This document shows, piece by piece, positions 1 to 64,000 of a stretch of 64,000 nt of DNA; position 1 is the stretch's first letter; each line of letters starts with the position of its first letter. The stretch comes from Beta vulgaris subsp. vulgaris (lineage: Eukaryota; Streptophyta; Magnoliopsida; Caryophyllales; Amaranthaceae). The notes under the pieces were generated by a model. It was not told the origin of the DNA. It did no database searches and saw nothing but the letters and a program-made list of their open reading frames with translations. The DNA is taken from NCBI RefSeq assembly GCF_026745355.1, contig NC_079206.1, positions 36,773,642-36,837,641 on the forward strand, in the 5' to 3' direction. The position numbers were made by a program, and so were the translations under genes.

Positions 1-3000
1 ATACTTTACTTAATAACAACTAAATCAACGACACTCAAGGATACGCCTTGCACCCACTCATCCATAAGTTTAAGGTAACTTTCTAACAATACAACCATGA
101 TAGCTTAGAATCCTAATAAACCAAAATCATTTATAATTTTCTGACTTTAGTAAAACTAAAAACAACTAGCTAAAATAAATAATATTTTAACTAGCGATGA
201 CACAATTACAATGCAAATCTTCTTCAATCCAATCAATGAAATCATCCATATTAATTGAAGGATCACCAAATCCAACACTAAAAACTACTATACTTTGAAT
301 TACAAAATGTCTAAATTCAATAAATAAATAGATCAAAAATATAATGAACTTGAGTTGCCTTGTTGCATCTGTGTAATTCTTAATTTGAATGCTCAACTAG
401 ATATTTAAACATTCAAGAGAAACGCCAACTTTGAACAATGAACTAAAGAATTCGAAAAATATAACAAGATATTTCTTAACGAATGATAATTCTAAAACAC
501 TCACAAAGAATCTCAAACACACTCAAACCACTCCTGGAATTAAGTTGTTTAAATACTAAAAGATTAACATTTCTAAAACTTATGAATTGTCGAAATTAAG
601 ATTCTGAAACAATCATAAACTTAACAACAATTTTATGTAAATTCATTCTAATTGACTGTCTTAATGACGCTAGACTTGATTATTATAGTAGAAGAAGCAG
701 AAAACCTTGCTCTCCAAGACATCATAAGCCACGATTTACCACTAGTAAATTAGAAAGTATTTCCCTTAACTGTACCTAGAATCTAGCTAAATTTAAGAAC
801 ACAATAACTTATGAAAGTTATCAATACTTACTTAATAAAAACTGAATCAATGAACACTCAAGAATACGCTTCACGCCACTCATCCCAAAGTTTAGTAACT
901 TTCCTAAAATACAACCATGATAACTTAGACTCCTAAAACTAAAATCAGTTATAATTTTCAGACTTTAGTAAAACTAAAAAACTCAGCTAAATAATAATAT
1001 TTTAACTAGCGAGTCACTTAATACAATTCAAATCTTCTTTCAATCCAATCAACGAAATCATCCATATTAATTGAAGATCACCAAATCCAACACTAAAACA
1101 CTACTTACAGCTACAACTTGAATGCAAATGTCTAAATTCAAAAATAAATAGATCAAAAATATAATGAACTGAGTTGCCTTGTTGCATAGTGTAATTCTTA
1201 ATTTGAATGCTCAACTAGGATATTTAATCATTCAAGAGAAACGCCAACTTTGAACAATGAACAAAAGGAATTCGAAAAATAGTAACAAGGATATTTCTTA
1301 ATGATGATAATTCCTGAAACACTCACAAAGAATCTCAAACCACTCAAACCACTCCTGGAATTAAGTTTTTAAATACTAATAAGATTAACACTTCAAAAAT
1401 CTGATTAATATGAAATTAAGATTCTTAAACAATCATAAATTAACACAATTTATGTAAATTCACTCAATTGTCTTCTCTTAATGACGTAGATTGTATTATT
1501 ATATAGAAAACAAGAAAACCTTGCTCTCAAGACAGTCATAAGCACGATTTACCACTAGTAAATTAGGAAAGTATTCTCCCTTAACTATACCTAGAATCTA
1601 GCTAAATTTAAGAAAACCATAATTATGGAAAGTTAGCAATACTTTGCTTAATAACAACTAATCATACGACACTCAAGGATACGCCTTGCACGCCACTCAT
1701 CCATAAGTTTAAGGTAACTTTCCTAAATACAACCATGATAACTAGAATCCTAATAAACCAAAATCATTTATAATTTTCAAGACTTTAGTAAAACTAAAAA
1801 AACATCAGTAAATAAATAATATTAACTAGCGTGACACTTAATTACAATGTAAATCTTCTTCAATCAATCAAGGAAATCATCCATATTTATTGAATATCAC
1901 CAAATCCAACACTAAAACACTACTTACAGCTTTGAATTACAAAATGATCTAAATTCAATAAATAAATAGATCAGAAAATATAATGAAATTGAGTTGCCTT
2001 GTTGCATCTGTGTAATTCTTAATTTGAATGCTCAACTAGGATATTAAACATTCAATAGAAACGCCAACTTTTAAAAAGAACAAAAGGAATTCGAAAATAA
2101 TAACAAGGATATTTCTTAATGAATGATATTCCTAAAACACTCACAAAGAATTCTAAACACACTCAACCCTCCAGGAATTAAGTTGTTTAAATCCTGATAA
2201 GATTAACACTTCTAAAAATCTGATCAATTGTCGAAATCATTGTAATTGCTGTCTCTTAATGACGCTAGACTTGTATTATTTATAGTATAGAAGCTAGAAA
2301 ACCTTGCTCTCCAAGACAATCATAAGCACCGATTTACCACTAGTAGTAAATTAGGAAAGTATTCTCCCTTAATGTACCATAGAATCTAGCTAAATTTAAG
2401 AAAACAATAACTTATGGAAAATTATGCAATACTTTACCTAATAATAACTGAATCACACGAGACTCAAGGATACGCCTTGCACGCCACTCATCCCACAAGT
2501 TTAAGGTAATTTTCCTAAAATACAACCATGATAAGTTAGACTCCGAATAAACTAAAATCAGTTATAATTTTCATACTTTAGTAAAAATAAAAACAACTCA
2601 GCTAAATAAATAATATTTTAACTAGTAATTACACTTAATTACAATGCAAATCTTCTTCAATCCAATCAATGAAATCATCCATATTAATTAAAGGATCACC
2701 AAATCCAACACTAAAACACTACTTACACCTTTGAATTACAAAATGGCTAAATTCAATAAATAAATTGATCAGAAAATATAATGAATTTGAGTTGCCTGGT
2801 TGCATCTGTATAATTCTTAATTTGAATGCTCAACTAGGATATTTAAACATTCAATAGAAACGCCAACTTTGAAAAGAACAAAAGGAATTAGAAAAATCGT
2901 AACAAGGATATTTCTTAATGAGTGATAATTCCCGAAACACTCACAAAGAATCTCAATCATACTCAAACCACTCCTGTAATTAAGTTTTTTAAATATTTAT

Positions 3001-3213
3001 AAGATTAACACTTCTAAAAAATTGATTAGGTCGAAATTAAGATTCTTGAAACATTCATAAACTTAACAAAATTTTATGTAAATTCACTCTAATTGTCTGT
3101 CTCTTAAAAACATTAGACTTGTATTATTTATAGTAGAATGAAGAAGCAAGGAAACCTTGCTCTCCGAGATAGTCATAAGCCACGATTTTCCACTTGTAAA
3201 TTAGGAAAGTATG
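1..3213 (+). repeat. Satellite monomers B-C-D-E (left copy of the HOR order)
   Basis: Four monomers with boundaries near 822, 1637 and 2427. Position 1 is almost exactly at the phase landmark. The B type is recognised by GATGACACAATTACAATGC and TATAATTTTCTGAC, D by TATTTATTGAAT and a deletion in its second half, and E by CTCCGAATAAAC and loss of the TATTCTCCCTTAACT block near its end. They match the B-C-D-E order of the central HOR but carry many single-base losses (monomers of 821, 815, 790 and 787 bp). They are followed by F and A. Confidence 0.8.
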
Positions 3214-6200
3214 CAATACTTTACTTAATAAAAACTGAATCACATGACACTCAAGAATACGCTTTGCACGCCACTCATCCCACAAGTTTAAGGTAACTTT
3301 CCTAAAATACAACCATGATAACTTAGACTTCTAATAAACTAAAATCAGTTATAATTTTCGGACTTTAGTAAAACTAAAAACAACTCAGATAAATAACTAA
3401 TATTTTAACTAGCGATGTCACTTAATTACAATTCAAATTTTCTTCAATCCAATCAACGAAATCATCCATATTAATTGAAGGATCACCAAATCCAACACTA
3501 AAACACTACTTACAGGCTACAACTTTAAATTGCAAAATGGTCTAAATTCAATAAATAAATAGATCAAAAAATATAATGAACTTGAGTTGCCTTGTTGCAT
3601 CTGTGTAATTCTTAATTTGAATGCTAAACTAGGATATTTAATCATTCAACAGAAACGCCAACTTTGAACATGAACTAAAGGAATTCGAAAAATAGTAACA
3701 AGAATATTTCTTAATTTATGATAATTCCTGAAACACTCACAAAGAATCTCAAACACACTCAAACCACTCCTGGAATTAAGTTGTTTAAATACTAATAAGA
3801 TTAACATTTCTAAAAATCTTATGAATTGTCGAAATTAAGATTCTTGGAACAATCATAAACTTAACACAATTTTATGTAAATTCATTCTAATTGCCTGTCT
3901 CTTAATGACGCTAGACTTGGATTATTTATAGTAGAAGAAGCTAGAAAACCTTGCTCTCCAAGACAATCATAAGCCACGATTTACCACTAGTAAATTAGGA
4001 AAGTATTCTCCCTTAACTGTACCCTAGAATCTAGCTAAATTTAAGAAAACAATAACTTATGGAAAGTTATGCAATACTTTACTTAATAAAAACTGAATCA
4101 CATGACACTCAAGAATACGATTTGCACGCCACTCATCCCATAAGTTTAAGGTAACTTTCCTAAAATACAACCATGATAACTTAGACTCCTAATAAACTAA
4201 AATCAGGTAAAATTTTTAGACTTTAGTAAAACTAAAAACAACTCAGCTAAATAACTAATATTTTAACTAGCGATGTCACTTAATTACAATTCAAATCTTC
4301 TTCAATCCAATCAACGAAATCATCCATATTAATTGAAGGATCACCAAATCCAAACTAAAACACCACTTATAGGCTACAACTTTGAATTGCAAAATGGTCT
4401 AAATTCAGTAAATAAATAGATCAAAAAATATAATGAACGTGAGTTGCCTTGTTGCATATGTGTAATTCTTAATTTGAATGCTCACTAGGATATTTAATCA
4501 TTCAAGAGAAACGCCAACTTTGAACATGAACAAAAAGTATTCGAAAAATATGTAACAAGGATATTTGTTATGTATGATAATTCCTGAAACACTCACAAAG
4601 AATCTCAAACACACTCAAACCACTCCTGGAATTAAGTTTTTTAAATACTAATAAGATTAACACTTCTAAAAAATCTGATTGATGGTCGAAATTACGATTC
4701 TTAAAACAATCATAAAATTAACACAATTTTATGTAAATTCACTCAAATTGTCTGTCTCTTAATGACGTTAGAGTTGTATTATTTATAGTAGAAGAAGCAA
4801 GAAAACCTTGCTCTCCAAGACAGTCATAAGCCACAATTTACCACTAGTAAATTAGGAAACTATTCTCCCTTAACTATAGCCTAGAATCTAGCTAAATTTA
4901 AGAAAACCATAAATTATGGAAAGTTATGCAATACTTTACTTAATAAGAACTAAATCATACGACACTCAAGGATACGCCTTGCACGCAACTCATCCCATAA
5001 GTTTAAGGTAACTTTCCTAAAAAATAACCATGATAACTTAGAATCCTAATAAACCAAAATCAGTTATAATTTTCAGACTTTAGTAAAACTAAAAACAACT
5101 CAGCTAAATAACTAATATTTTAACTAGCGATGACACTTAATTACAATGCAAATCTTCTTCAATCCAATCAATGAAATCATCCATATTAAATAAAGGATCA
5201 CCAAATCCAACACTAAAACACTAGTTACAACTTTGAATTTTAAAATGGTCTAAATTCAATAAATAAATAGATCAGAAAATATAATGAACTTGAGTTGCCT
5301 TGTTGCATCTGTGTAATTCTTAATTTGAATGCTCAACTAGGATATTTAAACATTCAAGAGAAACCCAACTTTGAAAAAGAACAAAAGGAATTCGAAAAAT
5401 AGTAACAAGGATATTTCTTAATGAATGATAATTCCTAAAACACTCATAGAGAATCTCAAACACACTCAAACCACTCCTGGAATTAAGTTGTTTAAATACT
5501 AATAATATTAACACTTATAAAAATCTGATTAATGGTCGAAATTAAGATTCTTGAAACAATCATAAACTGAACACAATTTTATGTAAATTCACTCTAATGT
5601 TCGGTCTCTTAATGACGCTAGAGTTGTATTATTTATAGTCGAAGAAGCAAGAAAACCTTGCTCTACAAGACAGTCATAACCCACGATTTACCACTAGTAA
5701 ATTAGGAAAGTATTCTCCCTTAACTGTACCCTATAATCTAGCTAAATTTAAGAAAACAATAACTTATGGAAAATTATGCAATACTTTACCTAATAACAAC
5801 CGAATCACACGAGACTCAAGGATACGCCTAGCACGCCACTCATCTCACAAGTTTAAGGTAACTTTCCTAAAATACAACCATGATAACTTAGACTCCTAAT
5901 AAACTAAAATAAGTTATAATTTTAACTAGCAATGACACTTAATTACAATGCAAATCTTCTTCAATCCAATCAATGAAATCATCCATATTAATTAAAGGAT
6001 CACCAAATCCAACACTAAAACACTACTTACAGCTTTGAATTACAAAATGGTCTAAATTCAATAAATAAATTGATCAGAAAATATAATGAATTTGAGTTGC
6101 CTTGTTGCATCTGTGTAATTCTTAATTTGAATGCTCAAGTAGGATATTTAAACATTCAAGAGAAACGCCAACTTTGAAAAGAACAAAAGGAATTCGAAAA

Positions 6201-6580
6201 ATAGTAACAAGGATATTTTTTAATGAATGATAATTCCCTAAACACTCACAAAGAATCTCAAACATACTCAAACCACTCTTGGAATTAAGTTTTTTAAATA
6301 CTTATAAGATTAACACTTCTAGAAATCTGATTAACGGTCGAAATTAAGATTCTTGAAACAATCATAAACTTAACAAAATTTTATGTAAATTCACTCTAAT
6401 TGTCTGTCTCTTAATGACGTTAGAGTTGTATTATTTATAGTAGAAAAAGCAAGAAAACTTTGCTCTCTAAGACAGTCATAAGCCACGATTTACCACTAGT
6501 AAATTAGGAAAGTATTCTCCCTTAACTATAGCCTAGATACTAGCTAAATTTAAGAAAACCATATATTATGGAAAGTTATG
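3214..6580 (+). repeat. Satellite block F-A-G-H (left copy)
   Basis: Boundaries at 3214 (F), 4072 (A), 4929 (G) and 5779 (H). F carries GCTTTGCACG, ACTTTAAATTGC and CTTGGAAC. A carries ACGATTTGCACG, CAGGTAAAATTTTTAGAC and TAAATTCAGTAAATAAATAG. G has TCCTAAAAAATAACC. H has TTAATTAAAGGATC and AATAAATTGATC, like E. H is short (802 bp) because about 45 bp are missing near 5922, where TTATAATTTT runs straight into AACTAGC. The same F-A-G-H order reappears at 27811-31157. Confidence 0.75.
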
Positions 6581-9500
6581 CAATACTTTACTTAATAACA
6601 ACTAAATCATACGACACTCAAGGATACGCCTTGCACGCCACTCATCCCATAAGTTTAAGGTAACTTTCCTAAAATACAACCATGATGGCTTAGAATCATA
6701 ATAAACCAAAATCATTTATAATTTTCAGACTTTAGTAAAACCAAAAACAACTCAGCTAAATAAATAATATTTTAACTAGTGATGACACTTAATTACAATG
6801 CAAATCTTCTTCAATCCAATCAATGAAATCATCCATATTAATTGAAGGATCACCAAATCCAACACTAAAATACTACTTACAGCTTTGAATTACAAAATGG
6901 TCTAAATTTAATAAATAAATAGATCAAAAAATATAATGAACTTGAGTTGCCTTGTTGCATCTGTGTAATTCTTATTTGAATGCTCAACTAGGATATTTAA
7001 ACATTCAAGAGAAACGCCAACTTTGAACATGAACAAAAGGAATTCGAAAAATAGTAACAAGGATATTTCTTAATGTATGATAATTCCTGAAACACTCACA
7101 AAGAATCTCAAACACACTCAAACCACTCCTGGAATTAAGTTGACTAAATACTAATAAGATTAACACTTCTAAAAATCTGATTAATGGGCGAAATTAAGAT
7201 TCTTGAAACAATCATAAACTTAACACAATTTTATGTAAATTCACTCTAATTGTCTATCTCTTAATGACGCTAGACTTTTATTTTTTATAGTAGAAGAAGT
7301 AAGAAAACCTTGCTCTACAAGACAGTCATAAGCCACGATTTACCACTAGTAAATTAGGAAAGTATTCTCCGTTAACTGTAGCCTAGAATCTAGCTAAATT
7401 TAAGAAAACAATAACTTATGGAAATTTATGCAATACTTTACTTAATAACAACTGAATCACACGACACTCAAGGATACGCCTTGCACGCCACTCATCCCAC
7501 AAGTTTAGGTAACTTTCCTAAAATACAACCATGATAACTTAGACTCCTAAAAACTAAAATCAGTTATAATTTACAGACTTTAGTAAAACTAAAAACAACT
7601 CAGCTAAATAAATAATATTTTAACTAGCGATGACACCTAATTAGAATGCAAATCTTCTTCAATCCAATCAACGAAATAATCCATATTAATTGAAAGATCA
7701 CCAAATCCAACACTAAAACACTACTTACCGGCTACAACTTTGAATTGCAAAATGGTCTAAATTCAATAAATAAATAGACCAAAAAATATAATGAACTTGA
7801 GTTGCCTTGTTGCATCTTTGTAATTCTTGATTTGAATGCTCAACTAGGATATCTAAACATTCAAGAGAAAAGCCAACTTTGAACAAGAACAAAAGGAATT
7901 CGAAAAATAGTAACAAGGATATTTTTTAATGACTGATAATTCCTGAAACACTCACAAAGAATCTCAAACACACTCAAACCCCTCCTGGAATTAAGTTGTT
8001 TAAATACTAATAAGATTAACACTTTTGAAAATCTGATTAATGGTTGTAATTAAGATTCTTGAAACAATCATAAACTTAACACAATTTTATGTAAATTCAC
8101 TCAAATTGTCTATCTCTTAATGACGCTAGACTTTTATTTTTTATAGTAGAAGAAGTAAGAAAACCTTGCTCTACAAGTCAGTCATAAGCCACGATTTACC
8201 ACTAGTAAATTAGGAAAGTATTCTCCCTTAATTGTAGCCTAGAATCTAGCTAAATATAAGAAAACAATAACTTATGGAAAGTTATGCAATACTTTACTTA
8301 ATAACAACTGAATCACACGACACTCAAGGATACGCCTTGCACGCCACTCATCCCACAAGTTTAAGGTAACTTTCATAAAATACAACCGTGATAACTTAGA
8401 CTCCTAATAAACAAAAATCAGTTACAATTTACAGACTTCAGTAAAACTAAAAACAACTCAGCTAAATAAATAATATTTTAACTAGCGATGACACTTAATT
8501 AGAATGCAAATCTTCTTCAATCCAATCAACAATATCCATATTATTGAATTGAAGGATCACCAAATCCAACACTAAAACACTACTTACAGGCTACAACTTT
8601 GAATTGCAAAATGGTCTAAATTCAATAAATAAATAGATCAAAAAATATAATGAACTTGAGTTACCTTGTTGCATCTGTAAAATTCTTAATTTGAATGCTC
8701 AACTAGGATATTTAAACATTCAAGAGAAATGCCAACGTTGAACAAGAACAAAAGGAATTCGAAAAATAGTAACAAGGATATTTCTTAATGAATGATAATT
8801 CCTGAAACACTCACAAAGAATCTCAAACACACTCCAACCACTCCTGAAATTAAGTTGTTTAAATACTAATAAGATTAACACTTTTCAAAATCTGTTTAAT
8901 GGTTGTAATTAAGATTCTTGAAACAATCATAAACTTAACACAATTTTACGTAAATTCAGTCTAATTGTCTATCTCTTAATGACGCTAGACTTTTATTTTT
9001 TATAGTAGAAGAAGTAAGAAAACCTTGCTCTACAAGACAGTCATAAGCCACGATTTACCACTAGTAAATTAGGAAAGTATTCTCCCTTAACTGTAGCCTA
9101 GAATCTAGCTAAATTTAAGAAAACAATAACTTATGGAAATTTATGCAATACTTTACTTAATAACAACTGAATCACACGACACTCAAGGATACGCCTTGCA
9201 CGCCACTCATCCCACAAGTTTAAGGTAACTTTCCTAAAATACAACCATGATAACTTAGACTCCTAATAAACTAAAATCAGTTATAATTTACAGACTTTAG
9301 TAAAACTAAAAACAACTCAGCTAAATAAATAATATTTTAACTAGCAATGAGACCTAATTAGAATGCAAATCTTCTTCAATCCAATCAACGAAATAATCCA
9401 TATTAATTGAAGGATCACCAAATCCAACACTAAAACACTACTTACCGGCTACAACTTTGAATTGCAAAATGGTCTAAATTCAATAAAAAAATAGATCAAA

Positions 9501-10345
9501 AAATATAATGAACTTGAGTTGCCTTGTTGCATCTGTGTAAATCTTGATTTGAATGCTCAACTAGGATATTTCAACATTCAAGAGAAAAGCCAACATTGAA
9601 CAAGAACAAAAGGAATTCGAAAAATAGTAACAAGGATATTTCTTAATAAATGATAATTCCTGAAACACTCACAAAGAATCTCAACTCCTGGAATTACCAC
9701 TAGTAAATAGTGTTCTTCAATCCAATCAACGAAATCATCCATATTAATTGAAGGATCACCAAATCCAACACTAAAACACTACTTACAGGCTACAACTTTG
9801 AATTGCAAAATGGTCTAAATTTAATAAATAAATAGATCAAAAAATATAATGAACTTGAGTTACCTTGTTGCATCTGTGTAATTCTTAACTTGAATGCTCA
9901 ACTAGGATATTTAAACATTCAAGAGAAACGCCAACTTTGAACATGAACAAAAGGAATTCGAAAAATAGTAACAAGAATATTTCTTAATGTATGATAATTC
10001 CTGAAACACTCACAAAGAATCTCAAACACACTCAAACCACTCCTGGAATTAAGTTGATTAAAATACTAATAAGATTAACATTTCTAAAAATCTTATGAAT
10101 TGTCGAAATTAAGATTCTTGGAACAATCATAAACTTAACACAATTTTATGTAAATTCATTCTAATTGCCTGTCTCTTAATGACGCTAGACTTGGATTATT
10201 TATAGTAGAAGAAGCTAGAAAACCTTGCTCTCCAAGACAATCATAAGCCACGATTTACCACTAGTAAATTAGGAAAGTATTCTCCCTTAACTGTACCCTA
10301 GAATCTAGCTAAATTTAAGAAAACAATAACTTATGGAAAGTTATG
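6581..10345 (+). repeat. Satellite monomers outside the HOR, with a rearranged unit at 9146-10345
   Basis: Monomers start at 6581, 7431, 8287 and 9146. Those at 7431, 8287 and 9146 share TTATAATTTACAGAC-type and GACTTTTATTTTTTATAG variants and form a local sub-family. The last interval is 1200 bp: the unit beginning at 9146 breaks off at about 9684 within CTCAACTCCTGGAATT, passes through a short TACCACTAGTAAAT piece and restarts at about 9717 in a second partial monomer. The second half of that partial monomer (from ~9970) is F-type (CATTTCTAAAAATCTTATG, CTTGGAAC). This looks like unequal recombination at the left edge of the HOR block. Confidence 0.8.
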
Positions 10346-13300
10346 CAATACTTTACTTAATAAAAACTGAATCACATGACACTCAAGAATACGATTTGCA
10401 CGCCACTCATCCCATAAGTTTAAGGTAACTTTCCTAAAATACAACCATGATAACTTAGACTCCTAATAAACAAAAATCAGGTAAAATTTTTAGACTTTAG
10501 TAAAACTAAAAACAACTCAGCTAAATAACTAATATTTTAACTAGCGATGTCACTTAATTACAATTCAAATCTTCTTCAATTCATTCAACGAAATCATCCA
10601 TATTAATTGAAGGATCACCAAATCCAACACTAAAACACCACTTACAGGCTACAACTTTGAATTGCAAAATGGTCTAAATTCAGTAAATAAATAGATCAAA
10701 AAATATAATGAACGTGAGTTGCCTTGTTGCATATGTGTAATTCTTAATTTGAATGCTCAACTAGGATATTTAATCATTCAAGAGAAACGCCAACTTTGAA
10801 CATGAACAAAAGGTATTCGAAAAATAGTAACAAGGATATTTGTTAATGTATGATAATTCCTGAAACACTCACAAAGAATCTTAAACACACTCAAACCACT
10901 CCTGGAATTAAGTTTTTTAAATACTAATAAGATTAACACTTCTAAAAATCTGATTGATGGTCGAAATTACGATTCTTAAAACAATCATAAAATTAACACA
11001 ATTTTATGTAAATTCACTCAAATTGTCTGTCTCTTAATGACGTTAGAGTTGTATTATTTATAGTAGAAGAAGCAAGAAAACCTTGCTCTCCAAGACAGTC
11101 ATAAGCCACGATTTACCACTAGTAAATTAGGAAAGTACTATCCCTTAACTATAGCCTAGAATCTAGCTAAATTTAAGAAAACCATAAATTATGGAAAGTT
11201 ATGCAATACTTTACTTAATAACAACTAAATCATACGACCCTCAAGGATACGCCTTGCACGCCACTCATCCCATAAGTTTAAGGTAACTTTCCTACAATAC
11301 AACCATGATAGCTTAGAATCCTAATAAACCAAAATCATTTATAATTTTCTGACTTTAGTAAAACTAAAAACAACTCAGCTAAATAAATAATATTTTAACT
11401 AGCGATGACACAATTACAATGCAAATCTTCTTCAATCCAATCAATGAAATCATCCATATTAATTGAAGGATCACCAAATCCAACACTAAAACACTACTTA
11501 CAACTTTGAATTGCAAAATGGTCTAAATTTAATAAATAAATAGATCAAAAAATATAATGAACTTGAGTTGCCTTGTTGCATCTGTGTAATTCTTAATTTG
11601 AATGCTCAACTAGGATATTTAAACATTAAGAGAAACGCCAACTTTGAACATGAACTAAAGGAATTCGAAAAATAATAACAAGGATATTTCTTACTGAATG
11701 ATAATTCCTAAAACACTCACAAAGAATCTCAAACACACTCAAACCACTCCTGGAATTAAGTTGTTTAAATACTAATAAGATTAACATTTCTAAAAATCTT
11801 ATGAATTGTCGAAATTAAGATTCTTGAAACAATCATAAACTTAACAGAATTTTATGTAAATTCATTCTAATTGACTGTCTCTTAATGACGCTAGACTTGG
11901 ATTATTTATAGTAGAAGAAGCTAGAAAACCTTGCTCTCCAAGACAATCATAAGCCACGATTTACCACTAGTAAATTAGGAAAGTATTCTCCCTTAACTGT
12001 ACCCTAGAATCTAGCTAAATTTAAGAACACAATAACTTATTGAAAGTTATGCAATACTTTACTTAATAAAAACTGAATCACATGACACTCAAGAATACGC
12101 TTTCCACGCCACTCATCCCATAAGTTTAAGGTAACTTTCCTAAAATACAACCATGATAACTTAGACTCCTAATAAACTAAAATCAGTTATAATTTTCAGA
12201 CTTTAGTAAAACTAAAAACAACTCAGCTAAATAACTAATATTTTAACTAGCGATGTCACTTAATTAAATTCAAATCTTCTTCAATCCAATCAACGAAATC
12301 ATCCATATTAATTGAAGGATCACCAAATCCAACACTAAAACACTACTTACAGGCTACAACTTTGAATTGCAAAATGGTCTAAATTCAACAAATAAATAGA
12401 TCAAAAAATATAATGAACCTGAGTTGCCTTGTTGCATATGTGTAATTCTTAATTTGAATGATCAACTAGGATATTTAATCATTCAAGAGAAACGCCAACT
12501 TTGAACATGAACAAAAGGAATTCGAAAAATAGTAACAAGGATATTTCTTAATGTATGATAATTCCTGAAACACTCAAAGAATCTCAAACACACTCAAACC
12601 ACTCTTGGAATTATGTTTTTTAAATACTAATAAGATTAACACTTCTAAAAATCTGATTAATATTCGAAATTACGATTCTTAAAACAATCATAAAATTAAC
12701 ACAATTTTATGTAAATTCACTCAAATTGTCTGTCTCTTAATGACGTTAGAGTTGTATTATTTATAGTAGAAGAAGCAAGAAAACCTTGCTCTCCAAGACA
12801 GTCATAAGCAACGATTTACCACTAGTAAATTAGGAAAGTATTCTCCCTTAACTATAGCCTAGAATCTAGCTAAATTTAAGAAAACCATAAATTATGGAAA
12901 GTTATGCAATACTTTACTTAATAACAACTAAATCATACGACACTCAAGGATACGCCTTGCACGCCACTCATCCCATAAGTTTAAGGTAACTTTCCTTAAA
13001 TACAACCATGATAGCTTAGAATCCTAATAAACCAAAATCATTTATAATTTTCAGACTTTAGTAAAACTAAAAACAACTCAGTTAAATAAATAATATTTTA
13101 ACTAGCGATGACACTTAATTACAATGTAAATCTTCTTCAATTCAATCAAGGAAATCATCCATATTTATTGAATGATCACCAAATCCAACACTAAAACACT
13201 ACTTACAGCTTTGAATTACAAAATGATCTAAATTCAATAAATAAATAGATCAGAAAATATAATGAACTTGAGTTGCCTTGTTGCATCTGTGTAATTCTTA

Positions 13301-16300
13301 ATTTGAATGCTCAACTAGGATATTTAAACATTCAATAGAAACGCCAACTTTTAAAAAGAACAAAAGGAATTCGAAAAATAATAACAAGGATATTTCTTAA
13401 TGAATGATAATTCCTAAAACACTCACAAAGAATCTCAAACACACTCAAACCACTCCAGGAATTAAGTTGTTTAAATCCTAATAAGATTAACACTTCTAAA
13501 AATCTGATCAATTGTCGAAATTCATTGTAATTGCCTGTCTCTTAATGACGCTAGACTTGTATTATTTATAGTATAAGAAGCTAGAAAACCTTGCTCTCCA
13601 AGACAATCATAAGCCACGATTTACCACTAGTAGTAAATTAGGAAAGTATTCTCCCTTAACTGTACCATAGAATCTAGCTAAATTTAAGAAAACAATAACT
13701 TATGGAAAATTATGCAATACTTTACCTAATAATAACTGAATCACACGAGACTCAAGGATACGCCTTGCACGCCACTCATCCCACAAGTTTAAGGTAACTT
13801 TCCTAAAATACAACCATGATAACTTAGACTCCGAATAAACTAAAATCAGTTATAATTTTCATACTTTAGTAAAAATAAAAACAACTCAGCTATAAATTAA
13901 TATTTTAACTAGCAATTACACTTAATTACAATGCAAATCTTCTTCAATCCAATCATGAAATCATCCATATTAATTAAAGGATCACCAAATCCAACACTAA
14001 ACACTACTTACACTTTGAATTACAAAATGGTCTAAATTCAAAAATAAATTGATCAGAAAATATAATGAATTTGAGTTGCCTGTTTGCTTCTTGTATAATT
14101 CTTAATTTGAATGATCAACTAGGATATTTAAAACAATCAATAGAAACGCAACTTTGAAAAGAACAAAAGGAATTAGAAAAAATCGTAACAAGGATATTTC
14201 TTAATGAGTGATAATTCCCGAAACACTCACAAAGAATCTAAACATACTCAAACCACTCCTGAATAATTGTTTTTTAAATACTTATAAGATTAACACTTCT
14301 AAAAAATTGATTAACGGTCGAAATTAAGATTCTTGAAACAATCATAAACTTAACAAAATTTTATGTAAATTCACTCTAATTGTCTGTCTCTTAAAAACAT
14401 TAGACTTGTATTATAGTAGATGAAGAAGAAGCAAGGAAACCTTGCTCTCCGAGATAGTCAATAAGCCACGATTTTCCACTAGTAAATTAGGAAAGTATGC
14501 AATACTTTACTTAATAAAAACTGAATCACATGACACTAAGAATACGTTTGCACGCCACTCATCCCACAAGTTTAAGGTAACTTTCCTAAAATACAACCAT
14601 GATAACTTAGACTCCTAATAAACTAAAATCAGGTAAAATTTTTAGACTTTAGTAAAACTAAAAACAACTCAGCTAAATAACTAATTTTAACTAGCGATGT
14701 CACTTAATTACAATTCAAATCTTCTTCAATCCAATCAACGAAATCATCCATATTAATTGAAGGATCACCAAATCCAACACTAAAACACCACTTACAGGCT
14801 ACAACTTTGAATTGCAAAATGGTCTAAATTCAGTAAATAAATAGATCAAAAAATATAATGAACGTGAGTTGCCTTTGCATATGTGTAATTCTTAATTTGA
14901 ATGCTCAACTAGGATATTTAATCATTCAAGAGAAACGCCAACTTTGAACATGAACAAAAGGTATTCGAAAAATAGTAACAAGGATATTTGTTAATGTATG
15001 ATAATTCCTGAAACACTCACAAAGAATCTTAAACACACTCAAACCACTCCTGGAATTAAGTTTTTTAAATACTAATAAGATTAACACTTCTAAAAATCTG
15101 ATTGATGGTCGAAATTACGATTCTTAAAACAATCATAAAATTAACACAATTTTATGTAAATTCACTCAAATTGTCTGTCTCTTAATGACGTTAGAGTTGT
15201 ATTATTTATAGTAGAAGAAGCAAGAAAACCTTGCTCTCCAAGACAGTCATAAGCCACGATTTACCACTAGTAAATTAGGAAAGTACTATCCCTTAACTAT
15301 AGCCTAGAATCTAGCTAAATTTAAGAAAACCATAAATTATGGAAAGTTATGCAATCTTTACTTAATAACAGCTAAATCATACGACACTCAAGGATACGCC
15401 TTGCACGCCACTCATCCCATAAGTTTAAGGTAACTTTCCTACAATACAACCATGATAGCTTAGAATCCTAATAAACCAAAATCATTTATAATTTTCTGAC
15501 TTTAGTAAAACTAAAAACAACTCAGGTAAATAAATAATATTTTAACTAGCGATGACACAATTACAATGCAAATCTTCTTCAATCCAATCAATGAAATCAT
15601 CCATATTAATTGAAGGATCACCAAATCCAACACTAAAACACTACTTACAACTTTGAATTGCAAAATGGTCTAAATTTAATAAATAAATAGATCAAAAAAT
15701 ATAATGAACTTGAGTTGCCTTGTTGCATCTGTGTAATTCTTAATTTGAATGCTCAACTAGGATATTTAAACATTCAAGAGAAACGCCAACTTTGAACATG
15801 AACTAAAGGAATTCGAAAAATAATAACAAGGATATTTCTTACTGAATGATAATTCCTAAAACACTCACAAAGAATCTCAAACACACTCAAACCACTCCTG
15901 GAATTAAGTTGTTTAAATACTAATAAGATTAACATTTCTAAAAATCTTATGAATTGTCGAAATTAAGATTCTTGAAACAATCATAAACTTAACAGAATTT
16001 TATGTAAATTCATTCTAATTGACTGTCTCTTAATGACGCTAGACTTGGATTATTTATAGTAGAAGAAGCTAGAAAACCTTGCTCTCCAAGACAATCATAA
16101 GCCACGATTTACCACTAGTAAATTAGGAAAGTATTCTCCCTTAACTGTACCCTAGAATCTAGCTAAATTTAAGAACACAATAACTTATTGAAAGTTATGC
16201 AATACTTTACTTAATAAAAACTGAATCACATGACACTCAAGAATACGCTTTCCACCCCACTCATCCCATAAGTTTAAGGTAACTTTCCTAAAATACAACC

Positions 16301-19300
16301 ATGATAACTTAGACTCCTAATAAACTAAAATCAATTATAATTTTCAGACTTTAGTAAAACTAAAAACAACTCAGCTAAATAACTAATATTTAACTAGCGA
16401 TGTCACTTAATTACAATTCAAATCTTCTTCAATCCAATCAACGAAATCATCCATATTAATTGAAGGATCACCAAATCCAACACTAAAACACTACTTACAG
16501 GCTACAACTTTGAATTGCAAAATGGTCTAAATTCAACAAATAAATAGATCAAAAATAATAATGAACCTGAGTTGCCTTGTTGCATATGTGTAATTCTTAA
16601 TTTGAATGATCAACTAGGATATTTAATCATTCAAGAGAAACGCCAACTTTGAACATGAACAAAAGGAATTCGAAAAATAGTAACAAGGATATTTCTTAAT
16701 GTATGATAATTCCTGAAACACTCACAAAGAATCTCAAACACACTCAAACCACTCTTGGAATTATGTTTTTTAAATACTAATAAGATTAACACTTCTAAAA
16801 ATCTGATTAATATTCGAAATTACGATTCTTAAAACAATCATAAAATTAACACAATTTTATGTAAATTCACTCAAATTGTCTGTCTCTTAATGACGTTAGA
16901 GTTGTATTATTTATAGTAGAAGAAGCAAGAAAACCTTGCTCTCCAAGACAGTCATAAGCAACGATTTACCACTAGTAAATTAGGAAAGTATTCTCCCTTA
17001 ACTATAGCCTAGAATCTAGCTAAATTTAAGAAAACCATAAATTATGGAAAGTTATGCAATACTTTACTTAATAACAACTAAATCATACGACACTCAAGGA
17101 TACGCCTTGCACGCCACTCATCCCATAAGTTTAAGGTAACTTTCCTTAAATACAACCATGATAGCTTAGAATCCTAATAAACCAAAATCATTTATAATTT
17201 TCAGACTTTAGTAAAACTAAAAACAACTCAGTTAAATAAATAATATTTTAACTAGCAATGACACTTAATTACAATGTAAATCTTCTTCAATTCAATCAAG
17301 GAAATCATCCATATTTATTGAATGATCACCAAATCCAACACTAAAACACTACTTACAGCTTTGAATTACAAAATGATCTAAATTCAATAAATAAATAGAT
17401 CAGAAAATATAATGAACTTGAGTTGCCTTGTTTCATCTGTGTAATTCTTAATTTGAATGCTCAACTAGGATATTTAAACATTCAATAGAAACGCCAACTT
17501 TTAAAAAGAACAAAAGGAATTCGAAAAATAATAACAAGGATATTTCTTAATGAATGATAATTCCTAAAACACTCACAAAGAATCTCAAACACACTCAAAC
17601 CACTCCAGGAATTAAGTTGTTTAAATCCTAATAAGATTAACACTTCTAAAAATCTGATTAATTGTCGAAATTCATTGTAATTGCCTGTCTCTTAATGACG
17701 TAGACTTGTATTATTTATAGTATAAGAAGCTAGAAAACCTTGCTCTCCAAGACAATCATAAGCCACGATTTACCACTAGTAGTAAATTAGGAAAGTATTC
17801 TCCCTTAACTGTACCATAGAATCTAGCTAAATTTAAGAAAACAATAACTTATGGAAAATTATGCAATACTTTACCTAATAATAACTGAATCACACGAGAC
17901 TCAAGGATACGCCTTGCACGCCACTCATCCCACAAGTTTAAGGTAACTTTCCTAAAATACAACCATGATAACTTAGACTCCTAATAAACTAAAATCAGTT
18001 ATAATTTTCATACTTTAGTAAAAATAAAAACAACTCAGCTAAATAAATAATATTTTAACTAGCAATTACACTTAATTACAATGCAAATCTTCTTCAATCC
18101 AATCAATGAAATCATCCATATTAATTAAAGGATCACCAAATCCAACACTAAAACACTACTTACACCTTTGAATTACAAAATGGTCTAAATTCAATAAATA
18201 AATTGATCAGAAAATATAATGAATTTGAGTTGCCTGGTTGCTTCTGTATAATTCTTAATTTGAATGATCAACTAGGATATTTAAACAATCAATAGAAACG
18301 CCAACTTTGAAAAGAACAAAAGGAATTAGAAAAATCGTAACAAGGATATTTCTTAATGAGTGATAATTCCCGAAACACTCACAAAGAATCTAAACATACT
18401 CAAACCACTCCTGTAATTAAGTTTTTTAAATACTTATAAGATTAACACTTCTAAAAATTGATTAACGGTCGAAATTAAGATTCTTGAAACAATCATAAAC
18501 TTAACAAAATTTTATGTAAATTACTCTAATTGTCTGTCTCTTAAAAACATTAGACTTGTATTATTTATAGTAGAATGAAGAAGCAAGGAAACCTTGCTCT
18601 CCGAGATAGTCATAAGCCACGATTTTCCACTAGTAAATTAGGAAAGTATGCAATACTTTACTTAATAAAACTGAATCACATGACACTCAAGAATACGCTA
18701 TGCACGCCACTCATCCCACAAGTTTAAGGTAACTTTCCTAAAATACAACCATGATAACTTAGACTCCTAATAAACTAAAATCAGTTATAATTTTCAGACT
18801 TTAGTAAAACTAAAAACAACTCAGCTAAATAACTAATATTTTAACTAGCGATGTCACTTAATTACAATTCATATTTTCTTCAATCCAATCAACGAAATCA
18901 TCCATAATAATTGAAGGATCACCAAATCCAACACTAAAACACTACTTACAGGCTACAACTTTAAATTGCAAAATGGTCTAAATTCAATAAATAAATAGAT
19001 CAAAAAATATAATGAACTTGAGTTGCCTTGTTGCATCTGTGTAATTCTTAATTTGAATGCTAAACTAGGACATTTAATCATTCAACAGAAACGCCAACTT
19101 TGAACATGAACTAAAGGAATTCGAAAAATAGTAACAAGAATATTTCTTAATGTATGATAATTCCTGAAACACTCACAAAGAATCTCAAACACACTCAAAC
19201 CACTCCTGGAATTAAGTTGTTTAAATACTAATAAGATTAACATTTCTAAAAATCTTATGAATGTCGAAATTAAGATTCTTGAACAATCATAAACTTAACA

Positions 19301-19502
19301 CAATTTTATGTAAATTCATTCTAATTGCTGTCTCTTAATGACGTAGACTTGGATTATTTATAGTAGAAGAAGCTAAGAAAACCTTGCTCTCCAAGACAAT
19401 CATAAGCCACGATTTACCACTAGTAAATTAGGAAAGTATTCCCCTTAACTGTACCTAGAATCTAGCTAAATTTAAGAAAACAATAACTTATGGAAAGTTA
19501 TG
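10346..19502 (+). repeat. Super higher-order repeat, copy 1 (11 monomers, 9157 bp)
   Basis: Order: A (10346), B (11204), C (12052), D (12907), E (13716), F/A hybrid (14500), B (15352), C (16200), D (17057), E (17864), F (18651). The two five-monomer halves measure 4154 and 4151 bp. Monomer lengths repeat in register (for example 858/848/855/809/784 and 852/848/857/807/787). The halves can be told apart: first-half C has TTCCACGCC (12102) and first-half E has CTCCGAATAAAC (~13829); second-half C has TTCCACCCC (16250) and second-half E has CTCCTAATAAAC (~17978). Confidence 0.9.
14500..15351 (+). repeat. F/A hybrid satellite monomer
   Basis: The head is F-type (CCCACAAG at ~14565, as at ~3277) and the body is A-type (CAGGTAAAATTTTTAGAC from ~14630; CAGTAAATAAATAG; GAACGTGAG). 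A pure A monomer has CCCATAAG in the head (4137, 10410, 19569). The switch therefore lies between ~14570 and ~14630. It joins E directly to an A-type unit and removes one monomer. Confidence 0.85.
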
Positions 19503-22500
19503 CAATACTTTACTTAATAAAAACTGAATCACATGACACTCAAGAATACGATTTGCACGCCACTCATCCCATAAGTTTAAGGTAACTTTCCTAAAATACA
19601 ACCATGATAACTTAGACTCCTAATAAACAAAATCAGGTAAAATTTTTAGACTTTAGTAAAACTAAAAACAACTCAGCTAAATAACTAATATTTTAACTAG
19701 CGATGTCACTTAATTACAATTCAAATCTTCTTCAATTCAATCAACGAAATCATCCATATTAATTGAAGGATCACCAAATCCAACACTAAAACACCACTTA
19801 TAGGCTACAACTTTGAATTGCAAAATGGTCTAAATTCAGTAAATAAATAGATCAAAAAATATAATGAACGTGAGTTGCCTTGTTGCATATGTGTAATTCT
19901 TAATTTGAATGCTCAACTAGGATATTTAATCATTCAAGAGAAACGCCAACTTTGAACATGAACAAAAGGTATTCGAAAAATAGTAACAAGGATATTTGTT
20001 AATGTATGATAATTCCTGAAACACTCACAAAGAATCTTAAACACACTCAAACCACTCCTGGAATTAAGTTTTTTAAATACTAATAAGATTAACACTTCTA
20101 AAAATCTGATTGATGGTCGAAATTGAGATTCTTAAAACAATCATAAAATTAACACAATTTTATGTAAATTCACTCAAATTGTCTGTCTCTTAATGACGTT
20201 AGAGTTGTATTATTTATAGTAGAAGAAGCAAGAAAACCTTGCTCTCCAAGACAGTCATAAGCCACGATTTACCACTAGTAAATTAGGAAAGTACTATCCC
20301 TTAACTATAGCCTAGAATCTAGCTAAATTTAAGAAAACCATAAATTATGGAAAGTTATGCAATACTTTACTTAATAACAACTAAATCATACGACACTCAA
20401 GGATACGCCTTGCACGCCACTCATCCCATAAGTTTAAGGTAACTTTCCTACAATACAACCATGATAGCTTAGAATCCTAATAAACCAAAATCATTTATAA
20501 TTTTCTGACTTTAGTAAAACTAAAAACAACTCAGCTAAATAAATAATATTTTAACTAGCGATGACACAATTACAATGCAAATCTTCTTCAATCCAATCAA
20601 TGAAATCATCCATATTAATTGAAGGATCACCAAATCCAACACTAAAACACTACTTACAACTTTGAATTGCAAAATGGTCTAAATTTAATAAATAAATAGA
20701 TCAAAATGTAATAATGAACTATTGCCTTTTTCATCTGTGTAATTCTAATTTGAATGCTCAACTAGGATTTAAACATTCAAGAGAGAAACGCCAACTTTGA
20801 ACATGAACTAAAGGAATTCTCGAAAAATAATAACAAGGATATTTCTTACTGAATGATAATTCCTAAAACACTCACAAAGAATCTCAAACACACTCAAACC
20901 ACTCCTGGAATTAAGTTGTTTAAATACTAATAAGATTAACATTTCTAAAAATCTTATGAATTGTCGAAATTAAGATTCTTGAAACAATCATAAATTAACA
21001 GAATTTTATGTAAATTCATTCTAATTGACTGTCTCTTAATGACGCTAGACTTGGATTATTTATAGTAGAAGAAGCTAGAAAACCTTGCTCTCCAAGACAA
21101 TCATAAGCCACGATTTACCACTAGTAAATTAGGAAAGTATTCTCCCTTAACTGTACCCTAGAATCTAGCTAAATTTAAGAACACAATAACTTATTGAAAG
21201 TTATGCAATACTTTACTTAATAAAAACTGAATCACATGACACTCAAGAATACGCTTTCCACGCCACTCATCCCATAAGTTTAAGGTAACTTTCCTAAAAT
21301 ACAACCATGATAACTTAGACTCCTAATAAACTAAAATCAGTTATAATTTTCAGACTTTAGTAAAACTAAAAACAACTCAGCTAAATAACTAATATTTTAA
21401 CTAGCGATGTCACTTAATTACAATTCAAATCTTCTTCAATCCAATCAACGAAATCATCCATATTAATTGAAGGATCACCAAATCCAACACTAAAACACTA
21501 CTTACAGGCTACAACTTTGAATTGCAAAATGGTCTAAATTCAACAAATAAATAGATCAAAAATATAATGAACCTGAGTTGCCTTGTTGCATATGTGTAAT
21601 TCTTAATTTGAATGATCAACTAGGATATTTAATCATTCAAGAGAAACGCCAATTTGAACATGAACAAAAGGAATTCGAAAAATAGTAACAAGGATATTTC
21701 TTAATGTATGATAATTCCTGAAACACTCACAAAGAATCTCAAACACACTCAAACCACTCTTGGAATTATGTTTTTTAAATACTAATAAGATTAACACTTC
21801 TAAAAATCTGATTAATATTCGAAATTACGATTCTTAAAACAATCATAAAATTAACACAATTTTATGTAAATTCACTCAAATTGTCTGTCTCTTAATGACG
21901 TTAGAGTTGTATTATTTATAGTAGAAGAAGCAAGAAAACCTTGCTCTCCAAGACAGTCATAAGCAACGATTTACCACTAGTAAATTAGGAAAGTATTCTC
22001 CCTTAACTATAGCCTAGAATCTAGCTAAATTTAAGAAAACCATAAATTATGGAAAGTTATGCAATACTTTACTTAATAACAACTAAATCATACGACACTC
22101 AAGGATACGCCTTGCACGCCACTCATCCCATAAGTTTAAGGTAACTTTCCTTAAATACAACCATGATAGCTTAGAATCCTAATAAACCAAAATCATTTAT
22201 AATTTTCAGACTTTAGTAAAACTAAAAACAACTCAGTTAAATAAATAATATTTTAACTAGCGATGACACTTAATTACAATGTAAATCTTCTTCAATTCAA
22301 TCAAGGAAATCATCCATATTTATTGAATGATCACCAAATCCAACACTAAAACACTACTTACAGCTTTGAATTACAAAATGATCTAAATTCAATAAATAAA
22401 TAGATCAGAAAATATAATGAACTTGAGTTCCTTGTTGCATCTGTGTAATTCTTAATTTGAATGCTCAACTAGGATATTTAAACATTCAATAGAAACGCCA

Positions 22501-25500
22501 ACTTTTAAAAAGAACAAAAGGAATTCGAAAAATAATAACAAGGATATTTCTTAATGAATGATAATTCCTAAAACACTCACAAAGAATCTCAAACACACTC
22601 AAACCACTCCAGGAATTAAGTTGTTTAAATCCTAATAAGATTAACACTTCTAAAAATCTGATTAATTGTCGAAATTCATTGTAATTGCCTGTCTCTTAAT
22701 GACGCTAGACTTGTATTATTTATAGTATAAGAAGCTAGAAAACCTTGCTCTCCAAGACAATCATAAGCCACGATTTACCACTAGTAGTAAATTAGGAAAG
22801 TATTCTCCCTTAACTGTACCATAGAATCTAGCTAAATTTAAGAAAACAATAACTTATGGAAAATTATGCAATACTTTACCTAATAATAACTGAATCACAC
22901 GAGACTCAAGGATACGCCTTGCACGCCACTCATCCCACAAGTTTAAGGTAACTTTCCTAAAATACAACCATGATAACTTAGACTCCGAATAAACTAAAAT
23001 CAGTTATAATTTTCATACTTTAGTAAAATAAAAACAACTCAGCTAAATAATAATATTTTAACTAGCAATTACACTTAATTACAATGCAAATCTTCTTCAA
23101 TCCAATCAATGAAATCATCCATATTAATTAAAGGATCACCAAATCCAACACTAAAACACTACTTACACCTTTGAATTACAAAATGGTCTAAATTCAATAA
23201 ATAAATTGATCAGAAAATATAATGAATTTGAGTTGCCTGGTTGCTTCTGTATAATTCTTAATTTGAATGATCAACTAGGATATTTAAACATTCAATAGAA
23301 ACGCCAACTTTGAAAAGAACAAAAGGAATTAGAAAAATCGTAACAAGGATATTTCTTAATGAGTGATAATTCCCGAAACACTCACAAAGAATCTCAAACA
23401 TACTCAAACCACTCCTGTAATTAAGTTTTTTAAATACTTATAAGATTAACACTTCTAAAAAATTGATTAACGGTCGAAATTAAGATTCTTGAAACAATCA
23501 TAAACTTAACAAAATTTTATGTAAATTCACTCTAATTGTCTGTCTCTTAAAAACATTAGACTTGTATTATTTATAGTAGAATGAAGAAGCAAGGAAACCT
23601 TGCTCTCCGAGATAGTCATAAGCCACGATTTTCCACTAGTAAATTAGGAAAGTATGCAATACTTTACTTAATAAAAACTGAATCACATGACACTCAAGAA
23701 TACGCTTTGCACGCCACTCATCCCACAAGTTTAAGGTAACTTTCCTAAAATACAACCATGATAACTTAGACTCCTAATAAACTAAAATCAGGTAAAATTT
23801 TTAGACTTTAGTAAAACTAAAAACAACTCATCTAAATAACTAATATTTTAACTAGCGATGTCACTTAATTACAATTCAAATCTTCTTCAATCCAATCAAC
23901 GAAATCATCCATATTAATTGAAGGATCACCAAATCCAACACTAAAACACCACTTACAGGCTACAACTTTGAATTGCAAAATGGTCTAAATTCAGTAAATA
24001 AATAGATCAAAAAATATAATGAACGTGAGTTGCCTTGTTGCATATGTGTAATTCTTAATTTGAATGCTCAACTAGGATATTTAATCATTCAAGAGAAACG
24101 CCAACTTTGAACATGAACAAAAGGTATTCGAAAAATAGTAACAAGGATATTTGTTAATGTATGATAATTCCTGAAACACTCACAAAGAATCTTAAACACA
24201 CTCAAACCACTCCTGGAATTAAGTTTTTTAAATACTAATAAGATTAACACTTCTAAAAATCTGATTGATGGTCGAAATTACGATTCTTAAAACAATCATA
24301 AAATTAACACAATTTTATGTAAATTCACTCAAATTGTCTGTCTCTTAATCACGTTAGAGTTGTATTATTTATAGTAGAAGAAGCAAGAAAACCTTGCTCT
24401 CCAAGACAGTCATAAGCCACGATTTACCACTAGTAAATTAGGAAAGTACTATCCCTTAACTATAGCCTAGAATCTAGCTAAATTTAAGAAAACCATAAAT
24501 TATGGAAAGTTATGCAATACTTTACTTAATAACAGCTAAATCATACGACACTCAAGGATACGCCTTGCACGCCACTCATCCCATAAGTTTAAGGTAACTT
24601 TCCTACAATACAACCATGATAGCTTAGAATCCTAATAAACCAAAATCATTTATAATTTTCTGACTTTAGTAAAACTAAAAACAACTCAGCTAAATAAATA
24701 ATATTTTAACTAGCGATGACACAATTACAATGCAAATCTTCTTCAATCCAATCAATGAAATCATCCATATTAATTGAAGGATCACCAAATCCAACACTAA
24801 AACACTACTTACAACTTTGAATTGCAAAATGGTCTAAATTTAATAAATAAATAGATCAAAAAATATAATGAACTTGAGTTGCCTTGTTGCATCTGTGTAA
24901 TTCTTAATTTGAATGCTCAACTAGGATATTTAAACATTCAAGAGAAACGCCAACTTTGAACATGAACTAAAGGAATTCGAAAAATAATAACAAGGATATT
25001 TCTTACTGAATGATAATTCCTAAAACACTCACAAAGAATCTCAAACACACTCAAACCACTCCTGGAATTAAGTTGTTTAAATACTAATAAGATTAACATT
25101 TCTAAAAATCTTATGAATTGTCGAAATTAAGATTCTTGAAACAATCATAAACTTAACAGAATTTTATGTAAATTCATTCTAATTGACTGTCTCTTAATGA
25201 CGCTAGACTTGGATTATTTATAGTAGAAGAAGCTAGAAAACCTTGCTCTCCAAGACAATCATAAGCCACGATTTACCACTAGTAAATTAGGAAAGTATTC
25301 TCCCTTAACTGTACCCTAGAATCTAGCTAAATTTAAGAACACAATAACTTATTGAAAGTTATGCAATACTTTACTTAATAAAAACTGAATCACATGACAC
25401 TCAAGAATACGCTTTCCACCCCACTCATCCCATAAGTTTAAGGTAACTTTCCTAAAATACAACCATGATAACTTAGACTCCTAATAAACTAAAATCAATT

Positions 25501-28500
25501 ATAATTTTCAGACTTTAGTAAAACTAAAAACAACTCAGCTAAATAACTAATATTTTAACTAGCGATGTCACTTAATTACAATTCAAATCTTCTTCAATCC
25601 AATCAACGAAATCATCCATATTAATTGAAGGATCACCAAATCCAACACTAAAACACTACTTACAGGCTACAACTTTGAATTGCAAAATGGTCTAAATTCA
25701 ACAAATAAATAGATCAAAAAATATAATGAACCTGAGTTGCCTTGTTGCATATGTGTAATTCTTAATTTGAATGATCAACTAGGATATTTAATCATTCAAG
25801 AGAAACGCCAACTTTGAACATGAACAAAAGGAATTCGAAAAATAGTAACAAGGATATTTCTTAATGTAGATAATTCCTGAAACACTCACAAAGAATCTCA
25901 AACACACTCAAACCACTCTTGGAATTATGTTTTTTAAATACTAATAAGATTAACACTTCTAAAAATCTGATTAATATTCGAAATTACGATTCTTAAAACA
26001 ATCATAAAATTAACACAATTTTATGTAAATTCACTCAAATTGTCTGTCTCTTAATGACGTTAGAGTTGTATTATTTATAGTAGAAGAAGCAAGAAAACCT
26101 TGCTCTCCAAGACAGTCATAAGCAACGATTTACCACTAGTAAATTAGGAAAGTATTCTCCCTTAACTATAGCCTAGAATCTAGCTAAATTTAAGAAAACC
26201 ATAAATTATGGAAAGTTATGCAATACTTTACTTAATAACAACTAAATCATACGACACTCAAGGATACGCCTTGCACGCCACTCATCCCATAAGTTTAAGG
26301 TAACTTTCCTTAAATACAACCATGATAGCTTAGAATCCTAATAAACCAAAATCATTTATAATTTTCAGACTTTAGTAAAACTAAAAACAACTCAGTTAAA
26401 TAAATAATATTTTAACTAGCGATGACACTTAATTACAATGTAAATCTTCTTCAATTCAATCAAGGAAATCATCCATATTATTGAATGATCACCAAATCCA
26501 ACACTAAAACACTACTTACAGCTTTGAATTACAAAATGATCTAAATTCAATAAATAAATAGATCAGAAATATAATGAACTTGAGTTGCCTTGTTGCATCT
26601 GTGTAATTCTTAATTTGAATGCTCAACTAGGATATTTAAACATTCAATAGAAACGCCAACTTTTAAAAAGAACAAAAGGAATTCGAAAAATAATAACAAG
26701 GATATTTCTTAATGAATGATAATTCCTAAAACACTCACAAAGAATCTCAAACACACTCAAACCACTCCAGGAATTAAGTTGTTTAAATCCTAATAAGATT
26801 AACACTTCTAAAAATCTGATTAATTGTCGAAATTTCATTGTAATTGCCTGTCTCTTAATGACGCTAGACTTGTATTATTTATAGTATAAGAAGCTAGAAA
26901 ACCTTGCTCTCCAAGACAATCATAAGCCACGATTTACCACTAGTAGTAAATTAGGAAAGTATTCTCCCTTAACTGTACCATAGAATCTAGCTAAATTTAA
27001 GAAAACAATAACTTATGGAAATTATGCAATACTTTACCTAATAATAACTGAATCACACGAGACTCAAGGATACGCCTTGCACGCCACTCATCCCACAAGT
27101 TTAAGGTAACTTTCCTAAAATACAACCATGATAACTTAGACTCCTAATAAACTAAAATCAGTTATAATTTTCATACTTTAGTAAAATAAAAAAAACTCAG
27201 CTAAATAAATAATATTTTAACTAGCAATGACACTTAATTACAATGCAAATCTTCTTCAATCCAATCAATGAAATCATCCATATTAATTAAAGGATCACCA
27301 AATCCAACACTAAAACACTACTTACACCTTTGAATTACAAAATGGTCTAAATTCAATAAATAAATTGATCAGAAAATATAATGAATTTGAGTTGCCTGGT
27401 TGCATCTGTATAATTCTTAATTTGAATGATCAACTAGGATATTTAAACATTCAATAGAAACGCCAACTTTGAAAAGAACAAAAGGAATTAGAAAAATCGT
27501 AACAAGGATATTTCTTAATGAGTGATAATTCCGAAACACTCACAAAGAATCTCAAACATACTCAAACCACTCCTGTAATTAAGTTTTTAAATACTTATAA
27601 GATTAACACTTCTAAAAATTGATTAACGGTCGAAATTAAGATTCTTGAAACAATCATAAACTTAACAAAATTTTATGTAAATTCACTCTAATTGTCTGTC
27701 TCTTAAAACATTAGACTTGTATTATTTATAGTAGAATGAAGAAGCAAGGAAACCTTGCTCTCCGAGATAGTCATAAGCCACGATTTCCACTAGTAAATTA
27801 GGAAAGTATGCAATACTTTACTTAATAAAACTGAATCACATGACACTCAAGAATACGCTTGCACGCCACTCATCCCACAAGTTTAAGGTAACTTTCCTAA
27901 AATACAACCATGATAACTTAGACTCCTAATAAACTAAAATCAGTTATAATTTTCAGACTTTAGTAAAACTAAAAACAACTCAGCTAAATAACTAATATTT
28001 TAACTAGCGATGTCACTTAATTACAATTCAATTTCTTCAATCCAATCAACGAAATCATCCATAATAATTGAAGGATCACCAAATCCAACACTAAAACACT
28101 ACTTACAGGCTACAACTTTAATTGCAAAATGGTCTAAATTCAATAAATAAATAGATCAAAAAATATAATGAACTTGAGTTGCCTTGTTGCATCTGTGTAA
28201 TTCTTAATTTGAATGCTAACTAGGATATTTAACATTCAACAGGAAACGCCAACTTTGAACATGAACTAAAGGAATTCGAAAAATAGTAACAAGATATTTC
28301 TTAATGTATGATAATTCCTGAAACACTCACAAAGAATCTCAAACACACTCAAACCACTCCTGGAATTAAGTTGTTTAAATACTAATAAGATTAACATTTC
28401 TAAAAATCTTATGAATTGTCGAAATTAAGATTCTTGAAACAATCATAAACTTAACACAATTTTATGTAAATTCACTCAAATTGTCTGTCTCTTAATGACG

Positions 28501-28660
28501 TTAGACTTGATTATTTTATAGTAGAAGAAGCAGAAAACCTTGCTCTCCAAGACAATCATAAGCCACGATTTACCACTAGTAAATTAGGAAAGTATTCTCC
28601 CTTAACTGTACCCTAGAATCTAGCTAAATTTAAGAAAACAATAACTTATGGAAAGTTATG
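19503..28660 (+). repeat. Super higher-order repeat, copy 2 (11 monomers, 9158 bp)
   Basis: Order: A (19503), B (20360), C (21206), D (22062), E (22869), F/A hybrid (23657), B (24516), C (25364), D (26221), E (27027), F (27811). Total length differs from copy 1 by one base. Diagnostic variants fall in the same places: TTCCACGCC at ~21256 but TTCCACCCC at ~25414; CTCCGAATAAAC at ~22982 but CTCCTAATAAAC at ~27140; AATAACAGCTAAATC in the second B (~24528), as at ~15365. The F monomers at 18651 and 27811 both have CCATAATAATTG where the F at 3214 has CCATATTAATTG. Confidence 0.9.
23657..24515 (+). repeat. F/A hybrid satellite monomer, second copy
   Basis: Same hybrid structure as the unit at 14500: GCTTTGCACGCC and CCCACAAG in the head (F-like, ~23704-23730), then CAGGTAAAATTTTTAGAC (A-like, from ~23789). 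The shared breakpoint interval indicates one recombination event followed by amplification. Confidence 0.85.
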
Positions 28661-31157
28661 CAATACTTTACTTAATAAAAACTGAATCACATGACACTCA
28701 AGAATACGTTGCACGCCACTCATCCCATAAGTTTAAGGTAACTTTCCTAAAATACAACCATGATAACTTAGACTCCTAATAAACTAAAATCAGTAAATTT
28801 TAGACTTTAGTAAAACTAAAAAAACTCAGCTAAATAACTAATATTTTAACTAGCGATGCACTTAATTACAATTCAAATCTTCTTCAATCCAATCAACGAA
28901 ATCATCCATATTAATTGAAGGATCACCAAATCCAACACTAAAACACACTTACAGCTACAACTTTGAATTGCAAAATGGTCTAAATTCATAAATAAATAGA
29001 TCAAAAATATAATGAACTGAGTTGCCTTGTTGCATTGTGTAATTCTTAATTTGAATGCTCAACTAGGATATTTAAACATTCAAGAGAAACGCCAACTTTG
29101 AACAAGAACAAAAGGAATTCGAAAAATAGTAACAAGGATATTTTAATGTATGATAATTCCTGAAACACTCACAAAGAATCTCAAACACACTCAAACCACT
29201 CCTGGAATTAAGTTTTTTAAATACTAATAAGATTAACACTTCTAAAAATCTGATTAATGGTCGAAATTAGATTCTTAAACAATCATAAATTAACACAATT
29301 TTATGTAAATTCACTCAAATTGTCTGTCTCTTAATGATTAGAGTTGTATTATTTATAGTAGAAGAAGCAAGAAAACCTTGCTCTCCAAGACAGTCATAAG
29401 CCACATTTACCACTAGTAAATTAGGAAAGTATTCTCCCTTAACTATAGCCTAGAATCTAGCTAAATTTAAGAAAACCATAAATTATGGAAAGTTATGCAA
29501 TACTTTACTTAATAAAACTAAATCATACGACACTCAAGGATACGCCTTGCACGCCACTCATCCCAAAGTTTAAGGTAACTTTCCTAAAAAACAACCATGA
29601 TAACTTAGAATCCTAATAAACCAAAATCAGTTATAATTTTCAGACTTTAGTAAAACTAAAAACAACTCAGCTAAATAACTAATATTTTAACTAGCGATGA
29701 CACTTAATTACAATGCAAATCTTCTTCAATCCAATCAATGAAATCATCCATATTAATTGAAGGATCACCAAATCCAACACTAAAACACTATTACACTTTG
29801 AATTAAAATGGTCTAAATTCAATAAATAAATAGATCTGAAAATATAATGAACTTGAGTTGCCTTGTTGCATCTGTGTAATTCTTAATTTGAATGCTCAAC
29901 TAGGATATTTAAACATTCAAGAGAAACGCCAACTTTGAAAAAGAACAAAAGGAATTCGAAAAATAGTAACAAGGATATTTCTTAATGAATGATAATTCCT
30001 AAAACACTCACAAAGAATCTCAAACACACTCAAACCACTCCTGGAATTAAGTTGTTTAAATACTAATAAGATTAACACTTTTAAAAATCTGATTAATGGT
30101 CGAAATTAAGATTCTTGAAACAATCATAAACTTAACACAATTTTATGTAAATTCATCTAATGTTCTGTCTCTTAATGACGCTAGATTGTATTATTTATAG
30201 TGAAGAAGCAAGAAAACCTTGCTCTCAAGACAGTCATAACCACGATTTACCACTAGTAAATTAGGAAAGTATTCTCCCTTAACTGTACCTATAATCTAGC
30301 TAAATTTAAGAAAACAATAACTTATGGAAATTATGCAATACTTTACTAATAAAACTGAATCACACGAACTCAAGATACGCCTTGCACGCCACTCATCCAC
30401 AAGTTTAAGGTAACTTTCCTAAAATACAACCATGATAACTTAGACTCCTAATAAACTAAAATCAGTTATAATTTTCAACTTTAGTAAAATAAAAAAAACT
30501 CAGCTAAATAATAATATTTTAACTAGCAGTGACACTTAATTACAATGCAAATCTTCTTCAATCCAATCAACGAAATCATCCAATTAATTAAGGATCACCA
30601 AATCCAACACTAAAACACTACTTACAGCTTTGAATTACAAAATGGTCTAAATTCAATAAATAATTGATCAAAATATAATGAATTGAGTTGCCTTGTTGCA
30701 TCTGTGTAATTCTTTATTTGAATGCTCAACTAGGATATTTAAACATTCAAGAGAAACACCAACTTTGAAAAGAACAAAAGGAATTCGAAAAATAGTAACA
30801 AGGATATTTCTTAATGTATGATAATTCCTAAACACTCACAAAGAATCTCAAACAACTCAAACCACTCTGGAATTAAGTTTTTAAATACTAATAAGATTAA
30901 CACTTCTAAAATCTGATTAAGGTCGAAATTAAGATTCTTGAAACAATCATAAACTTAACAAATTTTATGTAAATTCACTCTAATTGTCTGTCTCTTAATG
31001 ACGTAGATTGTATTATTTATAGTAGAAAGAGCAAGAAACCTTGCTCTCAAGACAGTCATAAGCCACGATTTACCACTAGTAAATTAGGAAAGTATTCTCC
31101 CTTAACTTAGCCTAGAATCTAGCTAAATTTAAGAAAACAAAATTATGGAAAGTTATG
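27811..31157 (+). repeat. Satellite block F-A-G-H (right copy)
   Basis: Boundaries at 27811 (F, shared with the end of super-HOR copy 2), 28661 (A-like, CAGTAAATTTTAGAC with base losses), 29498 (G, TCCTAAAAAACAACC and GAATCCTAATAAACC) and 30336 (H, AATAATTGATC and ATTAAGGATC). The order is the same as at 3214-6580. Single-base losses are frequent, mostly in short A or T runs. Confidence 0.7.
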
Positions 31158-34100
31158 CAATACTTTACTTAATAACAACTAATCACTAGACACTCAAGAA
31201 TACGCCTTGCACGCCACTCATCCCACAAGTTTAAGGTAACTTTCCTAAAATACAACCATGATAACTTAGACTCCTAATAAACTAAAATCAGTTATAATTT
31301 TCAGACTTTAGTAAAACTAAAAACAACTCAGCTAAATAAATAATATTTTAACTAGCGATGACACTTAATTACAATGCAAATCTTATTCAATCCAATCATA
31401 GAAATCATCCATTTTAATTGAAGATCACAAATCCAACACTAAAACACTACTTACAGCTTAATTGAATAAAGACAAAATGGTCTAAATTAATAATAAATAG
31501 ATCAAAAAATATAATGAACTTGAGTTGCCTTGTTGCATCTGTGTAATTCTTAATTTGAATGCTCAACTAGGATATTTAAACATTCAAGAGAAACGCCAAC
31601 TTTGAACAAGAACAAAAGGAATTCGAAAAATAGTAACAAGGATATTTCTTAATGAATGATAATTCCTGAAACACTCACAAAGAATCTCAAACACACTCAA
31701 ACCACTCCTGGAATTAAGTTGTTAAATACTAATAAGATTAACACTTCTAAAAATCTGATTAATGGTGCGAAATTAAGATTCTTGAAAAATCATAAACTTA
31801 ACACAATTTTATGTAAATTCACTCAATTGTCTTCTCTTAATGACGTAGATTGTATTATTTATAGTAGAAGAAGCAAGAAAACCTTGCTCTCCAAGACAGT
31901 CATAAGCCACGATTTACCACTAGTAAATTAGGAAAGTATTCTCCCCTTAACTATAGCCTAGAATCTAGCTAAATTTAAGAAAACCATAAATTATGGAAAG
32001 TTATGCAATACTTTACTTATATAACAACTAAATCATACGACACTCAAGGATACGCCTTGCACGCCACTCATCCCATAAGTTTAAGGTAACTTTCCTAAAA
32101 TACAACCATGATAACTTAGATCTAATAAACAAAATCATTATAATTTTCAGACTTTAGTAAAACAAAAACAACTCAGCTAAATAAATAATATTTTAACTAG
32201 GATGACACTTAATTACAATGCAAATCTTCTTCAATCCAATCAAGAATCATCCATATTAATTGAAGGATCACCAAATCCAACACTAAAACACTACTTACAG
32301 CTTTGAATTCAAAATGTCTAAATTCAATAAATAAATAGATCAAAAATATAATGAACTTGATTGCCTTGTTGCATCTGTGTAATTCTTAATTTGAATGCTC
32401 AACTAGGATATTTAAACATTCAAGAGAAACGCCAACTTTGAAAAGAACAAAAGGAATTCGAAAAATAATAACAAGGACATTTCTTAATGAATGATAATTC
32501 CTAAAACACTCACAAAGAATCTCAAACACACTCAAACCACTCCTGGAATTAAGTTGTTTAAATACTAATAAGATTAACACTTCTAAAAATCTGATTAATT
32601 GTCGAAATTAAGATTCTTGAAACAATCATAAACTTAACACAATTTTATGTAAATTCATTCTAATTGCCTGTCTCTTAATGACGCTAGACTTTTTTATTAT
32701 AGTAGAAGAAGCAAGAAAACCTTGCTCTCCAAGACAGTCATAAGCCACGATTTACCACTAGTAAATTAGGAAAGTATTCTCCCTTAACTGTACCCTAGAA
32801 TCTAGCTAAATTTAAGAAAACAATAACTTATGGAAAATTATGCAATACTTTCCCTAATAACAACTGAATCACATGACACTCAAGAATACGCCTTGCACGC
32901 CACTCATCCCACAAGTTTAAGGTAACTTTCCTAAAATACAACCATGATAACTTAGACTCCTAATAAACTAAAATCAGTTATAATTTTCAGACTTTAGTAA
33001 AACTAAAAACAACTCAGCGAAATAACTAATATTTTAACTAGTGATGACACTTAATTACAATGCATATCTTCTTCAATCCAATCAACGAAATCATCCATAT
33101 TAATTGAAGGATCACAAATCCAACACTAAAACACTACTTACAGTACACTTTGAATTGCAAAATGGTCTAAATTCAATAAATAAATAGATCAAAAATATAA
33201 TGAACTTGAGTTGCCTTGTTGCATCTGTGTAATTCTTAATTTGAATGCTCAACTAGGATATTTAAACATTCAAGAGAAACGCCAACTTTGAACAGAACAA
33301 AAGGAATTCGAAAAATAGTAACAAGGATATTTCTTAATGATGATAATTCCTGAAACACTCACAAAGAATCTCAAACACACTCAAACGACTCCTGGAATTA
33401 AGTTGATTAAATACTAATAAGATTAACACTTCTAAAAATCTGATTAATGGTCGAAATTATGATTCTTGAAACAATCATAAACTTAACACAATTTTATGTA
33501 AATTCACTCAATTGTCTGTCTCTTAATGACTAGATTGTATTATTTATAGTAGAAGAAGCAGAAAACCTTGCTCTCCAAGACAGTCATAAGCCACGATTTA
33601 CCACTAGTAAATTAGGAAAGTATTCTCCCTTAACTATAGCCTAGAATCTAGCTAAATTTAAGAAAACATAAACTTATGGAAAGTTATGCAATACTTACTT
33701 AATAAAAACTGAATCATACGACACTCAAGGATACGCCTTGCACGCCACTCATCCCACAAGTTTAAGGTAACTTTCCTAAAATACAACCATGATAACTTAG
33801 ATCCTAATAAACCAAAATCAGTTATAATTTTCACACTTTAGTAAAACTAAAAACAACTCAGCTAAATAAATAATATTTTAACTAGCGATGACACTTAATT
33901 ACAATGCAAATCTTCTTCAATCCAATCAAGAAATCATCCATATTAATTGAAGGATCACCAAATCCAACACTAAAACACTACTTACATCTTTGAATTACAA
34001 AATGGTCTAAATTCAATAAATAAATAGATCAAAAATATAATGAACTTGATTGCCTTGTTGCATCTGTGTAATTCTTTATTTGAATGCTCAACTAGGATAT

Positions 34101-37100
34101 TTAAACATTCAAGAGAAACACCAACTTTGAAAAGAACAAAAGGAATTCGAAAAATAGTAACAAGGATATTTCTTAATGAATGATAATTCCTAAAACACTC
34201 ACAAAGAATCTCAAACACACTCAAACCACTCCTGGAATTAAGTTGTTTAAATACTAATAGATTAACACTTCTAAAAATCTGAATTAATGGTCGAAATTAA
34301 GATTCTTGAAACAATCATAAACTTAACACAATTTTTTGTAAATTCACTCTAATGTTCTGTCCCTTAATGATGCTAGAGTTGTATTATTTATATCGAAGAA
34401 GCAAGAAAACGTGGCTCTACAAGACAGTCATAATCCACGATTTACCACTAGTAAATTAGGAAAGTATTCTCCCTTAACTGTACCCTAGAATCTAGCTGAA
34501 TTTAAGAAAAAATAATTATGGAAAGTTATGCAATACTTTACTTAATAAACGGAATCACACGACACTCAAGGATACGCCTTGCACGCCACTCATCCCACAA
34601 GTTTTAGGTAACTTTCCTAAAATACAACCATGATAACTTAGACTCCTAATAAACTAAAATCAGTTATAATTTTCAAACTTTAGTAAAACTAAAAACAACT
34701 CAGCTAAATAACTAATATTTTAACCAGCGATGACACTTAATTACAATGCAAATCTTATTCAATCCAATCAACGAAATCATCCATATTAATTGAAGGATCA
34801 CAAATCCAACACTAAAACACTACTTACAGCTCACTTTGAATTGCAAAATGGTCTAAATTCAATAAATAAATAGATCAAAAATATAATGAACTTGAGTTGC
34901 CTTGTTGCATCTGTGTAATTCTTAATTTGAATGCTCAACTAGGATATTTAAACATTCAAGAGAAACGCCAACTTTGAACAGAACAAAAGGAATTCGAAAA
35001 ATAGTAACAAGGATATTTCTTAATGAATGATAATTCCTGAAACACTCACAAAGAATCTCAAACACACTCAAACCACTCCTGGAATTAAGTTGTTTAAATA
35101 CTAATAAGATTAACATTCTAAAAATCTATTAATGGTCGAAATTAAGATTCTTGAAACAATCATAAACTTAACACAATTTTATGTAAATTCACTCTAATTG
35201 TCTGTTCTCTTAATGACGTTAGACTTGTATTATTTATAGTAGAAGAAGCAAGAAAACCTTGCTCTCCAAGACAGTCATAAGCCACGATTTACCACTAGTA
35301 AATTAGGAAAGTATTCTCCCTTAACTATAGCCTAGAATCTAGCTAAATTTAAGAAAAAATAATTATGGAAAGTTATGCAATACTTTACTTAATAACAGAA
35401 TCATACGACACTCAAGGATACGCCTTGCACGCCACTCATCCCATAAGTTTAAGGTAACTTTCCTAAAATACAACCATGATAACTTAGACTCCTAATAAAC
35501 CAAAATCAGTTATAATTTTCAGACTTTAGTAAAACTAAAAACAACTCAGCTAAATAAATAATATTTTAACTAGCGATGACACTTAATTACAATGCAAATC
35601 TTCTTCTAATCCAATCAAGAAATCATCCATATTAATTGAAGGATCCAAATCCAACACTAAACATAACTATGCTACAACTTTGAATTACAAAATGGTCTAA
35701 ATTCAATAAATAAATAGATCAAAAAATATAATGAACTTGAGTTGCCTTGTTGCATCTGTGTAATTCTTAATTTGAATGCTCAACTAGGATATTTAAACAT
35801 TCAAGAGAAACGCCAACTTTGAACAGAACAAAAGGAATTCGAAAAATAGTAACAAGGATATTTCTTAATGAATGATAATTCCTGAAACACTCACAAAGAA
35901 TCTCAAACACACTCAAACCACTCCTGGAATTAAGTTGACTAAATACTAATAAGATTAACACTTCTAAAAATCTGATTAATGGGCGAAATTAAGATTCTTG
36001 AAACAATCATAAACTTAACACAATTTTATGTAAATTCACTCAAATTGTCTGTCTCTTAATGACGTTAGATTGTATTATTTATAGTAGAAAAAGCAAGAAA
36101 ACATTGCTCTCTAAGACAGTCATAAGCCACGATTTACCACTAGTAAATTAGGAAAGTATTCTCCCTTAACAATAGCCTAGAATCTAGCTAAATTTAAGAA
36201 AACATAACTTATGGAAAGTTATGCAATACTTTACTAATAACAACTAAATCATACGACACTCAAGGATACGCCTTGCACGCCACTCATCCCAAAGTTTAAG
36301 GTAACTTTCCTAAAATACAACCATGATACTTAGATATCTAATAAACCAAAATCATTATAATTTTCAGACTTTAGTAAAACTAAAAACAACTCAGCTAAAT
36401 AAATAATATTTTAACTAGGATGACACTTAATTACAATGCAAATCTTCTTCAATCCAATAAGAAATCATCCATATTAATTGAAGGATCACCAAATCCAACA
36501 CTAAAACACTACTTACAGCTTTGAATTACAAAATGGTCTAAATTTAATAAATAAATAGATCAAAAAATATAATGAACTTGAGTTGCCTTGTTGCATCTGT
36601 GTAATTCTTTATTTGAATGCTCAACTAGGATATTTAAACATTCAAGAGAAACACCAACTTTGAAAAGAACAAAAGGAATTCGAAAAATAGTAACAAGGAT
36701 ATTTCTTAATGAATGATAATTCCTGAAACACTCACAAAGAATCTCAAACACACTCAAACCACTCCTGGAATTAAGTTGTAAATACTAATAAGATTAACAC
36801 TTCTAAAAATCTGATTAATGGGCGAAATTAAGATTCTTGAAACAATCATAAACTTAACACAATTTTATGTAAATTCACTCAAATTGTCTGTCTCTTAATG
36901 ACGTTAGAGTTGTATTATTATATAAGAGCAAGAAAACATTGCTCTCTAAGACAGTCATAAGCCACGATTTACCACTAGTAAATTAGGAAAGTATTCTCCC
37001 TTAACAATAGCCTAGAATCTAGCTAAATTTAAGAAAACCATAAATTATGGAAAGTTATGCAATACTTACTTAATAACAACTAATCATACGACACTCAAGG

Positions 37101-39588
37101 ATACGCCTTGCACGCCACTCATCCCACAAGTTTAAGGTAACTTTCCTAAAATACAACCATGATAACTTAGATCCTAATAAACCAAAATCATTATAATTTT
37201 CAGACTTTAGTAAAACTAAAAACAACTCAGCTAAATAAATAATATTTTAACTAGCGATGACACTTAATTACAATGCAAATCTTCTTCAATCCAATCAATG
37301 AAATCATCCATATTAATTGAAGGATCACCAAATCCAACACTAAAACACTACTTACAGCTTTGAATTACAAAATGATCTAAATTCAATAAATAAATAGATC
37401 AGAAAATATAATGAACTTGATTGCCTTGTTGCATCTGTGTAATTCTTAATTTGAATGCTCAACTAGGATATTTAAACATTCAAGAGAAACGCCAACTTTG
37501 AAAAGAACAAAAGGAATTCGAAAAATATAACAAGGATTTTCTTAATGAATGATAATTCCTAAAACACTCAAAAGAATCTCAAACACACTCAAACCACTCC
37601 TGGAATTAAGTTGTTTAAATACTAATAAGATTAACACTTCTAAAAATCTGATTAATTGTCGAAATTAAGATTCTTGAAACAATCATAAACTTAACACAAT
37701 TTTATGTAAATTCATTCTAATTGCCTGTCTCTTAATGACGCTAGACTTTTATTATTTATAGTAGAAGAAGCAGAAAAAGCTCTCCAAGACAATCATAAGC
37801 CACGATTTACCACTAGTAAATTAGGAAAGTATTCTCCCTTAACTGTGGCCTAGAATCTAGCTAAATTTAAGAAAACTATAACTTATGGAAAATTATGCAA
37901 TACTTTCCCTAATAACAACTGAATCACAGGACACTCAAGAATACGCCTTGCACGCCACTCATCCCACAAGTTTAAGGTAACTTTCCTAAAATACAACCAT
38001 GATAACTTAGACTCCTAATAAACTAAAATCAGTTATAATTTTCAGACTTTAGTAAAACTAAAAACAACTCAGCGAAATAACTAATATTTTAACTAGGATG
38101 ACACTTAATTACAATGCAAATCTTCTTCAATCCAATCAAGAAATCATCCATATTAATTGAAGGATCACCAAATCCAACACTAAAACACTACTTACAGCTT
38201 TGAATTACAAAATGGTCTAAATTAATAAATAAATAGATAAAAAATATAATGAACTTGAGTTGCCTTGTTGCATCTGTGTAATTCTTTATTTGAATGCTCA
38301 ACTAGGATATTTAAACATTCAAGAGAAACACCAACTTTGAAAAGAACAAAAGGAATTCGAAAAATAGTAACAAGGATATTTCTTAATGTATGATAATTCC
38401 CGAAACACTCACAAAGAATCTCAAACACACTCAAACCACTCCTGGAATTAAGTTGACTAAATACTAATAAGATTAACACTTCTAAAAATCTGATTAATGG
38501 GCGAAATTAAGATTCTTGAAACAATCATAAACTTAACACAATTTTATGTAAATTCACTCAAATTGTCTGTCTCTTAATGACGTTAGAGTTGTATTATTTA
38601 TAGTAGAAAAAGCAAGACCTTGCTCTAAGACAGTCATAAGCCACGATTTACCACTAGTAAATTAGGAAAGTATTCTCCCTTAACTATAGCCTAGAATCTA
38701 GCTAAATTTAAGAAAACCATAAATTATTGAAAGTTATGCAATACTTTACTTAATAACAACTAAATCATACGACACTCAAGGATACGCCTTGCACGCCACT
38801 CATCCCATAAGTTTAAGGTAACTTTCCTAAAATACAACCATGATAACTTAGAATCATAATAAACCAAAATCATTATAATTTTCAGACTTTAGTAAAACTA
38901 AAAACAACTCAGCTAAATAAATAATATTTTAACTAGTGATGACACTTAATTACAATGCAAATCTTCTTCAATCCAATCAATGAAATCATCCATATTAATT
39001 GAAGGATCACCAAATCCAACACTAAAACACTACTTACAGCTTTGAATTACAAAATGGTCTAAATTTAATAAATAAATAGATCAAAAAATATAATGAACTT
39101 GAGTTGCCTTGTTGCATCTGTGTAATTCTTTATTTGAATGCTCAACTAGGATATTTAAACATTCAAGAGAAACGCCAACTTTGAACATGAACAAAAGGAA
39201 TTCGAAAAATAGTAACAAGGATATTTCTTAATGTATGATAATTCCTGAAACACTCACAAAGAATCTCAAACACACTCAAACCACTCCTGGAATTAAGTTG
39301 ACTAAATACTAATAAGATTAACACTTCTAAAAATCTGATTAATGGTCGAAATTAAGATTCTTAAAACAATCATAAACTTAACAGAATTTTATGTAAATTC
39401 ACTCTAATTGTCTGTCTCTTAATGACGCTAGACTTGTATTATTTATTGTAGAAGAAGCAAGAAAACCTTGCTCTCCAAGACAGTCATAAGTCACGATTTA
39501 CCACTAGTAAATTAGGAAAGTATTCTCCCTTAACTGTAACCTAGAATCTAGCTAAATTTAAGAAAACAATAACTTCTGGAAAGTTATG
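31158..39588 (+). repeat. Satellite monomers outside the HOR, right flank
   Basis: Ten monomers start at 31158, 32006, 32843, 33689, 34531, 35378, 36224, 37060, 37898 and 38739, with lengths of 836-850 bp. They lack the A-E diagnostic variants but share smaller variants among themselves, for example AAGTTGACTAAATAC (35933, 38452, 39296), GGGCGAAATTAAG (35981, 36821, 38500) and ATTCTTTATTTGAATG (34073, 36606, 38281). I see no strict higher-order period here. Confidence 0.75.
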
Positions 39589-40400
39589 CAATACTTTACT
39601 TAATAACAACTAAATCACACGACACTCAAGGATACGCCTTGCACGCCACTCATCCCGCAAGTTTAAGCTAACTTTCCGAAAATACAACCATGATAACTAA
39701 GACTCCTAATAAACTAAAATCAGTTATAATTTTTGGACTTTAATAAAACTAAAAACAACTTAGCTAAATAACTAATATTTTAACCGACGATGGCACTACA
39801 TTACAATGCAAATCTTCTTCAATCAAATCAACGAAATCATCCATATTAATTTAAGGATCACCAAATCCAACACTAAAACACTACTTACAGCTTTGAATTA
39901 CAAAATGGTCTAAATTTAATAAATAAATAGATCAAATAATATAATGAACTTGAGTTGCCTTGTTGCATCTGTGTAATTCTTAATTTGAATGCTCAACTAG
40001 GATATTTAAACATTCAAGAGAAACGCCAATTTTGAACAAGAACAATAAGAATTCAAAAAATAGCAACAAGAATATTTCTTAATGAATGATCACTCCTGAA
40101 ACACTCACAAAGAATCTCAAACACACTCAAACCACTCCTGGAATTAAGTTGTTTAAATACTAATCAGATTAACACTCCTAAATATCCAATTAATAGTTGC
40201 AATTGAGATTCATCAAACAATCACAAACTTAACACAATTTTATTTAAATTCACTCTAAGCGTCTATCTCTTAATGAGGCTGGAGTTGTATTAATTATAGT
40301 AGCAGAAGCAAGAAAACCTTGCTCTCCAAGACAGTCATATGGCACGATTTACCACTAGTAAATTAGGATAGTATTCTCCCTTAATTTTAGCCTAGAATTT
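39589..40400 (+). repeat. Last, most diverged satellite monomer
   Basis: This terminal unit departs most from the consensus: TTTAACCGACGATGGC in place of TTTAACTAGCGATGAC, ATATCCAATTAATAGTTGC, GATTCATCAAACAATCAC, TTAATGAGGCTGG and CATATGGCACG. It stops inside the motif GCCTAGAAT-CTAGC at about 40400. Divergence at an array edge is expected where homogenisation by unequal exchange is weakest. Confidence 0.8.
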
Positions 40401-40439
40401 ATGCGTATGAGGAGCATCAAGTTTGACAATCCTAGTTCT
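40401..40439. other. Satellite-to-transposon junction, 39 bp
   Basis: A short unmatched stretch between the last satellite base and the CACTA element. Its right end (CCTAGTTCT) continues across the CACTA insertion into GTTAGGATTC at 46625. That fits the L-family LTR, where the other copy reads CTTGGTTCTGTTAGGATTC on the minus strand. The first ~25 bases have no match that I can see. Confidence 0.5.
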
Positions 40440-40870
40440 CACTACTACAAAAATTGCCAAAGAGACTACTTATAGGAGGCCGGTTGAGGTTACTAACCCA
40501 TTTCTTAAATGTAGGAAACCATTGATTATCTAAAACCAGTCTCTTAAGTTTAAGTATTTGATTAATAAAAAAAAGTTGTTGTGAAATAAGAGATTGTTTC
40601 CAAGTAAAACTGGTTTCCTTGATATATTTTATTTTTTTAATTCAATTTTTCTTTTCAACATAATACACTATTATACGTATGTATTGTTATTGTGAAGATT
40701 TAGGAGACTACTTCTAACTTCAACCGGTTTCCTAAAAATAATATTTCTAAAATTTACTATTTTTTTAATTAATAGTAATGCAGTATAAATTTTATATATA
40801 AAACTATTTACTTTTAAAATTATGCAACAAATACAATAGGAAAAAAAACTACCTCTCCTAATATTATTCT
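40440..40870. repeat. Left subterminal repeat region of the outer CACTA
   Basis: Variants of one short motif occur many times in both orientations: GGAGGCCGGTTGAGG, GGAAACCATTG, ACCAGTCTCTTAAG, AAACTGGTTTCC, GGAGACTACTTC, AACCGGTTTCCTAA. The mirrored region at 46340-46621 contains the same motifs (GAAACCGGTTGTGG, GGAGACTGGTTTT, GGTCTCCTAAC, GGAAACCAGAC). In CACTA elements such arrays bind the transposase. Confidence 0.7.
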
Positions 40871-43800
40871 ACCTAGAACGTGGTTAATACCTGTCAAAAG
40901 AAAAAAAAAATTAATGCGCCATTGCTTCGATCTTGCGCCATAGCAACTTGCACACCATCCCTACAACCACCACTCTCCATAATACAAAAATTCTCCCCAT
41001 AATCCAAATTCTTCCATCAAAATTCCACCTTTACTTTCGTAAAATTCATAATCAGGGCTCTCACATTGTTCAATTCGTCAAATTGTGATTCTCGTCAATT
41101 CTTCTGGAATTTGTGATTCTTTTCGTCAATTTGTGATTCTTTTGGGGAGAAAAGAGATTTTCGAAAAAGTATAAAATTGGTGCACTTGTAAAAGGTAATT
41201 CGAGCAATTTTTTTTATCTCCGGTAAGCAAGCTTTTCTGCTCAGTTTTAGTTGCCTACAATGTGTTTGTTAAAATGCCTGAATGAATAGTTTCTATTATT
41301 TTCTTCTTGCTATTCATAAGTTACTGTGTTTTTTTTTTCATTTAGGTATATTGTTTATAACTTTGTTGTTATCATGAACATAATTAGGAATTAGAAATAT
41401 ATACATTAATGTTTGTTGGGTTTTTCAATTTTGGAAGAAGTCGATAACTTACATATTAACCTGATCTTTATGCCAATTTATGAAAACCCAATTAGACCGA
41501 ATTATTTATTGAATTAATTTTGGTAAGCTCAAAAAAATAATTCTAAAAGTATGAAAGTGCAGTGTTACATTAACAGGTGTATCTAACAGAAATACAAGTA
41601 GTTGGTCAAATTGCAGGTTACATTACACCTAAGAAAGTAGGCTCTCAACCTCCATTTCTGTTATTGAGTGAATCTAAGGTAATGTTTTTGGTAGATTTGT
41701 TATAAAGTTCTCTCATTTGATTGATAATGGTGCAATTTGGTTCATTTTTCTTGTATATTATTAATTTTGAACTGGGATTTTTCTTGAATAAGTATATAGT
41801 TTGGTGCCTTTTTTTTTCATTAAATAAGCCTCTCAGTTCTCGGATGCTCATAGAATTTAGTTAGAAGGAGAAGTTAATTTGATCAATTTTACCAACATTA
41901 ACCTAAATGTTAGATTGCATTGTGATTGTGCATTTGATTTGTGAAGTAGGTATACTTGAGAAATGCAATGGTAAGAGAATTCTTATGCCAATTAAAGGAT
42001 GTGTAGGATTCTTCACTGTTACAAGAGATTTTGTTGTTACAAACAGAATTTGGGCCTTCTTTTGTATAGATTGAGCTGTGTAAATCGTCCTTCTTTCGAG
42101 ATTGGTTCAGCGAATTGTAACGGGGTCATAAACCAGGGGGATGATAAGATCCATTTCATCACTGTGATTCAAGAGTCGGATTTTTTAAAAAAACTATAGC
42201 TTAACATATACTTCATCATTGTGATTCCAATTTGTTAGAATGAAGACTGAATATGCCTTTTCTGTAGATAACCCAGAGTAAAAAGAAGAGAAATATTGAA
42301 GGCCTAAGATGCTTTTCATTTCAATTTCATACATTACACCCTCTTTAGTCCTTTACATAGATGATTCCCTCAGTATTTCAATGACAGTTAGTGATCACAA
42401 CGGAACTGAAATACCGACGGAGTGAAGGCATGGAAAACTGTGTTCGGATCGTTAAGCATTAACGGAAGTAAATTCAATTGTTGGAAATATTGTTTCTTAA
42501 TGTTCTGTAATATTTCACTAATACACACTAAAATCTGTCTATAAAGCACTTAGATTTCTAGGGTGAGTTAGTGTTCTCTATCTTCATGCCAGGGGGGAAC
42601 ATTTTTGAGTTAATAAAAGAAAGCATAGGATTGTCCAAGAATATGTATCACTATGTAGAATTCAAGCTTCTTTACTGGCTGCTGGCATAGTTGCCATATA
42701 TCCTGGCCACTTATTAATGTTGGAGAAAATGTGTAAAGATTTACTTCTCGGTCCATGAACATAAGGTTTCTGTATCTCCAGTTCATGTAACTTGTGAGCT
42801 TTACCCTTGTCTTTCAAGTTATGTTGTTCTAGACGCTAATTGTTTCCTTGTACTAAGGTCTTACACTCTTAAGTAGAAAGAATTACTATGTTCTCAGTGG
42901 AAATGTAGCAATTATCTTAAAGAGGGAAACCAGGTCCAACCTGAGGTTTCTCTCTGAATCATGATTGCCACATCTCTGGGTGGTAGTTGATAGGCTTTCT
43001 CGTGTTCTATGTCTCAGTGACTTCATGTAATCCAGAAAGGGTGCCAGTTTTAGTATCATTGTGAAAAGTTCTTGCACTTACTTCAGAAGCTAGTCTATAG
43101 ATTTGGCGACCTTGTTAGTTGAAGGGCAAGGGAGAAGCAATAGGTTTAGACATTTTATTTTCATTCCGGATTGAGTTTGTTGGGTTTGCACAAAGAACTA
43201 TAAAATAATACTTTTACCAATTTACTGTAAAATTGTTATCACACAAGGATACCTGTCAAATTCACTTACCTCGATCTAGCCTACATAAATAGCCACAAGT
43301 TGTTAGGACACTCACAAGAGTAGTTTTTGACAGTTGTTTCTCAACCTTAACCTGTACATATAACAATGAGCAAAATATGAGTTTTCCTTCCTTCCTGCCT
43401 AACAATGCTCACCCTTCCCAACCCTAATCGAAAGAAAAATTAGTCACAAAACCTTATTTGGTCCAGATGCAGCTTGTATTTGCATTTCCTTTGTTCTTTG
43501 GTTAGAATTGTAACAAGCATCATTCCCTTCATCATCACTTAATGTGGAGGAATAGCTCTGAAAGTTCTGAACATCAGTTTCAGATAGAATACTTCATAAT
43601 CAGAATATCAGAATGCCTAAAGAAACTATTACTGCATCACATTGATATAATACTATATTATAGACAGAAGTTCTTGTGAACCAGCTTCTTTAAGCTGGGT
43701 AGTTATGTCAAATTTCAACAATTTAAAAAGAAGTTATAGTATTAAGCATCATATGACATAAAGTGCACATACAGAGTAACCATCATATGACTTCAAGAAA

Positions 43801-44157
43801 TCTTTCTGGCTAGAGCACCTCCGCAATCCTTTTTGCTGATTAGAAGATTTTGACTGCATCAAAGGTTTTTGTTAGCTCCAAATGTTTAGTTCTTTGGGCT
43901 TGACATGAATTCTGTTTTTATGAATGTGTTCATTTTGTAAAACCAGGAAATTAGAAGTCTTGTCATATAAAAATTAAGTATTTATATGATTAACATAGAC
44001 ACTAGCAGAAATCAGCAAAATTGGTTTGCATAACATCTAATAATTTTTTGGGATTGAAAATATTTGTGAGGAACGAGGAGAATGTTATTCTTGCTCATAC
44101 TAATAAAATACATATTTATACTAATTCTAATTATAATGATCTGAAATTATTTTGTAG
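40871..44157. other. Outer CACTA interior, no recognised gene
   Basis: About 3.3 kb of AT-rich sequence. The stretch near 40915-41060 (GCGCCATTGC repeats, C-rich and A-rich runs) looks like a transcribed leader. The rest has only short reading frames with no domain that I recognise. It could be captured host sequence or a decayed transposase gene with introns. Confidence 0.4.
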
Positions 44158-44316
44158 TACTTTCCAGGGATTCCTATCACTTATTCCCAAGAGATGATCG
44201 GTAAGTTAAGAGATATGTGGGTGGATTATTTAAACAATCAAACACAAGACGATGGAGATGGAAGACGACGGTCAAGTTTGAATTGTACATATTATTTGAT
44301 TATTTTAGAATTTTAG
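44158..44316 (+). other. Possible terminal exon in the outer CACTA
   Basis: A pyrimidine-rich tract and TTTGTAG (44151-44157) form a plausible splice acceptor, followed by an open frame of ~52 codons to TAG at 44314. Its middle is acidic and polar (TQDDGDGRRRSS). The inner CACTA has a similar end: an acceptor TTTTGCAG at 45547-45554 followed by an acidic frame DEYDNEDGDEV and a stop. No domain is recognised; this may be the last exon of a CACTA-borne gene. Confidence 0.3.
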
Positions 44317-44472
44317 TTTTAGTAGCTAGCATTAGATTATAGAAACTTTATTTTATGACATTATTAGAAGAAATTGATGCTTTGAATAAAATTGCTATTG
44401 TATATAAATTGAATGTAGCAAATATTCTTTTGACATGATGAATAAAGAAAGCAAGAATTTATATTTAATAAT

Positions 44473-46207
44473 CACTACAACAAAATTCTTTATTTACGAC
44501 CAAAAATTACGACCACGCGCGTTTCTGGTCGTAAATAATGAGGAATAACGACCAGATCTGCTAACTGGTTGTAAATAGAATAAATTATCTACGACGAGGC
44601 AGAATTCTGGTCGTAAAAGCTAATATCTCGTCGCAAAAAAATGAACGATTACAACAACACGGATTTCTCGTCGTAAATGATAAGAAATAACAACCAGATT
44701 TGTTAAGTCGTCGTAATTATAACAAATTATTTGCGACGAGACGGAAATCTCGTCGTAAAAACAGAGAAACTTGAAAATTCGCTGAAAAACTTAAGCGGGA
44801 TTTTTCCCGGGTTATACTTCAATTTTTCTATCTATTTCTTTTTTTTTCGCCCAAAACAAAAGCTACCTTATCTTTCTCTCTCCACTTTCACTCCCTATTT
44901 TTTCACTTTACCCCTCATGTTCATCATCTTTCTCTCTCTTCTCATTCCTCTTCACTGTTCGTAGCATATTTCTTCAAACCCAAAAATTTTCCTCAAATTT
45001 TCTGTGGCTTTGTATTTCGTATTTCATTCGATTTTTTCTGGAATTTTGTGGGTTTGAATTTTAAATTTGGTCCCCTTATTTTTGGAATTCTTGTTCTGAA
45101 TCTCAATGTTTTTAGTCGCAATTTGAATCTTTTAGGTTGAATGTCAAAGTTTCAAACCAAAAAAATTCGATTTTTGGGTTTCAAACTCAAGATTTGAAGA
45201 TGTTGGTGTTCTTCCTTCAATAGTAGCGATTTTTGTTCGATTTGCTGTAATTCGGGTGAATTTCCGTTCGTTTTGGGTACAAATTTGTTCGATTTTTTTT
45301 TTTTTTTTTTTTTTTTTGGGTCTGTTTGGTTCGATTTTGGGAGATTGTGTGGGTTGATTTTGGGGTCGATTTTGTGGGCTGATTTTTGGAGATTTGGGTC
45401 GATTTGTGGGTGATTTTTTGTGATTTTTTTGGTGGATGTTGTGGGTGATTTGTTGGTCATTTATGGGTGGTTTCTGGGAGATTTTGTTGTCTTTCAGATT
45501 TTGTTTTTTTTTTCAGATTTTGTGGTCCTAATTTTTCTTTATTTTATTTTGCAGATGAATATGATAATGAAGACGGAGACGAAGTTTGAACGATGAAGAT
45601 GCTAATGATGAAGGTGAAGATGAATGATGATGAGTGATGAAGATGCTGATGAATGATGATGATTGGTGTTATTTTTTTTGTAATTATTTACATATTATTA
45701 ATATAAAAAATAAATTTTTTTTTTGTAATTATTTACCTGTTATTAATAAAAATCAATTTTTTTCAATTTTTTTATTAATTGTTAAAGTTGTGTAAGGATC
45801 TTTGTATATTTACTAAGTAAATGATTAAGGGATTTGCCTAATATATGGTCTCATACAAATATTTGATGGTTTAAGTGTGAATTTTGGGTTTGAATTTAAG
45901 GAATTTGCCTTATATTTGACACAATAAAAACAACAAGAAATCACGTATTAAATCATCATTTAAAAAAAAAAAATATTTACGACCAGAAATCTGGTCGTGG
46001 ATGATACAAATTGCGACGAGAAATAATCTGGTCGTAAAAGAGCAATTACGACGAGCCACTAAAACCGGTTGTAATATTATTTACGACGAAGCCTTTTACG
46101 ACGACTGACGACCATACGCGTTTCTCGTCGTAAAAGACTTTTAACGACGAGAATTGGGCCTTTTACGATGAGAAATCCGGTCGTAAATGACAGTTTTTCT
46201 TGTAGTG
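44473..46207. mobile_element. Nested CACTA transposon, non-autonomous, 1735 bp
   Basis: The termini are CACTACAACAAAA on the left and, as reverse complement, CACTACAAGAAAA on the right, with a perfect 3-bp target duplication AAT (44470-44472 and 46208-46210). The subterminal regions (44490-44760 and 45975-46195) are dense arrays of TTACGACCAG / CTCGTCGTAAA in both orientations, quite different from the outer element's motifs, so it belongs to another CACTA family. The interior has a pyrimidine-rich leader-like stretch (~44860-44960), a G/T-skewed stretch and a GATGA-rich coding-like tail (45555-45660). There is no transposase. It inserted into the outer CACTA and is therefore younger. Confidence 0.9.
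45292..45480. repeat. T homopolymer followed by a G/T-skewed tract
   Basis: A run of about 25 T (~45293-45317) is followed by ~165 bp almost devoid of C and A on this strand, made of GATTTTGGG / GGGTTGATTTT-like units. It lies inside the nested CACTA. The run length is prone to polymerase slippage and may be miscounted. Confidence 0.8.
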
Positions 46208-46621
46208 AATATTGTTGTGGCTATTTATAAATTGTTATACAAACCTGTCAAGAAAAAAATAAAAAAAATTATTTTATTAGAAAAAAAAAGCGTATATACA
46301 AAGAGCCGCAAATACAGAATAATGTATGTATTGTAACATTTTACTAAACCTAAGAAACCGGTTGTGGTCAATAAATGGTTTCAAAGTGTAAGGCAAGGAG
46401 ACTGGTTTTTAATGTTAAATGGTCTCCTAACCTCTTTACGTATTATATATATACTTATCTAACAGACTGGTTTTACCTGTCAACTGGTCTCCTACATAAA
46501 CAAGGAAACCAGACATTATATCCGGTCTCTTAGCCTAGGACACCTGTGAGATGGAGATGTGTTATAGTCCGGTTTCCTAGGCCATTTTCAATCGATTTCC
46601 TAGGCCTTTTTTGTAGTAGTG

Positions 46622-47187
46622 TCTGTTAGGATTCTATTATGTAGTATCCTAGTTATGTTAGGAGACTATGTATTTTATTTGCTTTATAAGTCTTCTTTTA
46701 GGAGTTTTAGTGATGAAGGAATCCTATTATACTTAGGATTCTAATTCCTTTGTCATTGAGTCTTATTAGGAGTCTTATTTTATAATTATCTTTAAAGTAG
46801 GCGTGTGGAATAGGAGTAGATAAGTTTAAGTTTGTTATTTATCTTTATCCTTTAAGATAAAGATAGATAAGTTTGTTAGTTGTTATTCATATTTATCCTT
46901 TAAGCTTTACTAGATAAGTTAGGAATCTTGTACTATATAATAAGATGTTCGGCCATATGAATAAAAATAGAGAGTTTTTTTTTGCTTTTGATTAAAGATT
47001 GTCATGTGCATGTTTGTATTGATTTTGGTCGTCGTACCAAGAACACATATATCGTGGTTTATGTGAATCTCCTAATTGAGGTTAGGTAGAGATCCTCTAG
47101 TTCTTGAGGGAACATATAAAGTCTATGCATTCAAAGCTCATACTAGTCGCCTTATTTTTGGTTCGAAGCATCCGTAGAATCACATCA
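46622..47187 (+). mobile_element. L-family Ty3/gypsy LTR, 3' part, plus strand
   Basis: From GTTAGGATTC onward this matches, in inverse orientation, the LTR at 48146-48970 (shared TAGGAGACTATGTATTTTATTT, AAGTGATGAAGGAATCC, AGGCGTGTGGA, CTTTATCCTTTAAG and CATATGAATAAA, allowing mismatches). It ends in CACATCA at 47187, two bases before the primer site, as expected for an LTR of the TGAT...ATCA type. A TATA-like CTATATAATAAG lies at 46933. Its 5' part is separated by, or lost at, the CACTA insertion. Confidence 0.8.
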
Positions 47188-47189
47188 AG

Positions 47190-47201
47190 TGGTATCAGAG
47201 C
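47190..47201 (+). other. Primer binding site, initiator tRNA-Met
   Basis: TGGTATCAGAGC is complementary to the 3' end of plant initiator tRNA-Met, the usual primer for many plant LTR retrotransposons. It sits two bases after the LTR end. Confidence 0.9.
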
Positions 47202-47342
47202 AAGGGTCACTATGGAGGCGCGTGACAACGCATGTGATATCAGATTTTGGAGTTTTTTAGTTTTGTGGATAGCTAACATACAGTGCTACGTTTTGTCAAA
47301 ATTTCAGCCTATTCTTAACAGAACTAGGATTTTGGAGTCTTT
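47202..47342 (+). other. Leader remnant of the plus-strand L element
   Basis: About 140 bp after the primer site, including an ATG (ATGGAGGCGCGTGAC) that may be the former gag start. It ends where sequence in the opposite orientation begins (TACATAGTCTCC, 47344). No domain is recognisable. Confidence 0.45.
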
Positions 47343-47474
47343 TATACATAGTCTCCTAACGGAACTAGGACACTACGTACGAATCATAACAGAACCAGGA
47401 CTCTTGGACAGTGGCTAGCACAGTCTTGCTAACAGTGATCCACACTGTCTTGTAGACCATCTTTCATCCGTATC
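47343..47474 (-). mobile_element. 5' end of an L-family LTR, minus strand (3' LTR of the inverted element)
   Basis: It matches the start of the LTR at 48146-48970 read on the minus strand (GGACAGTGGCTAGCACAG, CTTGCTAACAGTG, CACTGTCTTGTAGACCATC). The terminal base differs (TATCG instead of TATCA). Only ~130 bp survive; the rest is cut off where it meets the plus-strand leader, giving an inverted junction. Confidence 0.8.
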
Positions 47475-47489
47475 GTCCTCCCCCTCTTG
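47475..47489 (-). other. Polypurine tract of the inverted L element
   Basis: CAAGAGGGGGAGGAC on the minus strand, immediately before the LTR. It primes plus-strand DNA synthesis. It is also readable as coding, with an EGEDDTD-like tail crossing into the LTR. Confidence 0.75.
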
Positions 47490-47504
47490 AAAACGAACTT
47501 GTCG

Positions 47505-48143
47505 TCAAGTTCCATAGTCATAACATGTAACCAAATCAGCAGCACTCAAGGATGCACACACGCCATCCCCAAGCAAGACTTGGAACGTATCATAATTCTC
47601 CCTATGCACAACCTTGAACAGACCTTCTTCAATAAGCGCGGTTTTCCCCTTTGCATTATGGTGGAGCTTTTGTGCACTTAACAACAGCCATACATAGTCA
47701 TCAATCTCGAATGGTGGCTTTTGCCATGCTTGCAACACATGCTGCTCCCTTTTCTTTTCCTTACTTTGCTTGCAGTTCATGCCTTTCATAGTGTCTTCAT
47801 CTCCCACCAATGAAACCATAGTAACCCCATCAATAGTCTTTGATGCCACTTTAGGTGGTAATGGCTTCAAATTCACCCGTTTTCCCTCATGCATCACCGA
47901 AACCATATTCCTTTTAGCCAAGTAAACCATGTCACGATCAAACTGTCATGGTCTCCCAAGCAAGATAGCACACGCATCCATAGGCACCACATCACACTAA
48001 ACCTCATCCTTAAACTCGCCAATAGAAAAGATAATGAGAGCTTGCTTAGCAACCGCCACTCCTCCATTGTTGGTCAACCATTTTAGTTTGTAGGGATGAG
48101 CATGTGGCCGTGTTTCTAAAGCTAATGTATCCACCATCTTCTT
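47505..48143 (-). pseudogene. Ty3/gypsy protease fragment fused to integrase C-terminal tail, internally deleted
   Basis: Read on the minus strand, the first part is the downstream half of a retropepsin (KQALIIFSIGEFKDEV, then CDVVPMDACAILLGRP). It has two in-frame stops, one in DEV*CDV and one in GRP*QF, both where related copies have TGG or TTG. The frame then opens from 47930 and ends in a region resembling the post-integrase tail (LFKVVHRENYDTFQV, then SLSAADLV). Reverse transcriptase, RNase H and the integrase core, about 2.5-3 kb in relatives, are missing between the two parts. The product could not work; the copy resembles a deletion derivative that might have moved in trans. Confidence 0.75.
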
Positions 48144-48145
48144 TG

Positions 48146-48970
48146 AGCACAAATTAGTACGCAAACGGAATCTGCTTAGCTTCGAATAACCTTCACTTAG
48201 TTAATCTCCACTAAGGGCTCTAATTCACTTTTAGGGCTTCACTCACCTTAAACTTTAATTAGGAAAGGATTTGAGATTGGTTTATTAGCTTCACTCACTA
48301 ACTCACGCAAATCTCGCTTAGTTTTAGGTTTCACTCGCCTAAATCTAAGGTTCTTGTATTTAGATTCACTCTCTAAAAACAATGAAATCTTGTAATCAAG
48401 TACGTCCAAAATCAGTCATAAACTTACGTTTAATCTTCAAACAAAAAAACAACTCTCTTTATTCATATGGGCGAAATCTTATATATATATAGTACAAGAC
48501 TCCGAAACCTATTAAAACTAGTAAAGCTTAAACGATAAAGATAAATAACTACTAACAAACTTATCTGTCTTTAACTTAAAGGATAAAGATAAATAACTAA
48601 CTAACTTATCTACTAACAAACTTATCTATCTTCATCTTAAAGGATAAAGATAAATAACAAACTAACTAATCTATCCACACGCCTAGGATAAGAATTACCA
48701 CTCTTAGGATAAGAATCACCATATCCTAGCTTATTTAGACTCCTCACAAGACTCAATGACAAGGAATTAGACTTCTAAATATAATAGGATTCCTTCATCA
48801 CTTAAATACCTAAAATAAAGACTTATAAAGTAAATAAAATACATAGTCTCCTAACAGAACTAGGACACTATGTACGAATCCTAACAGAACCAAGACTCCT
48901 GGACAGTGGCTAGCACAGTCTTGCTAACAGTGGCCCACACTGTCTTGTAGACCATCTCCCATCTGTATCA
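48146..48970 (-). mobile_element. L-family LTR, minus strand (5' LTR of the inverted element)
   Basis: On the minus strand it begins TGATACAGATGGGAG (48970 leftward) and carries the AAGACAGTG / CCACTGTCC start shared with the M LTR, the TTATCCTTTAAG repeats, a TATA-like run CTATATATATATAAG (~48478-48492) and CATATGAATAAAGAG. The half beyond the TATA box differs from the plus-strand L copy. The 3' end, the primer site and gag are deleted where it meets the protease fragment at about 48145. A tandem ~50-60 bp sub-repeat (AACTTATCT...GATAAAGATAAATAAC) is visible at 48533-48668. Confidence 0.75.
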
Positions 48971-49865
48971 TTAAACCCTTAATATGACATTGAGTTTTAT
49001 ATTTTACAAAGAGTTTTAAGTTTTTTTTTTCTTCCGAGAGATGAGTTACTCTGATTTTATTTATTTGTCTGCAGGAAGATGATTTGGGTAACAAATTTGC
49101 AATCGGATTTGGGAGCCCATTTTCCTCTCATACTTGGGCTTATGTTGTGAGGAATTAAATCTCGTGTTGGGATTGTTCAATTATCCGAAGATGAATAAGT
49201 GAAGCTTGGTGGCCACAAAAGGCAAAAGATAAAAACAAAAAGAGAGAAATGGAAACCTCAAGAGTTTTCTTTCTTCCAGGGAGAAAACGGCAGTATATGA
49301 AAGGTAACAACAAGTGGGTTTCATTTTTCGAAGATAAAATTATATCTTAGCAATCTGGGAAAGAAAAGGAAGTTTAGGAAACTTAGGTGTTTTTGGTGAA
49401 GAGGAATAGACGGCAACATCGTTGAAAAAAAAGAGAAGGAAAACAACGTTGGAGTAGGGAGAGTACTCAGGGCTGAAAATTACAAGAAGCAGGAAAGCAA
49501 AAGGCACCGTTTGGAGCGAAGGAGATTGCAGTGCGAATTGTATGAGTAGAAACACCAGCGAGAAGATTACATATTAGAAACAACAGCAAAGCAGTAGATT
49601 ACAGCTTACATATTACAGTAGGAATTTTCCTTCCATCGGCAATTGTGGTATTTTATCTTGGATGTTCTTTATCACTTTTAGACTAGTGTGCTTATCTCCA
49701 TGCAATTGGCACTTGAACTTGGATTAATAATATAGTTATTAGATTTTCTAAATTTTCAATTATGAATTATTTCACTCTTAATAGTATTATTTTTGTTCTT
49801 AATATGTTAGGCTAAATCTCCTTAGGGTAGGGAGATATATTTAGTATTGGTATCATCTCTTCTTT
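48971..49865. other. Unassigned sequence with one exon-like fragment
   Basis: Bases 49075-49159 could be a last exon: a pyrimidine-rich tract and TTTGTCTGCAG (to 49074) precede an open frame EDDLGNKFAIGFGSPFSSHT..., which stops at TAA after ~27 codons. I do not recognise the protein. The rest (49160-49865) is A/G-rich and then AT-rich sequence with no convincing gene, RNA or repeat. It may be older transposon or host-derived DNA. Confidence 0.3.
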
Positions 49866-49942
49866 GTCTCCTGACCCTCAAAGTTAATTGTCTCAGTTGG
49901 TCTTGCATTAAGGTAATCCTAGCCTCATTCTCACGCCTCTCT
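49866..49942 (-). pseudogene. Gag N-terminal fragment, Ty3/gypsy
   Basis: On the minus strand, ATG at 49942 opens a frame MEAERRENEARITLMQDQLR..., rich in charged residues and of the kind seen at the N terminus of gag in this group; it decays within ~30 codons. Compare NEARLVGVENQIATLSEQM in the P gag (51630-51700). It lies only 13 bases from the LTR end at 49956, so the primer site and leader are missing. Confidence 0.5.
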
Positions 49943-49955
49943 GCCTCCATAGATT

Positions 49956-50336
49956 TGATGTGGCACTTGATGTTCCAGATGGATATGGAGGTTTCCTGGT
50001 GAAAAAAAAAAAAAAACTATTTTAAGGTGTGTGTTTGAAGGTGATGATGGATAGAATCTTAAAGGCAACGACTTCAAGTTTGGAACAAAGGCAACGACTT
50101 TGATCCACTAGTCAAGCTAGTCTCTAAACTTTCTCTCAAGTACTCTTAGCAATACACTTAAAGATTTCTTATTCAATAATCAAAAACATACAATTACTCC
50201 AATATGATGAAATACATGCGCTTATATAGGACAAGCCATGTACTAACAACCGACTTTAACTAACTATTATGCTAAACCGACTTAACTACTTAACAACATA
50301 AAGCATAAAAGAAACTTCTAGAGTAATTACATAACA
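49956..50336 (-). mobile_element. M-family LTR fragment (381 bp), minus strand
   Basis: It matches the M LTRs at 54101-54689 and 59370-59968 over their leftmost ~380 bp (GATGTTCCAGATGGATATGG, GGCAACGACTTCAAG, CTTATATAGGACAAGCC, TAATTACATAACA). It starts with the intact LTR edge TGATGTGG and stops at the left end of the P LTR, so P inserted into it or recombined with it. The matching right part is not found next to P. Confidence 0.85.
50221..50230 (-). promoter_or_regulatory. TATA box of the M-type LTR fragment
   Basis: CCTATATAAG on the minus strand, at the same place as in the two full M LTRs. Normally this directs Pol II transcription of the retroelement. Confidence 0.5.
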
Positions 50337-51423
50337 TGATGCAGGAGCATCTAGATTGAACCAAGGTATTCTTATTCAACAAGGCCACAAGGAGAAGATG
50401 GTGAAAGAAGTACACTTCATAAGCTTAACTAGCTCGGTTTTCCCTAAAACTCTTCTTAAGCATCTTAATTAGGCTAATCTTTTGCTAATCTCCTTTTAAG
50501 CAAGATTAATTAGTACTAATGATACCTTAATCATCATTATGTATTTTTAATCAAGTTTAGTAGGTGATTAACTAGCCTAATTAGGTGAATTAGTGAAGCT
50601 AATCATGTTTAGCGCTAAGCTAGCTTAATCTTCTTATGATCCGATTTTGGTAAAGGCATTAAGGAGGCTTATTTTCTGAATTTCCAAGCCACCTCAAGCT
50701 TAGGGATGATCTCATAGATGATTAGAAGAGCCATGTGAACTTCACATGGGCAAAGAAGCACCAACAAATGAGAGAAGAGAACTTCATTGCAAAGAACTCT
50801 AAGCTGCCAACATCCACACGTCCCAGCAGCTTCTTCTTCAAGACTTTTGGGCAATGATTTCTCCTACTGCAAAAGCTTTGTACTTCTAAGGATATTTAGT
50901 TTAAGAATTTATTTTAATATCCCATTGGTAGTTTCTCTGTTTAGCAACTCCCAATAGGGTAGCCTAGCTATTTTCTAGGAGGTGTGCTGTAACCGTTTTA
51001 GTTTTTGTTTCTCTTATTTTATTGTCCTAGTTGGCATAGCAAATGGCGTCCCAATGAGCTGAATTTTGGACATGTTGTATCCATATATGTTTACTTTGTA
51101 ATGGTTTTGGAATTAGACCATTCCAGTTGATAGTGAAACTTTTATGACAAATATACTAAGCTGTGTGCATAGTGTATCTTTGGGTCAGTTTTGACCAACT
51201 CTTAAACCTTTGCAATTTTAATCATCTAAACGTTGATTTGGTGATTGAAACTCAAAGTAGAATTAAACTAGAAGCTCATTATTATAGTATAGTCTTGATT
51301 GATGGTACATTGGCTTGTGGAAAGTGGTGGTTGTTCGAGTTATTCGAACCGGTTTGATACATTGTTCTAATCTTTGATCTTTCTTAATTCGAATGCTCTT
51401 GTTGTCTAAACCTATATGCATCA
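50337..51423 (+). mobile_element. 5' LTR of the P element, 1087 bp
   Basis: It starts TGATGCAGG and ends TATATGCATCA, so the ends are inverted repeats (TGATGCA / TGCATCA). The tRNA-Met primer site follows two bases later. The left flank is M LTR sequence. The 3' LTR is missing, so a target duplication cannot be tested. The LTR interior has no gene; its first half holds several TAGGCTAAT / AATTAGGCT-like short repeats (50467-50590). Confidence 0.8.
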
Positions 51424-51425
51424 TT

Positions 51426-51436
51426 TGGTATCAGAG
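51426..51436 (+). other. Primer binding site of P, initiator tRNA-Met
   Basis: TGGTATCAGAG matches the complement of the initiator tRNA-Met 3' end for 11 bases, then diverges (ATTAAGG). Confidence 0.75.
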
Positions 51437-51593
51437 ATTAAGGTTGATTAAGAGCATTCAATTCATCCCACAAACATCCTAAAAACACTCCTTAAACCCA
51501 AACACAAACCCCCCCTAAAACCGAACCCATTCTAAGCCCAAACACACTTCTTTTCTTTCTTTCTAGCCTTAATTCATTGTGGTTGCATTGATC

Positions 51594-51833
51594 ATGAGTG
51601 GAGGTGAAGAAAATCAGTTTAGGAGAGGCATGAACATGAATGAAGCAAGGTTGGTTGGAGTAGAAAATCAAATAGCCACTTTATCTGAGCAAATGGCTAA
51701 CATGATGACCATTCTGAGAGATGTGGGGTTAAGAGGACAAATGAGGAGAGAAAATGTGGAGGATGAAGGTGTGGCTTATGATAGTAGTGAGGAAGTTGTC
51801 TCTGAGACTTCCAGGACTAGGAGAAGGCCATGA
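51594..51833 (+). pseudogene. P gag, N-terminal part ending in a premature stop
   Basis: ATG at 51594 (MSGGEENQFRRGMN...) follows a ~160-bp leader. The frame runs ~80 residues with a likely coiled-coil stretch (ARLVGVENQIATLSEQMANM) and an acidic and serine-rich tail, and stops at TGA just after RTRRRP. The same frame resumes past the stop (VNDFRDIKLEIPEFN), which shows that the stop is an internal lesion. A frameshift near 51880 then moves the reading into the frame of the next segment. Confidence 0.8.
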
Positions 51834-51881
51834 AAAGTTAATGATTTTAGGGACATTAAGTTAGAAATTCCCGAGTTTAAT

Positions 51882-53332
51882 TTGATGGAAACCTTACTCC
51901 AGATGTCTATTTGGAGTGGGTTTCAAGGTGTGATCGAATTTTTGAACTTAAGGAATATGATGATGCTAAAGCTTTCAAGGTTGTTGTAGCTAAGCTAAAG
52001 GGGTATACATCCCTTTGGTGGAAGAATGTTGTATTAGCTAGAACAAGGAAGCATAAGCCTAAAATCAAGAGTTGGATAAAACTTAAGAATAAGATGAAAG
52101 AGAAGTTTTTACCTTCCACTTATACTCTTGATCTGTATAACCAACTTTCGGATTTAACTCAAGATCATAAAAGGGTTGAACATTATATTCATGAATTTGA
52201 GAAATTGATGATGAAACTAGAGAGGGAGGAGCAAACTATGTCACGTTTCTTAGGAGGATTGGATAAAGACATTCGAAGGAAGGTGGAGTTGCAACCTTAT
52301 TCTACCTTGTATGAACTCTTCAAGCTTGCCTTAAAAGTGGAGAAACATCTAAAGGAGAAGAAGAAGAAGACATTTGTGAGAGGAACTTCCTACACCAAGG
52401 GAGGTTCGAATGTGAAGCAACCTTATACCTATCCTTACACTCCAAAAGGGAATAGTTCGAAAGTCTTGGATAAAGGGAAGAAAGTGGTTGAAGAATCCTC
52501 AAAGAAATCTGATGTGAAGTGTTTTAAGTGTCATGGTTATGGTCATTATCAAGCTCAATGCCCAAACAAAAGGGTAATGACTCTACTTGACATTAAAAAC
52601 ATTGAAGAATCACTTGAACATGCAGGAGACAAAGAAGATGAACTCGAAGAGGAGGCCGAAAATGAAGAAGAGCTTGAGGTTGGAGAAGTGACTCAAGGTG
52701 AACATTTAAGCCTTGTTTTAAGAAGAATTCTTCATACTAAAGAAGCTGAATTGATTCCATCACAAAGGGATCAAATTTTTCAAACAAAGTGCTTGATTGG
52801 AGGGAAGATATGCTCGATGATCATTGATGGAGGGAGCTGCACCAATGTCGCCTCATCTACCATGGTGAGCAAGCTCAATCATCCTACCTTCCAACATCAA
52901 AAACCTTATAAGCTTCATTGGCTTAATGATGGCAATTGTGTAGAGGTAACAAAGCAAGCTTTAATTAGCTTTTCTTTTGGTGATTCTTATAAGGATGAAG
53001 TTCTTTGTGATGTTTTGCCTATGGATGCATGTCATATACTATTAGGGAGACCATGGCAATCTGATAAAGAAACTATGCATAATGGTAGGACTAATACTTA
53101 CACTTTCATGCATAATAAGAAGAAAATTGTGCTTAGTCCTAGTAAGCCATGGCCGAATGTTTCTAAACCAAAAACAACAACACCTAAAACACAAAACAAA
53201 AAAACCTTACTCCTTCCAAAATCTCAATTAGATAAAGCTGTAGAAAAGGGGAAGGTTATGTATTTGTTGTTGTTATTGGATGTAAAAATGATGAAATCCT
53301 TAATGAAGTGCACGAAATGGTTAAGCCATTAG
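51882..53332 (+). pseudogene. P gag core, zinc knuckle and retropepsin
   Basis: After the frameshift near 51880 the frame is open to 53332. It reads as the retrotransposon gag capsid region (WVSRCDRIFELKEY; KLKGYTSLWWKNV; FLPSTYTLDLYNQL), a lysine-rich linker, and a CCHC zinc knuckle (CFKCHGYGHYQAQC, ~52520-52560) for RNA packaging. An acidic stretch follows, then the aspartic protease with active-site region MIIDGGSCTNVASS (D-G-G rather than D-S-G) and the conserved HILLGRPW flap-side motif. D-G-G appears usual for this lineage as I recall it. The frame slips at the A-run near 53285, and the tail before the stop at 53332 is out-of-frame sequence. Confidence 0.85.
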
Positions 53333-54100
53333 TGATGGAGTTTGGTGATGTTTTTCCTAAAGACCTTCCTTATGGTTTACCCCCTAGTAGAGGAATTGAA
53401 CACCAAATTGACTTAATTCCTGGAGCACCATTACCTAACAAGCCAGCTTATAGATGTAATCCTGAAGAAGCTAAGGAGTTGCAAAAACAAGTTAGTGAAT
53501 TGTTAGCTAAAGGATTCGCGCAAGAGAGGCTTAGTCCTTGTGTTGTGCCTGTTATTTTGGTTCCAAAGAAGGATGGTTCAATGAGAATGTGTGTAGATTG
53601 CAGAGCCATTAACAACATTACAGTTAGGTATAGGTATCCAATACCTAGGCTTGATGATTTTCTTGATGAATTACATGGTTCCACTATATTTTCGAAGATA
53701 GACTTAAGAAGTGGCTACCATCAGATTCGAATTAAGGAGGGTGATGAGTGGAAAACAGCTTTTAAAACTAAGAGTTGTTTGTATGAGCGGCGTGTGATGC
53801 CATTTGGTTTGACAAATGCTCCTAGTATTTTCATGAGACTTATGCACGAGGTACTCAGGCCCTTCATTGGTATCTTTGTTGTTGTTTATTTTGATGATAT
53901 TCTTGTGTATAGTCAAAGTGAACAGGAACATCTAATGCATCTCAAGAAGGTTTTCCTTAAACTAAGGGAAAAGAAGCTTTATGCAAAGATGGAGAAGTGT
54001 GAATTCTTCACTTCAAGCGTGACTTTTCTTGGATTCATAGTGTCATCTAATGGCATTTCTATGGATGAATCTAAGGTGGAAGCCATCAAGTCTTGGCCAG
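53290..54100 (+). pseudogene. P reverse transcriptase, truncated
   Basis: The frame runs open from about 53290 (EVHEMVKPLVMEFGDVF) through conserved Ty3/gypsy RT blocks: GIEHQIDLIPGAPLP, ILVPKKDGSMRMCVDCR, FSKIDLRSGYHQIR, VMPFGLTNAPS, the catalytic VVYFDDILVYS (~53885-53915) and FLGFIVSSNGI. It is cut at SWPVP (54105), where the next residues come from M LTR sequence and the frame closes at 54147. The thumb/connection, RNase H and integrase are lost. The palm motifs look intact, but a separate enzyme is unlikely given the upstream lesions. Confidence 0.9.
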
Positions 54101-54689
54101 TTCCAAATGGATATGGAGGTTTCTTGGTGAAAAAAAAACTATTTTAAGGTATGTGTTTGAAGGTGATGATGGATAGAATCTTGAAGGCAACGACTTCAAG
54201 TTGAGAACAAAGGCAACGACTTTGATCCACTAGTCAAGCTAGTCTCTAAACTTTCTCTCAAGTATTCTTAGCAATACTCTCAAAGATTTCTTATTTAGTA
54301 ATCAACAACATACAATACCCCAATATGATGAAATACATGTGCTTATATAGGACAAGCCATGTACTAACAACCGAATTTAACTAACTATTATGCTAAGCCG
54401 ACTTAACTACTTAACAACATAAAGCATAAAAGAAACTTCTAGAGTAATTACATAACATACAACTACTCTATACCCACCCAGGTAATACAAGCATTACTTG
54501 GCCCATGTCCAAGTGACAACCCAAACTCCAATACGCTTAAGTATCCCATATATATGGAACTCCTCTTTAGGTGTCTGGACAGTGGTTAGCACTATGTTTT
54601 GCACAGTAAATAGCACTGTGTTTGGCACTGTCTTGCTGCTAAATGCCTTACCACTTCTAGTAACACTTGGCGCCTCATGATCCGTATCA
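54101..54689 (-). mobile_element. 3' LTR of the M element
   Basis: It ends at CCGTATCA (54689; TGATACGG on the minus strand), directly beside the polypurine tract. Its other edge lacks the terminal ~15 bases (TGATGTGGAACTTGA) present at 59370 and 49956 and instead joins the P reverse transcriptase at the shared bases TTCCA. No target duplication can match the right flank. A TATA box (CCTATATAAGC) is at 54341-54351 on the minus strand. Confidence 0.9.
54341..54351 (-). promoter_or_regulatory. TATA box in the M 3' LTR
   Basis: CCTATATAAGC on the minus strand, at the same LTR position as at 59624-59634 and 50221-50230. Confidence 0.55.
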
Positions 54690-54919
54690 TTCTCCCCTTC
54701 TTTAAAAGAATTTGCCCCCAAATTCTCATCAAGCACATAAGGAGATAAATCACCTACATTAAAGGTAGAACTTACACCACCATAAGAATCAGGAAGTTCT
54801 AACTTGTAAGCATTATCACCAATACGTCCTAACACACGAAATAAACCATCTGCCCTTGGCATAAACTTGTTTTTGCGCTTCCCATGAAACCTTTCCTTGC
54901 GTAGGTTTAACCATACCAA
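54494..54919 (-). pseudogene. M integrase C-terminal tail reading into the 3' LTR
   Basis: The open frame from 54919 begins MVWLNLRKERF and continues with FRVLGRIGDNAYKLELP and FNVGDLSPYVL, the post-integrase beta-barrel-like region of plant gypsy elements. It crosses the polypurine tract as KEGENDTD and proceeds ~65 codons into the LTR (APSVTRSGKAFSSKTVPN...), stopping at 54494. The PPT thus doubles as coding sequence. In CRM-type elements a C-terminal targeting motif is known near or across this border; I infer but cannot prove the same here. Confidence 0.7.
54690..54704 (-). other. Polypurine tract of M
   Basis: Minus strand reads AAAGAAGGGGAGAA immediately before TGATACGG of the 3' LTR. 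This is the primer for plus-strand DNA synthesis. Confidence 0.85.
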
Positions 54920-55850
54920 ATCACGTACTTGAAACTCGTGTAATTTTCAGTGCTTATTAGCTCGTTGCTTGTAACGATCATTCATTCTCCCAATTTGCAA
55001 CTTAACTTCTTTACATGTCTTCATGAAGGATTGTTGTCGAGTTGAGCATCAAAATTAACAAGATCTCCTCGTGGCAAATCAATAAAATCAACAGGAATAT
55101 GTGGATTAACCCCATAAATAATAAGAAATGGAGATGAACCTGTTGTAGAGGAAGGTGCTCTATTATATGCAAACTCCGCATGAGCCAAACGCACATCTCA
55201 ATCCTTTGTAGTCTTACTTACCAATCCTCGTAACAAATTACCCAATGTCCTATTTGTGACTTCGGTTTGTCCATCTGTTTGTGGGTGATGTGAAGTACTA
55301 AAGAGTAATTTAGTTCCCACAAGATTCCAAAGAGTCTTCCAAAAGTAGCTAAGAAACTTAGTATCCCTATCTGATACTATACTTTTGGGAATGCCATGAA
55401 GACGTACCACTTATTTGTAATACAAATCAGCCACATTGCTAGCATCATCCGTTTTATGCCATGGTATAAAATGAGTCATCTTGCTAAAACGATCAACCAC
55501 TACCGTCATTGAATCTTTACGTCTTTCTGTCCGTGGCAATCCAACAATGAAATCCATACTTACACTATCCCAAGGTACACTAGGAACAGGTAATGGAGTG
55601 TACAAACCTTTGTGGAAAGTACTCTTGGCCTTTTGGCATGTGGCGCATCTCTCAATCACATGATGCACATCTTTAAGCATCTTAGGCCAATAGAAATGCT
55701 CACATAACAAGTCATATGTCTTATGTACCCCAAAATGTCCCGCAATGCCTCCCGCATGCATTTCCATTATTAACAACTCACGTACACTAAATTCAGGCAC
55801 ACATAGACGATTCTCCTTAAATAAGAATCCATCTTGAACAACATAGGAAC
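54920..55850 (-). pseudogene. M integrase (zinc finger and DDE core), disrupted
   Basis: From 55850 leftward: the H-H-C-C zinc finger (HAGGIAGHFGVHKTYDLL, then CATCQKAK); the first catalytic Asp in SVSMDFIVGLP; the second in [11 protein letters not shown]; and the catalytic Glu in [15 protein letters not shown] stop codon at 55411 (YYK-stop, before VVRLHGIPK) and frameshifts near 55197 and 55010-54920 break the frame. Integrase inserts the cDNA into the chromosome; here all three acidic residues are still encoded but not in one frame. Confidence 0.9.
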
Positions 55851-56379
55851 CTTGAAGAGTAGCAATTATATATCTCCTTGAAATCATCATCATTACTATA
55901 GTGTTGCTTGAGAATTTCAAACCCCAACAAGCGAGCTTCCATAACTGCCAACAAATACCCTCTTCTTGACAATGCATCTGCCACAACATTCTCCTTGCCT
56001 TCCTTATACTTAGAAGCAAATGTGAAGGATTGCAAAAATTCCACCCACTTAGCATGTCTCACATTAAGTTTTTGTTACCCATGTATGTGTTTTAGACTCT
56101 CATGACTTTGTCATAAGTAGAATAGTTAAGCTTAGCCCCATTCAATTTCTCAATAAAAAAGGCTATTGGACATTTTTATTGAAGAAGCACAGCTCCTATT
56201 CCCAAACCACTAGCATCTGTTTCAACCTCAAATAGTTTAGAGAAATCTGGCAACCCAAGAACCGGTGCATTGCATAAGCTAGCCTCCAATTCTTCAAAGG
56301 CCCTATTTGCATTGTTAGTCCAAACAAACTCACCCTTCTTTGTAAGTTCCGTAAGAGGGGCTGCCATGGTGCTAAAGTT
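55817..56379 (-). pseudogene. M RNase H domain, disrupted
   Basis: MAAPLTELTKKGEFVW, NRAFEELEASLCNAPVL and FEVETDASGLGIGAVLL (first catalytic Asp in ETDAS) are open from 56367 to 56176. After a stop at 56176 and a lesion-rich gap (56063-56175), the domain end reappears as [20 protein letters not shown] then VVADALSRR (56050-55955). RNase H removes genomic RNA during reverse transcription. Confidence 0.85.
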
Positions 56380-57317
56380 TCAAATAAAACACCTATAAAA
56401 ACTTGCCAAGCCATGGAAACTTCTCAGATCATGTGCATTCTTTGGTTCTGGCCAAGAAGAAATGGCTTCTACTTTAGAAGGATCAACTCGTACCCCTTCA
56501 TTTGAGACTATATATCCCAAGAAAACAAGACTAGGAACCAAGAATGTACACTTTTCCATCTTGCCATATAGTTGTTGTGCACGCAAAGCCTGAAAGACTT
56601 AATCTCAAATGACCAAAGTGCAACTCTCTTATAAGACTATAAATCAAGATGTCGTCTAAATAAACAACAACAAATGAGTTAATAAAGGGACGTAATACCT
56701 CGTTCATTAATCTCATGAAAGAACTTGGTGCATTGCATAGCTCAAAGGGCATAACCATCCACTCATATCACCCTTGCTTGGTTTTAAAGGCATTTTTCCA
56801 CTCATCCCCTTCTCGCACCCTCATTTGATGGTATCCACTCCTCAACTCTATCTTGGAGAAGATTTAGGATCATGTAACTCATCCAACATATCATCCAATC
56901 TAGGCATAGGGAACCTATACTTGATGGTGATGTTATTTACAGCTCTACTATCCACACACATACGCCAAGTACCATCCTTTTTAGGTACTAACAAAGCTGG
57001 GACAACACACAAGGACTTTTGCTTTCTCGCACATACTCTCGATCAATGAGCTCTTGTACTTGCCTTTGTAGCTCTTTAGACTCTTCAGGATTGCAGCTAT
57101 ATGCAGCCATATTTGGTAGGGTAGCTTCTGGAACCAAATCAATGGCATGTTCAATGCCTCTAATAGGTGGAAGTCCCGATGAAAGATCATCCGGAAATAC
57201 AACTTCATACTCCTTGAGAAGGGTAGTTAAGGTAGGATCTTGTGGAGGATCTTTGGGTCTTGTTGCCTCCCTTATGTACAACACATCCAACGCCACTATC
57301 TTTAACCTCCCCCTCAA
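56380..57317 (-). pseudogene. M reverse transcriptase, disrupted
   Basis: The N-terminal part is open at 57317-56988 ([39 protein letters not shown]). A frameshift near 57000 and further stops follow in 56760-56990, where the block [16 protein letters not shown] and [11 protein letters not shown] can still be read. The palm continues at 56758 with [21 protein letters not shown] and the catalytic [11 protein letters not shown], then another shift near 56560 and FLGYIVSNEGVRVDPSKVEA (56560-56470). Its catalytic motif is YLDD where P has YFDD. Confidence 0.9.
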
Positions 57318-57972
57318 ACTTAGCTCTTGTTAAGAAAAGACTTGGCTTGCTTAGGTCCTTAGTTGGCGCCACCTTAGGGGGAAGTGGTGTCAACCTATAA
57401 CATTTCTTGCCAGCCATAACTGAGTATATGTTGCGTTTTCCAGCATGTTTAACATTCCTAGCCCATTTCCATGGTCTTCCCAACAAAATAGAACAAGCAT
57501 CCATGGGTATAACATCACACCACAACTCATCTTTGTAATCGCCAATAGAAAACGCTACAAGCGCTTGTTTCTTTACCTTAATTGGCGCATGATCATTAAG
57601 CCAATTTAAAGCATAAGGCTTAGCATGATCTCTTGTAGGTAACTTTAGGATATTCACCATTTTAGACGAAGCTACATTTGAACAAGACCCACTGTCAATG
57701 ATGAGATTAAACGTCCTCCCATTCACAAAGGCTCTCGTATAGAACAAATTTTCCCTTTGCTCTTCTTCTTCCTTCAATGGTTGAGACTCTACCCTTAGTA
57801 ATCTGCTCAAAATTAAGGTATCCTTATCTGGAGCAGCCTCTTGAAGCTCTTGATCATCCCACTTCTCCTCGTCCTCAAAGTCAAACTCCCCTTCTTTACT
57901 TTCCTCCTCTTCCTCATGGCACAGAGTATGGCACAGTTCCTCCTCTTCCTTTTGTTTCGCCAGGAAGTTCAC
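57318..57972 (-). pseudogene. M retropepsin region
   Basis: Open from 57972. An acidic linker (EEELCHTLCHEEEEESKEGE) precedes the aspartic protease with active site NLIIDSGSCSNVASSKM (canonical D-S-G) and CSILLGRPWKW. The frame is clean through this domain and runs on to 57205, but it is separated from gag by a stop at 58009 and from RT by a frame change. It would have released mature Gag and Pol proteins. Confidence 0.85.
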
Positions 57973-58008
57973 TAAAGTTCTATGATCTTTAGGGAAAAGA
58001 GTAAACTT

Positions 58009-59039
58009 TTATGGACAATCACGTGAGATGTGACCACACCCTAGACATTTATAACATTGTTTCTTGGCCAAAGCAGCTTGTTCCAAACTAATGTAAACTT
58101 TTGGTTTTGGTTTAGGGTCAAATTTGGATAAGGTAGTTGATGATTGTGTAGGTTGGTTATAGGTAGGTTTATTCTTGAAGGAAGTAGAATAGGAACTACT
58201 ACTAGAATAGGTCTTCTCCTTTCCCTTATTCACCTCCCTTTCTTGCTTTTCAAACCTCTCGGCCAATCTAAGTACATCATCAAAAAAAATGTAGTAAGAA
58301 GTTTCTACCTTATTGGCTATGGAAGGTCTTAATCTAGTGATGAACTGTCCAATCTTCATCTCCTCCTTTTCATCCAACTTACGCAAAATACACAACTTCT
58401 CAAACTTCTTGGTATATTCAGCCACACTCTTTGTGTTTTGTCGAATTTGATTGAGTTTCAAGAATTGTTCTTGAAGATACTCACGGGGAATGAATCTTTT
58501 CTTGATTTGTCTCTTCAATTCGGACCAAGTATCAATCCTAGGATCACCATCCCTAATCCTTTTATTTCTCAAACTTTTGAATCAAATACTAGCATACCTT
58601 GTAATTTTTAAGTGTGCTACTTTAAAAGCCTTATGTTCGTCAAACCCTTTATAATCCATAAGCTTTTTGAATTGGCGAATCCATTCTTGGAGATCTTCAA
58701 CATATCCTTCACCAGTAAACTCCTTCAACTCCATGAGTTTTAAGTCCCTAGACTCTCCATAGGATTTCTTAATGGCGTTTCTATATTTGGACGCCCTCGT
58801 CCTCCTTGTTCCTCCCAATTTCTAGTTTAAGATTTCACCCTTCTATTAGTGTTTTGTATGGATTCATCCATGGAGGTAAAGCTTGCACTGAAATCCCTCA
58901 TCATATTCACCATCAACGCCTGTAACTCCTCTCGTAATATAGGAGTCCCCATATTCAAGAAAGTCTTAACAAACTTACCCAAATCAAGAAACTTCGTAAC
59001 TTTCTCAAAACACGACCAAACCTTATGAAATCTGGACAC
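58009..59039 (-). pseudogene. M gag in three fragments
   Basis: From right to left: 59039-58827 (N-terminal, FLNMGTPILREELQALMVNM), 58818-58582 (MELKEFTGEGYVEDLQEWIR, capsid start) and 58572-58009. The last part has the capsid core (ELKRQIKKRFIPREYLQEQF; SVAEYTKKFEKLCILRKL), a serine-rich linker and a CCHC zinc knuckle (CYKCLGCGHISRDC, ~58060-58020). Stops or shifts at ~58825, ~58580 and 58009 separate them. Gag forms the virus-like particle. Confidence 0.85.
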
Positions 59040-59355
59040 AATATAGCCTTATACATTGTGAGATTCGAGTTAAAATTGTTAGCCAAATTCGTTGTCAAAC
59101 GCTGGTAATCCTCGTTTTAATATCGTTGTTCTTGATTCCAGCGATTCTTGCATACCTTCAAAGAACGATCTCGAAACTATATCAAAATTCCTCGAAATTT
59201 GACACAATAAACTAGACAAGATGTAGTCCAGTTTAGGATAAAAAAATCTTCCAAAGACTCAACGTATGCTGGGAGTTCGAGGCCCCCAAAGTTACTGCAA
59301 ATTCAGGATGAATTCGGGCAGTAATAACAAGCGTCGCCCTCGAATGTTGGGCAAA
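59040..59355 (-). other. Leader between the M primer site and gag
   Basis: About 315 bp of untranslated leader on the minus strand (5' part at the right), including CCAGCATACGTTGAGTC and TTGGGGGCCTCG. No gene is seen. Confidence 0.5.
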
Positions 59356-59367
59356 GCTCTGATACCA
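59356..59367 (-). other. Primer binding site of M, initiator tRNA-Met
   Basis: TGGTATCAGAGC on the minus strand, two bases from the LTR end at 59370. Confidence 0.9.
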
Positions 59368-59369
59368 CT

Positions 59370-59968
59370 TGATGTGGAACTTGATGTTCCAGATGGATAT
59401 GGAGGTTTCTTGGTTAAAAGAAACGGTTATGAATTGTGTTTGAAGGTGATGATGGATAGAATCTTGAAGGCAACGACTTCAAGTTTGGAATAAAGGTAAC
59501 GACTTTGATCCACTAGTCAAGCTAGTCTCTAAACTTTCTCTCAAGTATTCTTAGCAATACTCTCAAAGATTTCTTATTCAATAATCAACAACATACAATA
59601 CCCCAGTATGATGAAATACATGTGCTTATATAGGACAAGCCATGTACTAACAACCGACTTTAACTAACTATTATGCTAAACCGACTTAACTACTTAACAA
59701 CATAAAGCATAAAAGAAACTTCTAGAGTAATTACATAACATAAAACTACTCTATACCCACCCAAGTAATACAAGCATTACTTGGCCCATGTCCAAGTGAC
59801 AAGCCAAACTCCCATACGCTTAAGTCTCCCATATCGAACTCCTCTTTAGGTGTCTGGACAGTGGTTAACATTGTGTTTGACACAGTAGATAGCACTGTGT
59901 TTGGCACTGTCTTGCCGCTAAACGCCTTACCACTTCTAGTAACACTTGGCGCCTCATGATCCGTATCA
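59370..59968 (-). mobile_element. 5' LTR of the M element, 599 bp
   Basis: On the plus strand it starts TGATGTGGAAC and ends CCGTATCA (59968), so the ends are TGAT...ATCA. It matches 54101-54689 closely. It contains the TATA box CCTATATAAGC (59624-59634, minus strand), which would drive transcription of the element leftward. The base sequence after it (ACTTT) would be the target duplication, but the left flank no longer carries it. Confidence 0.9.
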
Positions 59969-60122
59969 ACTTTTCACAATACCTAATATTATCAATCTGT
60001 TAAGTTGCACAATCCGAGCTTGTGAGATTGTGGCTTAAGTTAACGATTTCTACCGTTTTCATGTTGCTACTTAATCGAGTCTAGAGAGCTTGTTCTAGAT
60101 TATTAATTAGTTAGACAATATT
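59969..60122. other. Unassigned 154 bp
   Basis: AT-rich sequence between the M LTR and the likely start of the Athila-type LTR. No gene or repeat was recognised. It could equally be the left part of that LTR. Confidence 0.4.
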
Positions 60123-61532
60123 TGATAAGTCACTATCTTATATATAATTTTAGCCCATTATATTACTCTTTTGTATAAATTCTGAGACTTATAATAGGTT
60201 TTCTTCTTATATTTTAACGTTTTAAGAGTTAAGTTACTTATGTAATAAAGTTGATTTAAAATATAAAAAATCAGCTCAATAAATTACTTGCTTGATTCTA
60301 CTACTACTTTTACATGCTAATTTGGTTACTTTAATATTTATAATAGTAGTATATTTTTACTATGAAAATATTTTGCTTTAGAACCCATCTAGTATTACTA
60401 TGTATTTGTTTTGTAGGAAAATTAGAAGAAGTGAGAAAGAAGAAAAAAAGAAAAAGAAAAGAAAGGAGTAAAGGAATCTGATTGGGCCAAAAAGAAAAAA
60501 AAAACAAAATCATGGGCTAAAGAGGAGGCGGCATTGATGGGAACAAGGTAGCACTAAAAAGCCAGACATAAGGAATAGATTGAGAGGGGATTGGAGGCAG
60601 CACAAGAGGACGCACACAGCAGACGAGACGAAAACCAGGATGAAGGAACACCAGCGCGCGACGCCAGCACGGCTGCGGTGGCCATTGACGGAAGTCAAAA
60701 GTTCATACGAATCTGGAGTTTATCTTTTTCTTCTCTTAGTTTATGTTATTGAATTCTGTTAATTATTATGTTTAATTTCAGATTATTACTCTCAATTAGT
60801 TGGGTTGATTTAGTTGTTATGTCTAGTTATATTTCCATGTTCTAGGACTAGATGTAGTCTTTTAATTTTCTGTCGATGAATTGAATTATTGTTGGGTTAG
60901 TTTAATTTAAATTGCAATTTGATAATCTTGAGTTCAATTGCTTACTTTTGATAAGGGCCCTAGCAATTGTATGTTTAAGGTATTGGATTATTAGCGGAAG
61001 TGAAAGTTTAATATTAGTTCGTGGGATTATTAAACGCTAAGTAGAGTAATTTTAGGAATAGTTATACACTTAGGGTGGTCTTTTATATGAATTCTTATTC
61101 TTAATGATTTTGTTCTAAATTTTATGACCACAGAAGTAGGCATAAGTTTAGTATTCAAATATATGTTTTCCGTCTTGGAAGAGGGGTTAATATACATTAG
61201 GAATTCAACCATTGCGATCTAATTATTTTACCCTGCAATTAGTTTAATTTCATTGTAAAAGTTAATTGGCGAAATCTAAGTCCTAGAACCATTTCTTATA
61301 CTTGATTTATACCTATTGTCTGACGTCTTTAGAGTTTAGAATTAGTATAGTTCTTATTTTATTAGTCTAGTTTATCACCAACAATCACTATTTCGGATCG
61401 TCTAGATAATATTAGTATCTCTTAATTTGGTAGTTGATTATACCTCCTTATGGGAAGATTATTTGCTTACCCTATATTTATTTTAATTGACCCGTACACT
61501 TCGGTATTTTAAGATACATTTAGGACCGACCA
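60123..61532 (+). mobile_element. Probable 5' LTR of an Athila/Tat-type retrotransposon
   Basis: The right edge is fixed by the primer site: the LTR should end in CA at 61531-61532 (ACCGACCA), seven bases before it. The left edge is a guess (TGATAAGTC at 60123), since the 3' LTR is outside the window. The interior has no gene; a GC-richer patch (60520-60710) resembles the mid-region of many long plant LTRs. There is only one copy here, so it cannot be confirmed by self-comparison. Confidence 0.5.
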
Positions 61533-61538
61533 AGTTTT

Positions 61539-61553
61539 TGGCGCCTTGCCGGG
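61539..61553 (+). other. Primer binding site, tRNA-Asp type (Athila-like)
   Basis: TGGCGCCTTGCCGGG matches the tRNA-Asp primer site used by Athila/Tat elements except for one missing base (GCC-TTGCC for GCCGTTGCC). Confidence 0.8.
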
Positions 61554-61856
61554 AGGCAATTAGTCAATATCATACTAGAGAGATTTTTAATATTAGTTTA
61601 GACTTTATTTTCTTGTTAGCACTTGTTTTATTTTTCTTTATAATTTTTTTTTTATTCCTCTCATAAATTTTGTTAGAGCTTCTTTGTGTTCTTGAGTTAT
61701 TGTATTAATTTTTTTTATTAACTAGTTTCTTTGTCGAATCATAGTAGTTGTGTTTCTTAATTATTTAGCGTAGAAGTTGCTGCATATTTGGTGATTTTTT
61801 CTTTCTTTGTGCTTATAGAATTATTAAGTTAAGTTCAATATTTCTGATATTTATTA
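61554..61856 (+). other. Leader between the Athila primer site and gag
   Basis: About 300 bp, T-rich, with no reading frame of note. The position fits the untranslated leader of the element. Confidence 0.5.
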
Positions 61857-63394
61857 GTGTATGCCAGTACTAATCGTGCTTTGGTTTCTTTTGATCCTGA
61901 GATTGAAAAAACAGCGCGTGCACTAAGGAAACAGAAGAGGTTGGAGCAAATACAAAAGCTGCCAGATTTTGATTTGGAATACATCTTCTCTGAAGAATCT
62001 GACAATAAACCATTAGAGATGGGGGATAACAACAACGAAAAGCCACTACGTGACTACGCAATGCCAAATGCTAGTGGGGCCCCTTCAAGTATTGTAAGAC
62101 CTACTATTTCTGCTAATATTTTTGAGCTTGCCCTGCTTTAATTCAAATAATTCAACAAGACCAATTTAGTGGCCTAGATAATGAAGACCCTAATGAATAT
62201 AACCACTTTTCTTGAAAATGCGATACTGTTAAGTTAAATGGAGTGACTGACGATGTTATTCGACTTGGTTTGTTTCCGTTTCACTTAGAATAAAGCTAAA
62301 ATGTGGTTAAAATCTAATCCACCTAATTCATTTACAACATGGGCTACATTATCTCAAGCTTTTCTTAGTAAATATTTTCTCCGGGAAAAACTGCTAAGTT
62401 TAGAAATAATATAACTAGTTTTGCTCAATATGATGGGGAGTCTTTATATGAAGCATGGGAAAGGTTTAAAGATTTACAACGTAAATGTCCTCTCATGGTG
62501 TTCCTGATTGGTTACTAGTGCAAACTTTTTATGATGGTCTGAATGAATCTGTTAGAATCAATATAGATGATGTTGCCGGAGGTGCAATAATGGTAAAACT
62601 ACTGAAGTAGCTAATGGTTACTTGAAGAAATGGCTTCTAATAATTATCATTGGTCTAATAAGAGGGGTAAACCAAAGAATGCTCTGGTATGTATGAAGTA
62701 GAAGGAATTAACATGTTAAATGCAAAAGTTGACAATTAGTTAATTTGTTTACTAAAATGAGTAATGTCAATTCTATGTCTACTACTATGCCATGTAATTT
62801 GTGTGGAGGTGCTCATTTAACTCTGAATGTGCTAATGTGGAGCAAGCTAATATGTTTCTAATTTTATAAGCACCACAAAATGATCCCTATTCTAATACAT
62901 ACTTATAATCCAGGCTGGAGAAATCATCCTAATTTCTGTTGGAGGAATCCAGGCGAACAAAATGTTAATGTTAATTCACAACATCCACCTGGCTTCCATC
63001 AAAAACAACCCCAACAAGAAATTAGACCATCATGGAATTGCTATTGAAAAATTGTAATGCTACTTCTGAAAGAATTGAAAAGTTGGAAACTAAAGTTGAT
63101 CAGATTGCTATTTCTAATAGAAATGTAGAACTTCAACTTGGACATTAGCTAATGCCATCAATTCTAGAATCAAGGAGCTTTGCCTAGTAAAACTGAAGTT
63201 AATCCTAAAACACTGCAACGCTGTCACTCTTGAAATGGTAAGGAGTTAAGTACCAAAAAAGTACGATTAAAGAAAATGAGGTCGCCAATGAAATGAAAAA
63301 GAAAGGAGAATATGAAGCTGAAAAGAACCTGAATTAACACTCTCTCCCCATTGAGACCTTATGTTCCCCCTATTCCTTTTCCACAAAGACTTAA
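61857..63394 (+). pseudogene. Athila/Tat gag, broken by many small deletions
   Basis: The first segment (61857-62141) reads ...ARALRKQKRLEQIQKL... then MGDNNNEKPLRDYAMPNASG, a typical Athila/Tat gag start. Further pieces lie in changing frames: IIQQDQFSGLDNEDPNE, the gag capsid block AKMWLKSN then FTTWATLSQAFLSKYF (62297-62380), SLYEAWERFKDLQRKCP, VQTFYDGLNESVRINI, and a zinc-knuckle start CNLCGGAH (62795). At least six frame changes and stops occur, mostly single-base losses. It encodes no functional protein as written. The gag-PR frame is regained at 63395. Confidence 0.85.
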
Positions 63395-64000
63395 ACAACT
63401 AAATTAGATAGTGAATTTGAGAAATTCTTGAAAATGTTTAAGCAATTACATATTAACATTCCTTTTATTGATGCTTTAATGCAAATTCCTTCTTATTCTA
63501 AGTTTCTTAAGGAAATTATGTCCAAAAAGAAGAAGTTGGAAAAATATGAAACCATTGCTTTGAGTGAGGAATGTAATGCTGTGATTCAGAAAAAGCTTCC
63601 TCCTAAACTGAAAAACTCGGGAAGTTTTTCCATTCCTTGCACTATAGGTGATATTAAATTTTCTAAAGCCTTGTGTGATTTAGGTGCAAGTGTCCCTCTT
63701 ATGCCTTTATCTATTTGCAAGAAGTTAGGATTGCATAATATAAAATCTACTACTGTATCTTTGCAACTTGCCGATAGATCTATCAAATATCCAATAGGAA
63801 TACTAGAAAATGTGCTAATTAAAGTCGATAAATTTATTATTCCTGTTGATTTTATTATTCTTGATATAAATGAAGATATAGAGGTACCCATTATTTTAGG
63901 TAGACCCTTCTTGGCTACCGCTGGAGCTATTATAGATGTTAAGAATGGTATTTTAACGCTTGAAATTGGTGAGGAGAAAGTTCACTTTAATATATTCACT
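63395..64000 (+). pseudogene. Athila/Tat protease region, runs off the window
   Basis: The frame is open from 63395 to the last base. It begins in the gag-protease linker (FEKFLKMFKQLHINIPFIDA; MQIPSYSKFLKEIMSKKKK) and contains the retropepsin with active site ALCDLGASVPLMPLSICKKL. D-L-G in place of D-S-G is normal for Athila/Tat. VPIILGRPFLATAGAIIDV follows. A single-base loss in an A-run at ~63400 separates it from the upstream coding. RT, RNase H and integrase would follow beyond 64000. Confidence 0.85.

What the first reader, a model, noticed from the sequence alone, without database searches (positions are those of the whole stretch)
10346..28660. An 11-monomer, ~9.16 kb super higher-order repeat with diagnostic variants
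Monomers A-B-C-D-E-(F/A)-B-C-D-E-F occupy 10346-19502 (9157 bp) and repeat at 19503-28660 (9158 bp). The halves within each copy differ in consistent ways: C has TTCCACGCC in halves 1 and 3 and TTCCACCCC in halves 2 and 4; E has CTCCGAATAAAC in 1 and 3 and CTCCTAATAAAC in 2 and 4; the second-half B has AATAACAGCTAAATC; the second-half C has AATCAATTATAAT. So the real repeat is 11 monomers, not five. Multi-kilobase HORs of ~0.85-kb monomers are unusual in plants, where reported HORs mostly use shorter monomers.
Basis: seen in the sequence. Interest (0 to 1): 0.75.

Follow-up and report, generated by a model that had tools for sequence, protein, structure and literature searches.

The report
Satellite repeat caught growing by misaligned exchange
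A beet-like plant chromosome carries a long tandem repeat in which an 11-unit block is present twice; a nearby unexpanded version of the same stretch suggests that the block grew by two out-of-register recombination events, a known process with an unusually readable before-and-after record.

Summary
Window 1-40401 is a head-to-tail array of 48 monomers, 47 of them 784-859 bp. Half pairing is only partly supported: 8 informative sites for 1,3|2,4, 3 for 1,2|3,4, 0 for 1,4|2,3. Monomers 18 and 29 are F-to-A hybrids, breakpoint between monomer columns 70 and 136. Just to the left, partly outside the window, lies an apparently unexpanded relative, P-Q-R*-A-B-C-D-E-F-A-X (its C by position only); the expanded stretch is P-Q-R*-[11-mer]x2-A-X. 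Enumeration on labels finds one two-step exchange path between them: F x leading A, then trailing A x leading A. The array lies on a 67.9-Mb contig of a 569-Mb genome, probably Beta vulgaris, near assembly gaps and an inverted array of the same satellite with other local multimers. Excess one-base deletions look like long-read consensus errors. A known kind of structure with an unusually clear history. Centromere function is untested.

The parts
10346..19502 (+). 11-mer copy 1: monomers m13-m23 = A B C D E (F/A) B C D E F, 9157 bp
   Evidence: blastn segmentation, nearest-neighbour matrix, tree
19503..28660 (+). 11-mer copy 2: monomers m24-m34, same order, 9158 bp, 99.38% identical to copy 1 over aligned bases
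14500..15351 (+). m18, F-to-A hybrid monomer of copy 1: F-type at column 70, A-type at the 25 other A/F diagnostic columns (136-843)
23657..24514 (+). m29, F-to-A hybrid monomer of copy 2, same breakpoint interval as m18, F-like at column 49 too
7431..10345 (+). Left flank of the expanded segment: m10 (P), m11 (Q), m12 (R*, 1200 bp, carries a 341-bp internal tandem duplication at 9372-10025)
   Evidence: TRF; 98.6, 98.3 and 99.2% identical to e19, e20, e21 left of the window
28661..30335 (+). Right flank of the expanded segment: m35 (trailing A) and m36 (X)
   Evidence: m35's best match is m06 (98.2%), m36's best is m07 (98.2%); trailing-A states at columns 793 and 795
1..5778 (+). In-window part of the unexpanded segment S1: m01-m07 = B C(by position) D E F A X; its P Q R* A (e19-e22) lies left of the window at contig 36769885-36773639
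1..40401 (+). Satellite array in the window, 48 monomers, about 29% GC; its right end lies here
   Evidence: array continues left to contig 36751816, at an N gap

Best explanation
This is a non-coding satellite DNA array with monomers of about 850 bp, in which two successive out-of-register homologous exchanges turned an 11-monomer stretch (P Q R* A B C D E F A X) into a 27-monomer stretch (P Q R* [A B C D E F/A B C D E F]x2 A X). Step 1: F of one copy recombined with the leading A of the other (offset five monomers), breaking between monomer columns 70 and 136 and leaving an F-to-A hybrid; this made the 11-mer in one event. Step 2: the trailing A recombined with the leading A (offset eleven monomers), probably 5' of column 236, duplicating the whole 11-mer. 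Before this, a larger block had been duplicated at 13-monomer spacing, which left an unexpanded 'before' version next to the expanded one. Shown: monomer order, the hybrid, the two segments with matching flanks, and that at the level of labels no single exchange and only one two-exchange path connects them. Inferred: that the exchange was between sister chromatids or homologues (unequal crossing over) rather than break-induced replication, the direction (growth, not shrinkage), and that m02 is the C of S1. No gene product or centromere role is shown. The confidence is for this order of events by out-of-register homologous exchange of any kind.
For: Order and identity of monomers. S1 and S2 share flanks: e19~m10 98.6%, e20~m11 98.3%, e21~m12 99.2%, m07~m36 98.2%. 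For 9 of 11 S1 monomers the best match among the other 69 is a copy of the predicted S2 partner; the exceptions are given under evidence against. e21 and m12 share the same 341-bp internal duplication. Hybrids: m18 and m29 are F-type at column 70 and A-type at 25 of 25 later diagnostic columns, 136-843. Separate check: at columns 793 and 795 leading A (e22, m13) reads C,A and trailing A (m06, m35) reads T,C; m18, m24 and m29 all read C,A, as the model requires. Direction: at A column 236 m13 and m24 have T, while e22 and 35 of 37 monomers outside S1 and the unit have C; at B 21, C 57 and C 135 the second-half state is the rare one and S1 has the common one, so S1 looks like an outgroup, not like a derivative of half 1. 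Enumeration of single exchanges from the S1 order: 0 one-step and 1 two-step path to the S2 order. The size difference of 16 monomers equals 5 + 11. Of six exact strings tested in 324 kb of the contig, four occur only in the 11-mers and two (the truncated-E junction and CTCCGAATAAAC) only there and in S1.
Against: Only one fully diagnostic substitution (column 70) marks the F-type 5' part of the hybrids, and its base C is also common elsewhere (21 of 37 other monomers). e22 is nearest to the hybrid m18 (97.8%), then m13 (97.7%). m06, the trailing A of S1, is nearest to m18 (99.1%), m24, m13 and m29, and only fifth to m35 (98.2%), its predicted partner. m02 is a poor C: 94.2% to m15; at 23 C/F diagnostic columns it is C-type at 9, F-type at 5, neither at 2, missing at 7, and the tree puts it with F (98/71). 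In the tree m03 joins m16 (100/81) and m05 joins m23 (94/80) inside the S2 classes, which the growth direction does not predict. m34 departs from m23 and m05 at many clustered sites, which needs patch conversion or consensus error. In E the state G at column 119 is shared by m04, m17 and m28 against T in 36 of 37 others, so the second-half T needs a reversal or conversion. Three informative sites in E favour the 12|34 split. At column 537 e22 reads C like the trailing A, so that site is not a clean test. The enumeration used labels only and exchanges within the S1 stretch only.
Confidence: 0.72

Rival explanations
1. Assembly artefact: one 9.16-kb unit, or the S1/S2 pair, was written twice by the assembler from noisy long reads, so the copy number of two is not real.
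For: Departures from the class consensus (18 A-E monomers, m17 and m25 left out) are 24 one-base deletions, 5 one-base insertions, 3 longer deletions and 32 substitutions, against 547 substitutions and 12 one-base indels summed over the 10 class-consensus pairs; Fisher P = 1.6e-23 (the pairs share columns, so P is only a guide). 26 other monomers (m01-m11, m34-m48) show 152 one-base deletions against 11 insertions relative to the family consensus. Outside three monomer pairs the two 11-mers differ at only 16 bases plus 28 gap columns. N gaps lie at 36750817-36751815, 36924226-36925225 and 36972923-36994023.
Against: The copies have different flanks (R* before copy 1; trailing A and X after copy 2) and differ at substitutions such as those in A and E. 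The S1/S2 relation and the hybrid do not depend on the copy number being exactly two. Tandem arrays are more often collapsed than expanded by assemblers (general knowledge).
Confidence: 0.1
2. Within the same order of events, the products arose by break-induced replication or template switching at a stalled fork, or by reinsertion of an extrachromosomal circle, not by reciprocal unequal crossing over. (The figure is the share given to these routes if the order of events is right.)
For: Break-induced replication is proposed for nested human multimers (PMC8997354, passages). [quoted passage not shown] These routes leave the same hybrid junctions.
Against: Nothing here separates them; the junctions are homologous and in register, which fits all of them.
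Confidence: 0.35
3. Shrinkage: the 27-monomer stretch is older and the 11-monomer stretch S1 is a deletion derivative.
For: Unequal exchange also deletes; order alone could be explained this way. In the tree m03 joins m16 and m05 joins m23; m04 shares the rare E state at column 119 with m17 and m28.
Against: The hybrid needs a pre-existing pure F and a pure leading A. m01 lies outside the clade of the four B copies, and m06 outside the clade of m13, m24, m18, m29. e22 lacks the T at column 236 that m13 and m24 share. S1 D is 97.6-98.1% to all four S2 D copies and S1 E 98.6-98.9% to three of four.
Confidence: 0.1
4. The 11-mer is a functional centromere unit, homogenised because CenH3 nucleosomes sit on it.
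For: Mid-contig position (36.8 of 67.9 Mb), nearby gaps and Ty3/gypsy remnants would fit a pericentromere; long-monomer centromeric satellites exist in other plants.
Against: If the species is Beta vulgaris, ChIP-seq found pBV (variants of 327-385 bp) as the only satellite in CenH3 chromatin, with Beetle retrotransposons (PMC4881148, passages). Only two copies of the 11-mer were found. No CENP-B-box-like site in the window at up to 3 mismatches.
Confidence: 0.05

Closest known systems
Human alpha-satellite higher-order repeats with hybrid monomers (CEN5, CEN8)
   Same: Multimeric unit of distinct monomers, unit copies more alike than the monomers within a unit, hybrid monomers (PMC10053651, passages), less ordered monomers around it (PMC8997354, passages).
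   Different: Monomer about 850 bp instead of 171 bp, only two copies found, no CENP-B-box-like site in the window, and monomer classes already 90.7-96.3% alike where human monomers within a unit may be 50-70%.
Long-monomer plant satellites: Vicia faba VfSat (687-2033 bp), potato centromeric satellites (979-5390 bp), Allium AfCen1K (about 1.2 kb)
   Same: Monomer size class; AT-rich and without internal subrepeats in most Vicia families (PMC5895790, passages; PMC7644871, passages).
   Different: In the passages seen, no multi-kilobase higher-order unit is described for them; here one is resolved together with its hybrid junction and an apparent precursor.
Sugar beet satellites pBV and pEV
   Same: Probably the same species; tandem arrays tied to heterochromatin.
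   Different: pBV variants are 327-385 bp, 573 bp for variant VI (PMC4881148, passages); sequence relation to this 851-bp consensus was not tested because no reference sequence was on hand.
Lathyrus FabTR-2 higher-order repeats
   Same: Array-specific mixtures of simple higher-order patterns in a plant satellite (PMC7004042, passages).
   Different: FabTR-2 builds on a 49-bp consensus.

Membership tests
Satellite DNA | Long head-to-tail array of similar non-coding monomers | tested here: met
   48 monomers in 40.4 kb of the window, 62 kb on the contig with two interruptions and an N gap at its left end; longest stop-free stretch of the monomer consensus 62 codons; the array was not scanned for protein domains
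Higher-order repeat | Units of several distinct monomers repeated in tandem, unit copies more alike than neighbouring monomers | tested here: met
   Unit copies 99.38% against class means of 90.7-96.3% between classes; 0 of 200000 label shuffles give the period
Higher-order repeat | Homogenised over many unit copies | tested here: not met
   Two copies in 324 kb of contig C6; the rest of the genome was not searched for the unit
Retrotransposon-derived satellite | Sequence similarity to a retrotransposon | tested here: inconclusive
   No hit better than E 0.16 to the Ty3/gypsy-bearing flank 40402-64000; not compared with a retrotransposon library
Centromeric satellite | CenH3 occupancy | not testable with these tools
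   No chromatin data; a recalled CENP-B-box pattern gave 0 matches in the window
Multimer of a short satellite monomer | Internal subrepeats in the 850-bp monomer | tested here: not met
   Best autocorrelation lag 207 at 35.0% against a mean of 29.9% (sd 1.5) over all lags; TRF only runs of 4 and about 9-10 bases; self-blast only short hits (at most 36 bp) with E 0.04 or worse

The most novel reading that the evidence does not exclude
A plant satellite with 0.85-kb monomers keeps, side by side in one array, the unexpanded ancestor and the product of a two-step out-of-register exchange, with the breakpoint of the first step mapped to a 65-column interval; the array is thus a readable record of the birth of a higher-order repeat and could be used to measure exchange rate and tract in relatives.
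Probability: 0.6. Interest if true: 0.5.

Novelty: new member of a known kind. Interest (0 to 1): 0.4.

Why it matters
Models of satellite evolution predict that unequal exchange makes hybrid monomers and that later exchanges copy them as part of longer units, but large arrays have usually been overwritten many times. Here the expansion is small enough that start and product can both be read and the path between them is short. It also suggests that kilobase-class monomers can form multimers in the same way as 170-bp ones. It does not change what is known about the process itself.

Tried and rejected
A protein-coding or tandem-gene reading of the monomer: rejected, longest stop-free stretch 62 codons. 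Monomer as a multimer of a shorter repeat (for example 171 bp): not supported. Monomer as a copy of sequence in the retrotransposon-bearing right flank: no support; a TATA-like stretch was noticed by eye only and not tested. CENP-B box: none in the window. Uniform pairing of halves 1/3 and 2/4: rejected for D and E. Gene conversion from another class as the source of the dense private changes: for m17, 21 of 33 columns are shared with no other monomer, 8 with 1-4 and 4 with 41-42; for m25, 18 of 22 with none, 3 with 1 and 1 with 7, so local consensus error is more likely. m34 has 25 such columns, five of them (some beside gaps) shared with 14-43 others, so it may be partly converted. Column 236 was flagged as F-type in the hybrids, but e22, m06 and m35 have the same base, so it says nothing about the hybrid. 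Rows dropped: m12 was left out of the tree and of the private-state comparison; m17 and m25 were left out of the class indel tally, and the other tally took 26 of 48 monomers (m01-m11, m34-m48). Nine of the 16 listed ORFs were scanned against Pfam; two of the nine had no family. The rest of the genome was searched with one 855-base monomer (23 matches, all on C6, only 3 of 320 first-look candidates scored) and one 22-base pattern (155 matches with up to 1 mismatch, 100 listed, all 100 on C6, the other 55 not seen). An earlier count said 104 listed and 26 A-like columns; recounted, these are 100 listed and 25 columns.
Full report
What is there. Window 1-40401 is a satellite array of 48 head-to-tail monomers on the + strand, 47 of 784-859 bp and one of 1200 bp, about 29% GC. 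The rest of the window holds Ty3/gypsy-type retrotransposon pieces: of nine ORFs scanned, seven match gag, reverse transcriptase, integrase zinc-binding, Tf2-1-like SH3 or aspartyl-protease families, one of the protease matches below its curated cut-off. There is also one Rfam match, a plant C/D snoRNA. The 851-bp monomer consensus shows no clear subrepeats and no stop-free stretch above 62 codons.

By nearest neighbours and by tree, m13-m23 and m24-m34 read A B C D E (F/A) B C D E F. Mean identity between classes is 90.7-96.3%. Within a class the copies inside the two 11-mers are 97.0-100% alike. The two 11-mers share 99.38% of 9123 aligned bases, with 57 mismatches and 57 indel events. All quoted motifs were found where stated.

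Half pairing. Aligning the four 5-mers gives 11 informative sites: 8 for 13|24 (A 2, B 1, C 2, E 3), 3 for 12|34 (all in E) and 0 for 14|23. In the tree m13+m24 (97/77), m18+m29 (99/78), m19+m30 (98/84) and m20+m31 (98/91) pair; D and E do not. At five of the six substitution sites of the 13|24 kind, one half carries a state that is rare among 37 monomers outside S1 and the unit; the sixth (A column 70) is mixed there.

Quality of the sequence. Excluding m17 and m25, departures of 18 A-E monomers from their class consensus are 32 substitutions, 24 one-base deletions, 5 one-base insertions and 3 longer deletions; summed over the 10 pairs of class consensuses there are 547 substitutions and 12 one-base indels. 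Twenty-six other monomers show 152 one-base deletions against 11 insertions relative to the family consensus. That excess and its direction look like residual errors of a noisy long-read assembly. Outside the pairs m14/m25, m17/m28 and m23/m34 the two 11-mers differ at 16 bases and 28 gap columns.

The hybrid. With A = m13, m24, e22, m06, m35 and F = m23, m34, m05, there are 26 A/F diagnostic columns; m18 and m29 are F-type at the first (column 70) and A-type at the other 25 (136-843). Column 49 also fits F in m29. The weak point is that the 5' side rests on few sites, and the base at column 70 is common in the family (21 of 37).

Outside the window. The genome was reached: 569,194,541 bases in 20 contigs, window at C6:36773642-36837641 of a 67,926,025-base contig. 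The array extends left to 36751816, where it meets 999 N. The monomers e19-e22 with m01-m07 read P Q R* A B C D E F A X, and m10-m36 read P Q R* [11-mer]x2 A X. Identities to S2 partners: e19~m10 98.6, e20~m11 98.3, e21~m12 99.2, e22~m13 97.7, m01~m14 95.8, m02~m15 94.2, m03~m16 98.1, m04~m28 98.9, m05~m23 98.9, m06~m35 98.2, m07~m36 98.2. For 9 of 11 this partner class is the best match among the other 69 monomers; e22 is nearest to the hybrid m18, and m06 is nearer to four leading or hybrid A copies than to m35. e21 and m12 share the 341-bp internal duplication. m02 is C mainly by position: at 23 C/F columns it is C-type at 9, F-type at 5, neither at 2, missing at 7, and the tree puts it with F.

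Reconstruction. Starting from the S1 order and allowing any single exchange between two copies of it, no one-step product and only one two-step path equals the S2 order: F x leading A (offset 5), then trailing A x leading A (offset 11) (labels only). A separate prediction is that the 3' parts of m18, m24 and m29 come from the leading A. At columns 793 and 795, where leading A (e22, m13) has C,A and trailing A (m06, m35) has T,C, all three have C,A. For the direction, e22 has the common C at column 236 where m13 and m24 share a T, and m01 and m06 fall outside the B copies and outside m13, m24, m18, m29. Against it, m03 joins m16 and m05 joins m23 in the tree, and m34 differs from both m23 and m05 in clusters, which needs conversion or consensus error.

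Neighbourhood. An inverted array of the same family lies at C6:36925226-37007641 and reaches the end of what I fetched, with N gaps of 1000 bases beside it and 21101 bases in it; it has a local 3-mer (r04-r09), a 2-mer pattern, and a 7-monomer block present twice (r41-r47 ~ r63-r69). A more diverged array lies at 37104063-37112249. None of the six strings tested occurs in those two stretches, and none of the top-five matches of the 69 monomers classified is an A-F monomer. Local multimers of different length in one family point to repeated out-of-register exchange rather than to selection for this 11-mer (inference).

Comparison. Long-monomer plant satellites are known (PMC5895790, PMC7644871; passages), as are plant higher-order repeats of short monomers (PMC7004042, passages) and human hybrid monomers (PMC10053651, passages). 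The unequal exchange and break-induced replication models are described in PMC8997354 (passages). In the listings and passages from nine searches I saw no plant case with kilobase-class monomers, a resolved hybrid and its precursor, but the library lacks most subscription papers and I read no paper in full.

Verdict. Real, mostly as described, and a known kind of structure; the added value is the apparent precursor next door and the short, resolved path between the two. The copy number of exactly two, the direction and any centromere role remain unproved.

Noticed in passing
window 1-40401 (monomers m01-m11, m34-m48): Strong excess of one-base deletions (152 to 11 insertions against the family consensus), suggesting unpolished long-read consensus in this region of the assembly.
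   Followed up: yes
C6:36925226-37007641 (minus strand): Inverted array of the same satellite with local 3-mer, 2-mer and 7-monomer block repeats and a 21-kb N gap.
   Followed up: partly
C6:36762405-36763069: 665-bp insertion in a satellite monomer; monomer coordinates overlap by about 12 bp across it, possibly a target-site duplication.
   Followed up: no
C6:36756384-36759087: 2.7-kb non-satellite stretch between monomers, its first 360 bp or so rich in internal direct and inverted repeats.
   Followed up: no
window 62396-62501 (-): Match to plant snoR71 C/D-box snoRNA (63.4 bits, gathering score 40).
   Followed up: no
window 46642-46913 and 48518-48870: Inverted repeats 1.6-2.1 kb apart (arms 88-95% complementary), possibly a small DNA transposon.
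   Followed up: no
window 51881-58581: Two oppositely oriented Ty3/gypsy-type fragments adjoining at about 54.2-54.5 kb.
   Followed up: partly
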